From: Tridacna crocea
Taxonomy: Eukaryota > Mollusca > Bivalvia > Cardiida > Cardiidae
Direction of reading: 5' to 3'
Length of the DNA: 64,000 nucleotides
NCBI GenBank assembly: GCA_943736015.1
Contig: OX031060.1
Coordinates: 2,500,001 to 2,564,000 of the forward strand
Each line of letters starts with the position of its first letter. The stretch's first letter is position 1. Positions 1 to 64,000 of the stretch are shown here, in pieces. Made by a program: the position numbers and the translations under genes. The notes under the pieces were generated by a model. The model searched no databases. It was given only the letters and a program-made list of their open reading frames with translations, and had not been told where the DNA came from.

Positions 1-32
1 GTCTAAAATATTGTTGTTTGGTAATGGGTTAA
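1..32 (+). repeat. pB-1 MITE, right end only (cut by window edge)
   Basis: The window opens inside the right terminal part of a pB-1 element: GTCTAAAATATTGTTGTTTG followed by GTAATGGGTTAA, ending in the TTAA target site. Confidence 0.75.
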
Positions 33-415
33 GAGTCTTTATATTAAAGGATTCAGCGTCAAAAAATTTCAGAATTCTTACTTGTCCTTGTACTTGGCCT
101 ACAGTTACACAAAGAAGGATAATCTACTTGCTCTCGTCAAATTTTTACTAGTAGGGACGAGCGGACGAGTGGATTCTTTGGACCCTGGGATGGTTGGAGA
201 AAGGGTTTAGTATCCTTTCTCCAATAATCCTAAACAAACAAAACTGTTACCTGTCGACCATGTGTTGAATTTCTATTTACTGGTCGTATTCCCTCCCCAG
301 CCCCTCTTGCCCACTGGGCAGCCATTCTATGATGTATGTTTCAGTCTAACTACATGCATAGAATATGGTGATACCTAGAAGAAAAAAAAAAAAGATACAT
401 GATTTAACGGGGTAC

Positions 416-519
416 GGACAAAACCCCCCTAGGACAAAACCCCCCTAGGACAAAACCCCCATGGACAAAACCCCCATGGACAAAACCCCCACACCCTTAA
501 GTGAAAAGTGGACAAAACC
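416..519. repeat. Short-unit array, GGACAAAACCCCC
   Basis: Six units of GGACAAAACCCCC lie here, five close together and one after a short gap, joined through the palindromes CCTAGG and CCATGG. The unit returns at 1185-1247, once inverted and then forward. The pair may be the two ends of one foldback-type element of about 0.83 kb. No gene is seen inside. Confidence 0.7.
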
Positions 520-719
520 CCCCTGTTTGTAAAAAATGATTAATTCGTATAAGTTAAATTGATTTTTTAAGTTTTTTTTCTTAAAATTGTGTTTATGACC
601 AAAAATGTGTTTTTAAAAATGTTTTTTTTTTCTTTATGACCAGAAATGTGTTTTTAATTTTTTTTTTTTCTTTAAATTTTTTTTTTCTTTATGACAGTGC
701 ATTTAGAAAATTTTGTGAT

Positions 720-835
720 CATCTCAAAAGACTTTGAGTCACTACCTATCTACAGAGCGCATAGTGATGACTTTGGTCAGACTGCACATGCCCAGGCTGA
801 TCTGAGTCTTCACTTTTACGCATATGTATAACAAT
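720..835 (+). repeat. Degenerate copy of the CAGGCTGATCTGAGTC hairpin family
   Basis: The segment keeps the right arm (GCCCAGGCTGATCTGAGTC, then ACTTTTACGCATATGTA) and a decayed left arm of the hairpin repeat seen intact at 30560-30700 and 58158-58370. Confidence 0.5.
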
Positions 836-1184
836 TGGAAACGCCACGCACAGGCTCTAATACATTATATGGTTACATGATATTTTACTACTGAAATTCA
901 TGGTGTTGTTTAATGAGCTTCATTTGCGTATTATAAAATTTTTGAATTAGACCAATTCGGTGTGTTTTCTTTTCCACGTCACTAGCCGTGCATGTTGTTG
1001 ACCTCCTTTTGGAAAGTGGTATGAGAAAAGAAAAAATACCAAGTTAAAAGTTCAGTTTTCCTATTGCAAGTACAATGAAATTTTATTCCATTTTGTCTAA
1101 ACCTGTTTAAGAAATAAAGTAAAAAGGCAAAAAATATGGAAAGCATGAAAAAATATGAGCTGTTTATATGCTTTTTATATATGA

Positions 1185-1247
1185 TGGGGGTTTTGTCCCC
1201 TGGACAAAACCCCCCTAGGACAAAACCCCCCTAGGATAAAACCCCCA
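1185..1247. repeat. Short-unit array, GGACAAAACCCCC (second block)
   Basis: One inverted unit (GGGGGTTTTGTCC) is followed by three forward units joined by CCTAGG. It is the partner of the block at 416-519. Confidence 0.7.
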
Positions 1248-1249
1248 CT

Positions 1250-2630
1250 TCCATTGCAAAAACAAAAAGCAAAAATAATGGAATAATTTGTTTGTTGTTA
1301 TAGTCCATAAACAGGCACATACTGATACATAATTTATTATATCTAAGGATGGATGAATTTTTTTTACAAAACGTATCAGCTGTGGCCTATCTGGTGCTGT
1401 GGCCTATACACTATTTCATATTTCCAAAATGCTTACAATGAATGGGTGTGGCCTATACATTGCAGTGACTTACTCTCCGTAAAATATGGTAACCTTGCCA
1501 TGGACAATTGAAAAAAAACCCTCACTATTCTCTTAATAAAAAGTGCAAATTGCAATATTTCTAAAATTTCTATTTTTGAACTCTTTTGATTTGATTTTGG
1601 CAAAGATTGGAACCCAATGATCAGAAGGTTCAAGGCCTAAAAAAAAAAATTGTGTTTAGTAGTTGTGAAACGGTTTACCGTTATACCGATTAACCACGGT
1701 CTGTTCTAAGAAAAAACCGAAACCTGTATGAATTTTACTGTATTGGTATTTCTGCCATATGTCAACTTCTCATAATATTGCATTAGAAAGTCCGGTTTTC
1801 TCAAAAATTCTGTCAGAAATTGATTGTTTTTCAACTAAATGCAATATTTATATAAGCGAAAGTTGTTTATTTTTTTCCACAGGCGGTGTCACCGGTGTTC
1901 AGGTAAAATTATGACCACCTCAGATTCGCGACACAAACTCCAAATAACTGTTGACCATATTACTGATTTTGGACCAACAGAGTTTGCTATTCATTTTCTA
2001 TAACTTTGCTCACACTTATTTTGCAGTTTTTTCTTGGTAGATAAGCAGGAAAGTTTTAATTTGGTCGAGTCTAAAATTTTGTCATTTGGTAAAGAGATAC
2101 TCGGTTGAAAGCAACACGTCCTCTGAACAGCGAGCTCTTGTGATAAACTTTTATAGGGGCAATGTCAGATTTATTATAAAAAACAAGAAGAGACCCAGAA
2201 AACGCTACAGACTGATACAGTACTTATCACAAGGTTGTATCACTTATTAAATCTAAATTGAGACTTGTCATGTTCAAATTAAAAAAGTTCCATAAACTTT
2301 TGCCAGTTTTGGCCATTCACTTGGCATTGAGTTAAGTTCTGCAAACCAAATTAAAAGTCCATTTTGAAATATGACAATGGTCCATTTTTGCTACATATCA
2401 TTATCAAAGATTGGTAAAACAATTTTCCTCACATGAAAACTTCCACCAGTTTTTTCCTCATGTAATGCTTTCGTCAGATAGAAAAGTAAACTTTTTCCTT
2501 CCTTACTATTTACAGCGGAAATGACATCATGCAGTGAGTGGGATAAAGTGTAAAACACGGGTAGCATTTCAGAAAAGTGCGTTCGTCTATAAAAAAAAAT
2601 TATCATTTTAGCATTTTAAGTAATCCACAT
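1250..2630. other. Intergenic, no gene seen
   Basis: This stretch is AT-rich with only short open frames lacking coding character. Around 2050-2095 there is a decayed pB-1 right end (TTTTAATTTGGTCGAGTCTA, then TTTGGTAAAGAG). Nothing else is recognisable. Confidence 0.5.
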
Positions 2631-2631
2631 T

Positions 2632-2642
2632 ATTATTATTAC

Positions 2643-2675
<33 letters not shown>

Positions 2676-2676
2676 C
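2632..2676 (+). repeat. ATT microsatellite
   Basis: Tandem ATT trinucleotides with minor interruptions. Confidence 0.95.
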
Positions 2677-2987
2677 ATTTTTTGGGGGGGGGCAAATAGA
2701 GACCATTTACATTATGTAGCCTACATGTACTTCATGATAGTCCAGTTATTTACAAGACCAGTTTATGATGCATAGCACCATAGAAGCCGCAATCTTTTTG
2801 GTGGACAATTTTAGAAATATTGAGTTTCTTGAAGAATTGTGATCACATTTTTTGTATCTGTTTTTATCCCCCCCCCCCGCTGGAAAATCATGATAAATGA
2901 TGATAAAATGCAAGGAAAAAAGAAACAGAAAATAATATGTACATGTACTCAAATTCTTAAAAATAAAAGAGACAGAAGGGAGGAATC

Positions 2988-3216
2988 TTTACCCTTTCCC
3001 AAACAATCCCTGGTTTTTACGGGCCTGGAATAGTAGCCTTTTGAAAACATTGTGGGAAAAGGAGAAAATGCTGGTAACCAGCTTTTTCTCCTTTTCCCAC
3101 AATGTTTTCTACCCTATCATAGACAGAAAACATCTTTTCACCAAGAGTTGAATTGTCGTCTGCAAATGCTTTCAATTTGGTCTAGTCCAAAAATTTGTCA
3201 TCTGGGAAAGGGTTAA
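2988..3216 (+). mobile_element. pB-1 MITE (plus), full length
   Basis: The termini are TTTACCCTTTCCC and GGGAAAGGGTTAA. The central perfect stem runs GAAAACATTGTGGGAAAAGG to its complement around CTGGTAACCAG. It belongs to the subgroup with CCCTTTCCCAAACAATCCC. The left target site has mutated from TTAA to TTTA. Confidence 0.85.
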
Positions 3217-3248
3217 ATAATCTTGTTATTATCATATTCATAAAGTGA

Positions 3249-3280
3249 TTATCTTTGTGGAAAAAAAAAAAAAAAAAACG
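3249..3280 (+). repeat. Poly-A tract
   Basis: A homopolymeric A run with no associated retroposon body recognised. Confidence 0.6.
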
Positions 3281-3764
3281 TTTGAATTTGTAAATTTCTA
3301 CTCAAAAATTGAAAATGGATAAAGTACGCATTCAAGTACAGCATTTTACATTTATTAGAATGATTTTAGACAGAAAACTTCTGTAGCGGCATCAAAGGGA
3401 ATACTACAGAATTACTTAAGTTACTTAAGTTACTTATTATTCCAAATGATATGAAGATCATTATTCACATACAATGTTTACATGTACATGTATCTAAATT
3501 TATATCAGTGACCTTTTGTTTGTGTATCATAAAAAATAAATTCAACAACTTTTTTTTTCTTAATCACGATCTTCCTGCTATCAGAAAGTATCTTAGCATA
3601 TGCTTGCAGCACAGTGAATCTTCCCATTTCTACTCAAAAAACAAAACAAACCAAAAACGAAACAAAAACTTTTGCTTGCCATCTCCAAAATCATTCTTAT
3701 CATAGCCTTCACATTTGGCACAAACTAAGTTTCTTTTATTCCTGAAATGGCAGCCACACACACA

Positions 3765-4235
3765 TTCACACAGTTTTTGTGGTATTTGTCGAAGACAATA
3801 CCACTATGAGTTCAAGATTGAATTTTGATAACCATGTATCTTACTTTGTGCAAAGCCGAAGGAAATAAACCCAGTTAAACTCATTTTTTCTCAGGCAAAT
3901 GAGTTTGACGATGGCACTCAGATATGTAATTTGAAATGGCATATTAAAATACATTTGGGAGGTCATCGATCATTGAGATACATGTTTTTGATTGAAAATA
4001 GCTTCTCTCGCTCATAGCCTTTTATTGCTGCAATGATACAAATTTACCAACTGACCCTGGGCTTTTTCGTTCCAAAACCAATTCCTTCCATGGCTCTTTC
4101 GTCCTATGATTGCGCGCTATTCCATTTGATTGCTCAAGAATATTTATAGATCGAGGTACATGTAATTGATTGTAATGTTGGAAATGTAAATGGCTAGAGA
4201 TATTTCAAAATTATAGTTTTCAGGGACAAACTTAA
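3765..4235 (-). repeat. Dispersed repeat shared with 28855-29320
   Basis: The reverse complement aligns along its length with 28855-29320. Shared anchors include TTTTGGAACGAAAAAGCCCA, TTTATTTCCTTCGG, TTCGACAAATACCACAAAA and CTGAAAACTATRATTTTGAA. It is about 470 bp, with no terminal repeats recognised and no convincing reading frame common to the two copies. Confidence 0.7.
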
Positions 4236-4239
4236 TTAA

Positions 4240-5389
4240 TTTTGATCGATATATCCACAGGATTTTTCTCTCTATTCGTCATGCATCCTACTGTCAAGGA
4301 GCCTTACTCCTGCTTCCTCCAAATGATCGAAGGAAGACCACTTATACAAAAATGAACAAAAAAATTGTCATGAGTACTCTCCCTTCAACCGAAAAAGTAT
4401 TCATTTGCTTAGTGGGTTTACTTTTAAGCCAATATTTGAACAATGTGTCTCTGTTTCTTTCAAACTATTAATTCCACACAATGGGTTTCCCTGACAAACA
4501 CCACTTCAGCGTTCTCAACGCTTTGGTTTTTTAAAGTCAGACTGTCTTTAGAGATCTGGATCTATTTAACCACAACATAATAACTATTAAGTATTCATAT
4601 TTCGTAAAATAAACAGTAGTTCGAACCAATTTCTGTACAGGCCTTGCACAGACGTATAAAATTTCTAACATATAAAGTTGTATATGTACAGTGATGAGTT
4701 CTGTAATAACTTTAACCCTTTGACTCAAGGAAATTAATACACTGAGTACGGAAACCAAAAAAGATTTCTTTTTATGTTTACGATATCATGTAGAATATCT
4801 AAAAATATTACATGGGCTATGTGCTGTCTGATCTTCATCTATTGCTGTCATTTTCAAGTAGCTTCAACCCTTAGAGCAATAGGCACACTAGATCATTTCT
4901 GTAGTCATTGTAAGCCACATCACAACCCATACATTTTTCACGGGTTTTGTAGATCAGGACATCACTGTAATCAAATGTTCATAAAAAATGTACATATTCT
5001 GTCTTTAGTGTATAACATGATCAGATATGAGCAGAACAGAATTTTATAACTGTAGTATAAATGATAATAAATGCATTATGGAAAATACGCCCACATCCCT
5101 CATGGGTGTTCATGAATGTGTTTTATGATGGTTTTTCGACTCTCCCTCTCTCTCTCTCTCTCTCTCTCGGAAATGTACTGACTTAAAAAAAAAACAAAAA
5201 ACTATTAGACAGGCAACCATAAGGGACAAATAATGTAATTGATGGGCGAACTCCTTCTCGCAATATAATATTTATAATTACCCTTTACATACATGTATCC
5301 AGTTTGCTTTTGGATGGGTTCAGTCTAATCGATCCGTGTTGAGTCTGCCTGTTTAACGTGAAAGAGCGGGAGTTAGTCCCAACCTAAAC
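4240..5389. other. Upstream region of gene 1
   Basis: No gene is visible between the dispersed repeat and the first coding exon of gene 1. A CT dinucleotide run lies at about 5143-5168. The promoter and 5' untranslated exon of gene 1 must lie here or be contiguous with exon 1, but no TATA or initiator motif can be called with confidence. Confidence 0.4.
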
Positions 5390-5476
5390 ATGGCGGGCGA
5401 TTTGAGCGAATTTTTAAAACGTCATGTAGAAAGTTCGGTGAGATACCGGTCGACAATAGATTCCATCATCAAACAG
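5390..5476 (+). CDS. Gene 1, coding exon 1 (29 codons, ends phase 0)
   Basis: The start is the first ATG after the in-frame upstream region, in the context AACATGGCG. The exon encodes MAGDLSEFLKRHVES and then a basic helix ending SIIKQ. The donor is CAG|gttgag, which is weak. A stronger-looking gtgaga at 5438 is also phase 0 but would delete the helix that carries the family similarity, so the later donor is preferred. Confidence 0.75.
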
Positions 5477-8400
5477 GTTGAGTTATACTTTTGAATTAAT
5501 GAGAAGTCAATTGAACTTTTAATTTTTTATTGATAAGTGGAACATAATGTCTCTATGCTTCTGTGTCATTAGATTTCGCGATCTTAACTTCGTACCACTG
5601 TTTATTCCCACCCTTTTCCATACTCTGGGACTTTATTTACTCATTCCCACTGCCTATGCTAACTTGAGTATATACTCAGTGCTGTTTATTCCTTCAGTAG
5701 TCTATCGATCAGAGACATGAACAGTTGCAAGAGTTGAAACTTTCCTATTTACTTTTCATATGGAAAGGGTTCTTCCCTTTTCTGGGTCATTGTTCTGGTA
5801 TCAGGTGAACTCGTACCCTTGAGAACTCGTACCTTGGAGAACTCGTACCCCAATCTCAAGGGTACGAGTTCTCCAGAGAAGTCGTACCCTGGGTACGAGT
5901 TCTCTGGAGAAGTCGTACCCCACTAATAAAATACATGTATAATGATAGTTTACCAGCATGCTGTGAACTTTTATTTTTGGCAGTGGCTAGAGATATGGTA
6001 CCGTACCTCTAGCCCCGGAGTCTAAAGATACGGTACCGTATCTTTAGTCATTCTTATGATATAGGCTAGAGGTACGGTATTTTGTAGATACATGTAAGAA
6101 ATTATAAATTTACTTCAGTTTTGATTATTATGTTATTAGTATGTATTAGTAGTAATTGATCGGCATCAAAGGACAGAAACTCATCAAGTTGCAGTGTGCG
6201 ATTGTGCACTGATGAGCGAAAATAATAATTGCATTGATTATTAGGTGACCTTGATTACTTAACCCTGGGATTCTATATAAGATATGTATTATCCCTGCTT
6301 TACCCTTTCTCAAAAGACAAATTTTACAAACAATTTGTAAACAATTTAAATTTTGATGAAAAATGGTGGAAAATGGTCATGCAAAAGGGTAGAAAACACT
6401 GTTGGAAAATGAGAAATTAGCATTCTCTCTTTTTCCTACAGTGTTTTCAAAGGATTTGTACTGCATGTAGGAAAGCATTCAGTGGCTTAGAAAGAATATT
6501 GTGCCGAGTACTGGTTATAAAAATTCGAGGAAAGCATGAATAGGTGCACTGGCCGATGCAAAAGTACTGAAATATTGTTGGAAACGGCGTTAAACACCAT
6601 TCATTAAATCAAATTCCTAAATTTATTTACAACCATGTGCAGGCCTAGCCCCATAGCTCAGTCGGTATAGCGTACCGGAATTGAGAACAGGAGATCGCCG
6701 TTCGATCCACAGCTCGGCCAATAAACTTTCCGAGGATTGATGACAGTCATTGCAACAGGATTCATTTCTGTCTCACTGCTGTCCAATGTTTCGACGATAG
6801 TTATGTGGGAAAGCAGCCAGTGGCTTGGAAAGAATATTGTGCGGAGAACTGGTTAAAAGAACTCATTGTTCACATTATTTTTTGGCCTTAATGTTTTCAA
6901 TAAATATTCATATATAACTCATGCCGTAAAATTCTGCTTCTACCATACATAAGCAATAGCCCACACCAAATTTCAGTTTGAATCGTGTTTACCAGACCCG
7001 AACCTAAACATGCAACTCTATCCATCGCTCCCAACATAAGAGTAGATAAATAAATGAATAGATAAAATAACTTAATAAGTATAAATAGATGGATGGTAGA
7101 CAGACAGACAGACAGACAGACAGATAGATAGATAACCTTTGTTCTCTCACTCCTGTCCCTCTGGCTTTGAAATTCTTGCCACCATGAATACAGTATTTAA
7201 AGCGATATCCTGTAATACTTTATCCTTTCTTTTATTTTTGTTTGTACGTGCGGCTGGGCTTTTTGTATAGTCCTAGAATCCCTCTTGTAAAACTGCATAC
7301 TTTCTGCACTTTGATAGCAATTTATTGCGCTTTTAAATGTTTGAAAATCTTCAAATTTCTTCCCGACGTGAATACTATGAGCCATTTTGACCGTATGATA
7401 CAAAACTGGCTTGAAAGTGCTTTCAGAAAATTTTTCCGTGATTGAGTAATAGATTAATTATCAATTTCCGTGATTGAGTAATTGATTAATTATGTCGTTT
7501 TCCATAAATTAAATTCACCTAACTAATCAATGCAATTATTATTTTCGCGCATCGATGCAAACTCGCACACTGCAACAAGTTTCTGTCCTTTGATGTCGAG
7601 ATTGATACTAAGCCATACTAATAACGATAATAATCAAAACTGAAGTAAATTTATAATTTCTTACATGTATCTACAAAATACCGTACCTCTAGCCTATATC
7701 ATAAGAATGACTAAAGATACGGTACCGTATCTTTAGACTCCGGGGCTAGAGGTACGGTACCGTATCTCTAGCCATTTCTTTGATATAGGCTAGAGGTACG
7801 GTACCGTATCTCTAGCCACTGCCTTTATTTTTATGCCATTATTGTGATGTAGATGTGATAATTTCTTTTCTTGTACATGTGTTGAATAGACAAATTAAGT
7901 AACGAAACCTGTGTTTTCTCATTCAGTGTATGTTGTATTTGATGTAAATATGGTAAGGAAAACATTTATGAATGATAAATAAATTGTATTCAACTGAAAA
8001 ATCTTTAGTAGAATTAATGCTTGCTCTATTCAATTTTTCGGGTAGCCTTCACTTGCATTCAAGTTTTGAAGGTCACCGTTTTGAATTCATGTTTGATGTT
8101 GTTTTGTGTAAGAAAGGTCTAGGAATCAGTATTTGATTGGATTAGATATTTGTTAAATGGAAGGAGTTGATAAAATGAACACAGAATTAATCAAATTTTC
8201 ACACCTGGTGAAAAGGCAAATTTCCTGAACAAAGAAAGCAAGAAAGGTGTGATTTTCACAATGATCAAATTACTGTAACATAATTGCAACATTCAATATT
8301 GAACCCTTAATTCATTTAACGCTTGAATCGAAACAGTAGACCTGTAAAGAACAAGATCGATCAATATGCAAAAAATGCAGTCTGAGCTTGGATTTACACC

Positions 8401-11400
8401 ATCAAGATTCTCAGCCAAACCTTTCAGAAAAAAAATCTTTCCTGAATTTTAGTGAATTGTCGATGAAGTCCCCTGTATACTTTTGGCACCAAAGCACGTA
8501 GGGTAATGATTGGAAAAGTCAGTGAAATCATTTGTCCACAATGTTTCAGCAATACAAAAATGCCTCCGTAGAATCGCTAGTAAGTCGAAAATGTCATATA
8601 AGCCGTTTGAAGAAGCTTTCAAAATTGGTTGAAAAGCTGAGAAAACACGTGGAAAAAGGAGACCATGTTGGTTATTTGATTTTGCACCTTTTCCCACAAT
8701 GGTTACTTCTTCGGTGTGGTTGAAACTCGAGATCGTGAAGTAAACGTCTCAGAAAACATAGAAGAAGACATAGAAAATGAGAGAGAGAGAGAGAGAGAGC
8801 GAGAGAAAATGCAAATATCGCTATATGTGAACTCTTCAAAATTGTATATATCTGCATACAAAAAATTCATATTTGGTACAGACGTACTTATTTATCGGAC
8901 TGAAAGGGTGGAAAGAATTGTTGGAAAATGAGAAAATACTGCTTATATAAGCACCCTCCCCGTTTTTTTCCAACAACATTTTCAAAAGCTATCTCGCACA
9001 GGGTGATATTTAGCAACTCAGCACTATTTGCATCCATCAGGATTCAAAGAGCTAGATTTCTTCTTTTAATGTTACATTATAAAGAACCGGTTATAATCGT
9101 TTAATCCTTTTCCAACAATGAATATATAAGTCTTATCCCTCGTACAACATGTGCGATTGATTGGTAAAGGGTTAAGAGTCTTTTTGAAGAACTACACAGG
9201 TTTAAATGCTGGTAAATGGCAAGTGTGCACAATCATGTTTATAACACCCGATATGTGGCTTCATTGTACCCGACGCCTTTGACTTCTTAAAAAAAAAAAC
9301 TTGGCATACTCCATTAACGAACCTAAAAATATCTAAACAAGCTTTTTTTTTAAGAATAAAAACCTATCTTCGAATCATTAGATGAATCCAGATTATGTAG
9401 ATTTAACTGATAAGTTCATCTTTCTTGAATTTACCTGCCCATTTACCTTACTTCCTTTTCATTTTAATCCATGAAACACCCGGTAACAAAACTGATATTT
9501 TACTACAAATACCCGTTACCAATGCTTGATTATTATATTACTCATTTCACTAAAGATAAAATGAAAATCATCAATTCACCAAAATCTGAATGATATATAC
9601 AAATCTATCTCCAAAAATATCTAGGGTACGAGTTCTCCGGAGAACTCGTACCCAGGGTACGAGTTCTCCAGAGAACTCGTACCCTTCAGATTGGGGTACG
9701 AGTTCTCCAGAGTACGAGTTCTCCAGGGTACGAGTTCTCTAGCAACCATTGTTCTAGGTATACAGAGAATAGATCTACATATAAAAAAACGACAATTCCT
9801 ATCACAATAAAACCATATTTAAAAGAGTTTCATCGAAGTATGGAATACAGTATCAGCTGTATTAGTAATGTATTGTGTATTGCCAATTTGGTGCTGTTTT
9901 CTTTTTGCTTTTTTCCTAGCTTTTAGAAAGTCTCACTTTGTTCTAGCAACTGTGACAAAGTTTGAATTTGGCAGATTTTTTCACCGAAATATTTATAGAA
10001 CGAAAAAAAAATTTTTTTCCAGTATGAAGAAAAAGAGAATTTGAGAGAAGAGGAGCTGGAATCTGTGTTGGATTTGATGAAATTGCAAGTTTTAAAGGAC
10101 AAAAATGGTAAAAGTCTTATTTTTTTTCAAAAACACAGAAATTGAGAGGAACATAGTCATTTTACACTGACAGTGAAACAAGTTTATACAACATACATTG
10201 TAGTTTGACAATCTGGAAACTTAACCCTTTACTCCATAGATACTCATTTTAACACATTGCTTGTAGGAGCCTTTGGAAAACATTGTGGAAAAGGTGAAAT
10301 TGCTCGTGACGAGCAATTTCACCTTTTGTCACAATGTTTGCTTTGCTATCAAAAAGTGTCATTTACATATAACAAACGGTTTCATCCTTGCTATGATTTA
10401 GGGTCAATTAGAGATGCCATAGAAAATGCCTTTATCGGGTAATGGGTTAAACCCTTTATCACACAATCCCAACTTTTAACGACTCTGAGAAAGAAAGCCT
10501 TTGAAAACATTGTGGGAAAAGGAGAAAATGCTGGTAACCTGCATTTTCTCTTTTTCCCACAATTTTTTCTACCCTTTCCATATTAAATTTCAATTTTTGA
10601 TTCACATTTATTTTGTTGTCTGCAAATGCTTTCAATTTGGACTCGTCCAAAATGTTATCGTTTGATAAAGAGTTTACCCTTTACCACACAATCCCAACTT
10701 TTAACCCTTTACCCCATGAGGCATTTCTATGGTATCTCTAATTGACCGTAAATAACAGCAAGGATGAAAACTGTTTTTTATGTGTATATGACACCATTTA
10801 ATAGCATAGAAAACATTGCTCATCATGAGCAATTTCACCTTTTGCCACAATGTTTTCCAAAGGCTCCTATTAGCAATGCGTAGAAATGAGTATCTATGGA
10901 GGAAAGGGTTAAGGAGCCCAAGAAAGAAAGCTTTTGAAATGCTGATAATCATAATTTTTCTCCTTTTCCAACAGTGTTTCCTACCCTTCCCAAAACAAAT
11001 TTGTAAATATTTAGTCACATTTATCTTGTTCTCTGTAGCTAGTTTTAATTTGGTCAAATCCAAAATATTTTCGTTTGGTATGGTAAAGAGTTAACTCCTT
11101 ACTATGGTGAAGAGTTAACTCTTTACCACACAGTCCCGACTTTTAATTACCCTGAGAAAGAAACCTTTTGAAAACATTGTGGGAAAAGGAGAAAATGCTG
11201 GTTACCAACATTTTCTCCTTTTCCCACAATGTTTTCTACCCTTCCCAGAACAAATTTTCATTTTTGAGTCGAAATTATTTTGTTGTCTGCAAGTGATTTC
11301 AATTTGGACCAGTCTAAAGTTTTCTTGTGTGGTAAAGAGTGAAGCAGTATCCAATCCTTGATATAAGTTTCAAAGTTTCACCAAGCTTACCCGTGGATTT

Positions 11401-14400
11401 GAACACAAAACTTTCAAAGTGAGAGCTAAATCTCTACCCCTAAACCGCTGCCTCCCTCTTGTGAACAGAGAGGAAAAGTAGTTGACTAACAAGGACTGTG
11501 AATCTGGACTCCTTGGAGGAATAAAGAACACCTATACTATTACATTATTCCCATTATTTCATACCACTCACCTTAAATCTTTACTACACAAGAAATTTAT
11601 AGAGTTCTCAAAGTGAAGCTTCCAGGCATTTATAGATGACAAACTAAAAACGGCTCATGTGATTGAACTTGTTTTGATAAGGTTAGAAAACATTGTTGGA
11701 AAAGGAGATATACTGTTTGCCAGAATTTTCTACTTTGCCTCAATGTTTTCAAAAGATTTCTGTCTCGATATTGTTTAAAACTCAGGATTGTGTACTATGT
11801 TTCGGATGTTTGTTTTGCACACGACGTAAATGTATCGCCAAGTATCGATACAACAAGTAAGTATCGTGATATACTATCGCCAGCAAAAATATTATGATGC
11901 ACCGATGCATCGATGATATCGCCCCAGCTCTATTGTGTAGTAAAGGGTTTAGCCTTTCATTATGGCCAAGACCAGAATCTTGAACATTTGCTGAAGATTT
12001 AAGCCTTTACCATACAATTACTAATTTACAAGACCCTTAAGAAGAAAGCTTTGGAAAACATTGTGATAAAGTGTTTTGTGTAAAAGATTCTATGGTAAAC
12101 CAAATTTTATGAATCACTTCAAATTTGTTTTCTACATGTGCTTTTAAAGGTGGGTATTAAGCTTTTTTAAATCACACCAAATATAAAAATATATATATCA
12201 CTGAAATTTATATGAAAAAAACGATACGAATCATCATTAATTAAGAATCATAAAATTACGGAAAAATTTTTTTTGATGGTATTCCCTTAAAAGACTGCGT
12301 AGCCTCTTAAGCTATTTTTAGATTTCCTGCCAAAAATCGAAAAAGCATTGTGGGAATGTTATGTGACTGGCACATGACTAATGACGTTTAAATTCCATAA
12401 CATAACAAAGATGTAATTATTTTCCATAATGTCTTCTTCGGACACTATGTTTGAAGCTTCATCTTATGTTTCTGGTATGTAAATGAGCGAGTTGTTTATG
12501 TAAAAATAGACAGTGTTTCCCGTCGGTGTCCACACAGGCTGTAGTAAATATCTAATTTCTCTTGTTGTTGGATGGTTGTCGACAACTGGGATTTAATGAA
12601 TGAAAATTAAGAGGCTTTGGCAGTATAAGGATGATTTTTTTGTTCTTTTGTAAAGTTTTTGTCCCAAAGTCTGAATGGCCACCTTTAATATAAATGTGTC
12701 TATCATTTTGTTGTCTGATAAATCATAAAAGTGCAAAAATTTACTGTAATTTCAGGAGAGTTTGAAACATTCCCAAGGTTTGGAAAGTCTAGATTGACAA
12801 GATCGACCCGTCAGAGTAAGTCAAATGTTTTCTGTTTATTTTTTGTCAGCTTTTATCAGGAAGTGATTCAAGATTTTGTATCAAAATACATTTTTTTGTG
12901 TTTTTATCCGTTTATCACTCGAAACCTAGTTTACTCTTTGCAAAACGGCAAAATTTAAGACTTGTGCAAATCCAAAGAAATTATAGATCAGAGCTCCAGA
13001 TAGAGGAAGTGATTTTGATTTCAAAATTAGACATATTAATATTCTCCGCTAAACCCTATGTTGCAGGTACTCATTAGAATTGTCTCATCGAGACAATTCT
13101 AATGAGTACCCACACCTTAGGGTTTGGAAGAGAAATACTAGATTTAGAATACCTTCACTCCCTCTTATCTGGAGCTCTGATAGATGACAAATTCATTGCA
13201 ACTCAAAAATGATTTCTTTCTTTTGAACAGAAGAACTTGTTTTGAAAAGGAGAAAGTATTTTCTCCTTTTCATACAATGCTTCCAAAAACTTTCATCTAT
13301 GTTGTCGTTTAATCTTGGGATTATTTTGTAAAGGGTTAGATGGCTATTGGAAGGAAGTCTCTTGAAAACCTTGAGGCGCTAATGGAGAAAATACAAAGTA
13401 ACTTCTTTTCCTACAATGTTTTTTAACTCTTTACTCTATAGATACTCATTTCTACACATTGCTTGTAGGAACCTTTGGAAAACATTGTGGCAAAAGGTGA
13501 AATTGCTCGTGACGAGCAATTTCACCTTTTGTCACAATGTTTTCTATGCTATCAAAAGGTGTCATATACACATTAGAAATGGCTTTATCCTTGATGTTAT
13601 TTTGGGTCAATTAGAGATACAATAGAAATACCTTATGGGGTAAAGGGTTAACCAATTAAAAGCAAGTTTCATCATTTGTGTCATGCTTGATAAATGGTCT
13701 GCATATGCCTTGAATTTGGACAAGACTTCAATTTTGTCCTATTGTACAAAGTTAAGTTGAGTGTGTAAGAAGTGCTCCAGGGTTGTATTTGTGATTGTTC
13801 TGTGTCTATTTTCTATCATGTGTTTTCTGATGTGTTTTATCAACCTTTATCTTACATTTACTTGATGGGCTACTTTTTCAATCTGGTTGCCTATAAGGCT
13901 TTACAAGAATGTTTGTTGCCATGTTGTGGTGAAATCTTGAACAAATGTAGAAAAAGATTATGTTTGGCCAGAAAATGGGTCCATAGGCAAATCCTAGGGG
14001 GAGTGATTTTAATTTCAAAATTGAAAATATTAATAATTCTCCACTAAATCCTATGTTATGGATACTCATTAGAATCGTCTCATTGAGATGATTCTAATGA
14101 GTACCCACAACATAGGGTTTGGAAGAGAGATAATGAATGTAGAAGACTATCACTCCCTTTTATCTGGATGTCTGATTGTAGATGTCACATTTTCAGGACA
14201 ATGCTTTCGAGAACATGTTCAGAGTGTTTGTCCTGGTTATATTTCCGATGAGTTCTAAATTGCTGATGGTAAAATACTATTTATAATTCTACATTTTACA
14301 GGTCATGCTGGAGTGGAAACAGGGAATACTCTTGATTCAAACCAGAATGTGAGTTTACACTTAACCCATTACCATACAAAGTGAACCCTAATTTTAAATG

Positions 14401-17400
14401 GCCCTGAGAAAGAAGACCTTTGAAAACATTGTGGAAAAAGGAGAAAATGCTTGTAACCAGCATTTTCTTCTTTTTCCATAATGTTTTCAAACCTTTCAGA
14501 GAAACGAAGCCATTAACTGAGCTTCATTAGATGCTGTGTCTGCACATACACTCAATTTGGACCAGTCTATAGTATAGTCATGTGGCAGAGTTAAGCTAGT
14601 ACCACACATTACAACAACTAACAATAATGTGTAGATTCTTAGCTCTTAGAGCACTGACTAATGAAAAGGAACTAGGAAGTTTTCATTTAGAAAGAAAAAA
14701 AAGCTAAAATATTAGGAAATCAGTGTTGTTATTTCCAGAATGTGTAATAAAGTAGCATAAATGTGTTTCCTAAAGATGCTTTCAATTTGGAAATTTTTAC
14801 CAAATGACGAAATTTTGACCTCTCCACATTGAAAGAATTTGCAAGCGATGAATCGATTGTGATTCAAAAGTTGTGATTTGTCCTTCTTCAGGTAGAAAAC
14901 ATTATGGGAAAAAGAGAAAATGATTGTTACCAGCATTTTCTGCTTTTCTCAATTTTTTATCAAAAGCCTTTTGAATAGGGTTGTTAAAAGGCAGGATTGT
15001 GTTGTAAAGGGTTAAAGCTGAGTTGAGACATAAGAAATGTTGACAATTGAAGAAAATTTTTCTCCAGAAAACAAACACACAAGTCATATTCCAAATGAAA
15101 CAAGATGCAAAAGTATCAAATTACTCCTTTTCATAGAGGAATCAACTGATAACAAGATGCCTAAATTTGTTCTGCTGTGTAAGTTTAATGTTACCTTCAA
15201 GTGGATATTAGAAACCCAAAGGTTGCTATTTTAAAGTTAATTTTTTGGGAGAAATTTCTTGTTCTTGGTCAGTGTAGATCAAAGATCAGACTGCTGATTT
15301 TTTGCAGTCTGATCTTGATCTGCATTGTCCACAACAGGTCAAAAAGAAGCTCAAAGGTTGCCATTTTAAAGTTAATTTTTTGGGAGAAATATCTCCTTCT
15401 TGAGATCAAAGATCAGACTGCACCTTTTATGCAGTCTGATCTTGGTCAACATTGTCTGCAAAAGGTCAATGAGTCGCAATCAGCAGCCTACGGGTTTAGA
15501 TCATTCAAAGATTTTTTTGTTAAATTTCACTTCTAGGTCACTTCATCATTTCACAGTGAATACTTTCCAGAGGTAGAGTTTGAAGCACTCAAAGGTAATT
15601 TCCATATTGTCTAGATTTCTATTTGATTTTGAGCCATGCTCTGACAAAGGGGACTTAATGCAACTCAGTTACACATGATACAAACCCAAGTCATAAAATA
15701 CTTATTGACTGATAGGAGCCTATTTTTACAATAACCAACTTAACCAATTACCACACAATCCCTACTTTTGACGCCCCTGAGAAAGTAGCCTTTTGAAAAC
15801 ACTGTGGGAAAAGGAGAAAATGCTGGTAACCAGCATTTTCTCCTTTTCCCACAGTGTTTTCTATCCTTCCCAGAACAAACTTCAATTTTACAGTTACCTT
15901 TATTTTGTCGTCTGCAAATGCTTTCAATTTGAACCAGTCTAAAATTTTCTCGTTTGGTAAAGAGTTAATCGTGAGGCAGATTGATCCTATGAAAAACAGA
16001 AAATTGAAGAAAAGTGAAAAGTTTCGACCTAAGTCTGTCTGTGCGTAATGCGCAGGCTGACCTGAGTCAATACTTTTCGCAGATGCATTAAACCCCTTTC
16101 CACAGAACATGGCTCATTTATTTTGAATCCACTTACTGTAAACTTAACCCTTTACTCCATAGATACTCATTTCTACGCATTGCTTCATTTTGCTTGTATG
16201 AGCCTTTGGAAAACATTGTGTCAAAAGGTGAAATTGCTCATGAGGAGCAATTTCACCTTCTGTCACAATGTTTTCTATAGATGCTATCAAAAGGTGTCAT
16301 ATACACATAAGAAATGGCTTCATCCTTGCTGTTATTTAGGGTCAATTAGAGATACAATAGAAATGCCTTATGGGGTAAAGGGTTAAAGGCTAAGGGATCA
16401 GGGGTGGAGTGGAAATACAGAGTTTCCCTTGACTTGAAACCTTTTCAGGATGCGATCAAATTTAAAAATGAATGGTTGGAATAGATTTGTTTGGTGTGGA
16501 TGCAACCATTACCAAGAAGACTACGAATTAGGCATTTCTTGGTAAAGTTACGATCACAGATTTATGCATGCATGGCAGCAAATTCTCTTTGGTTATCAAA
16601 CAGATTAAGATGTTCATCCCAAAATAGAATTGTTGGCGTATAGGTCTTGTTATATTGTTAATACTTGACTTACACTAATTCTTTGGTAAGTTATGCCTTT
16701 CCCATATAAGCCTTGGCTTTTACAGCACTGAGGTTGAAGGCATTTGAAAACACTATGGAAAAAGGAGAAGATGCTCATAACTAGCATTTTCTCCATTTTC
16801 CACAGTGTTTTCTTCCCTAACAGATGAAAATACCACCTTTTTAACTACTCTAATTTTGTCTGCAAATTCTTTGAATTTCAATAGACCGAAATTACCTCAT
16901 CTTGTAAAGAGTTAAGATAAAAAAGACATTCTTAAGAGTAGTATTGGGACAACAATTCCACTGTATCAGATCTACAAAGTGGTGATTGTACCAAATTCTT
17001 AAGGACAGATGCTCATGAACACAGTTGCATTTGTTGCTTAATCTAGCATGTTTGATTTGAATCGTCATATAGCATAAAAAGTTAACGTGATTTGAATTGT
17101 CATATTGCTTAAAAAGTTAGGCCTATGTGGACAAGATTTATTTAAGTTTAACTCCTTACCACACAATGCCAACTTTAAATGACCATTAGGAAGAAGTCTT
17201 TTGAAAACATTGTAGGAAAAGGAGAAAATGCTGGTTACCAGCATTTTCTCCTTTTCCCACAATGTTTTTTACTCAGTCAATGGACAGTTTCATCATTTGA
17301 GCCGTATTGAAATTGTTGTCTGCAAATGCTTTGAATTTGGATGGGTCTAACATTTTGTCGTGAGGTAAAGAGTTAAATGGTACATGTATTTTAAATATGT

Positions 17401-20400
17401 CATGATTTGCATTCTTAACTTCCTTTGGTAGGGAATTCAAATAAGTTATCACAGCTGGCAAAAATGAAGTGCTGTACAAGCTAGTTCTGCCAGCAATTTT
17501 ATTTCAAATGATTTGGCCTAGGAAAGATAAAGTTAGGATAGAATATGAACTGTGATATGGTTTAAAACTCTTTACCGGGTGACAAAATTAAGATTTGAAC
17601 ACATTTCAAGCATTTGCAGATGTGTTGTAGGTTATATGCTCGTAAAAATGATAAGATTGGTAATTGAAAGGTAAGAATACACTGTCGGGAGAAGACATAC
17701 ATGTACTTCACCTTCTCCCAAAATGTATAAAACAACTTTTTCTGTGTCATTAAACCATGGCAATTTTATTAACCCATTACCACACAATCCCTACTTTTGA
17801 CGGCCCTAAGAAAGAAGCCTTTTGAAAACACTGTAGGAAAAGGAGAAAATGCTGGTAACCAGCATTTTCTCCTTTTCCCAGTGTTTTCTACCCTTCCCAG
17901 AACAAATTTAAATTTTTCATTCACCTTTATTTTGTCGTCTGCAAATGCTTTCAATTTGAACCAGTCTAAAATTTTGTCGTGTGGTAAAGAGTTAAAAGGT
18001 TGAGCTAGATACAAAGATCAGAGCTCCAGATTAGAGGGAGTGATGGTATTCTAAATCCTTTATTTCTCTTTCAAACCTTATATTGTGGGTACTCATTAGT
18101 ATCGTCTCAATGAGACGATTCTAATGAGTACCCATGACATAGGGTTAAGTGGAGGATAATTAATGTTTTAAATTTTGAAATCAAAATCACTCCCTCTATC
18201 TGGAGCTCTGACAGATGTATTTATCAGTAGGGCAATTATTACGAAAGTTAGATGTATTTTTTTTGACAGACATAAGTCACCATGTGGCCAGTTTTATTGA
18301 TGATGGGGATCCAGAGCCGAGTGATGCTGATACATTAAGCTCATATTCGACATGCTCTGACGAGAGTGTATACAGTGATTGTTTAGACGAATCTCCCATA
18401 CTAGAACAGACATCAGTATGTGAACAGGCATCCAGTCAGGATGAACTGTATCTGGGTGAGGCATTTGTCTTCTTTTCTTTTGTTCTTTTCTTATGTCCTT
18501 GGGTTTACCAAATAATGTATAATTATAACTTTTTATGCCACTGCACCTATAGATTTTGAGTATGTTGTTGGAAAAAGAGCAATTGCTTTAGAAAGAATTG
18601 TTTGTAATCAACATTTTCCTTTGTCCCTAACATACCTGAAATTTTTGTTCTTTGGTATATAGTTATCTCTGGAGTTGTATTGTTTAGACAAAAAATTTCT
18701 ATTGACAACTTTTGCTATCTCTTTCAATACGGATGATACTTCAGACTTTGGATTTGTTGTGCGTTATGAAAAGGAAAACCTGTAACAGAAAGGCATATAA
18801 TCCTAAATATATTTTTAACACATTTATGTAGCTTTTTTCGGTATGGAATTTAAGTATTCACATTTAACCCTTTACCCCATAAGGCATTTCTTTGGTATCT
18901 CTAATTGACTCTTAAGTAACAACAAAGATGAAGTCATATTTTAAGTATATATTACACCTTTTTATAGCATAGAAAATATTGTGACAAAAGGTGAAATTGC
19001 TCATCATGAGCAATTTCACCTTTTGCCACAATATTTTTCAAAGGCTCATACAAGCAATGTGTAGAAATGAGTATCTATGGAGTAAAGGGTTAATAAGTAT
19101 TTGCTGCACATTTCAGTGTTTTAATAAGCTTGAGAAAGAAGCCTTCTGAAAATCAAATAGCTGCAGCTGAGCATTGGCTGTGGCATATGTTATCCTTGTT
19201 TAGTTTTAGTTTATTATATCGTTTCATATACATGTATTAGACACCGACATGAATGAGGCAGAAAGAGAGAAAGATGAGGTAGATCATGAGGGACAACTTG
19301 TCAGACCAGATCTTGTATGTGATGGACATGGGTCAGGAATGAACAGCAGGAAACCCAAGGTTGGTTTATGTAATGATGCACAGCATGTTTAACTCTTTAC
19401 CATATGACAAAATTTTTGGACTGGACCAAATTCAAAGCATCTGCAGATAACAAATTATATCTTTTTCTCCATTTCCCTCAATGTTTTCAAAAGGCTTCTT
19501 CCCCAGGGTCGTTAAAAGTCATCATTGTGTGGTAAAGGGTTTATTTGTCTGCCACAAATGTTTTCATTTCAATGTTGACTTGTCTGTAAAATTTTGGGAT
19601 CTAGCATAAAGCAGGTTGTAGCTGAAGTGCTCCTTTACAAGGTATCTCTTGGAGCCAGGGTATTTGCAAGTAATCCAGATTTATGGATAAGTGCTGGTTT
19701 GCTGATATGTAATGCTATTAAATCGGCTTAACTTAGTCTTCTATAAAACCTCTAGAAGTGATAATGATTTGAAAAATAGATAGTTCATTGAAACTTGTAA
19801 CAGATAATTAACCCCTTAACAGACGACAAAATTTTAGCCTTGTCCAAATTGAATGCATTTGCAGACGACAATTACAGTGTGGCTCAAATGGTGCAATTAT
19901 TTATTGTTAGGATAGAAAACATTGTGGGAAAAGGAGAAAATCCTGGTTACCAGCATTTTCTCCTTTTCCCACAATGTTTTCAAAAGGCTTCTTTCCAAGG
20001 GTCGTTGTAAGGCGTCACTGTGTGGGAAAGGTTAAAAAAATGTAAAAGATTATTAATTTTATTGCATATTATAGGTTAAAGGTGTGCAATTTGACGAGAC
20101 ATTTACAGTTGAGGAGTCCAATTTCTCCCCAAGGACTGAAAGAAATCCTCCATTAGGAAGGCCATTGAGAAAAATTCAGACAGAGTTCATCCCCTTCACT
20201 GAAATAACAGAAAGGCAAAGTGGTATAAATCAACCTATCATGTTTAGATGTGATGATGATGATGGCGGTTTCAAGGGTAATCATGACAGACAAATGTACA
20301 ATGGAACTGATAGAAGTATGTCAAAGCATATTTCTAAGGTGTCCTCCTCAAGAAACTGTAGAAGTTACGAAAAAGATGAAATTTGGCAACAATCTATGGA

Positions 20401-23400
20401 AGGAAGAACAAATGATGAAGATCTAGTTACGAAACCCACCTTACAAACTGCAAAAAACTCTTTACGCAAACATGAATTTATTTCCAAGAAAAGACATGTG
20501 TTCCTTCGTCCAAAGGTTGAAAAAAAGTTTACTGATAAAAATCCAGAATTTCCATTTTCAAGAAATTTATTTCTGTCTCCGAGGCTGACATCCCTTGAAT
20601 CTGTGCAAAAAGAACAAGCAAATATGACCCCAACAGACCATAAATATTGTGATTTAACTGATTCTTCAAGAAATTCTCCCAGAAACTCTGCTAGTAAAAG
20701 TAGTAAAAGTCTGAATAAGTCAAATTCAAAGCACACTGATTCAGGTTTCAGTACATTTCATGAGGAGAACTCAAACTTGGAAAATAATAGTGGGAAAGAA
20801 GTCAGCATTCTCAGTATGAAAAATTTACAAGTTTTCAATGAATCATTTATGGAGAATACAAGCTTGTTAAATGTAACTGATGGACTAAAATCTCCAGACA
20901 AACAGGCTGCCGCAGAAACGAATCAGAAAATCAGTTGCTGGTTAAATGAGATCAATGCTGAAAAGCAAGCAAAGACATCCGATAGAAAAAATTCCTCAAC
21001 AGAGAGAATTCATAGAAAGAACTCAGTTGGAAATTTAAGACTGTCTAAAGAAGAGATGCAGCTCATTGAACCTAGAAATGAAGTTGAGTTTGGTGAAGTT
21101 GAACTACATAAGGTACCATTTTCTCCTGGGAAAGTTAAACAGCATAAAATATCATCTTCAAGCACTTGTTTATTGAGATCTCCTGAAGAGGAGTTGAACA
21201 GGTCTATCGAGAAGCAGAGGTCTCGTCAAACAATGCTGAGCAGAATTCCTAAAGTGATACATGATAGACCAGTTATCAAGAAATGTGTGCGTAAACTAAA
21301 TATTGCAGAAACATTTCAGCAGATGAAAACTTTTAATGCTGGAGATTTGTTGATGATGGATAGCCATCAGCATAATTTAAAACATTGCCATGGCCCTGAT
21401 CAAGTTAAAGACACAAAAATTGTGGCAGGAAAAAGGTGTATTGGTGATGTTGATGATGATTGTGAAATAGACCATCATTTAAATCATGCAAAGCCTCATG
21501 ATGCAACTGACTTTCGGCTTCCTAGCAAGTCACGTAGAGTTCAGAGTAGTAAGAAAAACTGTCCAGCAGAACAACATCAGAGAACTTATTTTCCCCAAAC
21601 CTTTGATCAAGAAGTTAAAGAAGATGTTTTGTGTAGTCCAATCAACTGTATAGTAAGACAAAATGATGAGAAAAGATTACCTTTTTCAGCAAAAGATACC
21701 TTGAATGTAAAAGAGAATATGCCCACATATGGTAGTCCATCCCAAACAGGAAAAACATCGGAGATTTCAAGCTATGCAGAGCAATTCAACCAACTGAAGT
21801 CACCAAGTGCTCGAAAGATTATTCAAAAGTATTCAGACTCTCGACAGAGAGTGGATCACTCTCTTTCAAATACTTGTAAGAGAGGCATACTTTTGAATGA
21901 AGGACAGAATGAATTTGATATTTCTACAGTCAATTGTGATAAAACATATGATTACAAAGAAAAACTGAAAAAAGGAAAAGGACAATATCATGAGTCTCTT
22001 CATCAATACCCTGAATATAGGAACTCTTTTGATGAGTCTGAGGATGAGTTCGATATAAGAGAACCTTATGATGGATACAATACATTCCACATTGATAAAA
22101 AACAGCATTACAGAGACTCATATTCCAATATAGGTAAAGTTCAAATGAAAGCTAGCAATAAATATATTGCGGGTGAACAAAGATTTGAAAATAACGACAA
22201 ACAGTATCGTATAGAAAGATCACAAAATTATACAGAAAGACCGCGACATTTTGAGAAAAACAGACCATGTGGTAGAGATAAGTGGTATCATGGTCCAACC
22301 GGGTACCAAGAAGATGAATCAGAGAGTGTACATGATACTGAAGAGTATGTAGTTGATGGGGATGGACATCTCACATTTCAACAGCGATCTTGCAGCGAGG
22401 GTTTGCCTTCAGGGTTGTTGGTTTATGAAGACAGAAAAGTCCCAAATAAACAAATTGGTCTGAGTTATAAAGAACAAAGATATATTTCTGATGAGTCAAT
22501 AAAGAATGCAGAAAGAGATTATGTTGAGAAGGATAGCAGTATGTATGGTGCTCAAGATATGGTACAAGACTTTAGATCACCTCACAGGCTAAATGTTGCT
22601 AGTAGCAAAAACAGAAAATCACCAAAATCATACATTCCTCCGTCAAACCAATGGTTTGTAAACACAGGCAGTAATTCTGTGCAAATGTTGAACCATGTAT
22701 CTACTGTTGGACAATCTGGTCGAAAAAATCAGTCATATCATAAAGAGTTTTTGGTGTCAGTTGATAATGGTGTAAATGATGATGATGAAAGAAGAGTACA
22801 AGAGGAGGAGCGTGAAAATGATGGAGAATATTTTTTGCCACAAAGAAGAAGTAATAGGAGAAATGAAGTTATAAAATTTGTAGAAAATGAATGTCAGGAA
22901 TTGGGGTATAACAGGGACAAATTGAAAGACTGTCTACAGCAGTCTGAACAAGCTGTTGAAAGATTTCTTGAGTTACGTCACATGTTGGATGATGCAAGAA
23001 AGGAACGTCATGGTTCAGACAGTATTAGACAGGAATATCATGGGTTGGGCAATGTAAGAAAAGGTCCTGTTCCTGTGATTCAAGGTAAGGAACTAAATAG
23101 GCCCAGTTCAGAAAACTATGATAGAGGGAAGGAAAGACAGAACAAATTGAATGAAATTCATGGAGTAGAAAATGAACAGATAAGAAATCAAAGGAGCAAA
23201 GGTGTTTTAATGACACCAGAATCTCATAAACACATAAAGAAAGATGGTAGAGAGAGTTTTGATACATCATCAGTCAACAAAGAACATAGATTTGATGCTT
23301 TTTCTCCAAGTGTTTCGATGGCAAAGTTACAACTCAACACTCCCACAGGTAATAGAAAAAGAACCTCACAGGATTCTGTGAGAAGTTATACCTCATTATC

Positions 23401-24361
23401 AGGTGAATCGGGAACACCTAATTCACTGCATAAGGGATCTGAATCAACCTGTAAAACTGATCGGAATAAAGAGTTTCAGATGTTCAGTCACAGAAATGAT
23501 TTGTCTCCAGCATCAAGTAGAAACAGACTTTCTCAAAAAATTTCAAAGAGGTATCAATCCCAAGTATTAGCAAATTTAAACCTGTTACCAGGAAGAGAAA
23601 TAGAAGAATATGACCTTGGTTCATACAGGGAGGTCAGGGGTCAAAGTCAAAAGTTGAAAAGTTATTGGGAGAAGGATTCTGACTTTTGTTTAGATAAGGA
23701 AGATTTTGACTGTGAAGGTTTTATTAGTTTGGACAAACTCTCAAAATCTACTGAAAAGTTTAGAATTAAATCAGGTCAGTTTTTCAAAACTGAAGCTGAT
23801 AAAGATTTAAGTAAAAGCTATATGGATATGATTGAGGATTTGGATGAAATTGATCAAGCAAGCAGTGATGATCAACATGAAACTCTAAATGATACAGTTA
23901 AACCGTACAAACAGTATTATCAGAAAGTGGTGAAGAAAACTGATCAATGTGAAAGTGAGAAGGAAAACACTATGAAATATTTCAATAGTTCTAAAGTGAA
24001 CAATGTGGATACTGGTATGAGAGATAGTGTACTATCTAGGAAAACTAAAACTGTGTTGGCTAGAAAATATCCTACCACACAGTCTGAAGTAGCCAAGGCT
24101 AAAAACATAGGGCTTTCAAGTGGTACCTCAAATTCTGTTGTGAAAAATCTACAAAAAGTTACAAGAACTGATCATCAAGTTCCACTGAAAGATTTAAGAG
24201 GTCTGTCAGGTCAAAGTGGTCTCCAAGCCAATTTCAAGAACTTTTTCCAGAGCACTCCAGTGAAAACTGGATCCCTGTTACAATTGAATGAAACAATGTC
24301 AACAATATTTGGGAGTGACGGAACAGAAAAGCAAGAAGAGGATGAAATTATCCTTATATGA
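5390..24361 (+). CDS. Candidate Scm3/HJURP-like CENP-A chaperone (gene 1), spliced, 8 coding exons
   Basis: Join 5390-5476, 10023-10107, 12756-12815, 14302-14348, 15537-15594, 18270-18455, 19241-19359 and 20075-24361; 4929 nt, 1642 residues. All introns are GT..AG and every phase fits. Seen: residues 18-30 read RYRSTIDSIIKQY, then an acidic linker, then VLDLMKLQVLKDKNG at 44-58 and EFETFPRF at 59-66. Established knowledge: Scm3/HJURP CENP-A chaperones carry a short N-terminal domain with a basic helix ending in an (I/L)I-x-K-Y-type motif, an acidic or polar linker, and a hydrophobic D/T-L-type strand ending near a Gly. The order and spacing match; identity is low. The remainder is probably disordered, with at least a dozen SP/TP sites and KEN motifs at residues 33-35, 760-762 and 1510-1512, as expected of a CDK/APC-controlled protein. 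Residues 1145-1187 form a predicted helical, UBA-like segment. The C-terminus is acidic and hydrophobic (EEDEIILI). It could instead be an unrelated mitotic or centrosomal protein. The gene itself is near certain; the family call is tentative. Confidence 0.85.
6299..6450 (-). repeat. Decayed pB-1 MITE
   Basis: It has a TTTACCCTTTCTC start and a diverged hairpin (GAAAACACTGTTGGAAAATG to TACAGTGTTTTC). No right terminus is found. Confidence 0.5.
6471..6620 (+). mobile_element. SINE-1, 5'-truncated copy
   Basis: It contains only the body and tail: GTGGCTTAGAAAGAAT, GTACTGGTTATAAAAA, ATAGGTGCACTGGCCG, then GGCGTTAAACACCATTCATT. The tail matches the copies at 24871-25173 and 40392-41080. Confidence 0.7.
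6646..6905 (+). mobile_element. SINE-1, tRNA-derived head plus body
   Basis: The head has RNA polymerase III-type boxes A (TAGCTCAGTCGGTATAG) and B (GTTCGATCC) and ends in CTCGGCCA. The body has CCGAGGATTGATGACAGTC, GTGGGAAAGCAGCCAGTGG and GAGAACTGGTTAAAAG. It is not a functional tRNA, because the stems do not close and the body continues past the acceptor end. The layout and tail recall mollusc V-type SINEs. Confidence 0.75.
7096..7134 (+). repeat. GACA/GATA microsatellite
   Basis: Tandem GACA units change into GATA units. Confidence 0.9.
8784..8808 (+). repeat. GA microsatellite
   Basis: A GA dinucleotide run with one GC interruption. Confidence 0.85.
8905..8990. repeat. Decayed pB-type hairpin
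   Basis: The imperfect stem pairs GAATTGTTGGAAAATGAG with TTTTTTCCAACAACATTTTC. A separate TGGTAAAGGGTTAAG end at 9160-9174 may belong to the same or another decayed copy. Confidence 0.4.
10023..10107 (+). CDS. Gene 1, coding exon 2 (phase 0 in, phase 1 out)
   Basis: The acceptor is TTTTTTCCAG and the donor G|gtaaaag. The exon encodes YEEKENLREEELESV, then LDLMKLQVLKDKN. The acidic linker and hydrophobic strand here are the core of the Scm3-like similarity. KEN at residues 33-35 may be incidental. Confidence 0.85.
10221..10450 (+). mobile_element. pB-2 MITE (plus), full length
   Basis: It has TTAA at both ends, a CCCTTTACTCCATAGATACTC left end, and the hairpin core GAAATTGCTCGTGACGAGCA. Its right TTAA is shared with the pB-1 copy that starts at 10447. 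Confidence 0.85.
10447..10676 (+). mobile_element. pB-1 MITE (plus)
   Basis: It reads ACCCTTTATCACACAATCCC, then ACTTTTAACGACTCTGAG, then the core hairpin (one arm has lost one C), and ends in GATAAAGAGTTTA. Confidence 0.8.
10673..11094 (+). mobile_element. pB-1 MITE split by a pB-2 insertion
   Basis: The left piece is 10673-10704 (CCCTTTACCACACAATCCC, then AACTTTTAA). The right piece is 10909-11094 (AAGGAGCCCAAGAAAG through a decayed hairpin to GGTAAAGAGTTAA). The internal TTAA of ACTTTTAACGGCCC served as the target for the pB-2 element in between. Confidence 0.8.
10701..10912 (-). mobile_element. pB-2 MITE (minus), nested in pB-1
   Basis: It is flanked on both sides by TTAA, which interrupts the pB-1 consensus exactly at its internal TTAA. 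This is direct evidence for TTAA target duplication. One hairpin arm has lost about 20 bp (GAAAACATTGCTCATCATGAG). Confidence 0.85.
11115..11342 (+). mobile_element. pB-1 MITE (plus)
   Basis: TTAACTCTTTACCACACAG opens the element. The hairpin is near-perfect around CTGGTTACCAACA. The right end GTGGTAAAGAGTGAA has lost its exact TTAA. Confidence 0.8.
11573..11951 (+). repeat. Decayed pB-1 MITE with extra sequence
   Basis: It has TTAAATCTTTACTACACAAG on the left, a degenerate hairpin (GAAAACATTGTTGGAAAAGG to CAATGTTTTC), and TAGTAAAGGGTTTA on the right. About 130 bp of unrelated sequence, including TATCGATAC-like runs, is inserted or diverged. Confidence 0.4.
12756..12815 (+). CDS. Gene 1, coding exon 3 (phase 1 to phase 1)
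   Basis: The acceptor is AATTTCAG and the donor A|gtaagt. The exon encodes EFETFPRFGKSRLTRSTRQ, a short basic tail following the Scm3-like strand. Confidence 0.85.
12987..13182. mobile_element. Hairpin MITE family 3 (AGAGCTCCAGATAGAGG ends), copy 1
   Basis: The terminal inverted repeats are AGAGCTCCAGATAGAGG and its complement. The centre is a long stem GTACTCATTAGAATTGTCTC with complement. Two more copies lie in introns of the same gene, at 13995-14176 and 18019-18212. Confidence 0.8.
13333..13755 (+). mobile_element. Decayed pB-1 MITE split by a pB-2 insertion
   Basis: The left piece is 13333-13426 (GGAAGGAAGTCTCTTGAAAAC to CCTACAATGTTTTTTAA). The right piece is 13648-13755 (AGTTTCATCATTTG, GCATATGCCTTGAATTTGG, then CAAAGTTAA). 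A pB-2 copy sits between them at a TTAA. Confidence 0.65.
13423..13651 (+). mobile_element. pB-2 MITE (plus), nested in a decayed pB-1
   Basis: It has TTAA at both ends, the ACTCTATAGATACTC left end and the ATGGGGTAAAGGG right end. The core stem is GTGAAATTGCTCGTGACGAG. Confidence 0.8.
13995..14176. mobile_element. Hairpin MITE family 3, copy 2
   Basis: The central stem GGATACTCATTAGAATCGTC and its complement are clear. The outer ends are decayed (GGGGGAGTGATTTTAATTTC on the left, CACTCCCTTTTATCTGGATG on the right). Confidence 0.7.
14302..14348 (+). CDS. Gene 1, coding exon 4 (phase 1 in, phase 0 out)
   Basis: The acceptor is ATTTTACAG and the donor AAT|gtgagt. It encodes SHAGVETGNTLDSNQN (first residue split with exon 3). 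The sequence is polar and not recognisable as a domain. Confidence 0.8.
14361..14594 (+). mobile_element. pB-1 MITE (plus), starts 12 bp after the exon 4 donor
   Basis: It has TTAA at both ends, CCCATTACCATACAAAG on the left, and the hairpin GAAAACATTGTGGAAAAAGG around TTGTAACCAGCA. It sits almost on the splice donor of gene 1. Confidence 0.8.
14795..15015 (-). mobile_element. pB-1 MITE (minus), decayed left end
   Basis: TTTTTACCAAATGACG opens the element and GTTGTAAAGGGTTAA closes it. The stem is mutated (CATTATGGGAAAAAGAG against CTTTTCTCAATTTTTT). Confidence 0.65.
15212..15490. repeat. Hairpin family 4 (GATCAGACTGCA), two tandem copies
   Basis: Two units of about 140 bp, 15212-15349 and 15350-15490, each carry AAAGGTTGC(T/C)ATTTTAAAG, TTTTTTGGGAGAAAT and a GATCAGACTGC...GCAGTCTGATCTTG hairpin. 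They lie immediately before exon 5. Confidence 0.75.
15537..15594 (+). CDS. Gene 1, coding exon 5 (phase 0 in, phase 1 out)
   Basis: The acceptor is TTCACTTCTAG and the donor AAAG|gtaatt. It encodes VTSSFHSEYFPEVEFEALK, aromatic and acidic, with no family match recognised. Confidence 0.8.
15740..15968 (+). mobile_element. pB-1 MITE (plus), full length and young-looking
   Basis: It has TTAA at both ends, a perfect hairpin GAAAACACTGTGGGAAAAGG around GCTGGTAACCAGC, and GTCGTCTGCAAATGCTTTC in the right arm. Confidence 0.9.
16021..16110 (-). repeat. CAGGCTGACCTGAGTC hairpin, partial copy
   Basis: Imperfect arms AAGTTTCGACCTAAGTCTG and GCAGGCTGACCTGAGTCAAT are followed by TTTTCGCAGATGCATTAAAC. 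It belongs to the family at 30560 and 58158. Confidence 0.65.
16144..16386 (+). mobile_element. pB-2 MITE (plus), full length
   Basis: It has TTAA at both ends. Small duplications lengthen both arms relative to the consensus (CATTTTGCTTG at 16186-16196 and TAGATGC at 16276-16282). The core is GAAATTGCTCATGAGGAGCA. Confidence 0.85.
16688..16915 (+). mobile_element. pB-1 MITE (plus)
   Basis: It has a decayed left end (TTATGCCTTTCCCATATAAG), the hairpin CATTTGAAAACACTATGG with complement, and a right end TGTAAAGAGTTAA. Confidence 0.75.
17148..17376 (+). mobile_element. pB-1 MITE (plus), full length
   Basis: It has TTAA at both ends, CTCCTTACCACACAATGCC on the left and GTCGTGAGGTAAAGAG on the right, with a near-perfect core hairpin. 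Confidence 0.85.
17564..17772 (-). repeat. Decayed pB-1 MITE
   Basis: It keeps AACTCTTTACCGGGTGACAAA, TTCAAGCATTTGCAGA and a worn hairpin (CTGTCGGGAGAAG against CCTTCTCCCAAAATG). It abuts the next copy at a shared TTAA. Confidence 0.5.
17769..17995 (+). mobile_element. pB-1 MITE (plus), full length
   Basis: It has TTAA at both ends, CCCATTACCACACAATCCC and ACTTTTGACGGCCCTAAG on the left, and GTCGTGTGGTAAAGAG on the right. Three bases are missing from one hairpin arm. Confidence 0.9.
18019..18212. mobile_element. Hairpin MITE family 3, copy 3
   Basis: The ends AGAGCTCCAGATTAGAGGGA and CCCTCTATCTGGAGCTCT are clear. The central stem is GGGTACTCATTAGTATCGTC with complement. Confidence 0.8.
18270..18455 (+). 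CDS. Gene 1, coding exon 6 (phase 1 to phase 1)
   Basis: The acceptor is TTTTTTTTGACAG and the donor CTGG|gtgagg. It encodes an acidic Ser/Asp/Glu-rich segment beginning DISHHVASFIDDGDPEPSD and containing YSTCSDESVYSDCLDESP. Confidence 0.85.
18864..19093 (-). mobile_element. pB-2 MITE (minus), full length
   Basis: It has TTAA at both ends, CCCTTTACCCCATAAGGC on the left and CTATGGAGTAAAGGG on the right. The core is GAAATTGCTCATCATGAGCA. Confidence 0.9.
19241..19359 (+). CDS. Gene 1, coding exon 7 (phase 1 in, phase 0 out)
   Basis: The acceptor is CATGTATTAG and the donor AAG|gttggt (weak). It encodes DTDMNEAEREKDEVDHEGQ and then a basic end NSRKPK. Charged, no recognised domain. Confidence 0.8.
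19389..19543 (-). mobile_element. pB-1 MITE (minus), internal deletion
   Basis: It runs TTAACTCTTTACCATATGAC to GTGGTAAAGGGTTTA. The left hairpin arm is deleted, leaving CTCAATGTTTTCAAAAGGC. Confidence 0.75.
19808..20035 (-). mobile_element. pB-1 MITE (minus), ends 39 bp before exon 8
   Basis: It has TTAA at both ends and a perfect core hairpin around CCTGGTTACCAGCA. Its position next to the branch-point and polypyrimidine zone of the last intron makes it a possible influence on splicing. Confidence 0.85.
20075..24361 (+). CDS. Gene 1, last coding exon (exon 8), 1428 codons plus TGA
   Basis: The acceptor is GCATATTATAG. The open frame runs 4.29 kb to TGA at 24359-24361, far longer than chance in this AT-rich DNA. 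The chain is rich in Ser, Lys, Asn, Asp and Glu, with many SP/TP sites. Candidate ordered pieces are KKCVRKLNIAETFQQMKTF near residues 616-634 and the helical segment starting EVIKFVENECQELGYNRDK at about 1145. KEN motifs lie at 760-762 and 1510-1512. No enzymatic domain is seen. Confidence 0.95.
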   Translation, partial: VKGVQFDETFTVEESNFSPRTERNPPLGRPLRKIQTEFIPFTEITERQSGINQPIMFRCDDDDGGFKGNHDRQMYNGTDRSMSKHISKVSSSRNCRSYEKDEIWQQSMEGRTNDEDLVTKPTLQTAKNSLRKHEFISKKRHVFLRPKVEKKFTDKNPEFPFSRNLFLSPRLTSLESVQKEQANMTPTDHKYCDLTDSSRNSPRNSASKSSKSLNKSNSKHTDSGFSTFHEENSNLENNSGKEVSILSMKNLQVFNESFMENTSLLNVTDGLKSPDKQAAAETNQKISCWLNEINAEKQAKTSDRKNSSTERIHRKNSVGNLRLSKEEMQLIEPRNEVEFGEVELHKVPFSPGKVKQHKISSSSTCLLRSPEEELNRSIEKQRSRQTMLSRIPKVIHDRPVIKKCVRKLNIAETFQQMKTFNAGDLLMMDSHQHNLKHCHGPDQVKDTKIVAGKRCIGDVDDDCEIDHHLNHAKPHDATDFRLPSKSRRVQSSKKNCPAEQHQRTYFPQTFDQEVKEDVLCSPINCIVRQNDEKRLPFSAKDTLNVKENMPTYGSPSQTGKTSEISSYAEQFNQLKSPSARKIIQKYSDSRQRVDHSLSNTCKRGILLNEGQNEFDISTVNCDKTYDYKEKLKKGKGQYHESLHQYPEYRNSFDESEDEFDIREPYDGYNTFHIDKKQHYRDSYSNIGKVQMKASNKYIAGEQRFENNDKQYRIERSQNYTERPRHFEKNRPCGRDKWYHGPTGYQEDESESVHDTEEYVVDGDGHLTFQQRSCSEGLPSGLLVYEDRKVPNKQIGLSYKEQRYISDESIKNAERDYVEKDSSMYGAQDMVQDFRSPHRLNVASSKNRKSPKSYIPPSNQWFVNTGSNSVQMLNHVSTVGQSGRKNQSYHKEFLVSVDNGVNDDDERRVQEEERENDGEYFLPQRRSNRRNEVIKFVENECQELGYNRDKLKDCLQQSEQAVERFLELRHMLDDARKERHGSDSIRQEYHGLGNVRKGPVPVIQGKELNRPSSENYDRGKERQNKLNEIHGVENEQIRNQRSKGVLMTPESHKHIKKDGRESFDTSSVNKEHRFDAFSPSVSMAKLQLNTPTGNRKRTSQDSVRSYTSLSGESGTPNSLHKGSESTCKTDRNKEFQMFSHRNDLSPASSRNRLSQKISKRYQSQVLANLNLLPGREIEEYDLGSYREVRGQSQKLKSYWEKDSDFCLDKEDFDCEGFISLDKLSKSTEKFRIKSGQFFKTEADKDLSKSYMDMIEDLDEIDQASSDDQHETLNDTVKPYKQYYQKVVKKTDQCESEKENTMKYFNSSKVNNVDTGMRDSVLSRKTKTVLARKYPTTQSEVAKAKNIGLSSGTSNSVVKNLQKVTRTDHQVPLKDLRGLSGQSGLQANFKNFFQSTPVKTGSLLQLNETMSTIFGSDGTEKQEEDEIILI

Positions 24362-24633
24362 AAGTTGACATTTTTGCCATCGGGATCACAAAGTTTTAGA
24401 TGTTTCCTTATTAATAACATATGGCTTGCAACAGGGAAAAGGGACATTCGGACATTTGCGTAAAATGCTCTTCAGTAGTAATTTCTCCTTATGCAAGATT
24501 TTTTTCAAGATGATCTCTTGCAGGATTAGAAATGTCCTATACAGATGGTATATGTTACTTTGATGTAAGAGACTGAATGGAAATGGATGTGTCTTTTGAA
24601 AATGATATAGCAGCAGCTGCCATGTTGAATGCC

Positions 24634-24863
24634 TCAACCCTTTACCTGATATGGCAATTTGATGCTCTTCCATTTCAGCAGCAAATAAAGATATGATGTC
24701 AAAAATATGGACAGATGAGGATACAAATTTCTGATTGAGTGGAAAACATTTTGGGAAAAGGAGAAATTGCTCGTAACGAGCAACTTCTCCTTTTCCCACA
24801 ATGTTTTCAAAAGTTGTCTGTTGTTGATACGTCAAAATGAGTATCTATGGAGTAAAGGGTTAA
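24634..24863 (-). mobile_element. pB-2-type MITE with hybrid core, downstream of gene 1
   Basis: The right end CTATGGAGTAAAGGGTTAA is pB-2-like. The hairpin GGAGAAATTGCTCGTAACGA has pB-1-type GGAGAAA and pB-2-type GCTCG..CGAGC. It supplies an AATAAA. Confidence 0.75.
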
Positions 24864-24870
24864 CTAGTAT

Positions 24871-25173
24871 CTTGACCGATTGATTAATTGATTGTATGGT
24901 GTTTAACGCCATTTTCATAATTATTTAAGTTATATCATGTCGGCCAGTGCACCTATCCATGCTTTTCAGGAGACTGTTTTACTAGCACCCCGCACAATTT
25001 CTTTCCAAGCCACTGGCTGCTTTCCCACATAACTATCGTCGAGACCATGGTCAGTGGTGGGAGAGGAATGAATCCTGTTGCAATGACTTTTATCTATCCT
25101 CGGAAGGAAATTGGTTTTGCCAGGGATCGAACCCACAACTCCATGTTCTCAACTGAGCAACTGGAGCATGGCT
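24871..25173 (-). mobile_element. SINE-1, full-length antisense copy
   Basis: It is flanked by a perfect 11-bp direct repeat TTAACTAGTAT at 24860-24870 and 25174-25184. The reverse complement has a tRNA-like head (GCTCAGTTGAGAAC, box B GGTTCGATCC with changes), body GTGGGAAAGCAGCCAGTGGC and tail GGCGTTAAACACCATACAAT. The left copy of the duplication overlaps the TTAA end of the adjacent MITE. Confidence 0.85.
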
Positions 25174-25502
25174 TTAACTAGTATGTAGAAACTTTTTTGC
25201 TCTGTTTTCCAAGAAAGAAACAAGTTAATCTGTCTCTTATATATACAATAATTTTGTTTTCTTTGACTTCTCTGTACCTTTAACTAAGAAAATAAACTAG
25301 ATATGATTGAGCCTTAAATATCATTGAAGTGGATTATTTGAACAGATTTTTAACTAGAACTTTGTATGAAATACACATAAATGTTTCTTAATAAACTGTA
25401 AACGGATCTTTTGTTTGATATTCGTTCATGTAGTTTAGAGAATCAAAAGTTGTGCCTCTTTCAAATTAAGAAAATCTTGAAGAACAAACAGACAGAACGT
25501 TC

Positions 25503-25721
25503 TTAACCTTTTACCAAACAGTCCCTGGATAGAAGCCTTTTGAAAACATTGTGGGAAAAGGAGAAAATGCTGGTAACCAGCATTTTCTCCTTTTCCCACA
25601 ATGTTTTCTAACCCACTGGAAAAAAAATCAATTTTTGAGTTACATTTATTTTATCATCTGCAAACGCTTTCAGTAATGAGGAGTCTAAAAAGTAAAATTT
25701 TATTGTTTAGTAAAGAGTTAA
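25503..25721 (+). mobile_element. pB-1 MITE (plus), full length
   Basis: It has TTAA at both ends, CCTTTTACCAAACAGTCCC on the left and TTGTTTAGTAAAGAG on the right. The core hairpin is perfect. Confidence 0.85.
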
Positions 25722-25739
25722 CCCTTATTCTATTGAATA

Positions 25740-25935
25740 ACTTAAATGATTCCCTCAAGTTGAGGGTAAGAAACCCAAATACTGCCATGTCAATGTTACT
25801 TCTTGGGGTAGAAATATCGCCTTATCGAACAGTGTAGATCCTAGATCAGACTGCACATTCTGTGCAGTCTGATCTTGATCTATTCTGTCAGCAAAAGTCC
25901 TTGAGTCGAGCATATCAGCCTAAGGGTGAAGAATG
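25740..25935 (+). repeat. Hairpin family 4 (GATCAGACTGCA), copy
   Basis: GTAGATCCTAGATCAGACTG pairs with CAGTCTGATCTTGATCTA around CACATTCTGTG. It is flanked by AAGAAACCCAAATACTGCC and CAGCCTAAGGGTG as in other copies. Confidence 0.75.
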
Positions 25936-26043
25936 GTTTGTAAATACAGACCACGTAATCAATTACACATTTTATTTCTTACAAGTTTTCACATATTTTC
26001 TTTCTTATCTGGTTAAGGTTCCAATATCTTGCATGACCACAGA

Positions 26044-26270
26044 TTAACCCTTTCCCAAACAAGCCCTGGTTTTTACGTGTCTGCAGTAAAAGTCTTTTGA
26101 AAACACTGTGGGAAAAGGAGAAATTGCTCGTAACGAGCAATTTCTCCTTTTCCCACAGTGTTTTCTACCCTTTTTGAGAACTTTCTGCCATTTTCTCCAA
26201 ATAAAAAATTGTCGTCTGCAAACTCTTTCAGTTTGGAAGGGTCCAAATTTGTCGTTTGGGAAAGGGTTGA
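26044..26270 (+). mobile_element. pB-1 MITE (plus) with GCTCGTAACGAGC core
   Basis: It has pB-1 ends (CCCTTTCCCAAACAAGCCC and GTCGTTTGGGAAAGGG) but a pB-2-like centre GAAATTGCTCGTAACGAGCA. The right target site is TTGA. Confidence 0.85.
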
Positions 26271-26381
26271 TCACAATCGATTCTTGTTTCCTTGTTGAAT
26301 CACCCAATCTTCGAGTCCTAAAGGCAGGTTTCATGATTAAACTTCCACATCTACTGGTTTTAGCCAAATCCAGTAATGTGT

Positions 26382-26857
26382 TTAACCCTTTACCAAACAA
26401 AATTTTAGACTGGTCCAAGTTGAAAGCACTTGCAGACAACAAAATATACTCTCTCAAAAAAGAAACGCAACATCAGATTATCTTTTTGAAATATTATACC
26501 AGATATTGACAATTTATGAGTGATTTATTGACAATATGTGACAAACTGTGATATTCCAAGGTAAAAGAACTCATGAACAAGAAGTGTGCCAATTTTTGCA
26601 TTCCTGTGTAAATTATTTATATCATAAATTATGAAAATAATATATGAAGTAAATTTCCTATTTTCTGTATGTTGCGTTTCTTTTTTGAGAGAGTATATAT
26701 GCAACTCACAAATTGGAATTTGTTTCCAGCAGGGTAGAAAACATTGTGGGAAAAGGAGAAAATGCTGGTTACCAGCATTTTCTGCTTTTCCCACAATATT
26801 TTCTAAAGGCTTCTTATTCAGGATCGTAAAAACTAGGGATTGTTTGGGAAAGGGTTA
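26382..26857 (-). mobile_element. pB-1 MITE (minus) split by a TA-targeting MITE
   Basis: It has TTAA at both ends. The left piece ends in GCAGACAACAAAATA and the right piece resumes at TATGCAACTCAC, running through a near-perfect hairpin to GTTTGGGAAAGGGTTAA. Confidence 0.85.
26444..26698. mobile_element. Tc1/mariner-type MITE nested in pB-1
   Basis: The terminal inverted repeats of about 27 bp begin TACTCTCTCAAAAAAGAAAC and contain GAAACGCAACAT. TA is duplicated at the junctions and the interior is AT-rich and non-coding. TA target and CTCTCTC-type ends suggest a Tc1/mariner origin (inference). Confidence 0.8.
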
Positions 26858-26873
26858 AAGATAGCGTACCCTG

Positions 26874-27046
26874 TTTGGATTCGTGTAACATTGTCTATCA
26901 TCGTACGGGTTCGGCTAACACTCGGGCAATATCGTAATCATGCGTAATTTAAGCTGCATCTATGGGCTGATCGATTACGGATTACCCGAGTGTTAGCCGA
27001 ATCTGTACGTTTTTCGGCGATGAAAGCCAATGTTACAAGAATCGGT
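26874..27046. repeat. Inverted-repeat element with GATTCGTGTAACATTG ends
   Basis: The left arm (GATTCGTGTAACATTGTCTA, then GGGTTCGGCTAACACTCGGG) pairs with the right arm (CCCGAGTGTTAGCCGAATC, then CAATGTTACAAGAATC). About 165 bp and single copy in this window. Confidence 0.7.
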
Positions 27047-27204
27047 GTTGGGTTGCTCTATCCTCTAATCACCAAAATTAGCAATATCTATGGCCCCAAA
27101 GAATGAAAAGAAGTTTCTGATTTGTAACTGAAAATGAATCTTGGTTGGAAGAGAATTAAGTTGGGTCAAAATTGCAAACAATGGAGGTGTATACAAGTAG
27201 AGGC

Positions 27205-27396
27205 ATTTGTACCGTCCCTGGGAAAGAAACCCTTTAGAAACATTGTGGAAAAAGGGGGAAATGCTGGTAACTTTTCCCCCAGTGTTTCCTACCTATTTAA
27301 AGAAAATTTGCTCCATTTTAACCACATTTAAATTGTCTTCTGCAAATACTTTGAATACTGTCAAAGGCTAAAATTTGTCGTCTGTTAAAGGGTTTA
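27205..27396 (+). repeat. pB-1 MITE, 5'-truncated, shortened hairpin
   Basis: ACCGTCCCTGGGAAAGAAAC, GAAACATTGTGGAAAAAGGG and CTGGTAACTTTTCCCCCAG are visible; about 15 bp is missing from the right hairpin arm. It ends TGTTAAAGGGTTTAA. Confidence 0.65.
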
Positions 27397-27405
27397 AGGT
27401 TCACC

Positions 27406-27520
27406 CTTTGGCTGTAAAGCGCGACTTGCTGACCTTTTGCGGACAGTGTAGATCAAGATCAGACTGCACAGAACGTGCAGTCTGATCTTTTATCTACACT
27501 GTCCGATAATGAGAAATAAT
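27406..27520 (-). repeat. Hairpin family 4 (GATCAGACTGCA), copy
   Basis: GCGGACAGTGTAGATCAAGA pairs with CTACACTGTCCG across GACTGCACAGAACGTGCAGTC. It is flanked by GCGACTTGCTGACC. Confidence 0.8.
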
Positions 27521-27622
27521 TCCCATAACATTGAAACAGCAACATTCAGGTTATTGATATCGAATTGAAAATTTCGTTTTAGTTATTTAAGCAGGATACG
27601 GGTTATTATGTGCAGTAAAAGT

Positions 27623-27850
27623 TTAACCCTTTACCCCATAAGACATTTTTATGATATCTCTAATTGGCCCTAAATAACAGCAAGGATGAAGCCGTTTCTT
27701 ATGTGTATTAACACCTTTTGATAACATAGAAAACATTGTGACAAAAGGTGAAATTGCTCGTCACGAGCAATCTCACCTTTTGCCACAATGTTTTCCAAAG
27801 GATCATACAAGCAATGCGTAGAAATGAGTATCTATGGAGTAAAAGGTTAA
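27623..27850 (-). mobile_element. pB-2 MITE (minus), full length
   Basis: It has TTAA at both ends, CCCTTTACCCCATAAGAC on the left and GGAGTAAAAGG on the right. The core is GAAATTGCTCGTCACGAGCA. Confidence 0.9.
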
Positions 27851-27929
27851 CTTCCGCTCTTTGTTTCATTTTTGCATGTTCCTAGAATACGTGACCTGTG
27901 TCCTCATAAATAAATTATATGAAATTTTC

Positions 27930-28105
27930 AAACCGATGAAAAAAACCCGGATAATGTTAGTTCAAACTAATTATTTTGGAGAAAAATATGTCTTTTTCGG
28001 ACAGTGTAGATCCAAGATCAGACTGCACGTTCTGTGCAGTCTGATCTTGATCTACACTTTCCGCAAATGGTCAGTATGTCGCACTTTGCAGCCTAACGGT
28101 TAAAT
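27930..28105 (+). repeat. Hairpin family 4 (GATCAGACTGCA), copy
   Basis: CGGACAGTGTAGATCCAAGA pairs with CTTGATCTACACTTTCCG. It is flanked on the right by GCAGCCTAACGGTTAAA, a recurrent border of the family. Confidence 0.8.
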
Positions 28106-28396
28106 AACGATATTGATTCTTTTGACTTGTATCAGGAAATAGTCTATCCTCTTTGCGTCACTTGAATAGATCACTTGAAATATCGTCCTCTTCCTTGTTT
28201 GTGGTGAAAATCTGGGCATTTTTTACAACCGATAATGTAAAAGACACTACATACTGGTCAGTGGAAACTTTTAAATCGGCTTTTGAGGACAGCGAAGATC
28301 AAAATCAGACTGAAAAATCTTACTATCCGCAATACGATATTACACTCATGAATTTCATCATTAATATTTTCACTTGTGGCTGCACCATCCATAAAA

Positions 28397-28550
28397 TGTT
28401 TTGATGATGTTCACTCGATTAAAAAAAAAAAAAAAAAAATCCCTGTTTTCGAGTGAATATAATCGGTAATATTTTCGCTCGTGGCGCCGCCAATCGTGGA
28501 AATTATTACCGATGATGTTCAATCTGAAATAAATTTCGATTTTTCTCTAT
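28397..28550. repeat. Hairpin family 8 (CGGTAATATTTTC), copy
   Basis: The arms AATCGGTAATATTTTCGCTC and ATTATTACCGATGATGTTC flank GTGGCGCCGCCA. A 19-A tract interrupts the left arm. Confidence 0.6.
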
Positions 28551-28676
28551 TTCTGAATATCATTTGATTGTATATTTATTCATAGTAAAGAAGCATAGTT
28601 AGAAAAGTTACTGTTTCGACTGAGTGACGATTGGTCATTTGCAGCTGAAAAGTCTGGAGTAGATAACTTTTGCGTT

Positions 28677-28850
28677 AACGCTGTACCACACAACAGTATT
28701 TTAGACTTGACGAAATTCAAAGTATGTGCAGACGACAAAATAAAGGTAAGTCAAGTGATCAGTTCTGTCCTCGATAAGGTAGAAAACATTGTGGGAAAAG
28801 AAGGAAATGTAGGCTATCATCAATTTTTCCTTTTCCTTTATATGGGAAAA
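28677..28850 (-). repeat. pB-1 MITE, 3'-truncated
   Basis: TTAACGCTGTACCACACAAC, GCAGACGACAAAATAAAGG and GAAAACATTGTGGGAAAAG are present. The right hairpin arm decays and the end is lost where the next repeat begins. Confidence 0.6.
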
Positions 28851-28854
28851 AAAA

Positions 28855-29320
28855 GTTTGTACCTGAAAACTATGATTTTGAAAAGTCTTTGGTCGTTTAC
28901 ATTTAATTTCCAACATTACAATCCATTATTTCGATTTATCAATATTCATACCCAATCAGATCGAGAAGCACGCAATCATTGGATGAACAAGCCGTGGGAC
29001 GAAATAGTTTTGGAACGAAAAAGCCCAGGACCAAGTGATCGGTAAACAAATTTTGTATCATTGCGCCAATAGAAGTCTTTGGGCGAGTGAAGCTATTTTA
29101 AAGCAAAGATAAGTATTTCCAGGTTCGATGGCCTCATCCAGTGTATTTTAACATGCCATTTCTAATTACATATCTGAGTTCTACAAAGAAAATCATTTGC
29201 CTGAGAAAAATTGAGTTTAATTGGGTTTATTTCCTTCGGTTTTGCATAAAATACGATACATGGTCTTCAAAGCGATATTTTTCTTCGACAAATACCACAA
29301 AATTGCATCAAAGTGTATTT
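28855..29320 (+). repeat. Dispersed repeat shared with 3765-4235
   Basis: It is the plus-oriented partner of the copy at 3765-4235, with TTTTGGAACGAAAAAGCCCA, TTTATTTCCTTCGG and TTCGACAAATACCACAAAA in the same order. Confidence 0.7.
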
Positions 29321-29349
29321 CTTTTCTTAGATAGCCAGCTAGCTGGCTG

Positions 29350-29354
29350 ACTGG

Positions 29355-29385
<31 letters not shown>

Positions 29386-29530
29386 GATAGATGAGTGGGT
29401 GTGTGGGTGGATGGATGGATAGACAAACAGATAGACAGGTAGACAGACAGATAGACATCTAGATAAAATTACAGAGAGGAGAAGAAGAAGAAGCAGACAA
29501 GAGAGAGACAGAGAGAGAGAGATCAATGAA
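29350..29530 (+). repeat. GATA, GACA and GA microsatellite cluster
   Basis: GATA units (29355-29395) pass into GTGGATG, GACA and GAGA tracts up to 29522. Confidence 0.9.
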
Positions 29531-29805
29531 CTCTTAGTTTTTTATTCAGTTTTTTTTTCTCTCTTGCAGTGAATTCCCACACAGGTCGGAAGGAAGTTGG
29601 AACCAAACAAATTGTTACCATCTAATATAAGCGATTAATTTGTCCAAAGCACTAACGGAAATAGCTCTTTAGAACATGAGGAGTGTCGACTAACGTCTTA
29701 CTTCATAACGCCTCTAACCGTCTAATTGATCTAGTTGACAAGGGACTTTGTGTTACAAGTTTACGAAAAGGACCAGTCTGAATGAACCCAAGAAACCAGC
29801 AAAAC

Positions 29806-30020
29806 TTAATTCATTACAATACGACAATATTTTAGGCTTGTCCAAATCCAAATCTAAAGCAGACGACAAAATAAAAGTGAATGGAAAATTGAAATTTGTT
29901 TTGTGAAGCGTAGAAAACATTGAGGGAAAAGGAGAAAATGCTGGTTACCAGCATTTTCTCCTTTTCCCACAATATTTTCAACGGGATTTTTTTCTTAGGG
30001 ATTGTGTGGTAATGGAATAA
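29806..30020 (-). mobile_element. pB-1 MITE (minus)
   Basis: TTAATTCATTACAATACGAC opens the element. The core hairpin is clear, and GATTGTGTGGTAATGGAATAA closes it with a mutated target site. Confidence 0.8.
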
Positions 30021-30219
30021 CGAAACTTTTTATCTCTTCACCAAATGACAATTTTTTTTTTGAAAACGCTCAAGGCATCTGCAGACGCCATATTATATAT
30101 GGTTCATTTTGGTAAATTTGTCTCTGAAAGACAACATTGTTCCAAAAGAAGAAAATGCCCCCCCTTCTGTTTTAGACTCTTAAAAACTCGGGATTAGTGG
30201 TAAAAGCTGGAACTTTCTA

Positions 30220-30560
30220 TCTACCTACTCTTACAGGAATATCCTCAACCTCCCATAACCTCCTTTCCTTATTATCCTCCCAAACATCCTCACAGCATAA
30301 TAGTCGTTTTATATTTTTTCTAGCACCAACCCATCCACGTGTATTTTGATGTTTTTCCACCCTCACCACCTCTATCTCTCATGTTCCCCCTCCCACTTTC
30401 CGTTTTTTCAGTGCCCATTTACTTCCTGCAGACTGCTAATTTTCAAAACTTTCCACCCTTCTTTCTCCTCAAGGCCTTTTCCAAGATTCCCATCTTTCCT
30501 TGCCTATAGTCTTTTCCCCATCCCAAACTTCCCGCCCTACCTCATAATTATAATTGATCC
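30220..30560 (+). other. Pyrimidine-rich, low-complexity stretch
   Basis: It is C/T-rich with CCTCCC, CCCATC and TTCCC runs; a similar stretch resumes at 30810-30975. The open frame across it reflects composition, not a recognisable protein. Confidence 0.5.
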
Positions 30561-30800
30561 GTACTCTGTGAAAAGGGGGCTTTATGTATCTGCGAAAAGT
30601 TTCGACTCAGGTCAGCCTGCGCAGTCCGCGCAGGCTGACCTGGGCCGAAACTTTTCGCTATTGGTCAATTTTCTGTTTGTCAAAGGACCAGTCTATCGCA
30701 TGATTAAGGTTGTTGAAGAAAGTGGCTCCCATGGATATGAGCAGACTTGGGCTAGTATCGTGTATGATGGAGATGCATTAAGCATTAACACGGCTCAATC
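30560..30800 (+). repeat. CAGGCTGACCTGAGTC hairpin family, best-preserved copy
   Basis: GAAAAGTTTCGACTCAGGTC and CAGCCTGCGCAG pair with CTGCGCAGGCTGACC-type sequence around TCCGCGCA; CTTTTCGC closes the stem. The flanks GTGAAAAGGGGGCTTTATGT and CAAAGGACCAGTCTA recur at 58158 and 63757. Confidence 0.8.
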
Positions 30801-30986
30801 GTTTTCTAACCCCTAGCCCTAGCTCATTTCTCTCTCTTCCACTCCTTTATGTTCTCCCAAACTCTTCCCAATACTTACCCTGTATGCTTCCCTATACTCT
30901 CCTTCCCACCCCACGCACCATTCCCACTCTATTTCCCTTCCTCTTCACATCCCCTACCCACCATCCCTACATACTATGGTCCTTTC

Positions 30987-31214
30987 TTTACTTTTTACTA
31001 CACGACAAAATTGTTGACTTATTCAAATTGAAAGTGTTTGCAGAAGACAATATGAATGTGGCTGAATGATGGAAATTATCCCAGATAGGCTAGAAAAAAT
31101 TGTGGGAAAAGGAGAAAATGCTGGTAACCAGCATTTTCTTCTTTTCCCACAAATTGTTCAAAAGGTTTCTATCTCTGGGTCGTAAAAACCAGGGATTGTA
31201 TGTTAAAGGATTAA
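30987..31214 (-). mobile_element. pB-1 MITE (minus), worn left end
   Basis: It reads TTTACTACACGACAAAATTG, TGTTTGCAGAAGACAAT, then a near-perfect hairpin to GTATGTTAAAGGATTAA. Confidence 0.75.
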
Positions 31215-31254
31215 AGAATAACGAAAAAAGAACAGTTAGACTTGTTGGTGAATT

Positions 31255-31545
31255 ATGATACAACATAATAATTTAACATGGTTTGGCGTCGCATAACATA
31301 GCATTGCGTCAAATAGCGGAGCATAGCATAACACTGTTAGAGCGACGCGTGGCTTAGCACAACATAACATGTCCTGACGTAGAATAACAAGGCAAACATG
31401 TTGTGGCATAGCGTGTTGAAACTTGACATATTATGACGCAGTATAGCCTGTCATAACATGATATAACATAGTATAACATGGCATAGCTTAGTGGGTCAAA
31501 GTATGGCGAAGCACAACTGGCAATAGCAGAACATAGAGATAGCGA
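31255..31545 (+). repeat. Degenerate ATAACATAGCAT-type minisatellite
   Basis: Many imperfect repeats of CATAACATAGC and related words occur with no constant period. No coding potential is seen. Confidence 0.6.
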
Positions 31546-31879
31546 AGGGCGGCACTTACTTGTGACAAAAACTGTTGTTTTTTCTTTCCGTTAGGCCAAA
31601 ATAAAACACTTTATAATTTCATACTCTTTATAGCGTTTCAATTTTGATATAGATATAAACCATGTAAAAATAACGTTCTTATTTAAATGCTTTTGATTGT
31701 TAAATTGTTTTCGTAGATCAGGGATCGTACACATAGATATCATCCCCTACGTTTGTATAGAGATAACAATTGATGAGTGGATAAAGAGATTGTAATCACT
31801 TCCGCGTTTAGCAGTCTGAAGTCATCTCACAAGTATACCGGCTGTTTCTGTTTGGTCTATACTTCATACTTCCCTAGCT

Positions 31880-32108
31880 GTAACCCTTTACTCCATAGAT
31901 ACTCATTTCTACGCATTGCTTGAAGGAGCCTTTGGAAAACATTGTGGCAAAAGGTGAAATTGCTCGTGACGAGCAATTTCACCTTTTGCCACAATGTTTT
32001 CTACACTATCAAAAGGTGTCATATACACATAAGAAACAGCTTCATCCTTGCTGTTATTTAGGGTCAATTAGAGATACCATAGAAATGCCTTAAGGGGTAA
32101 AGGGTTAA
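31880..32108 (+). mobile_element. pB-2 MITE (plus), full length
   Basis: GTAACCCTTTACTCCATAG on the left (target site mutated), GGGGTAAAGGGTTAA on the right, and a perfect core hairpin GAAATTGCTCGTGACGAGCA. Confidence 0.9.
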
Positions 32109-32117
32109 ACAGAAAGC

Positions 32118-32118
32118 G

Positions 32119-32157
<39 letters not shown>

Positions 32158-32288
32158 CAGACAGACAGACACGGACAGAAAGACAGATAAATAGAGAGTC
32201 CAAAAAATTAGGCACAGAGAGGGAGGAATAGAAAGAAAGACAGACAGACAGAAAGACAAATAGACGGAGGTAGCTAGATTCATATAAT

Positions 32289-32341
<53 letters not shown>
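32118..32341 (+). repeat. GA and GACA microsatellites
   Basis: Two GA tracts (32124-32150 and 32293-32340) with GACAGACA and GAAAGACAGA between them. Confidence 0.9.
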
Positions 32342-32342
<1 letters not shown>

Positions 32343-32667
32343 CAAGATTAAATAGCCAAAGTTTCAAACAAAATTTTAACTGACTCCCTTGCTATCACAC
32401 AATCAAAATCAAATATTTTTAACTCCTTATCAAACGTCAAATTTTATACTTTTTCATTAAATCATTTAATCATAATTAAATTATGTGCAAACGACCAGTG
32501 CAGTATGACACAAATGATACAGATCTTTGAAAAAACTGGTTACCAGCCTTTTTCTTTTCCGCAATCTTTTCAAAAACCTTCCTCTTAAGTGTGTCTTTAC
32601 AATATGGGACATTTTGGTGAAGGGTAAAAATACTATTGTTAGATAGTCAACATAAGCCTATGTTGAT

Positions 32668-32884
32668 AAAACCTTCACCACACAATGCCGACTTTTAACG
32701 CCCCAGACGAAGAAACCTTTTGAAAACATTGTGGAAAAAGGAGAAAATGCTGGTTACCTTTTCCCACAACGTTTTCTACCCTGTCAAACAAATATTGCAT
32801 CATTTCAGCCAAACTGAAATTTTCGTCTGCAACTATTTTCAAATTTGACAGGTTTAGAATTTTTGTCGTCTGGTAAACGGTTAA
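32668..32884 (+). mobile_element. pB-1 MITE (plus), hairpin arm deleted
   Basis: It has CTTCACCACACAATGCC on the left and GTCGTCTGGTAAACGGTTAA on the right. About 15 bp of the right hairpin arm is lost (TGCTGGTTACCTTTTCCCAC). Confidence 0.75.
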
Positions 32885-32997
32885 AAGCGGATACAGAAGG
32901 TAATGTTTTTGCTATACGAGAAATTGCACCTATTCCACAATGTTTTCAAAAATGGTCTATAACAAGACGAAGGAACTGGTCTGCAGGATGAATTCTG

Positions 32998-33226
32998 TTA
33001 ACCCGTTACCAGACGACAATATCTTATACCTAACCAAATTGAAAGCATTTGCAGACGACAATTTCAAAGAGGCTCAAATGGTGCAATTTTGCTTAGTTGA
33101 AGTAGAAAACTTTGTGGGAAAAGGAGAAAATGCTGGTTATCAGCATTTTCTCCTTTTCCCACAACGTTTTCAAAAGGCTTCTTCCTCAGGGTAGTAAAAA
33201 GTCGTCATTGTGTGGTGAAGGATTAA
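32998..33226 (-). mobile_element. pB-1 MITE (minus), full length
   Basis: It has TTAA at both ends, CCCGTTACCAGACGACAAT on the left and GTGTGGTGAAGGA on the right. It shares its right TTAA with the next copy. Confidence 0.85.
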
Positions 33227-33430
33227 CCTTTTACCAGACGACAAAATTTTAGACCTGTCCAAATTGGAAGAATTTGCAGACGATAAAATTAGATGTGATT
33301 TGAATAATAAGATTTTGCTTTGAAAAGGGTTAAAATCAGTGTGGCAAAAGACGAAATGCTGATAGCCAGTTTTTGATAATCAGCATTTTGTCCTTTTTCC
33401 ACAATGCTTACAAATGTGACCCATCACGCA
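33223..33430 (-). repeat. Decayed pB-1 MITE
   Basis: It has TTAACCTTTTACCAGACGAC on the left and a worn hairpin (AGTGTGGCAAAAGACGAAAT against TTTTTCCACAATGC). No right terminus is found. Confidence 0.6.
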
Positions 33431-33653
33431 AAAAATGGACCTTCTGGGAACTGCAAAAGTATCAACCCTGCACAGTCTGACCAGGGTTGACACTTTCCGA
33501 TTTTGTAATATTTTCTGTATGAAAAGTGGTCATTCTACCCTGTTTTACAATCATTTTTGAACTATCAACTTGTATTGACCTTCACTATTGTTGATCTGTT
33601 TTCATCTAATTAATATCAGGATTCCAAGATGGTCCCTGACAGGTCACATTAAT

Positions 33654-33925
33654 TTAACCCGTTAAAACACAATTCCTACTTTTGACGGCCCTGAGAAAGA
33701 AACCTTAAGAAAATATTGTGGGAAAAGGAGAAAATGCTGGTAACCAGATTTAGAAAACATTGTGGGAAAAGGAGAAAATGCTGGTAACCAGCATTTTCTC
33801 CATTTCCCACAATGTTTTCAAACCTTCACAAAAGAAATTCGAATTTTCAGTCACTTTTATTTTGTCGTCTGCAAGTGCTTTCGATTTGGACAAGCCTAAA
33901 ATTTTGTCGTTTGGTAATGAGTTAA
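33654..33925 (+). mobile_element. pB-1 MITE (plus) with a duplicated hairpin arm
   Basis: It has TTAA at both ends. The left arm ATTGTGGGAAAAGGAGAAAA occurs twice in a row (33715 and 33759), each followed by TGCTGGTAACCAG. Confidence 0.85.
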
Positions 33926-34190
33926 TGCTTCTTATGGATTGTTAGATGGCTTGATATTGCGGTAAAGGGACAAGTACTTGAGTTGTAGTGCACTAATCGT
34001 CAACAAGGTTTCATTTTAATGAGATATTGAATGTTCAAAGTGCATGTTTTCTTTTCCGCGTCTTTGATATTTGAATGAACTAACAGGATTATTATGAATT
34101 AAACCAAATTTGGACTTATTTGCAAGTAAACAAAAAAATTGGAAAAAGAGGGTATGTATAATCAGTTTTGTTTGTTTTCCAAGGATAGAG

Positions 34191-34194
34191 ATAG

Positions 34195-34248
<54 letters not shown>

Positions 34249-34286
34249 AATTTTCATTCAGATGGAATCATAAATCGATATTATTT

Positions 34287-34326
<40 letters not shown>
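34191..34326 (+). repeat. GATA and GA microsatellites, duplicated block
   Basis: GA tracts at 34216-34243 and 34292-34326 are each followed by a copy of TTTTAATTTTCATTCA and ATCATAAATCGATATTATTT, showing a local tandem duplication of about 80-90 bp. Confidence 0.8.
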
Positions 34327-34328
<2 letters not shown>

Positions 34329-34483
34329 CTTTTAATTTTCATTCAAGCAGATTGAATCATAAATCGATATTATTTCAAAATCTTCCATTCTGTTGCATCT
34401 TTCTCCTGCCGTTGATCGATTCAATCAGAGTTTGTATTCATTAACCGTTCTTAGTGTCAATCTTAGACTAATTTTACATTTTG

Positions 34484-34600
34484 AAAGTTACACAATTTCT
34501 GATTGGCTATTTCAAATGTTTTAACCAATCAGAAATTTGTGATCTTGGATCTTGGTATGGAGACACTATTCCCCATTTGAAAACGTAACTTTGAAATAAC
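34484..34600. repeat. CTGATTGGCTA hairpin, diverged relative of family 7
   Basis: GAAAGTTACACAATTTCTGA and TTGGCTATTTC pair imperfectly with CCAATCAGAAATTTGTG and AACGTAACTTTGAAAT. Confidence 0.5.
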
Positions 34601-34646
34601 AATATTTGGGGTTTTACTACCGAAGTGAACATTTCATTTTTTGTCA

Positions 34647-34875
34647 TAAACCCTTTCCCAAACGACAAACTTTTGGAGTAGACCAAATTAAAAGCATATG
34701 CAGACAACAATTCAACTCTTGCTGAAAAGATGATTTCTGTCTATGATAGGGTAGAAAACATTGTGGGAGAAGGAGAAAATGCTGGTTACCAGCATTTTCT
34801 CCTTTTCCCACAATGTTTTCAAAAGGCCACTATTCCAGACCCGTAAAAACCAGGGATTGTTTTGGAAAGGGTTAA
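34647..34875 (-). mobile_element. pB-1 MITE (minus), CCCTTTCCC subgroup
   Basis: It reads ATAAACCCTTTCCCAAACGA on the left, a near-perfect hairpin, and GTTTTGGAAAGGGTTAA on the right. Confidence 0.85.
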
Positions 34876-35129
34876 GCAGAATAAGGGTTTACTTATTTGT
34901 ATTATAGACATCGCTTTCTGTCTGTCCTCTGTTAGCATCCGTCAGCCAAACTTTCTCTTCGTCAGTCAATCTGTCTGTCCTTATCCCTTGATCTGTACCC
35001 CCTCGTGGCTCTATTTTTATGTCAATCCTACTTTATCCTTTTTTCCCTCTCAGTGGCCCCCTTTTGCTTCTTTCTTTCCTTTGGCTCGGATTGCGTCGGT
35101 CATTAAGTCTGTTTATATTTTTTTCAACA

Positions 35130-35356
35130 TTAACCCTTTCCCAAACGGCAAATTTTGGACCAGACCAAATTCAAAGCATTTTGCAGATGACAAATTAACA
35201 GTTGCCAAAAAATGATTTTTCTATATGATAGGGTAGAAAACATTGTGGGAAAAGGAGAAAATGCTGGTTACCAGCATTTTCTCCTTTTCCCACAATGTTT
35301 TCAAAAGGCTTCTATTCCTGACCCGTAAAAACCAGGGATTATTTGGGAAAGGGTTA
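35130..35356 (-). mobile_element. pB-1 MITE (minus), part of a local duplication
   Basis: It has TTAA at both ends. It is preceded by GGATTGCGTCGGTCATTAAG, and that flank is repeated at 35358-35398 before another MITE. Confidence 0.85.
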
Positions 35357-35398
35357 AGGATTGCGTCAGTCATTAAGTCTGTCTATAGTTTTTCAACA

Positions 35399-35584
35399 TT
35401 AACCCTTTCCCAAACAAGCCCTTGTTTTTACGTGTCTGCAGTACAAGTCTTTTGAAAACACTTTCCCACAGTGTTTTCTACTCATTTGGAGAACTTTCTG
35501 TCATTTTTATCAAATTTGAAATTATCGTCTACAAACTCTTTAAGTTTGGAAGAATCTAAAATTTGTCGTTTGGGAGAGGGTTAA
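35399..35584 (+). mobile_element. pB-1 MITE (plus), hairpin almost deleted
   Basis: It has TTAA at both ends, CCCTTTCCCAAACAAGCCC on the left and GTCGTTTGGGAGAGGG on the right. The central hairpin is reduced to GAAAACACTTTCCCACAGTG. Confidence 0.8.
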
Positions 35585-35929
35585 GATTACAGTAATCGTT
35601 GATGTTCTAAAACTGGATTTTAGAAACCTGATCAAATTTGCTTTTACAAAAAAAGATCTCTGATAGGAATTTTTTATTACTGGCTTGAAAATGTGTCTTA
35701 ATGTTTTATCTTCACAAAATAGGATGTCAGTATGAAATTCGTCCACATCAATGCCGTCATTGTTGTTGTTGTAGATGTGAATGTTGTTGAAAAAAAATAT
35801 TATTATACATATGGCGCACCAATAACAACAACAACAATAAGGGTGTAGAGCAACGACGACGATGACGAAATGCCAGTATCAAATTCAACCTCATCGTTTT
35901 CGTTGTTGGAGAAGTCATCAATATCTCCC

Positions 35930-36272
35930 GCTAGATGGCATTCTATATATATACTCATCTATCTAATTTGGGCATCCTGGGTACAGAACCGAACCACTTT
36001 CCTACGCGAAAACCGTTACTTTGAATTTCAAACTAAAATAAACGTTTACTCAATAAAACGCTACCTCGTGCAATTCACTCAGCTATGATCAGCAGTCTAG
36101 AGAAATCTAGAGCTAAAGCAGGTCTCATTTCTCCTCAAACGTATTGATAAAAGCTATTTTCTACATTACTACTTTATAGAGCGTAATATTACAGTCAGCC
36201 CGCTTTTGGGGCTAGTAGTGTGTCATATAAGACAGTCGAATCTTCGAAGAATATGACATGCGCAGACAACGG
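35930..36272 (+). repeat. Dispersed repeat R375, copy A
   Basis: It runs from ATCTCCCGCTAGATGGCATT to GACATGCGCAGACAACG. Other anchors are GGTACAGAACCGAACCAC, TTATAGAGCGTAATATTAC and TTCGAAGAATATGACATG. Further copies are at 39818-40371, 41590-41932 and 63138-63490. Confidence 0.8.
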
Positions 36273-36825
36273 AGAGGTCATCAGTACCTCTCTACAGTGG
36301 TGAGTTTAAAAGGTAGACTGCCACAGAATTTTGCTTGCGAAATTGTTCATATACACAGTCTGTTTCATCATGGATTTGTAAATTAAGCGAAATCAAAACA
36401 CCGAAACAGGGAATTAAACGTGGTTTATTTCTATATGATGAATTTCAGAAAAAAAAAAAATGTTATATTAGTTTGGCATGGTTGCAAATTATCTCTTCGA
36501 TGAGAGATTTTTTCATGTAGCAAATAATTCTAAGCAGCAGATAAAAGTAAGAAAAATTTCGTTAAAAAAGAGAATGAAGACTACTGGACAAGATCATGCG
36601 ACTTGAAAATGCGGGAAGAGGGTCAAATGACCGTCATGTAAAACATAAGAGGTTTTTACGCGGCGGTTTTTACTTGTTTGTTTACATGTATCAAAATATA
36701 TTGAAATTTAAAGCCAATAACCTATTTGAAAAAATAAAATGATGATGACATTTCCTGGCTTCTTTTGTAAAGAAGCTACAACAGAAGCCAACTTGTTGTT
36801 GTGTTGATTGTTATTTGCTCAGCAG

Positions 36826-37022
36826 CCGTAATCACCAACCATTTTTAAGAACATTCTTGGTCTAATGCTTCAAAGTTTTGTCAATATGAAAGTAACAGAG
36901 CTTCTGATTGGCTAAACCATTTGGTTTAGCCAATCAGAAGGTCTGTTACTTTCAAAATCAGAAAATCTCAAAGAATAAGACAAAGAACGTTCTTAAGAAT
37001 GGTCGGTGAATACGATCCCAGA
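36826..37022. mobile_element. Hairpin MITE family 7 (CTTCTGATTGGCTAAACCA), copy 1
   Basis: Arms run from CACCAACCATTTTTAAGAAC inward to GATTGGCTAAACCATTTGG and back out to GTTCTTAAGAATGGTCGGTG. Confidence 0.8.
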
Positions 37023-37421
37023 AACTATGTGATCGCTCCAACATGACAAACAACAATAACAATACAACAAAGAGAACAACAACAATAGTAGCAGAGCGAC
37101 AATGACAACTATGACGACGATGACGAAGAAAATAGGATGACAGACAAACATAATGGAAAGATAAAGTCTGAACAACTCACTTTTATCATAAATCACGTGA
37201 TCCACATAATCAATCCAGAAGTTCAATGTTTATTTCACTTTGACAAGGCATGGTCTATAAATATTTTCTTTTTATATATATAAAATTTACGAGGATTATG
37301 TAAAATAATACAATAGAACGCTGACTTTGAAAAGAGACTTTTCTGTGTTTCGTGTGTGCTAAAAATAGAAGAATAAATTATCATGGAATAAGGATAAAAA
37401 GGTTTCAAAGGGTATGTAAAG

Positions 37422-37620
37422 TTAACTCTTTCCCAGACGGTCAAATTTTAGATTCAGTCAGTATAATCACTGTGCCTGTTAACGACAATATTAATGAACT
37501 GTGGATTAAATGGTGGACTTTGTTGTTGAAAAGATAGAAAATATTGTAGCAAAAAGGAAGAGATGCCTGTCATATTTTTCTTTCTCTCTTTTCCTCGATG
37601 TTGACGTAAATCGTCTTTAT
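37422..37620 (-). repeat. Decayed pB-1 MITE
   Basis: It has TTAACTCTTTCCCAGACGGT on the left and a worn hairpin (GAAAATATTGTAGCAAAAAG against CTCTTTTCCTCGATGTTG). Confidence 0.5.
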
Positions 37621-37669
37621 TAGATTCGATGAAACGCGGATTTGTTTGGTTCACTGTTAGATTGCTACG

Positions 37670-37770
37670 CGACTCACTGACCTGTTGCGGACAGTGTAGA
37701 TCAAGATCAGACTGCACTGAACGTGCAGTCTGATCAATGATCTACACTGTCCGATAAGGAGATATAATTC
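37670..37770 (-). repeat. Hairpin family 4 (GATCAGACTGCA), copy
   Basis: GCGGACAGTGTAGATCAAGA pairs with TGATCTACACTGTCCG around CTGCACTGAACGTGCAG. It is flanked by GCGACTCACTGACCTG. Confidence 0.8.
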
Positions 37771-38050
37771 CTCCAAATTTACTAATAGCAAGCAGAGTTT
37801 GGGTATTAACTGTCGGCTTGAAAGATTCATTTAAAGTTACTTTGCAGCATAAGTGTAGAGAGTCCAACATGACATTCAACTGTGTCTGACGTGTCTATTT
37901 CGATGATATTAAGCATGAACATTAAAATAATACATCGATCGACTGGTCGTACAAGTGTTTATCATCCCCCGCCGGATATATAGTAATACTAGCCGTCCCT
38001 CCTTGCTTCATGGCGTCCTTCCCTCTGACTGTCTGTACTTTCGTCCAGCT

Positions 38051-38390
38051 TTTTGTCCGGAGCATAACTCAAAAAGTATACAAGGTATAAAGATGATGAC
38101 TCACACGTGGATAGATCTCGTCAAGGAGAAGCGTAATGAACAAGAAGCATAACTCTAGATTGCAAAATTTAGAAGTTATTTCCCTTTGTTATTTTCAGTA
38201 CTTAAATTTTGTCCAGAGCATAACACAAAAACTATTTTAGGTGTAAAAATGAAACTATACAGATTGATATGTGACATAAAAGAAAAGTGCAATGTACAAG
38301 AACTGTAACTTTCGGTGCAATGATTTAGAAGTTATTGCCCATTTTTATTTCTAATACTTAAATTTTGTCCGGAGTATTAATTAAAAAGTG
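38051..38390 (+). repeat. 156-bp tandem repeat, about 2.1 copies
   Basis: TTTTGTCCGGAGCATAACTC recurs with few changes at 38207 and 38363, and TTTAGAAGTTATT lies in the same place in each unit. The period is 156 bp. Confidence 0.75.
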
Positions 38391-38547
38391 ACAGAAAATT
38401 TAGAATTTGTTTTGGGAAGGGGAAAAAGAAAACATTGTGGGAAAAGGAGAAAATGCTGGTTACCACCCCTTTCTCCTTTTCCCACAATGTTTTCAGAAGG
38501 CTTCTTTATCAGGGTCGTTAAAAATCGGGATTGTGTGGTATCGGGTT
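38388..38547 (-). repeat. pB-1 MITE, 5'-truncated
   Basis: It starts inside the left arm (TTTTGGGAAGGGGAAAAAG), keeps the hairpin around CTGGTTACCACC, and ends GATTGTGTGGTATCGGGTTA. Confidence 0.65.
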
Positions 38548-38714
38548 ATTTGGCCCTTATACTTTTACCACACTGTTTTCAAACTCCCGCTTTCTCACGG
38601 TCGAAGAAATTCTGGCTTGTTTGTTAGGAATAACCCCTGTACCATCTGTGCTTTTTTAAATGAGGAAGAAGACCTCTGAAGAAAACGTTGTAGGGAAAGA
38701 AGATGGTGAAGGAA

Positions 38715-38768
38715 AAGTGGAAGAAGAAGAAGAAGAAGAAGAAGAAGAAGAAGAAGAAGAAGAAGAAT
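38715..38768 (+). repeat. GAA microsatellite
   Basis: Tandem GAA trinucleotides lie inside what looks like a worn pB-type hairpin (GAAAACGTTGTAGGGAAAG to CTTTTGACAATATTTTC). Confidence 0.9.
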
Positions 38769-38841
38769 CTAAAAGCTCGAAGAAGCGTTCTTTCCCTTTT
38801 GACAATATTTTCTACTCTATAACAGGCAAAGACCCACGCAT

Positions 38842-39069
38842 TTAACCCTTTACTCCATAGATACTCATTTCGACACACTGCTTGTACGAGCCTTTGGAAA
38901 ACATTGTGGCAAAAGGTGAAATTGCTCGTGACGAGCAATTTCACCTTTTGCCACAATGTTTTCTCACTATCAAAAGGTGTCATATAGCCATAAGAAAATG
39001 CTTCATCTTTGCTGTTATTTAGGGTCAATTAGAGATACCATAGAAATGCCTTATGGAGTAAAGGGTTAA
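38842..39069 (+). mobile_element. pB-2 MITE (plus), full length
   Basis: It has TTAA at both ends, CCCTTTACTCCATAGATAC on the left and GGAGTAAAGGG on the right, with a perfect GAAATTGCTCGTGACGAGCA core. Confidence 0.9.
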
Positions 39070-39221
39070 TAAAAAAATTGCTATCAGCAAATCCGTTCCA
39101 AAACGAGCTCTATCTAAACTTTTGTCATCTGGAAAGGGGTTGCCCACTAAGAACATGTCAACAAGGACCCTTGTGACTGTCTTCTGTCGTGAGGAGCAGT
39201 GGCATATAGACCTGCAACATG

Positions 39222-39450
39222 CAAAAAAGGGGCATTCTGACATTTGCGTAAAGTGTCATCTCGGATCAGCCTGTGCAGTCCGCAAAGGCTAATCCGAGAC
39301 GACACTTTCCGTTTTCATAAAATTTTCTCTTTCGTACAAGTCTACTGCAGTACAAAATCGAATTTAGTCGTAAAGTGTGGTCTCGGATCAGTCTGCGCGG
39401 ACAGCGCAGGCTGATCCGAGACGACACTTTACGCAAATGTCCGAGTGCCG
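39222..39450. repeat. Double hairpin, TCTCGGATCAGCCTG family
   Basis: Two stems sit side by side: AAAGTGTCATCTCGGATCAG with its complement (39248-39310) and AAAGTGTGGTCTCGGATCAG with its complement (39372-39434). Both are enclosed by GACATTTGCGTAAAG and CTTTACGCAAATGTC. Confidence 0.8.
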
Positions 39451-39589
39451 CTTTTCGTGTGTTGCAGGTCATATGCTGTTATCTCTTATCACGGCATATT
39501 TCATAAATGTGTCCCCATGCTACGAAATGTGGGACGTTCTGATGATATAAATGAGGAACTGTATGCTCTTTGGAAAGGGGGCTTAATAC

Positions 39590-39812
39590 ATCTCCGTGAT
39601 AGTTTAAACATAGTTTTTACATCGATTGAGAAACAAGTTCTTACAACTTATACTAATCTCTCTCGATTCTGCTTCCTGGGAAGTACACCAGTACTCGCGC
39701 CGAATGTGTGGGCCAATGAAAAATCCCAAAGTTGACACCCGCTCCTAGGTATCGAACTCAGGACCCTTAGGTTATGAAGCCGACGCTCTACCTCACGACC
39801 ACGGACACCACG
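39590..39812 (-). mobile_element. SINE-2, tRNA-derived, antisense
   Basis: The reverse complement starts GGTGTCCGTGGTCGTGAGGT (box A region GTGAGGTAGAGCG) with box B GAGTTCGATACC. It continues CATTGGCCCACACATTCGGC, GTACTGGTGTACTTCC and ACTTGTTTCTCAATCGATG. Tail-only copies are at 45330 and 47345. Confidence 0.75.
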
Positions 39813-39817
39813 ATGGA

Positions 39818-40371
39818 CATTATCTCCCTCTAGATGGCATTCTATAAATACTTATCCATCTAATTTGGGTATCCTGGGTACAGAACCGAACCATTTTCCT
39901 ACGACAACCGTTACTTTGAATTTAAAACTAAAGTAAAGGTTTACTCATTATTACGCTACCTCGTGCAAATCACTCAGCTATGATCAGCAGTTTAGAGAAA
40001 TCTTAGTCCGTATTTACCAACCATTCTTCAGAATATTTTTAGTCTTATCCTTCAGAATTTTGTCAATGTGAAAGTAACAAAACTTCTGATTGGCTAAACC
40101 AAATGGTTTAGCCAATCAGAAGTTCTGTTACTTTCACAGTCAGAAAATTTTGAAGAATAAGACAAAGAAAATTCTTAAGAATGGTTAGTGAATCGTGAAT
40201 ACGGACCCTGGACCTAAAGCTGGTCTCAAATTCCCCCAAATGTATTGATAAAAGCTATTTTCAACATGGCTACTTTATAGAGCGTAATATTACAGTCTGC
40301 ACGCTTTCGGGGCTAGTGATGCGTCATATAAGACAGGTCGAACTTCGAAGAATATGACATGCGCAGACAAC
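39818..40371 (+). repeat. Dispersed repeat R375, copy B, with a family 7 insertion
   Basis: It aligns with copy A up to GATCAGCAGTTTAGAGAAAT and resumes at CCTAAAGCTGGTCTCAAAT. The gap is filled by the hairpin at 40004-40208. Confidence 0.8.
40004..40208. mobile_element. Hairpin MITE family 7, copy 2, nested in R375
   Basis: The ends GTCCGTATTTACCAACCATT and GTTAGTGAATCGTGAATACGG are inverted. The central palindrome GCTAAACCAAATGGTTTAGC is perfect. Confidence 0.85.
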
Positions 40372-40391
40372 GATGCAATGGATTATACCGA

Positions 40392-41080
40392 GCCCCGGTA
40401 GTTAAGTCGGCAGCGGGCAGGACTTGAGGCCACGGGGTCCAGGGTTCGACCCCTGGCTCGGCCAATTTCCTTCCCGAGGATTGGTGATAGTCACTGCGAC
40501 AAGATTCAGTCCTCTCCCGCCGCTGACCATTGTTTCAAGGATGGACATGTGGGAAAGCAGCATCCCTTTACCTTATCTACCTTACCCTATCTCTTTCATT
40601 ACCTTATCTTTTCCCTTTTTCTTCCTGTACTTATCAGTCTAACTCATTTAATGTTTTTTTCTGCAAATAAAATATGTTTAATTCATTACCAAACGACAAA
40701 ATTTTAGGCTTGGCCAAATCGAAAGCATTTGCAGACGACAATATAAAGGTGACTGAAAATTTGAAATTTGTCTTGTGAAGGGTAGAAAAATTGTGGGAAA
40801 AGGAGAAAATGCTGGTTACCAGCATTTTCTCCTTTTCCCACAATGTTTTCTAAAGGCTTCTTTCTCAGGGTCGTCAAAAGTAGGGATTGTGTGGTAATGG
40901 ATTAAACTATAGCAGCCAGTGGCTTGTAAAAAAAAAAAAAGAAAAAAAAAAAAAAAAATGTGCGAAGTACTGGTATAAAAGAAACTCCAGGAACGCATGG
41001 ATAGGTGCACTGGTCCCCGCGATATAACTGAAATAATGTTGAAAACGGTGTTAAACACCATACAAATATACAGCAACCAA
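40392..41080 (+). mobile_element. SINE-1, full length but interrupted
   Basis: The head (CCCCGGTAGTTAAGTCGG, box B GGTTCGACCCCTGG) and body reach GTGGGAAAGCAG at 40562. The body resumes at GCAGCCAGTGGCTTG (40915), then an A-rich run, then ATAGGTGCACTGG and GTTGAAAACGGTGTTAAACA. The 350 bp between them contains a CT-rich stretch and a pB-1 MITE. Confidence 0.75.
40678..40905 (-). mobile_element. pB-1 MITE (minus), inside SINE-1
   Basis: It has TTAA at both ends, TTCATTACCAAACGACAAA on the left and GTGTGGTAATGGA on the right, and a core hairpin lacking one C in one arm. Confidence 0.85.
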
Positions 41081-41589
41081 CCATAATGCATTATAGTCGT
41101 CATAATCATTATAAGTATTGATCCATTAAGTCCATTTTGTCTAACAACCGACATCTTGGCGAGCCAAGGTTACGATCACTATGTGGATCTTACCTTGGCT
41201 GATTGAGCCCGATTTCGAGATTCCTGCAATGCGCCCTCTATTGGATGCTGGTTATTACCCCCCTTTATATCATATATCTAAAAGCCAATGAAATATCGTT
41301 TTACAAACAGCTTATGAATACACATGGAGCGATAAGCAGACATCCACGTGGGCATTCCATGTTTACCTTCTATTCGAAAGGTAACAACCTTATTCTATTT
41401 TTATCAAAGATGAAATGCTTCGAGAGATTTTATTCGATGCAGTTAGAGCTGGCTGCATCCAATGAAAAAGCGTATCAGGGGAAGGTAAAAATCAAGCTCG
41501 ATCTGACAAGGGTAGAGTAGCATAGTGAATCGTCAGCCTTGGCTTGCGAAGATGAACAATCGACTGAATCCTGAGCTTAAAAAGTTTCG

Positions 41590-41932
41590 AGTTGTCTGCA
41601 CATGTCATATTCTTCGAAGATTCAACCTGTCTGCTATGACGCATCACTCTTCCCAATTTTTGGGCGATTGTAGTAATACGCGCTATACAGTAGCAATAGA
41701 GAAAATGGCTTTTATGAGGAGAAATTGGACCTATTTTAGCTCCAGATTTCTTTAAACTGCGGCTCATAGCTGAATGAATCCCACCAGATAGCCATTTATT
41801 GAATAAACGTTTATTTTAGTTTGAAATTCAAAGTAAAGGTTGTCGCATAGAAAAGTAGTCCGGTTCTTTACCCAGGATGCCCAAATTAGACAGATGTGTA
41901 TTTGCAGAATGCCATCTAGCGGGAGATAATAC
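41590..41932 (-). repeat. Dispersed repeat R375, copy C
   Basis: The reverse complement matches copy A: ATCTCCCGCTAGATGGCATT, GGTAAAGAACCGGACTAC and CTTCGAAGAATATGACATG. Confidence 0.8.
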
Positions 41933-42065
41933 ACTTTTTTGCAGATGCATTAGGCACCCTTTTCACAGAGCTTGGCTCAGATCATGACTAAGGTTTTATA
42001 GCGTGAAAAATGGAGAACTTTCTTTTTCAATCATTGTAAGAACTTTTACATAAACTATACATTTC

Positions 42066-42290
42066 ACTTTTAACTTTTGCCACACAATCGCAAGAACGAC
42101 CGTTGTAAAGAATTCTCGCGAGAATATTGTGGGGGAAAAGGAGATATTGCTGGCAACTAGCATTTTCCCACCTTCTCAGACTTTTTCTGTTATGTGAAGG
42201 ACAAATTCCATGTTTGTAGCTACTTTTAATTTCTGGCCTGCAAATGGCTCCAATTTGAAAGTCCAAAATTATGTAATCTGGTAGAGACGA
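42066..42290 (+). repeat. Decayed pB-1 MITE
   Basis: It has TTAACTTTTGCCACACAATC on the left and a worn hairpin (GAATATTGTGGGGGAAAAGG). It ends AATCTGGTAGAGACG. Confidence 0.55.
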
Positions 42291-42520
42291 AATTCTTTAC
42301 CAAACGACAAAATTTTAGACAAGTCCAAATTGAAAGCATTTGCAGACAACAAAATAAAAGTGACTGAAAAACTGAAATTAATTTTGGGATGGGGTAGAAA
42401 ACATTGTGGGAAAAAGAGAAAATGCTGGTAACCAGCATTTTCTCCTTTTCCCACAATGATTTCATAAGGCTTCTTTCTCAGGGTTATTGAAAGTCGTGAT
42501 TGTGTCGTAAACAGATAAGA
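42291..42520 (-). mobile_element. pB-1 MITE (minus), worn ends
   Basis: ATTCTTTACCAAACGACAAA opens the element. The core hairpin is nearly intact, and GATTGTGTCGTAAACAGATAA closes it. Confidence 0.75.
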
Positions 42521-42602
42521 CGACACAGTATAAGTAGAAGATCAAGGTAGGCATGGACGATATAGCTGGGGCAAAAACATGACTGATTGTTTAGATTAGT
42601 TG

Positions 42603-42790
42603 GATTGTACTGTACCCCGCTTTCAACATTATTTCAATTACACCACAGCGACAGTTCACTAGATTACGTATTTCATAGGTTTCAACAAGTGCTACACGTG
42701 GGCCATGATGTGTCTTGCCCGAGGAAACTCCAAAGAACATCCACGTGTCTTAGATAAGGATCAAGCCAGGGAAATCTGATTTCCTTGTCG
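42603..42790 (-). repeat. SINE-like remnant
   Basis: CCCGCTTTCAACATTATTTC is the complement of a SINE-1-type tail. The remaining sequence does not clearly match other copies here. Confidence 0.4.
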
Positions 42791-42799
42791 GTGTAATGC

Positions 42800-43030
42800 A
42801 GGGAAATTACCCTCCCTACAAAATGACCCACGGGTCATTTCACTACGTAGAGGAATTACCCCGGTCATTATTCTACGTGGAGAAATGACGCCCAGAGGGT
42901 TGTTTCTCTACGTGGAATAATGCCCCGGGTCATTTCTTTATGTAGTGAAATGACCCATGGGTCATTTGTCTACGTTGTGAAATGACCCATGGGTCATTTG
43001 TAGGGGAGGGTCATTTCTCTGCATTACACC
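42800..43030. mobile_element. Short-unit palindrome array, AATGACCCATGGGTCATT, with terminal repeats
   Basis: The ends GGTGTAATGCAGGGAAAT and ATTTCTCTGCATTACACC are inverted. The interior alternates CTACGTAGAG- or CTACGTGGA-type palindromes with GACCCATGGGTC, GACCCACGGGTC and CCCCGGGTC blocks. A second copy is at 49995-50222. Confidence 0.8.
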
Positions 43031-43497
43031 GTCCGTCTTTATCATGGAGCCGCACAGGAACCGGCTTTATGACTGCAGTGCATATTGTTGAGAGTGTACT
43101 CAATACCATAAAACTAAATGCAAGAATTTGGAATATAATGTAGAGCCATGCTCCGGTAAAAGGGGGCTTGAAACATCTTCTATATACACGATACCAAACA
43201 AGGTATCACATGATCACTGATCCGTAAGGTCCATTTTGTCAAATAATACGAGGTAGAGAGATCCTTGTACTTGCAGAAAATTGACCAATAACAAAAGGTT
43301 TCGGCTGATTGCTCAGTCTGACCTGGACTGATTTTTTGTAGATGCATTAATAACCTTTTTCATAGAACATTGCTCAATAATACAAGTGTCGGACATGCCG
43401 AGATTTCACCGGCCATGAATAGGGTTTGTTATCTAAAACTTCGCGAGCTTGAATCACGCTTTGACCCTCAGTCTTTTCCATGATATATAAAAGTCAT

Positions 43498-44338
43498 TAT
43501 TATACTGCAAAGAAATTTCTCGTGATCTGATTGGTTAACATGGCGGGAACATATATATCATGTACACTGACAAAAAACCATGTAAAGCCAGTTTCCCTTT
43601 TGAGTGCCCCGTGAACATCACTACACGTGCAACACAACATCCAAAATGGCGGCGTCAATCGATCACCGGACTACACATTTATGCACCAAACTGCACGTTT
43701 TTGTAACGTCAGTTTCCACTGACGTCAGTTTTCATTGAATTGGGGCACTCAGAAGGGAATTTCGTGAGACTATAAAACAGGAAAATTTCTCTTAATACGC
43801 TTTGAAAAGGTATAACTTTGCAGTATAATAAATTCGTTGTACGTTCAGGTGGCAGGGGACTTGGAAACTTGTACACGGCTGTGGTTAATCGTGTCGCCCC
43901 GAGCCGAAGGCGAATTGGCAACATGATTTGATACAGCCGTGAACAAGTTTCCAAGTCCCCTGCCACCTGAACGTACAACGAATTTATTATACTGCAAAAT
44001 TCTACCCTTTCAAAGCGCGTTAAACGAAATTTTCCTGTATTTTAATCTCACGAATCGGATATGCTGACAAAATAGAAATTCCCTTCTGAGTGCCCATATT
44101 CAATCAAAGATGACGTTACTTGAAACTGACGCCTGTAAAGCGTGCAATTTGGTGTATAAATGTGCAGTCTGGTGATCGATCGACACCGCCATTTTGGATG
44201 GTGTGTTGCACGTGTATTTATGTTTACGGGGCACTCAAAGGAAAACTGGCTTTACGTGGTTTTTGCCAGGGAACATGATATGTGTTCCTGGCATGTTAAC
44301 CAATCAGATCACGAGAAATTTCTTTGCAGTATAATAAA
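43498..44338. mobile_element. 840-bp palindrome (foldback element)
   Basis: Arms of about 410 bp run from TTATTATACTGCAAAGAAAT to its complement at 44318-44338. The central part (43818-43998) is a second inverted repeat bounded by TTTGCAGTATAATAAATTCG and its complement, so the same terminal word appears at inner and outer ends in opposite sense. No open frame spans it. Confidence 0.85.
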
Positions 44339-44439
44339 ATAAACAACACATCGAATGCTCAGGACTTTGATTTAGATAAAGGAATATAGCCCTTGATAAG
44401 CGAATCACGACATGAAATGTCAGTTGGATGAAAATGTTA

Positions 44440-44560
44440 GGTTGAAACCCTTGAAGTATAGTGATCGACTTACAGAGCTTTTGCGGACAGTCCAGATCAA
44501 GATCAGAGAGCACAGAATGTGCTATGAAATCTCTGATCTTGGATCTGCCATATCCTCAAG
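44440..44560 (-). repeat. Hairpin family 4, diverged copy
   Basis: GCGGACAGTCCAGATCAAGA and GATCTTGGATCTGCCATATCC flank a worn centre, GATCAGAGAGCACAGAATGT. Confidence 0.6.
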
Positions 44561-44664
44561 TATTTGAGGTATTGTGGCCAGAAACAACTTTGAAATTTCA
44601 GTATTTCTGGACGTCCGAACGACTTAAAATATTCATATGATTTGTTGAGCACTGCAAAGGTTAC

Positions 44665-44850
44665 ACCTTTACCAGTTTATCTGCGGCTGAAATCATACCC
44701 CCGAGGAAGAAGTTCTTGAAAAAACATTGTGTGAAAATGAGAAAATGCTGGTTACCAGCATTTTCTCATATTCACGCATTGTTTTTAACCCTTTCAAAGT
44801 CAAAGTCAATCTCTCTCAATTTAGTCACATTTAATTTCTAGTGTATAAAT
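44665..44850 (+). repeat. Decayed pB-1 MITE
   Basis: ACACCTTTACCAG on the left and GAGAAAATGCTGGTTACCAG in the hairpin are preserved. The right end is lost at the next copy. Confidence 0.6.
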
Positions 44851-44851
44851 G

Positions 44852-45081
44852 CTCTAACCCATTACCAAACAATCCCTGGTTTTTACGACCCTGAGGAAGA
44901 AGTATTCTAAAAACATTGAGGGAAAAGGAGAATATGCTGGTAATCAGCCTTTTCTCCTTTTCCCACAATATTTTCTACTCTTCCAAAGTCTAATTTCAAT
45001 CATTGAGTCGCGTTTTTTTTTTGTCGTCTGCAAATGCTTTCAAATTGAACAAGTCTAAAATTTTGTCGTTTAGTAAAGGGT
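44852..45081 (+). mobile_element. pB-1 MITE (plus)
   Basis: CTAACCCATTACCAAACAAT opens the element. The hairpin is clear with a few mismatches, and GTCGTTTAGTAAAGGGTCA closes it. Confidence 0.8.
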
Positions 45082-45329
45082 CAGCTCTGTTTGCATTGTC
45101 ATCAACGTTTTTGATGTAGATATGATACAGGTCGATATCATGACATGTAATGTCTCGAATATTTGGTAGAATATGAAGTAATCGCATAAACGAAACTGAA
45201 CCCAATTCTTGCATTAAAAGGAGGACGAAAAATAATGTGGACCTATCATTTTGAAAACTTCCTAATTTTAAGCTATTTTGAAAGTGGTCTTAGATTGTTA
45301 AACGATTTTAGTTGGAGCGGATGTAACTT

Positions 45330-45450
45330 TGCGATTGTTCATTGGCCCACACGTTTAGCTTCAGTACTGGTGTAGTTCTGGGAAGCAGAACTGAGATAGA
45401 TTAGTCCAGATTAGTATAACTTGTATGAACTTGTTTCTCAATCAGAAATA
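45330..45450 (+). repeat. SINE-2, body and tail only
   Basis: It reads TTCATTGGCCCACACG, GTACTGGTGTAGTTC and GAACTTGTTTCTCAATCAGA, matching the reverse complement of 39590-39812. Confidence 0.65.
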
Positions 45451-45711
45451 AATTTTATGTTCTTACCAATCTAAGCTTTTACGTTTCGGTCTCAGAGGTT
45501 ATGAGCTTTATTCTAACCAGAGACATTGTTATTTTGTGGGAGTTTCCTTGGGCAAGACAATTCAGAACCCCGGCCTAGTACAGGTAAAACCTAAGGAACA
45601 CGTGAATAAGTGAGCTGTCGCTGTGGCATGTGTGTAATTACGATTATAGGAAGTGTAATGAGAAACAATAAAGTCAGCTTTTCTTTCAATAATTCAAACA
45701 GGAAACGAATC

Positions 45712-45938
45712 TTATCATTTTACCAAACGACAAATTTTAGTCTAGTCCAAATTGGAAGCATTTACAGACGACAAAATAAATATAGCTCAAATTATGTGTT
45801 TGTTTGTGTCTTTGATAAGGTAGAAAACATTGTGGGAAAAGGAGAAAATGCTGGTTACCAGCATTTTCTCCATTTCCCACAATGTTTTCAAAAGGTTTCT
45901 TTTACAGGGGTGTTAAAAGTCGGAAATGTGTGGTAAAG
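45712..45938 (-). mobile_element. pB-1 MITE (minus), worn ends
   Basis: ATCATTTTACCAAACGACAA opens the element. The core hairpin is near-perfect around CTGGTTACCAG, and GTGTGGTAAAGTTTTA closes it. Confidence 0.8.
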
Positions 45939-45974
45939 TTTTATATGACCTATAACACGTGTCTAGACCTAGTG

Positions 45975-46200
45975 CAGAGGCCGATAATTCGCTCGGTCAT
46001 CCACACAGCTTGTAGTCTCGTCGTCAGTTCGACTCTAATCTCGATGAAGTTCTTTTTGAAGACTGGTGATTGTCATTATGACACGATCTCTTCTTCTTTC
46101 ACAGCTAAGCGCTGCTTTGACATGCTTTTGTCGGGAAAGCAGCCACCGGCTTGAAGAAAAAATAAAGGGTTGTACGAAGTACTGATAAGATTAATTCCTG
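45975..46200 (+). repeat. SINE-1, diverged head and part of body
   Basis: Box B CAGTTCGACTC, GGTGATTGTCATTATGACA and GGGAAAGCAGCCACCGGC are recognisable, followed by GTACGAAGTACTG. Confidence 0.55.
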
Positions 46201-46499
46201 CAACGTTTCCCTCTCAAGTTTGTTGGTAAACCTCTTACATTCGCTAAAAAAAGTTTCAAGATGACAGTATAAGATCACGCACAGACATATTTCCTCCACA
46301 ATACTGATACATACAACAGAATGTATTTTTCTGTTAAAAAGTTGAGAAACTCGACGGTTGCATTCAGTAGAAGTGTACAATTCATTGTAAATAACGGGAC
46401 GTGGTCTTTGTACATTCAGGAAAAATTCAGATATGGTCTTTCTTTGTATCAAGGAATTTCGTCTAATTTTATCAGACCAGATATGGTGTTTTTGCATTG

Positions 46500-46640
46500 G
46501 AAAACTTCGGCTATAATTTCATGAGACCAGATATAGCTTTTCTGCATTCATGAACTTCGTCTTATTTTATTAGACCAGGTATGGTCTTTTTGCATTCATG
46601 AACTTTGTCTAATTTTATTAGACCAGATATGATATCATTA
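46500..46640 (+). repeat. Short tandem repeat, period about 71 bp
   Basis: The words GAACTTCGTCTTATTTTATT and AGACCAGATATGGTCTTTTT recur two to three times with changes. Confidence 0.6.
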
Positions 46641-47084
46641 TACATACTTGAATGCAGTCAGACATAGTCAACATATCTAATTGATCACGTGACCTCCCCA
46701 GACGCCTTTGCAATAACTACAAGGGCTAAAATCAATAGATACAAAAATCAAGTTTGGTAAACTAACCAAGGAAACACAAATAGAAAATTTACTTTCGCTT
46801 CTGTTTTCGTTTTTCTAGTCATTAAATGTTTTACCAAGTCTGGAATTACTCTAGATATTTTCCTTAAATTGGTTAGATGATTAAAAACCTGGACACCCAG
46901 AAATGCAAAGTTGCGAAATTTCAAAATTAATCTTTCAATTGCGTCATACCTTCCTGTTGTAAATTATAAGAGGGCAACATACCGATAACAGGATGAGATT
47001 GATAGCACGATACTGAAACGTGGGATTTCGAGTTGACTAATTGTCATGACGGCTCTAATGGGACACCGTACAAAGAGGAGCGTT

Positions 47085-47312
47085 TAACAAAGTACTGTCA
47101 GATAGGAAGAGGCCTTATTCAGCATTTTAACTGTCCGAAGGAGAAGGCTTTTGGAAACCATTGTGGGAAAAGAAGACAATGCTGGTGACCAGCATTTTCT
47201 TCTTTTTCCCACAATGTTTTCTAGCCATCCAAAAGTGAATCTCTAAAGGTGAGTCACATTATTTGTCGTCTAAAAAAGCTTTCGGTTTAAGCATGTGTAA
47301 AATTCTGTTGCG
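47085..47312 (+). repeat. pB-1 MITE (plus), worn ends
   Basis: The stem CATTGTGGGAAAAGAAGACA pairs around CTGGTGACCAGCA. GTCACATTATTTGTCGTCTA survives in the right arm. Confidence 0.65.
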
Positions 47313-47344
47313 TCGGCCTCTTATATATAAACAAAAAGGTACCG

Positions 47345-47500
47345 ATTTGGAGACCCGGGAGTGGGTGTCAACTGTGGAATTTTTCATTGGCCGACACATT
47401 TGGCGGGAGTACTGGTGTAGTTCCCTGGAAGCAGAATAGAGAGACAGATTGGTACAAATTGTAAAAACTTGTTTCTCAATCGATGTAAAATAAATTATTT
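47345..47500 (+). repeat. SINE-2, body and tail
   Basis: It reads GGAGTGGGTGTCAACTGTGG, GGCGGGAGTACTGGTG and ACTTGTTTCTCAATCGATG, followed by TAAAATAAAT. Confidence 0.7.
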
Positions 47501-47774
47501 AAACTAGAATTACATGTTTTCATATATTTGTCAATTTTTGGAATACCTTTTCCTTCTCTTTTTCTTGTTTGGTTGATTTTGTTTGTTTTATTGCGTCTGT
47601 TCCGCATTTAATGATATATGTAATTGACCATCGGAGGAACCTAGTGGTTCAAGTCAAAGAATAAAATTATCAAAGTGAAACTGAGTAAAATTACAACCAC
47701 TCGAACTGCATTATGAACAGATAACCTTCGAATTTTGCTAAATCAAGATGTCCCCAAACTTTTTAACTACAGCT

Positions 47775-47930
47775 GTCAAGGCCCTTAACTACGTTTCTCC
47801 AGTGGAACACTTTCGTCTTGAAAAAGACAGTGTTTCAAACTATTCTGATAAAAGGAGGAATTGCTTGTAACGAGCTATTCCTCCTTTTGTCACAATGATT
47901 TTAGAGGTACTTATAGATCAAAATTAAACC
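47775..47930. repeat. Decayed pB-type MITE, GAGC core
   Basis: GGAGGAATTGCTTGTAACGA pairs with GAGCTATTCCTCC. The outer parts are worn. Confidence 0.5.
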
Positions 47931-48044
47931 TAAGATGATACGAGTAAGTTGAAATTTGCTTTTACTACAAATGTTGGGTGAGGAGGTTACATGTTGATCA
48001 AATTCGACAAAAAAAGTCAAAAGAAGCAATGAAGATTCATAGAA

Positions 48045-48600
48045 AATAATCAACTGGTCGTGTATGATATTAAAAATCTATCATTAGTATGGGCTATGGT
48101 ACGGTTGAAAAAACGAGTCTGAAGGCCGAATATTTTAATTGCATCGAACATCATTCGAGTGACAGTTTTTTCTTATTTCACATACCACCAGTTGATTATC
48201 CAATTTACTATATTCCTAATTCACCCCTTTTATTCTTATAAGTATCAAGAATGGTACTATATGACCAGAATAGGAGAAAAAGGTTTCTGCGACCATTCTA
48301 AAACTACATCTTCACTACTGATGATACCATCATCATCATTACTAGTGATCTCATTGTAAAATCCCAGTAATTTACTGATAGGAATATATAGAGGATATTT
48401 GTTTTTTTCCGTGTAAAATCGAAATTTATTTCATCGAGTGGACACCATCGGTAATATTTTCACGAGTGGCACAGCCACGAATGAAAATATTACCTATGGT
48501 GTTCGGTATTTTCACTGGTGGTACCAGTGTAAGATCGAAAAATATTTTCCCTGCTATTTCTCGATATCCTACCGGAAAGCATGAAATAAGATAAAGGTCT
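48045..48600 (+). mobile_element. Element 8, copy with central CGGTAATATTTTC hairpin
   Basis: It aligns, in inverted order, with 56830-57575: ATGATATTAAAAATCTATCA, AAAAAACGAGTC, CTACTGATGATACC, ATATAGAGGATATTTGTTTT and ATCGAAATTTATTTCATCGA. The hairpin GACACCATCGGTAATATTTT folds around GTGGCACAGCCAC. It lies just upstream of gene 2. Confidence 0.7.
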
Positions 48601-48780
48601 ATTCAACATGACAGGATTTTTTGATTTTCTTATCTTAATCGATTTTGTCTTTTTTTTTTAAATATCCAGACAGGGAAAATTGGTTAAAGGGAACAAGGAA
48701 GTTATTTTGACCGATAAAAACCCTAAGATATCACCTGCCAGAGATAAAGCACCTAACCCATACCCGAAGAACAGCCAAAC

Positions 48781-48813
48781 ATGGCCGCCGCCACCAACGT
48801 TTTGCGATTTAAA
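48781..48813 (+). CDS. Gene 2, candidate first coding exon (11 codons, phase 0)
   Basis: ATG in the context AAACATGGCC opens MAAATNVLRFK; the donor is AAA|gtatgt. Phase and peptide character fit the hydrophobic start of the next exon. It is only 33 nt, so chance cannot be excluded. Confidence 0.4.
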
Positions 48814-51800
48814 GTATGTATCTTTCATTCATTTCTTTTAGTGTTGATATATATTTGAACTTCATTGCTAGTCATCTGATTTGCTTAAACTTTATTTCCT
48901 AGCCTATCAGATTGCTACTCTTGGCTTGATTGGGTTGGAATTGATTTTCAGATAAACTGGTGAATATGTTTTACAGAACTGCTGTGAAAATATCGTCTTT
49001 TTTGTATCTGCGATGTCGAAAGATATGCGCAATTGTCCGACCTGTTCATGCGTAGAAATGCAGGAATTGGTCTTTTCAAAGAAAACATATAAAAAGTTTC
49101 AATTTTTCAAAATAGCAGAACTTCGAAAGCAGCAGCCGGGCACAGAAAGGCCCGGAGAAAAGGTTTAATATAGTCTATTTTTGGAATTTCTTAAGCATGA
49201 ATGAGCGAATCATCAGTGGCTTCGTAATATTTTTCTTTTTTTTTCATAACTAAACCAAGGAGCTATATGTAGCATTTCTGTAATGATAACATCATCTGAT
49301 AATGAACACATTATAACGTTACTACTGTAGTATCATGTTGACCAACAATAAGGCTAAATCTTGTACTAAATAATTTCCCTCTTAACGGTCCTGAATGAAA
49401 GGCATTTTTAACCCTTTACCAGACGGCAAAATTTTAGCCTTGTCCAAATTGAAAGCATTTGGAGACGAAAATTTCAGAGTGCCTCAGATGGTGTAATTTT
49501 TCTGTGACTGAGACGAAAACATTGTTGGAAAAGGAGAAAATGCTGGTTACCAGCATTTTCTCCTCTTCCCAAAATGTTTTCTTAAAGCCTCTTCCTCATT
49601 GGTTTTAAAAGGCGTCATTGAGTGGTAAAGGGTTGAAAATATTTGTCGAAAGAGGAGAAAATGCTGGTCTCCGGCATTTCCGGATTTCCCCTTAATGTTT
49701 TCTACCTTTTCAAAGACTAACCTAGATGTAAACATTTTTGTGTATAAAATACAGTATACATGTAAACTTTATTCATACCAATGGAAAGCATGGCGATTAT
49801 AAAAGCCTGGCGACATTGGTTCATATCCACCGACGACCATTCTAAATAAAAACCAAAATCTTATCGTCAAGAATATCCAGAATGTGAAAATCACAAACTG
49901 GTTCAGCTGACCAGAAATTGCGTTACTTTCTTAATTCATAGACTAGTAGGACAAAGAGTCCAAGATTTTACGCACGCTGTGAAAATACGGCTGATCCTCC
50001 ACTACAAAATGACCCATGGGTCATTTCACTACGTGGACAAATCGACCCATGGGTCATTTAACTACGTAGAGAAATGACTCGGGTCATTATTCTACGTAGA
50101 GAAATACCCCCTGGGATCATTTCTCTACGTAGAATAATGACCCGGATTATTCCTCTACGTAGTGAAATGACCCATGGGTCATTATGTAGGGAGGGTCATG
50201 GTCATTTCTCTGCATTACACCGGCATCTTTCCCATAATGTTTTCGAAAACTTTGTGTTTCAGAATTGTTAAAACTCAGAATTTTGTAGAAAAGGGTTTAT
50301 CAATAGTTCATTTACCGTACTTGCGTTTTATTTTTTTCTATCGTATATATAGATATACTTTGTTCTTTTGAAAATTACTATATGTAATTAAACAAAAGTG
50401 ATTCTAATAGACCTGTATCATTTATGTGGAGTTCCGATATCCGATGTGGACTTCGGTTTAAACGGGGGAAAATCTCAAAATTAGTATTCATTTACCTGAG
50501 TAGGAATACGCATGTGAAAAGAAAGGACTTCGAGGGTTACAGACGATCCTTATTTCTTCTTTTCTACAACATTACCTTAGTTTAGTTCATAAGTTCTGTT
50601 CTTTCACCTGTACGAAAGGGATGCAAAATCTACGAAAGTTAAGTCCTATCTTATCTCCATTCCGCGATTTCACGGACAAACTTCAGCGTCCAATTTGCTC
50701 AATATATAAAACGTTATTTTTCCTCCTTAAAGAAGGTTCGTTATTTGAAAAGAATTTCAAGTAGCATAACGGGTTTAAGTGATATACTAATATCCTATCT
50801 GTTTGTTTGATCGTTTTTTTTTTTTCACGGCGGTCAGTGCACCTACGCAAGTGTTTCCTGTCAATCTTATACGAGTACTGACAAAACTTTCTTTCTGACC
50901 TTCTGGCTACTTTTTTCCAATGCATTAGAGGTGGGCGAGAAAAATTGCCGCCAGAAAGTTTGCCTCGAGCGGGTATCAAACACGCAACCAATTCAGATAC
51001 ACTAACCACTGAGTTACCAGGCCGTTTTTTTTTTTAAATCTTGAGTTGGCAGACTGTTTCAGAATCAACTCAAAAATAAATAGACTTCACTTAATTTAAG
51101 ACGCAGCTAACTGACAAATTCACTAATTTTGTGAGTTGAGTCTGAAACGTTGAAAACAAGAACAAATCAACAGAGTAGTGCTGGGTTTGGCAAACTATGC
51201 TCATGCTTCGTTACCATCGATAAACGTAACACATTAACTTGCTTTCTTACGATGGCTGTTTACGCCGCTTTCAACATTACTATAGTTATGTAACGGCCAC
51301 ACTTCACTTATTCATATACATCATTAAGTTTTACCAGCACTAGGCTAGGGCTCCGAAGTTTCTTGTCAAAGGACATTCCCCGAACAACCCAGTGCTTCAG
51401 TGAAGCTCAAATTCGGACCGTCCAGAAGACAGCTGAAACACTTTAACCACTGTCCTGAGAATATCTTGATTAAACCATGATATTTGAAAACGTCAAATAG
51501 GGGCGTAACCAAGCTTGATAAAGCAGTTACGAGATATTTTCTTACATTTATCTTTCACTGAGTGCGAGGGGATAAATTTTCGCGTTGTCCGTCAGACTGT
51601 CCGTCCGTCCGGACAGATATCTTTTAAAATCCTTGACAAAAAATTATGAAACTTCATACATATGTTCCTTAATGATATTCCGCCGATAGTCCGCCGACAT
51701 ACTTTTTGTTTTGTTTTATTTGACGCTGTGCCATGAAAAATGGGGGGGGGGGGGTTTAATGTATATTTCCATTATGGAGCCAATATCTCTTTAACTACTT

Positions 51801-54800
51801 GATAAGATTCTATGAAACTTCATTCACATTGTTTATCATAAGCCATCCATGTGTTCTTTGTTACAGTTTGCGGTTATTTTTTTTTTTAAATCGCCTGCCG
51901 TAGGCAGATGAATAAAGTTTCAGAGCTCTCCGTCCGTCTATCCGTGTTTGGCCGAGTCTCCATCCGGGGCAATATCTACGATCGCACGGAATTTTGCAAA
52001 AATTTATGCATGTATACAATAACCTATTCCGCCGATACTTTTTTTTTAATTTGATGCATAATAACCGACTAGGAGCGATTTTGAGTGACGTGGTCGCGTA
52101 CATTTTTGAAAAGGTCTTTTTCAGCAGGGGATACCGTTTCAACGAAATCAGCATTATTATTGTTTTTATTTAATGAAATACCATATCATGGAAAAAAAAG
52201 GGTTAAGTGTATAATTTCATAATGGACCAATAACAGAAAGGCAACGTATACATGCAAAACACAATACCTCTTATATGGTTCTATCAAAAAAGTCCTTTTC
52301 TGTTGGGAATAACATTTCAACGAAATATATCCATCCCAGGGAATAAAGTGAATTTAAAATCCTATGCAATATGCAATAGTTTTTGTTGTACAAACAATTT
52401 CAAAACTATACATTTGTACACTTATATAGTTCATGTATTTTTCCTTTGACCAAAACTTCAAATTATACGTGCTGATAGATATAACCAAATGCGGATTAAA
52501 TCGGGGGAAATGAGCACAAACCTACTCGTCAAATAATCATTTATGTTTCAAACATATACAGGGGTGTCCCAAAATAATTATCTGTTACCCATTTAAACTA
52601 TTGTTTCAATCGGGATGGAACGCACCATATATACCTAAAAGCTATATCAAAACAATGTCTACACAATAAAGCTTTGTAAGAAAAAAAAACGTGTGTACAC
52701 GTATAATACATATTTATGATGTGTTGGAGAATGGCAGGAATGTGCTGATTACTCTTGAAAATCATTTCAAATTGATGTTATAGATATCATCAAAGTCAGT
52801 ATCTCAGATTGATAGCTGTTGTTTAATCGGTGAGAGATTTAAAGAATGCGCTATGTCAGACCGCAGCGAAGGCATATGTTGATGTACAGTAACCGAAAGA
52901 ACGAACCCGAGATAGAATGGATAACTATTGCAACCGATTATCCCGACCGGTCTACTTCTGTAGAGGGAATGAACCTAAGCGAGTTGATAGGCCAGGTCCA
53001 GTATGTGGGGAGGGGGGGAGACGGGGCAAAATGCTGATGAAATCTTTGGTGGTACTCGAATCCACAGCCTTTGATACTAGGATCGGCGGCTTACCAAATG
53101 GGTTATTGGACCAACCGATACTCTAACGCATTAGAAATGTATTTATCCCTTGTTAGACGTCAGACGCATTGAAAGACTTTTTCTAAGTTACTGCAATTTC
53201 CTTGTTTATTACTTAACTGCCACAGTGGCTTTCTGACCACTTTTGACAGAAAATTGTGGAAAAAGGAAAAATAAATTATGATGAGCAAGGTCTCATTTGT
53301 TACGATGTTTTCAAGTATATTGATATATCAAACCTTAAAGGTGCAGTTTAGGTCAAATTATCGAAGCAGGTGTCAGAATACAATTAAATTTAAATCGAAC
53401 CATTTAAAGGTATAAAAAGTATTGTGGAGATAACAGTTTGTTCTCACGTGGTCAAACCATATGTTAGTCGCTGGCAACAAAAATAATATAAAATCAGGCA
53501 AAATATAAACAAACGACACAGCTACCTGGCAGGTTTTAACCTAGTTTTGTTATCAATTTCTCTGCCAGCGACTAACTCCTGGACCGACAGTACAATGACA
53601 GATTGTCATCCTCACAACAATAACAGCAATACCACGATCCTGAGGAACAATGCTGTGGGAAAAGAAGAAAATACTGAAAAGCAGTAGTTTCTTCTTGGCG
53701 TACGTGCGCTTACTTGTCTTACTCTTTCAAGGACAGATCCTGCACAAATTTAACAGCACTTAGCATGTTGCCTGAAGATGCTTTAAATTTTTTTGTCTGG
53801 TGAAGAGTCAAAACTTTAATCTATACTTAACGATTTGAAATGACCTGAATGGCTGTCTTTGAATTAAGGGGATTTAGATTGCTCAGTCTGAACTTCTCGG
53901 GTAAACGAAAATTAACTTTGAGATGGCCCCTTTTTGCCCGAAGTCCACGTCCGATATCGGAGTCCACGTAAATGATACAGGTCTAATTGTAATATATCGT
54001 ATTTCATGTGTCCATTTTTAGAATTGTTATGGATAAAGAAATGTCGTAATTTAAGCTTGGGGTGGGGGGTTTATTTCCCCGTCACAGTGAATATTTTCCT
54101 CCTGCCGAAAATCTGGAACTACCTTTTTTGTTCTACTTGAGATCTATAGTTTTAAAAGTGGCATTCCTTGGCAAAGTAATCACAGGAAATATAATAAATA
54201 ATTTATTTCATCAGCTTGTGGTTGATAAGGGATAAGGGAAAATATTTGCCTCAAAAGGGAAAGGTCCGCGACAATAACTCGTGCCTTACGGCACCTTTTT
54301 CGGCAAATATTTCTCCATATTGACCACATGCTGATGAAATAAACTCTATTTAATTGAAATATTTCGATCTTAATTGTACTTAACAAACCACTTTTTAAAT
54401 AAAATGAGTCTAGGTCTGCTTAATATACTAATTAGTGAAAACAGGGAACTATATGAATGATCAAACTGTCGCCCACATGTGATCGAAATACTGTTGAAAA
54501 GTATGGACAATGTCGTGAAAATTAAGCCTTGCTTTTCAACAGAGTTTATAGAGAGGACGCAGAACAAAGGAGGAAAATCTCTAATTAAATTATCAGGCCA
54601 AGGATCCGAAGCGGTCAAAAAATCCTGTCTGATTAGTTGCCAAATCATTTGTCGTAGCGTCAGTTATTTTGAACTTTTAAAATCAAGCATTTATAAGTGC
54701 TTAGATTTTGCAAAGAGAGAAACCACAAACCATTACCTCATATAAATTTTGGCACTTACTCTTAAAATCTAATGGATTATTTTGAAAGAAAATGAAAAAA

Positions 54801-57800
54801 TAAAACTAGGAATGAAATTCTATATGCATTATGTATTCAAATTTAGGATTGAAAACATTAAGAAAAATTCATTAATTCCTCATGCTCATGTGAGTAATTT
54901 TCTGACTGGATATCGTTTATTTCATTTACTCTTGACCCTTTACTTCATAGATACTCATTTCTACGCATTGCTTGTAGGAGTCTTTGGAAAACATTGTGGC
55001 AAAAGGTGAAATTGCTCGTGACGAGCAATTTCACCTTTTGCCACAATGTTTTCTATGCTATCAAAAGGTGTCATATATACATAAGAAACAGCTTCATCCC
55101 TGCTGTTATTTAGGGCCAGTTAGAGATACCATAGAAATGCCTTATGGGGTAAGGGGTTAAGCGCAAGTAACATATTGTATAAAGAGGAAGTGGTTTGTCT
55201 GACGCCGGAAATGCCCAGACTTACTTACTTGACAGGTCCACGATAAAGTAAACACGCCTTCAACCAAATCTTTTGCGATATTAGACAAGACTCCAGACTG
55301 TTTTCGTGAACTGTAGTTTTGTTTTTCCAACATTTTGCGTTTTACAAGATTCTAACCCGTCCCATTTCTCTCTCGCTGTAAATCTGTTTGTCCGAAAGCG
55401 GGGAAAGGAGAAAATGTTGGTTACCAGCATTTTCTCCTTTTCACACGATGTTTTCAAAAGGCTTCTCTTCCAGGGTGGTAAAAAGTTAATGATATACCCA
55501 AAAGCTTCTCTTTCTCGACTCATTTCAACTGCAAAACATAAGCTTTCGCTGACGACTAAATAAATTTGATATTTTAATAAAAGTCTGACAGTAGATCTCC
55601 TCCGCAGTTGAAGATGATTTTTGCCAATATTTAACGTAATAGACCCTTAATAGAAAACAGCTTTTTCCACAATAATAGTATCCTACAAAATTTACTATGA
55701 TTAAAAAAGAGTGTTATTGTACTGCTTTAACCAAGCCACTTTTCCCTTTTTTTGTCTTTTCTAGAATTATCATGTATGAATCTAAACCACTATATTTTCA
55801 TTACAAAGAGAGACAGTAATTATCTCCCTTTTCTGAAAACTAACAAAAGTAACTACAAATAATTTCAAGATAGGCATAAAGAAATTTCTGGTCCGTTAAA
55901 GTATGTGCATAAGTATTATTTCTGTATAAATCCGTATTTATCAACTACCAAGAAAACTTCATGCAATTCAGCCTAGATTATTAGGGGTCTACTACCTTAA
56001 GATCAAGTAGCCAGTGTAGGTCAAGTATCAAACTGCACATTCTGTGCAGTCTTATCTGGATCTGGGCTGTGCTTAGGATCTGTATTCACCAACCATTCTT
56101 AAGACGGTTCTTGGTCTTATTCTTCAAAAATTTGCCAGTGTGAAAGTAAAAGCAAATGGTTTAGCCAATCAGAAGTCCTGATACTTTCACAGTCAGGAAT
56201 AAGATAAAGAACATTGTTAAGAATGTTGGTGAATACAGACCCAGAAGTTTCTCAAGTTGCACTGGCAGTGAAAGAGCCAAACCAAATAGTTTACCACTGT
56301 TTGATCTGGGTTTAAAGCATGTCATAATTTTTAAAGGCTCCTAACCGTTGGTCACCACAAAGAACACAAAATATCCACATTCTCTTCAATAGTTTTAAGT
56401 AAAATATTAAATAAAATTTACATCAAGCCTTCTGATTGGTGTAGACTGAACGTGCAAGCCAATCAGAAGGCTTTCTTTGGAATTTGGAAATCGAAAATAA
56501 GTTAGAACGGTATGGGAATGAAGAATACACAGTAGCTAGAGTGGTTTTACTTGTTCTGAACCAAGAACGATTTAGCGATCTACATTTTTCTCTCTTACTT
56601 TAAGGATATGAAGTCTAGTAACCCGTTCACCAACCATTCTTAAAAACATTCTTGGTGTAATTTTATATTTAGAAAGTAATACAACTTCTGATTGGCTAAA
56701 CCATTCAGTTTAGCTAATCAGGAGTTGTGTTACTTTCAAAGTTACCAAATTCCTGAGAATAAGACCAAGAATGTTCTTAAGAATGATTGGTGAATAGGGA
56801 CCCAGCTGGCAGTGCCAGCTATATACAAACATTTATTTCATGCTTTCCGGTAGGATATCGAGAAATAGCAGTGAAAGTATTTTTCGATCTTACACTGGTA
56901 CGACCAGTGAAAATACCGATTTTCACGTTCTTGTTGCCTAGGTAAATTGCGCGTGCCTAGCAACCAGATGGGAAATATTTCTCGCGCTTGACGTAACGTT
57001 GCTTTGCGGGAGGGGTACGCCACGGGGAATAACGGAAAAGAGCTGTACTGGAATTTGATAAAGCTCCTCCCAGAAAGGGTTAAAAGCATGAAATAAATAG
57101 AATATTTGTTTTTTTCGGTGAAAGATCGAAATTTATTTCATCTCGTGAACACCATCGGTAATATTTTCACTCGTGGCTGCGCCACTCGTGAAAATATTAC
57201 CGATGGTGTCCACTCGATGAAATGAATTTCGATCTTTCACCGAAAAAGACAAATATCCTCTATTTATTATATACTTATCTGTGAAATACTTGGATTTCAC
57301 CGTGAATGAAACTACTAGTGATGATAATTATGGTATCATCACTAGTGACGGTATAGCTGTAGAAAGTTTGTCGGAAATACTTTTTTCTATATTGCTCATA
57401 TTGTTGTATATAATAAATAAGACAATCAATTGTTTGGTTGTGATATTAAACATCTGTCACTCGTAGAGGGTTTGATGCAGTTAAAAAACTCTTCCGTCGG
57501 ACTCGTTTTTTTTCAAACGTATCACACACCATTCTTGTGATAGATTTTTGATATCACATACATACAGTCGATTATCCTCTTTTTCTTAATCATGGAAATA
57601 GATCAATACAGTACAACGGCTTTTTGTGAGAATATTATTGCACAGAATAGCAGACAATGTAGAAGCAAACCAGACTGCAAGTTTCTTGCATTGTGATCAT
57701 TGATCTACATTACCCCCCAAAGAGCAGTTTGATTTTAGTCTATATGGTATACAGAAAAGGGAATTTTCGCGCTCTTACGTTTAACTTAATAATTCTTAGC

Positions 57801-60800
57801 CGATATTTTTCTTTTACACCATAGACAAGCCTGGTTATAATCGCATTGCTGTCAACGAAGGTGCTAAGCGTTGACTCATCGGAATCACCAACACCTACAC
57901 CGAGCACTGGAGCACAACAGAATACAACAATTGCGCCACAAACAACAGTTACAACAAAGCCGACAACACAAACTCCAATATGTAAGAATGGATAGATAAA
58001 AAAGCTATTAACACTTAGAGCCTCGTGTTGTTGGCTAGTGCAAATCAAGACCAGACTGCACAGAACACACAGTTTGATCTTTGATCTATTCTTCTGCTGC
58101 TTATTCTGGCCCAAAACAGCATTTAAATTCCACGAGATTATGATCATCTGTGCACTCCTTGATAAGAAGGCTTAAAACATCTGCAAAGAGTATCGATTCA
58201 GGTCAGCCTGCGCAGATTGCGCAGGCTGACCTGAATCGATACTTTTGCTGTGTGTAAATTTTTTGCATTGCTAAGGACTGTTTTACCTCCAGATTAAGTC
58301 TGTTGTTACACAAAACGTGTTCTATGGATCTATATTAATGTGATGACGTGCCTGGTATGATGTATCAGGGAGATTCAAGACCACCCCTTTTTTTGCGAGG
58401 CATGCACTTATGAAAAGTTATTGAATTAGACGGTAGAGTGACTTGTGATTTAGTGGAGAGAAGGTAAAAAAGATCGAGAGAGAGTGTGGATAGATTAAAA
58501 TTTTTGCTGGAAGACACTGATGTCAAAGTACAGGCTGGGCCTAAGTCCCTCACATCAGAGGTTTGGGTGTTCATACGGTAATGTGCGCGGTTATCCTATA
58601 AACCGTGCCATATCATGTCCAGAGTACTGATCAAGCTCTAAGAAGCAAGGGTGAACTCCATTTAAAAGAGAATACATTTAAGGCAAAATGATTCTCAATT
58701 TCAGTGTTGTCTGTGTCTGTCGACTATTTTCTTTGTCATCTATCTACCTTTTTAAAATGAGTCTGTAGTGCAGAAAGGGAAAGATTCTTGTAGTAAACAT
58801 AGGGCAAAAACGTTTCTTTTAAGTAAGGCGTATATCGAGAGTGCATATTCGATTGGTTTAAAACGAGTTGATCATCCATTCATCAGAACAGGGTATGGAA
58901 CTGCTGTTTTTTTCTGCCCAATATTTACAAATTTTACTTGCTTTTGAAGTAATAAAAAGACCCCCCCCCCACTTCCCCCCCACAAAAGGGGGGGGGGGGG
59001 CTAATATATTGCATTGTATAAGGATAAAATGTATTTGATGTTTCCTTTATCGGAGAATGAACTAAAAATTTTGATCTCGTACCTGTACGATTTCTGTACG
59101 ATCCCCATACGATCTCTGTATCTCTTTATTCATCCCCGAAAAACAGCACAATAAATCGCACGATGGTCGTTTGGACTGTAAACACGTACACCCTAACTCC
59201 TTTTCACATCCAATGCCAGAAGAAAAAAAAACGTTATGGAAAATTACAGACAGATAAATCGTGCGAAGCCGTCTATAGTGTAAAGAAAAGAAACGCAAGG
59301 CTCGCTGCAGGTGCTAGATTTAAGTGAAAATTCATAGTCAAAACAGGGGCATAGTTGTGTCAAAATTACTTTGATGACTACCTGCTCTTGTTGAATGAGT
59401 TTTCCTTTTAACTTAGAACAACTTGTCAAAATTTAAATTAAACAACATATAGTAATGACATAGATATTATAAAATGTCAAACTTTTTGAAAATGTCAAAG
59501 ATTTTTCACCACGTCGTCGACGCAGACAGCGACGAACCCAGGGGTTCGGCAATACATCGACCAGTCGAGTTAACACCTGAACATAATGCCCTTTTTTACT
59601 AACTACAGATATCTTAAGGAATGGCGTTCATTTCTCGATAAACGCCTCCTACACAAAATTGTTGTTGACGGAGTTCTTAACTAATAACCAAACAAAGCCG
59701 CGTTTTAATGATGTGGAAGGAGAAGTCATTCAAAAAAAATGTGGAAAATGAGTCAGTGTTAACTCTTCTAAACAACAAAATTCTAGACTAGTAGAAATTG
59801 AACGCATTAGCAGACGACAAAATAAATGTGACTGAAAAATTGAAATATATATTAGGAAGAGTAGAAATATTGTGGGAAAAGAAGAAAAATGCTTGTTACC
59901 AGCAGTTCTCCTTTTCCCACTAAACGTGGGTTGATCAAAAAGATCGTGGACTACCTCAATATTTTGGAAACTACTACACGCAGAATTACAAAACTTTGCA
60001 TAGATGAGCATCAATTACCTGGTAACTGACTCAACCTTTCAAATGTCGTCATTTTTAAGTAGGTAAAGTATGACGTCATTTTAATGACGTTATATACTGC
60101 ATTAGTGGATTTAAATATCGGACGACGTTTTATTTAAGCTTAGAGTAATCATAAGGTTTTACGTCAAACTCAAAAAGTATTTATCGGAAATAAAAAGCGA
60201 TTTAGAACCAGTTAAAGGGGACTCGATCGGCACTCAAGAAATCTGACATTTGTACATGGATTGGACTGGTTTAGACAAGGATGCGATACTATTAAAAATG
60301 ACCCTAAATCTGGCCGTCCATCAATATCAGTCACAGACAAAATCATAAGGACTGTAGAGCAGCATGTTAAACAAGATCGCCGAGATACTGTCAGTAACAT
60401 AGCTTATACACTTGTCCTTTCATATAGAAGTGCCCAGGAGATTTTGACAGGGAATCTTGCAATGTAGCGTAATTGCACAATGTAGGTATCTCGGCAACTG
60501 ACGTCCGAGAAAATTGGGGTTAGGATCGAAATCTTTAAAGAAATTTCTGAATGCATTAAAGTAGAGGGGTCAAACTTTACTAGTCGTATTGTTACATGCT
60601 ATGAAAGGTAGGCACACTTTAACGAGACTGAATCTACTAAACAACAAAGCAGTGTTTTGAAACATTCAACATCGCCTTCCGCTGGTAAAGCTAACCTTTC
60701 TTAGTCACCTGGAAAACTTATCTACATCAAGTATTTCTTTTCTCCTATTTTTCTTCTAAATCATGTAGTATCTATACATACTACAGTCAATACCGAGTTT

Positions 60801-61751
60801 TATGCCCACATTATTCAAATGAATTTCGCACACACTGTACGAAAAACTTAGTCAGAAGTCCTGCTGGGTGACGTCACTTTACACCAAAATAACACCCTAG
60901 CTCACAGAGCTACACTTGTACTGGAAACTTTGCAAAAACTAAACATGGAAACACTAGCCAACGCTCCGTATAATTTAGTCCTGACTCCATGTGTCCTCTG
61001 ACTGTTTCCTGTTTTGAAAGATTCTCTATGTGGCATGCACTACGAGAGCAGAGAGGAGCTAACCCTCACTTCGACCGGGTCCTTGATGTTGACGTCACGT
61101 GACGCGCTCCCACACGTGCTTCGCTCATGGAAATCAAGAATAAATAAGTGCATTGAACTCAGAGGAGATTACTTTAAAAAATAGTAAACACTCCAAGTTG
61201 CTTTTTATAACAATATTCCGATACCGGCACTGGTCCACGTACTTTCTGATCACCCCTGGTATTTTCAAAATGCATCTTTCTCAGGGTCATTGGAGTTAGT
61301 ATTGTGTGGCAAAACGTTAAGAACAAAAACATTTTTTTTCTTTTTACACGACGTTTTCTACAACTCCTTGCCTTCAAATGCTTTCAATATGGAACAGTAT
61401 GGAATTTTATTATCTGATAAATGACTAATGCACTCATTCAAGATCAGACAGATGATCCCACGTAATGCAGGTTTTCTCTTAGTATTACGGCGAAAGTATT
61501 AAACCATCTTAAATCAGTGAAATGATGTCCTGAGCTACCTTCTCCTGCACAAATACTATCTTATCCATTTTCAGCTTGTAATGAAAATCCAGAGCCAATA
61601 GATTATGGAAACTTTACAATCAACGAAAGAGCGGTGAATTCCATGGCAATTTTCTCGTGTAATGAAGGCTATCAGCTTAGCGGAAACGGCTCAGTAGTAT
61701 GTCAGGCAGATGGAGCATGGCAAAAAACAAATGCTACGTGCACAATTAAAC
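48781..61751 (+). CDS. Secreted or membrane Sushi/CCP-domain protein with Thr-rich stalk (gene 2), partial
   Basis: Proposed join 48781-48813, 57825-57981 and 61575-61751, continuing beyond the window because the last exon ends in phase 1 without a stop. The first two exons give MAAATNVLRFK followed by TSLVIIALLSTKVLSVDS, a classic signal peptide: basic n-region, hydrophobic core, polar c-region. A Thr/Pro/Gln-rich stalk of about 30 residues follows, likely O-glycosylated. Exon 3 encodes one complete CCP (Sushi) module with four Cys and the Trp between Cys 3 and Cys 4. CCP modules mediate protein binding in complement-type and adhesion proteins; the ligand here is unknown. Intermediate exons may have been missed in introns of 9.0 and 3.6 kb, and the first exon is the least certain part. 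Confidence 0.6.
49408..49635 (-). mobile_element. pB-1 MITE (minus)
   Basis: TTAACCCTTTACCAGACGGC opens the element, and GAGTGGTAAAGGGTTGA closes it. The hairpin is clear. A partial plus-oriented copy with a worn hairpin follows to about 49760. Confidence 0.8.
49995..50222. mobile_element. Short-unit palindrome array, AATGACCCATGGGTCATT, second copy
   Basis: It has the same architecture as 42800-43030: GACCCATGGGTC blocks alternate with CTACGTAGAG palindromes. The right terminus TTTCTCTGCATTACACCG is intact; the left terminus is truncated at CTCCACTACAAAATGACC. Confidence 0.8.
50810..51025 (-). mobile_element. SINE, tRNA-derived, antisense
   Basis: The reverse complement starts CGGCCTGGTAACTCAGTGGT (box A) with box B TTTGATACCC, and ends near GTGCACTGACCGCCGTG, which matches the SINE-1 tail region. 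Confidence 0.65.
51255..51470 (-). repeat. SINE-like remnant
   Basis: GCCGCTTTCAACATTACTAT is the complement of a SINE-1-type tail. The far end has CACTTTAACCACTGTCCTG, a plausible box A complement. Confidence 0.45.
51560..52200 (+). repeat. CCGTCCGTC-type dispersed repeat, two related units
   Basis: Unit 1 (from 51590) has GTCCGTCCGTCCGGACAG, TATGAAACTTCATACATATG and CGCCGATACT-like words. Unit 2 (from 51900) has CTCCGTCCGTCTATCCGTG and TATTCCGCCGATAC. A G run lies at 51743-51754. No gene is seen. Confidence 0.55.
52205..53035. other. Intronic, nothing recognised
   Basis: AT-rich sequence without a recognisable repeat or exon. Confidence 0.4.
53040..53128 (-). repeat. Possible tRNA-like SINE head
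   Basis: The reverse complement contains GGTTGGTCCAATAACCCATT and a box B-like GGATTCGAGTACC. The body is not identifiable. Confidence 0.35.
53590..53815 (+). repeat. Decayed pB-1 MITE
   Basis: GATCCTGAGGAACAATGCTGT, GGGAAAAGAAGAAAATACTG and AGTAGTTTCTTCTTGG are remnants of the stem. GTCTGGTGAAGAGT marks the right end. Confidence 0.45.
53830..54930. other. Intronic, nothing recognised
   Basis: One hairpin-like stretch lies at about 54210-54345 (CATCAGCTTGTGG against CCACATGCTGATG, with GGGAAAATATTTGCC against GGCAAATATTTCTCC). The rest is AT-rich without clear features. Confidence 0.4.
54932..55160 (+). mobile_element. pB-2 MITE (plus), full length
   Basis: TTGACCCTTTACTTCATAGA on the left, GGGGTAAGGGGTTAA on the right, and a perfect GAAATTGCTCGTGACGAGCA core. 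Confidence 0.9.
55395..55495 (-). repeat. pB-1 MITE, truncated
   Basis: GGGGAAAGGAGAAAATGTTG, GTTACCAGCATTTTCTCC and GTTTTCAAAAGGCTTCTCTT survive. No terminus is found. Confidence 0.6.
56022..56076. repeat. Hairpin family 4, short copy
   Basis: AGTGTAGGTCAAGTATCAAA and ATCTGGATCTGGGCTGTG flank CTGCACATTCTGTGCAG. Confidence 0.65.
56077..56243. mobile_element. Hairpin MITE family 7, copy 3 (arm deletion)
   Basis: GATCTGTATTCACCAACCAT on the left and GTTGGTGAATACAGACCC on the right. The left inner arm lost the CTGATTGGCTAAACC block. Confidence 0.75.
56425..56482. repeat. Isolated hairpin GCCTTCTGATTGG
   Basis: AAGCCTTCTGATTGG pairs with CCAATCAGAAGGCTTT around about 25 nt. Confidence 0.6.
56620..56805. 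mobile_element. Hairpin MITE family 7, copy 4
   Basis: TTCACCAACCATTCTTAAAAAC on the left pairs with GTTCTTAAGAATGATTGGTG on the right. The centre is GGCTAAACCATTCAGTTTAG. Confidence 0.8.
56830..57575 (-). mobile_element. Element 8, inverted copy with long hairpin
   Basis: The reverse complement follows the copy at 48045-48600. The stem here is much longer (57105-57268), with AGATCGAAATTTATTTCATC on both sides of GTGGCTGCGCCAC. An extra GC-richer segment (56930-57065) is inserted near one end. Confidence 0.7.
57640..57715. repeat. Hairpin family 4, decayed copy
   Basis: AGACAATGTAGAAGCAAACC and TGATCTACATTACCCCCC flank a worn centre, CTGCAAGTTTCTTGCA. Confidence 0.5.
57825..57981 (+). CDS. 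Gene 2, exon 2: signal-peptide core and Thr-rich stalk
   Basis: The acceptor is TTTTACACCATAG and the donor AT|gtaaga. It encodes SLVIIALLSTKVLSVDSSES and then PTPTPSTG, NTTIAP, TTVTTKPTTQTP. An in-frame TAG lies just before the acceptor, so it cannot be a first exon by read-through. It ends phase 1, matching the CCP exon. Confidence 0.6.
58020..58130 (-). repeat. Hairpin family 4, copy
   Basis: GTGCAAATCAAGACCAGACT pairs imperfectly with GATCTTTGATCTATTC around GCACAGAACACACAG. Confidence 0.6.
58158..58370 (+). repeat. CAGGCTGACCTGAATC hairpin family, copy
   Basis: GAGTATCGATTCAGGTCAGC pairs with GCTGACCTGAATCGATACTT around CTGCGCAGATTGCGCAG. The trailing block TGGATCTATATTAATGTGAT matches the end of the copy at 63757. 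Confidence 0.8.
58960..59001. repeat. Poly-C then poly-G tract
   Basis: C runs (58961-58982) are followed by a G run (58988-59000); AAA separates them, so the stretch can fold back. Confidence 0.85.
59759..59920 (-). repeat. pB-1 MITE, 3'-truncated
   Basis: TTAACTCTTCTAAACAACAA on the left and a hairpin around CTTGTTACCAGCAG. It stops in CTCCTTTTCCCACTAAACG. Confidence 0.7.
60195..61085 (+). pseudogene. Decayed mariner-family transposase
   Basis: In shifting frames the + strand gives DPKSGRPSISVTDK (mariner GRP(S) motif), VEQHVKQDRRDTVSNIAY (the DRR-T helix), YRSAQEIL, then after breaks TVNTEFYAHIIQ, LHQNNTLAHRATLVLETLQK and NAPYNLVLTPCVL. These match, in order, the mariner N-terminal DNA-binding region and the catalytic-domain blocks usually reading HDNARPHTA and HPPYSPDL. 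Several stops and frameshifts occur, and the Asp of the catalytic HDN block reads as N, so it is dead. It lies in intron 2 of gene 2 and cannot mobilise the MITEs around it. Confidence 0.8.
61245..61420 (-). repeat. Decayed pB-1 fragment
   Basis: CTTTCTCAGGGTCATTGGAG, GTATTGTGTGGCAAAACGTTAA and a later TTTTACACGACGTTTTCTAC are remnants of right-end and stem sequences. Confidence 0.4.
61575..61751 (+). CDS. Gene 2, exon 3: one complete Sushi/CCP domain
   Basis: The acceptor is CATTTTCAG and the donor C|gtacgt. It is symmetrical (phase 1 to phase 1) as is usual for CCP exons, with 58 whole codons. Cys 1 is in SCNENPEP, Cys 2 in IFSCNEGYQLSG, Cys 3 in VVCQADGAWQ and Cys 4 in ATCTIK, giving the expected 1-3 and 2-4 disulfides with Trp before Cys 4. 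Candidate N-glycosylation sites are NFT, NGS and NAT. The next exon is expected beyond 61752. Confidence 0.92.
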
Positions 61752-62179
61752 GTACGTGAAATAAGATCCGTCTTTTACGAAGTATACTACAAGTGTTTGC
61801 GCGCATCCTACTTTGCATGTATTTTTGTCGTAGATACTGAATCAAACGTACACCTATGTATTTTTGCACATAATGGTAATACTATTGGTGCACTGAAAGT
61901 ACTACTTCGGGTAGTACTGTTGAAGAGAGAGAAAATAAAAGGATCTTTGAACTATCATCGTGAAATAATTAAAATGCAACTTTTTCAGAAACGATCTCGG
62001 ATCTGTCACTGTGAAATAATCAAAAGGCAACTTTTTCAGAAACGAGCACGGTGATCCATGCACATCTTTTTTTACTGTAATTTCCTAGAGACATGATGAG
62101 CTTTGTATGTGCAAAGTCTTAAAAAAATCTGTCCGTTAGAGAATATTGTAGTATACGTCGTTACACCGAATTAATATAA

Positions 62180-62280
62180 AGAGGATAGTGTTTTTTTTTT
62201 CCGGTGAAAGATCGAAATTTATTTTATCGACTGCACATCATCTGTAATATTTTCACCAGTGGCGCAACCAAAACTCGTCA
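62180..62280 (+). repeat. Hairpin family 8, partial copy
   Basis: GGTGAAAGATCGAAATTTAT and ATCTGTAATATTTTCACCAG match element 8. The second arm is missing. Confidence 0.6.
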
Positions 62281-62491
62281 ATTTCCTGTTAATCACCCCG
62301 GTTCTTAAGTTATGCTATAAAACACTAGTATACGTCTGAGTTTACTCTTATTCTACCTCTTGTCCTTTTAAATATAATCAAAAAGCCGACAAATCTTGTT
62401 AACTTCTTATTGTAATGACTCGTCGGATAAAAACAACAAAAATGTACAGCCATGTAGGATCCTCGAGATACAGAAACTAGGGAGAAGACAT

Positions 62492-62647
62492 ATTTAGAGG
62501 TTATTACACGGCTGATGAGAGCCGGAGAGTGATATCGGCCCTCCACCTTGATATCTGCCCCGAGGGCTTTAGCCCGAGGGCAGATTTCGAGTTGGAGGGC
62601 CGATATCACTCTCCGGCCCTCATCAGCCGTGTAATAACCTCTTTATT
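62492..62647. mobile_element. 150-bp hairpin, AGAGGTTATTACACGGCTG ends
   Basis: The near-perfect arms AGAGGTTATTACACGGCTGA and GGAGAGTGATATCGGCCCTC pair with their complements around GCCCCGAGGGCTTTAGCCCGA. GC-rich against its surroundings. Part of the loop region resembles 63620-63690. Confidence 0.8.
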
Positions 62648-63137
62648 ACATTCATGGATCAATAGCTCGACTTTTTTGTTTTCTAGCATGTTTAAATACT
62701 AAAAACAAAAATATATTGTCTTCATTTGTTTGACAGAACTTTTTTCCGCGGGTAAACGTCACGTTCATGACGTCATTCATCATCACTATCGTAGAGCTGT
62801 GTATGTGCAGTATAGGACGTTTTAAATAAACAGTTCTTCATGTTTGTTTATTGTATAAAAAATGTGGCCGTTATTGTTTTTCAGTCTAAATATTCAATTT
62901 AGTGTGATGGGGATCAAAACTGAGAAACAGGATAAATAGAATAGATGGTTGGTGCTTGGAATTATGAAACTTAATCATGCTTGGTTCACCCGGCTCAATG
63001 GATAAAAATCGTAGAACTACTAGCCTACAGACACTACACATTGCCTGATAAGTTTCCCAATCCAAAACAACAACAATCTATTCTCTATTTATCATGTCTT
63101 TGTTTGTTTAACGATTCAACGTTGGGCGTGTTTCTGC

Positions 63138-63490
63138 GTTGTCTGCGCATGTCATATTCTTCGAAGATTCGACTGTCTTATATGACGCATTACTACTAGC
63201 CCCGAAAGCGGGCTGATTGTAATATTACGCTCTATAAAATAGCAATGTTGAAAATAGCTTTTACGTATCAATACGTTTGAGGAGAAATGAGACCTGCTTT
63301 AGCAACAGATTTCTCTAAACTGGTGATAGTTGAGTAAATTGCAGGAGTTAGCGTTTTATTGGGTAACCCTTTTTTTTTTGTTTTAATTTCAAAGTAACGG
63401 TTGTCGCGTAGGAAAGTGGTTCGGTTTTGTACCCAGGATGCCCATATCAGATAGATGAGTATTTATAGAATGCCATCTAGCGGGAGATAA
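63138..63490 (-). repeat. Dispersed repeat R375, copy D
   Basis: The reverse complement matches copy A: ATCTCCCGCTAGATGGCATT, GGTACAAAACCGAACCAC and CTTCGAAGAATATGACATGC. Confidence 0.8.
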
Positions 63491-63756
63491 TGGTGTTTCT
63501 GAAAATTTGTCCGCTAGCGACTGACGGACCGATTCCGCCATTTTTTTTCAAAATGGATGTTTTGAGAACGTTAGTTTACGAGCGAGTGTTCTGTTGCTAT
63601 AGATATAGAACAAATATCTTATCAACGGGCAGGATATCAGATATCAGCCCGTTGCCCCGTCATATCTGCCCTCGCATGACACTGATATTACACCATTTTC
63701 AGTGGAAAATGTTACTATTATTAGATCTATTAACAGAATGTAATAAGATATAATAT

Positions 63757-64000
63757 CCTTGCTCTGTGGAAAGGAGGCTTAATGTATCAACAAAAAGCAT
63801 CGATCCAGGTTAGCCTGCGCAGTCTCCGCAATCTGACCTAGGCCAATACTTTTTGCCTTTGGCCATTCTTCTGCATGTCCATGGACCAGTCTACACCTAA
63901 GGATTATGTTGGTAAATGGCCAAATTGTATCAACAGATCCATACTTATGTGGTGACTTGCTTGATACTATGCTGAAACTTCAAAGACAGAAAACAAATAG
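63757..64000 (+). repeat. CAGGCTGACCTGAGTC hairpin family, cut by window edge
   Basis: GCTCTGTGGAAAGGAGGCTT, CATCGATCCAGGTTAGCCTG, CCATGGACCAGTCTACACCT and GTGGTGACTTGCTTGATACT follow the order of the copies at 30560 and 58158. Confidence 0.75.

Follow-up and report, generated by a model that had tools for sequence, protein, structure and literature searches.

The window analysed here is a stretch of 64,000 nucleotides of Tridacna crocea DNA. It holds a candidate gene on the + strand at 5390-24361, with 8 exons and a product of 1,642 amino acids, as follows.

5390..5476, + strand: exon 1, carrying the start codon and coding for residues 1-29, with the putative CENP-A-binding helix as far as IIKQ
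10023..10107, + strand: exon 2, residues 30-57, with the Y of the QY pair, the acidic linker and the putative strand VLDLMKLQVLKDKN; its VLDLMKLQV lies opposite the Scm3 strand in the hhalign alignment
12756..12815, + strand: exon 3, from G58 on, GEFETFPRFGKSRLTRSTRQ
14302..14348, + strand: exon 4
15537..15594, + strand: exon 5
18270..18455, + strand: exon 6, acidic and serine-rich
19241..19359, + strand: exon 7
20075..24361, + strand: exon 8, the last, a polar open frame of 1,428 codons that holds 18 SP/TP sites (of 19 in all) and two KEN motifs (of three), ending in the stop codon TGA at 24359-24361

The first intron is 4.5 kb long and contains nested inverted repeats. The gene model is well supported by the sequence. 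Spliced together, exons 1, 2 and 3 read MAGDLSEFLKRHVESSVRYRSTIDSIIKQ, YEEKENLREEELESVLDLMKLQVLKDKN and GEFETFPRFGKSRLTRSTRQ across in-frame GT..AG junctions, and the peptides that a first-pass annotation of this DNA had described as spread over three exons are indeed found at 5390-5476, 10023-10107 and 12756-12815. That annotation had also counted eight junctions and had taken the splice phases as support for the join. The count has to be corrected to seven, as the model has 8 exons and its last exon is a single frame of 1,428 amino acids, while the argument from phase holds for all seven junctions, each of which is GT..AG and in phase. The start ATG carries A at -3 and G at +4, and an in-frame stop lies upstream at 5354. 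It is very improbable that the model is wrong and that exons 1-3 are separate from the long last exon. The length and repeats of the first intron, and the fact that the model was drawn from sequence alone, leave some room for such an error, but the junctions argue against it, and among 200,000 random three-piece intron joins with the lengths of exons 1-3, of which 2,633 were open, just 9 matched the coding score of these exons.

It is plausible, if unproven, that the N-terminus of this protein marks it as an Scm3/HJURP-type CENP-A chaperone, and this is the reading to which we lean. The pattern of residues expected for the family's CENP-A-binding helix, with hydrophobic residues every 2-4 positions and a K-Y end in which a conservative change of K is allowed, is present at residues 16-30 with Q-Y at its end. 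Compared by eye and partly by hhalign, the candidate resembles human HJURP (PDB 3R45; Pfam PF10384, Scm3) in an N-terminal aromatic-x3-hydrophobic-x2-hydrophobic-I-x-K/Q-Y pattern, an acidic linker, a hydrophobic strand-like stretch and a long remainder. It differs from human HJURP by having Q for K before Y, a linker of 13 rather than 8 residues and one more residue before G, and by lacking TLTY. The likeness to yeast Scm3 (PDB 2L5A, 2YFV), partly aligned by hhalign, lies in the II-x2-Y helix end and in a strand region similar to DL....V..D.NG. In contrast to yeast Scm3, the candidate has a longer linker and an extra residue between D and NG. The yeast Scm3 proteins are also much shorter than the candidate.

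The first-pass annotation had regarded homologues beyond vertebrates and fungi as hard to find, a view that is now dated. According to Hollis et al. 2026 (July 2026; PMC13322267), Scm3/HJURP orthologues occur in most animal lineages examined and share little beyond the scm3 domain; candidates reported there include those of the snail Biomphalaria (KAI8798300.1), the annelid Capitella (ELT94853.1) and the fluke Schistosoma (TNN07270.1). To go by the description given there, our candidate is like animal scm3 proteins in its N-terminal position, hydrophobic spacing, Y after a K-like residue and polar remainder. The same paper describes Drosophila CAL1 as a CENP-A chaperone in which the K-Y consensus of the scm3 domain has been lost.

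Plain hmmscan of the query against Pfam gave no Scm3 match, and PF10384, whose gathering score is 24.3 bits, was not reported for the query alone. We do not treat this gathering score as defining, because the authors of PMC13322267 took their initial matches without a strict cut-off. When residues 1-93 were compared with PDB by phmmer, 29 sequences came back at E <= 10; the best of these were RNA polymerase alpha, at 0.62, and neither Scm3 nor HJURP was present. Known Scm3/HJURP proteins were thus not retrieved reciprocally by single-sequence phmmer within PDB, whereas the authors of PMC13322267 used iterated searches. In view of this reciprocal result, and with the complex with CenH3-H4 a proposed one, we rejected classing the protein as an established HJURP. 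In Pfam scans, the unrelated families Herpes_UL6 (E 0.047, residues 22-112), CT0912-like_C (E 0.083, residues 4-69) and DUF1759 (E 0.081, residues 15-51) were reported, each far below its cut-off. The first-pass annotation had named a better match of an unrelated family to the same residues as something that would count against it; although none comes near its cut-off, these three families do have numerically better E-values, 0.047-0.083, on overlapping residues.

The strongest signal came from a carrier test, in which residues 1-77 of the query were joined to human HJURP 1-80 so that HMMER's filter was passed. The joined sequence scored 47.2 bits against Pfam Scm3, compared with 38.4 for the carrier alone, and a second matching stretch appeared. 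Seventeen decoys on the same carrier reached 36.7-40.1 bits; one reversed sequence and seven shuffles gave 36.7-39.5 bits and eight segments of real proteins 36.8-40.1 bits, both groups with one stretch, and the remaining decoy, a second IIxKY segment of the candidate protein (residues 758-834), gave 39.6 bits. The E-value of the second stretch was 0.6-2.5 for the library of 24,736 models, or roughly 2.4e-5 to 1e-4 for the Scm3 model alone, so that the match is suggestive but not significant at library scale. On a carrier made of the Scm3 consensus, which scored 81.3 bits alone and without linker, the query reached 85.0 bits and its reverse 77.9. The signal sits in the helix and Q-Y half: residues 1-42 alone reproduce the gain, while the strand half contributes little or nothing, scoring 79.4 bits on the consensus carrier, a gain of 1.5 over a single longer decoy and less than the 81.3 of the consensus itself. 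DUF7203, which weakly matches human HJURP 17-56, rose to 18.2 bits with the query on the carrier, compared with 13.3-15.9 in the 17 decoys. The Scm3/HJURP assignment of the first-pass annotation therefore stands in part, in that the Pfam Scm3 score exceeds all 17 decoys, although the second stretch is below library-scale significance and no HJURP or Scm3 chain was returned from PDB.

Two smaller profiles were built from four Scm3/HJURP sequences aligned by hand, a MAFFT alignment having been set aside because it separated human HJURP from the yeast sequences by a long gap. With the local HMM the query scored 5.2 bits, a value equalled or exceeded by 100 of 20,000 shuffles (16,769 of which were reported with a score), while higher scores, 6.8-6.9 bits, came from three windows that overlap one another within residues 738-854 of the protein. 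With hhalign, the helix and then the strand were aligned in order, with a score of 16.6, a p of 0.008, a probability of 4.9% and 2 of 400 shuffles as high; residues 758-834 scored 16.7. Both profiles lend only weak support to the Scm3 reading. In the family, the acidic linker is followed by a beta strand in which acidic and hydrophobic residues alternate and which has a G. The layout proposed in the first-pass annotation, a helix-like stretch ending in I-I-x-Q-Y followed by a linker and a strand, is recovered by hhalign in the right order, but at this low probability and with a strand half that gains at most about 1.5 bits in Pfam over one decoy. We also considered moving the claim to residues 738-854, where a second IIQKY occurs, and rejected this, as the segment (residues 758-834) stays near the decoys in the carrier test, at 39.6 bits.

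Chance resemblance has to be weighed against the Scm3/HJURP reading, given a match that falls short of significance at library scale and comes from the helix half. The protein may instead belong to an undescribed family of rapidly evolving, mostly polar proteins of the cell cycle, spindle or cilia, with an N-terminal helix that resembles Scm3 by chance and would serve a coiled coil or partner binding unrelated to CENP-A; we regard this as a considerable possibility, if not the favoured one. The equal or better scores of the IIQKY segment in the small profiles and the better E-values of three unrelated families point in this direction, and, with tens of thousands of genes in a genome, a few matches as strong as this should arise by chance. 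Against it, the gain with Pfam Scm3 is absent in all decoys, including the eight real-protein segments, and the resemblance is N-terminal, with a strand-like stretch and then NG in the expected order. It is improbable that the N-terminal helix binds histones in another chaperone role away from the centromere, such as a DAXX-like or general H3-H4 binding one. A weak match to the DAXX histone-binding domain (16 bits) is seen even in human HJURP, which suggests that such helices cross-match; in the carrier test, however, DAXX fell to 14.2 bits with the query from 15.4 for the carrier alone, while the Scm3 score rose.

If the Scm3/HJURP reading is correct, residues 16-30 (S-V-R-Y-R-S-T-I-D-S-I-I-K-Q-Y) would form a helix end along the CenH3 alpha-2 helix, with Q29-Y30 taking the place of the K-Y pair. 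The 13-residue acidic linker would lead into a putative strand, V44-V52, that could pair with CenH3 loop 1 and mask the CenH3-H4 dimer, and the long polar remainder, rich in SP/TP sites and with three KEN motifs, may couple centromere delivery to the cell cycle. We infer in this way that the helix and strand form, that the protein binds CenH3-H4 and is targeted to centromeres, that it is under cell-cycle control and that its remainder is disordered. We further propose, tentatively and as a serious possibility rather than an expectation, that the protein is a CENP-A chaperone of a new form, with Q-Y, a linker five residues longer than that of human HJURP and a cell-cycle-regulated body of 1,642 residues, in which the Q and the altered linker co-evolved with the CenH3 targeting domain. 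Our literature search, including bivalve terms, found no description of such a form.

Scm3/HJURP determines where CENP-A is placed and hence the position of the centromere, and the family evolves so fast that many animals were long thought to be without it. The candidate would add one more member to a family that is already known. It offers a specific gene for tests with the CenH3 of this animal, and would add evidence on the extent to which the K-Y pair and the linker can diverge. The gain would be incremental, not conceptual, because snail, annelid and fluke candidates are already reported in PMC13322267.

The long remainder is SP/TP-rich and contains KEN motifs, as the first-pass annotation had said. 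SP/TP sites are enriched in the protein, whose 19 sites compare with a mean of 10.1 in 5,000 shuffles, 0.26% of which had at least 19; its three KEN motifs compare with a mean of 0.79, at least three being found in 4.5%. The vertebrate HJURP regions HJURP_mid and HJURP_C were not reported for exon 8 in a Pfam scan at E <= 10, run without a positive control and with HMMER filters that drop weak matches. A search of the genome with PF10384 at E 0.001 and 10 gave no match, as in all 14 control genomes, with 2 candidates scored; as introns interrupt the domain in the candidate gene, this is weak evidence against a rival gene. A viral-contig scan gave 5 pattern matches and no relative. PF03226 (Yippee-Mis18) had one match in the genome, which by eye reads as a Yippee gene.

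Translation and splice sites together define gene 1 as a single plus-strand gene of eight exons, with a predicted product of 1,642 amino acids.

Exons of gene 1, from translation and splice sites
5390-5476, plus strand, exon 1
10023-10107, plus strand, exon 2
12756-12815, plus strand, exon 3
14302-14348, plus strand, exon 4
15537-15594, plus strand, exon 5
18270-18455, plus strand, exon 6
19241-19359, plus strand, exon 7
20075-24361, plus strand, exon 8 (last), one uninterrupted frame, 1,428 codons

All seven introns of this sequence-based model run GT..AG with the frame kept throughout, giving seven junctions and not the eight of the first-pass annotation. The start codon lies in the context AACATGG, with an in-frame stop upstream at 5354. 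When three pieces of intron sequence were joined at random 200,000 times, 2,633 of the joins were open and 9 equalled or beat exons 1-3 in coding score, by codon statistics trained on exon 8.

Translation of exons 1-3 confirms every N-terminal peptide claimed earlier, in the order R18-Y30 (RYRSTIDSIIKQY), an acidic linker of 13 residues, V44-G58 (VLDLMKLQVLKDKNG) and E59-F63. The SP/TP-rich body and KEN motifs described with them are also borne out, with 19 SP/TP sites against a mean of 10.1 in protein shuffles (at least 19 in 0.26% of 5,000) and three KEN motifs against 0.79 (three reached in 4.5% of shuffles).

A Pfam scan of the N-terminus alone found no Scm3 (PF10384) match, while human HJURP and a Scm3 consensus scored 39.2 and 81.3 bits. 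Because HMMER filters discard weak matches and a carrier's own match passes the filter, we fused query residues 1-77 to human HJURP 1-80 with a Gly-Ser linker between them. The query on this carrier scored 47.2 bits in two stretches, against 38.4 for carrier plus linker and 36.7-40.1, in one stretch each, for 17 decoys. These comprised a reversed copy and seven shuffles of the query; residues 758-834 of the product with IIQKY, run with the stretch threshold tightened to 0.6; and, at a threshold of 2.5, six pieces of named proteins together with two further gene 1 segments. Varying the threshold brackets the query's second stretch at E between 0.6 and 2.5 for 24,736 models, or about 2.4e-5 to 1e-4 for one. 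On a Scm3-consensus carrier the whole N-terminus scored 85.0 bits, residues 1-42 85.3, residues 30-77 79.4 and the reversed N-terminus 77.9, the constructs being unequal in length and the consensus without linker or insert scoring 81.3. The signal therefore lies almost entirely in the half with the helix and Q-Y, and the strand half contributes little or nothing in Pfam.

In hhalign, helix and strand both aligned with five linker residues inserted (score 16.6, p 0.008, probability 4.9%; 2 of 400 shuffles as high), and residues 758-834 scored 16.7. A four-sequence profile (human, two yeasts, one consensus) gave the query 5.2 bits, reached by 100 of 20,000 shuffles; the best of 64 product windows were three overlapping ones within residues 738-854, at 6.8-6.9 bits. 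A second IIxKY motif (YAEQFNQLKSPSARKIIQKY) lies in exon 8 at residues 781-800; it equals the N-terminus in these small profiles and falls short of it in the Pfam carrier test. Searching PDB with phmmer returned 29 sequences at E <= 10, none of them Scm3/HJURP. The unrelated families Herpes_UL6 (E 0.047), DUF1759 (0.081) and CT0912-like_C (0.083) match overlapping residues with numerically better E than the Scm3 stretch, all far under their own cut-offs. A PF10384 search across the whole genome, 1.05 Gb in 31 contigs, gave no match at E <= 10 with two candidates scored and no control responding either, and this negative counts only against a rival gene with the domain inside one exon. Pfam DUF7203 (PF23833), an uncharacterised family, has a weak match to human HJURP 17-56 (15.6 bits) and reaches 18.2 bits with the query attached against 13.3-15.9 across the 17 decoys; it could represent Scm3 in divergent form.

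Hollis and colleagues (Science Advances, July 2026; PMC13322267) report orthologues of Scm3/HJURP from most of the animal lineages they investigated, name candidates in Biomphalaria, Capitella and Schistosoma, and describe select conservative substitutions at the K of K-Y in deuterostomes. Some of the accepted candidates had weak E-values, 0.77, 0.99 and 0.46 among them. For a candidate to be retained, HHpred had to be positive, the AlphaFold complex convincing and the match reciprocal. The gene 1 product fits the animal proteins as described there; against those standards, its local hhalign result is weak and the reciprocal match, sought by a single-sequence phmmer search of PDB, failed.

The first-pass assignment to Scm3/HJURP is partly supported, by a suggestive carrier gain over the 17 decoys that lies almost wholly in the helix/Q-Y half; plain Pfam and phmmer against PDB show no match. 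In our judgement, which is not a computed value, the assignment is somewhat favoured. Chance resemblance to Scm3 in a protein of undescribed kind is, by the same kind of judgement, a substantial possibility short of even. Any single gene has low prior odds of encoding the chaperone, and a match with a per-model chance of about 1e-4 would, taken alone, be equalled by a few genes in a genome. What raises the odds of Scm3/HJURP is that the resemblance is N-terminal, that a strand-like stretch follows in its proper place and that the rest of the protein is polar and rich in SP/TP sites. We leave the remaining probability to be shared by other rivals.

Intron 1 holds two nested inverted-repeat elements at 5796-9748.

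Arms of the intron 1 elements
5796-5920 / 9624-9748, outer element, 89% complementary
5984-6131 / 7627-7774, inner element, 99% complementary

Short palindromic units, among them GGGTACGAGTTCTCC..GAACTCGTACCC and GAGGTACGGTACCGTA, abound in the arms, and the elements resemble non-autonomous transposons whose terminal repeats are palindromic. A short palindromic repeat around GAGAAAATGCTGGTWACCAGCATTTTCTC, with 13 exact-pattern copies across the window (15814, 17222, 17843, 25561, 33772 and 45842 among them), is an abundant small inverted-repeat element, gene 1 introns included; AACATTGTGGGAAAAGGAGAAA (10 copies) often adjoins it, and a related repeat, GTGAAATTGCTC..GAGCAATTTCAC, has 6 copies. 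A palindromic unit of 32-33 bp, AAATGACCCAYGGGTCATTTCTCTACGTAGAG, is tandemly repeated in two arrays, 42821-42999 and 50007-50183.

Elsewhere, an open stretch at 61526-61759 encodes a Sushi/CCP domain (Pfam E 4e-12). Upstream, the open stretch 57825-57995, with no Pfam match, reads by eye as signal peptide-like and then Thr/Pro-rich; the two are perhaps one gene. A piece at 60216-60467 resembles, by eye, a mariner-type transposase helix-turn-helix (Pfam HTH_32, 15.4 bits, under cut-off). Immediately to the right of the window, at L004 6312-6815 (minus strand), an open frame shows, on inspection by eye, an OTU-like motif (SPDGDCFFRAALSQL).
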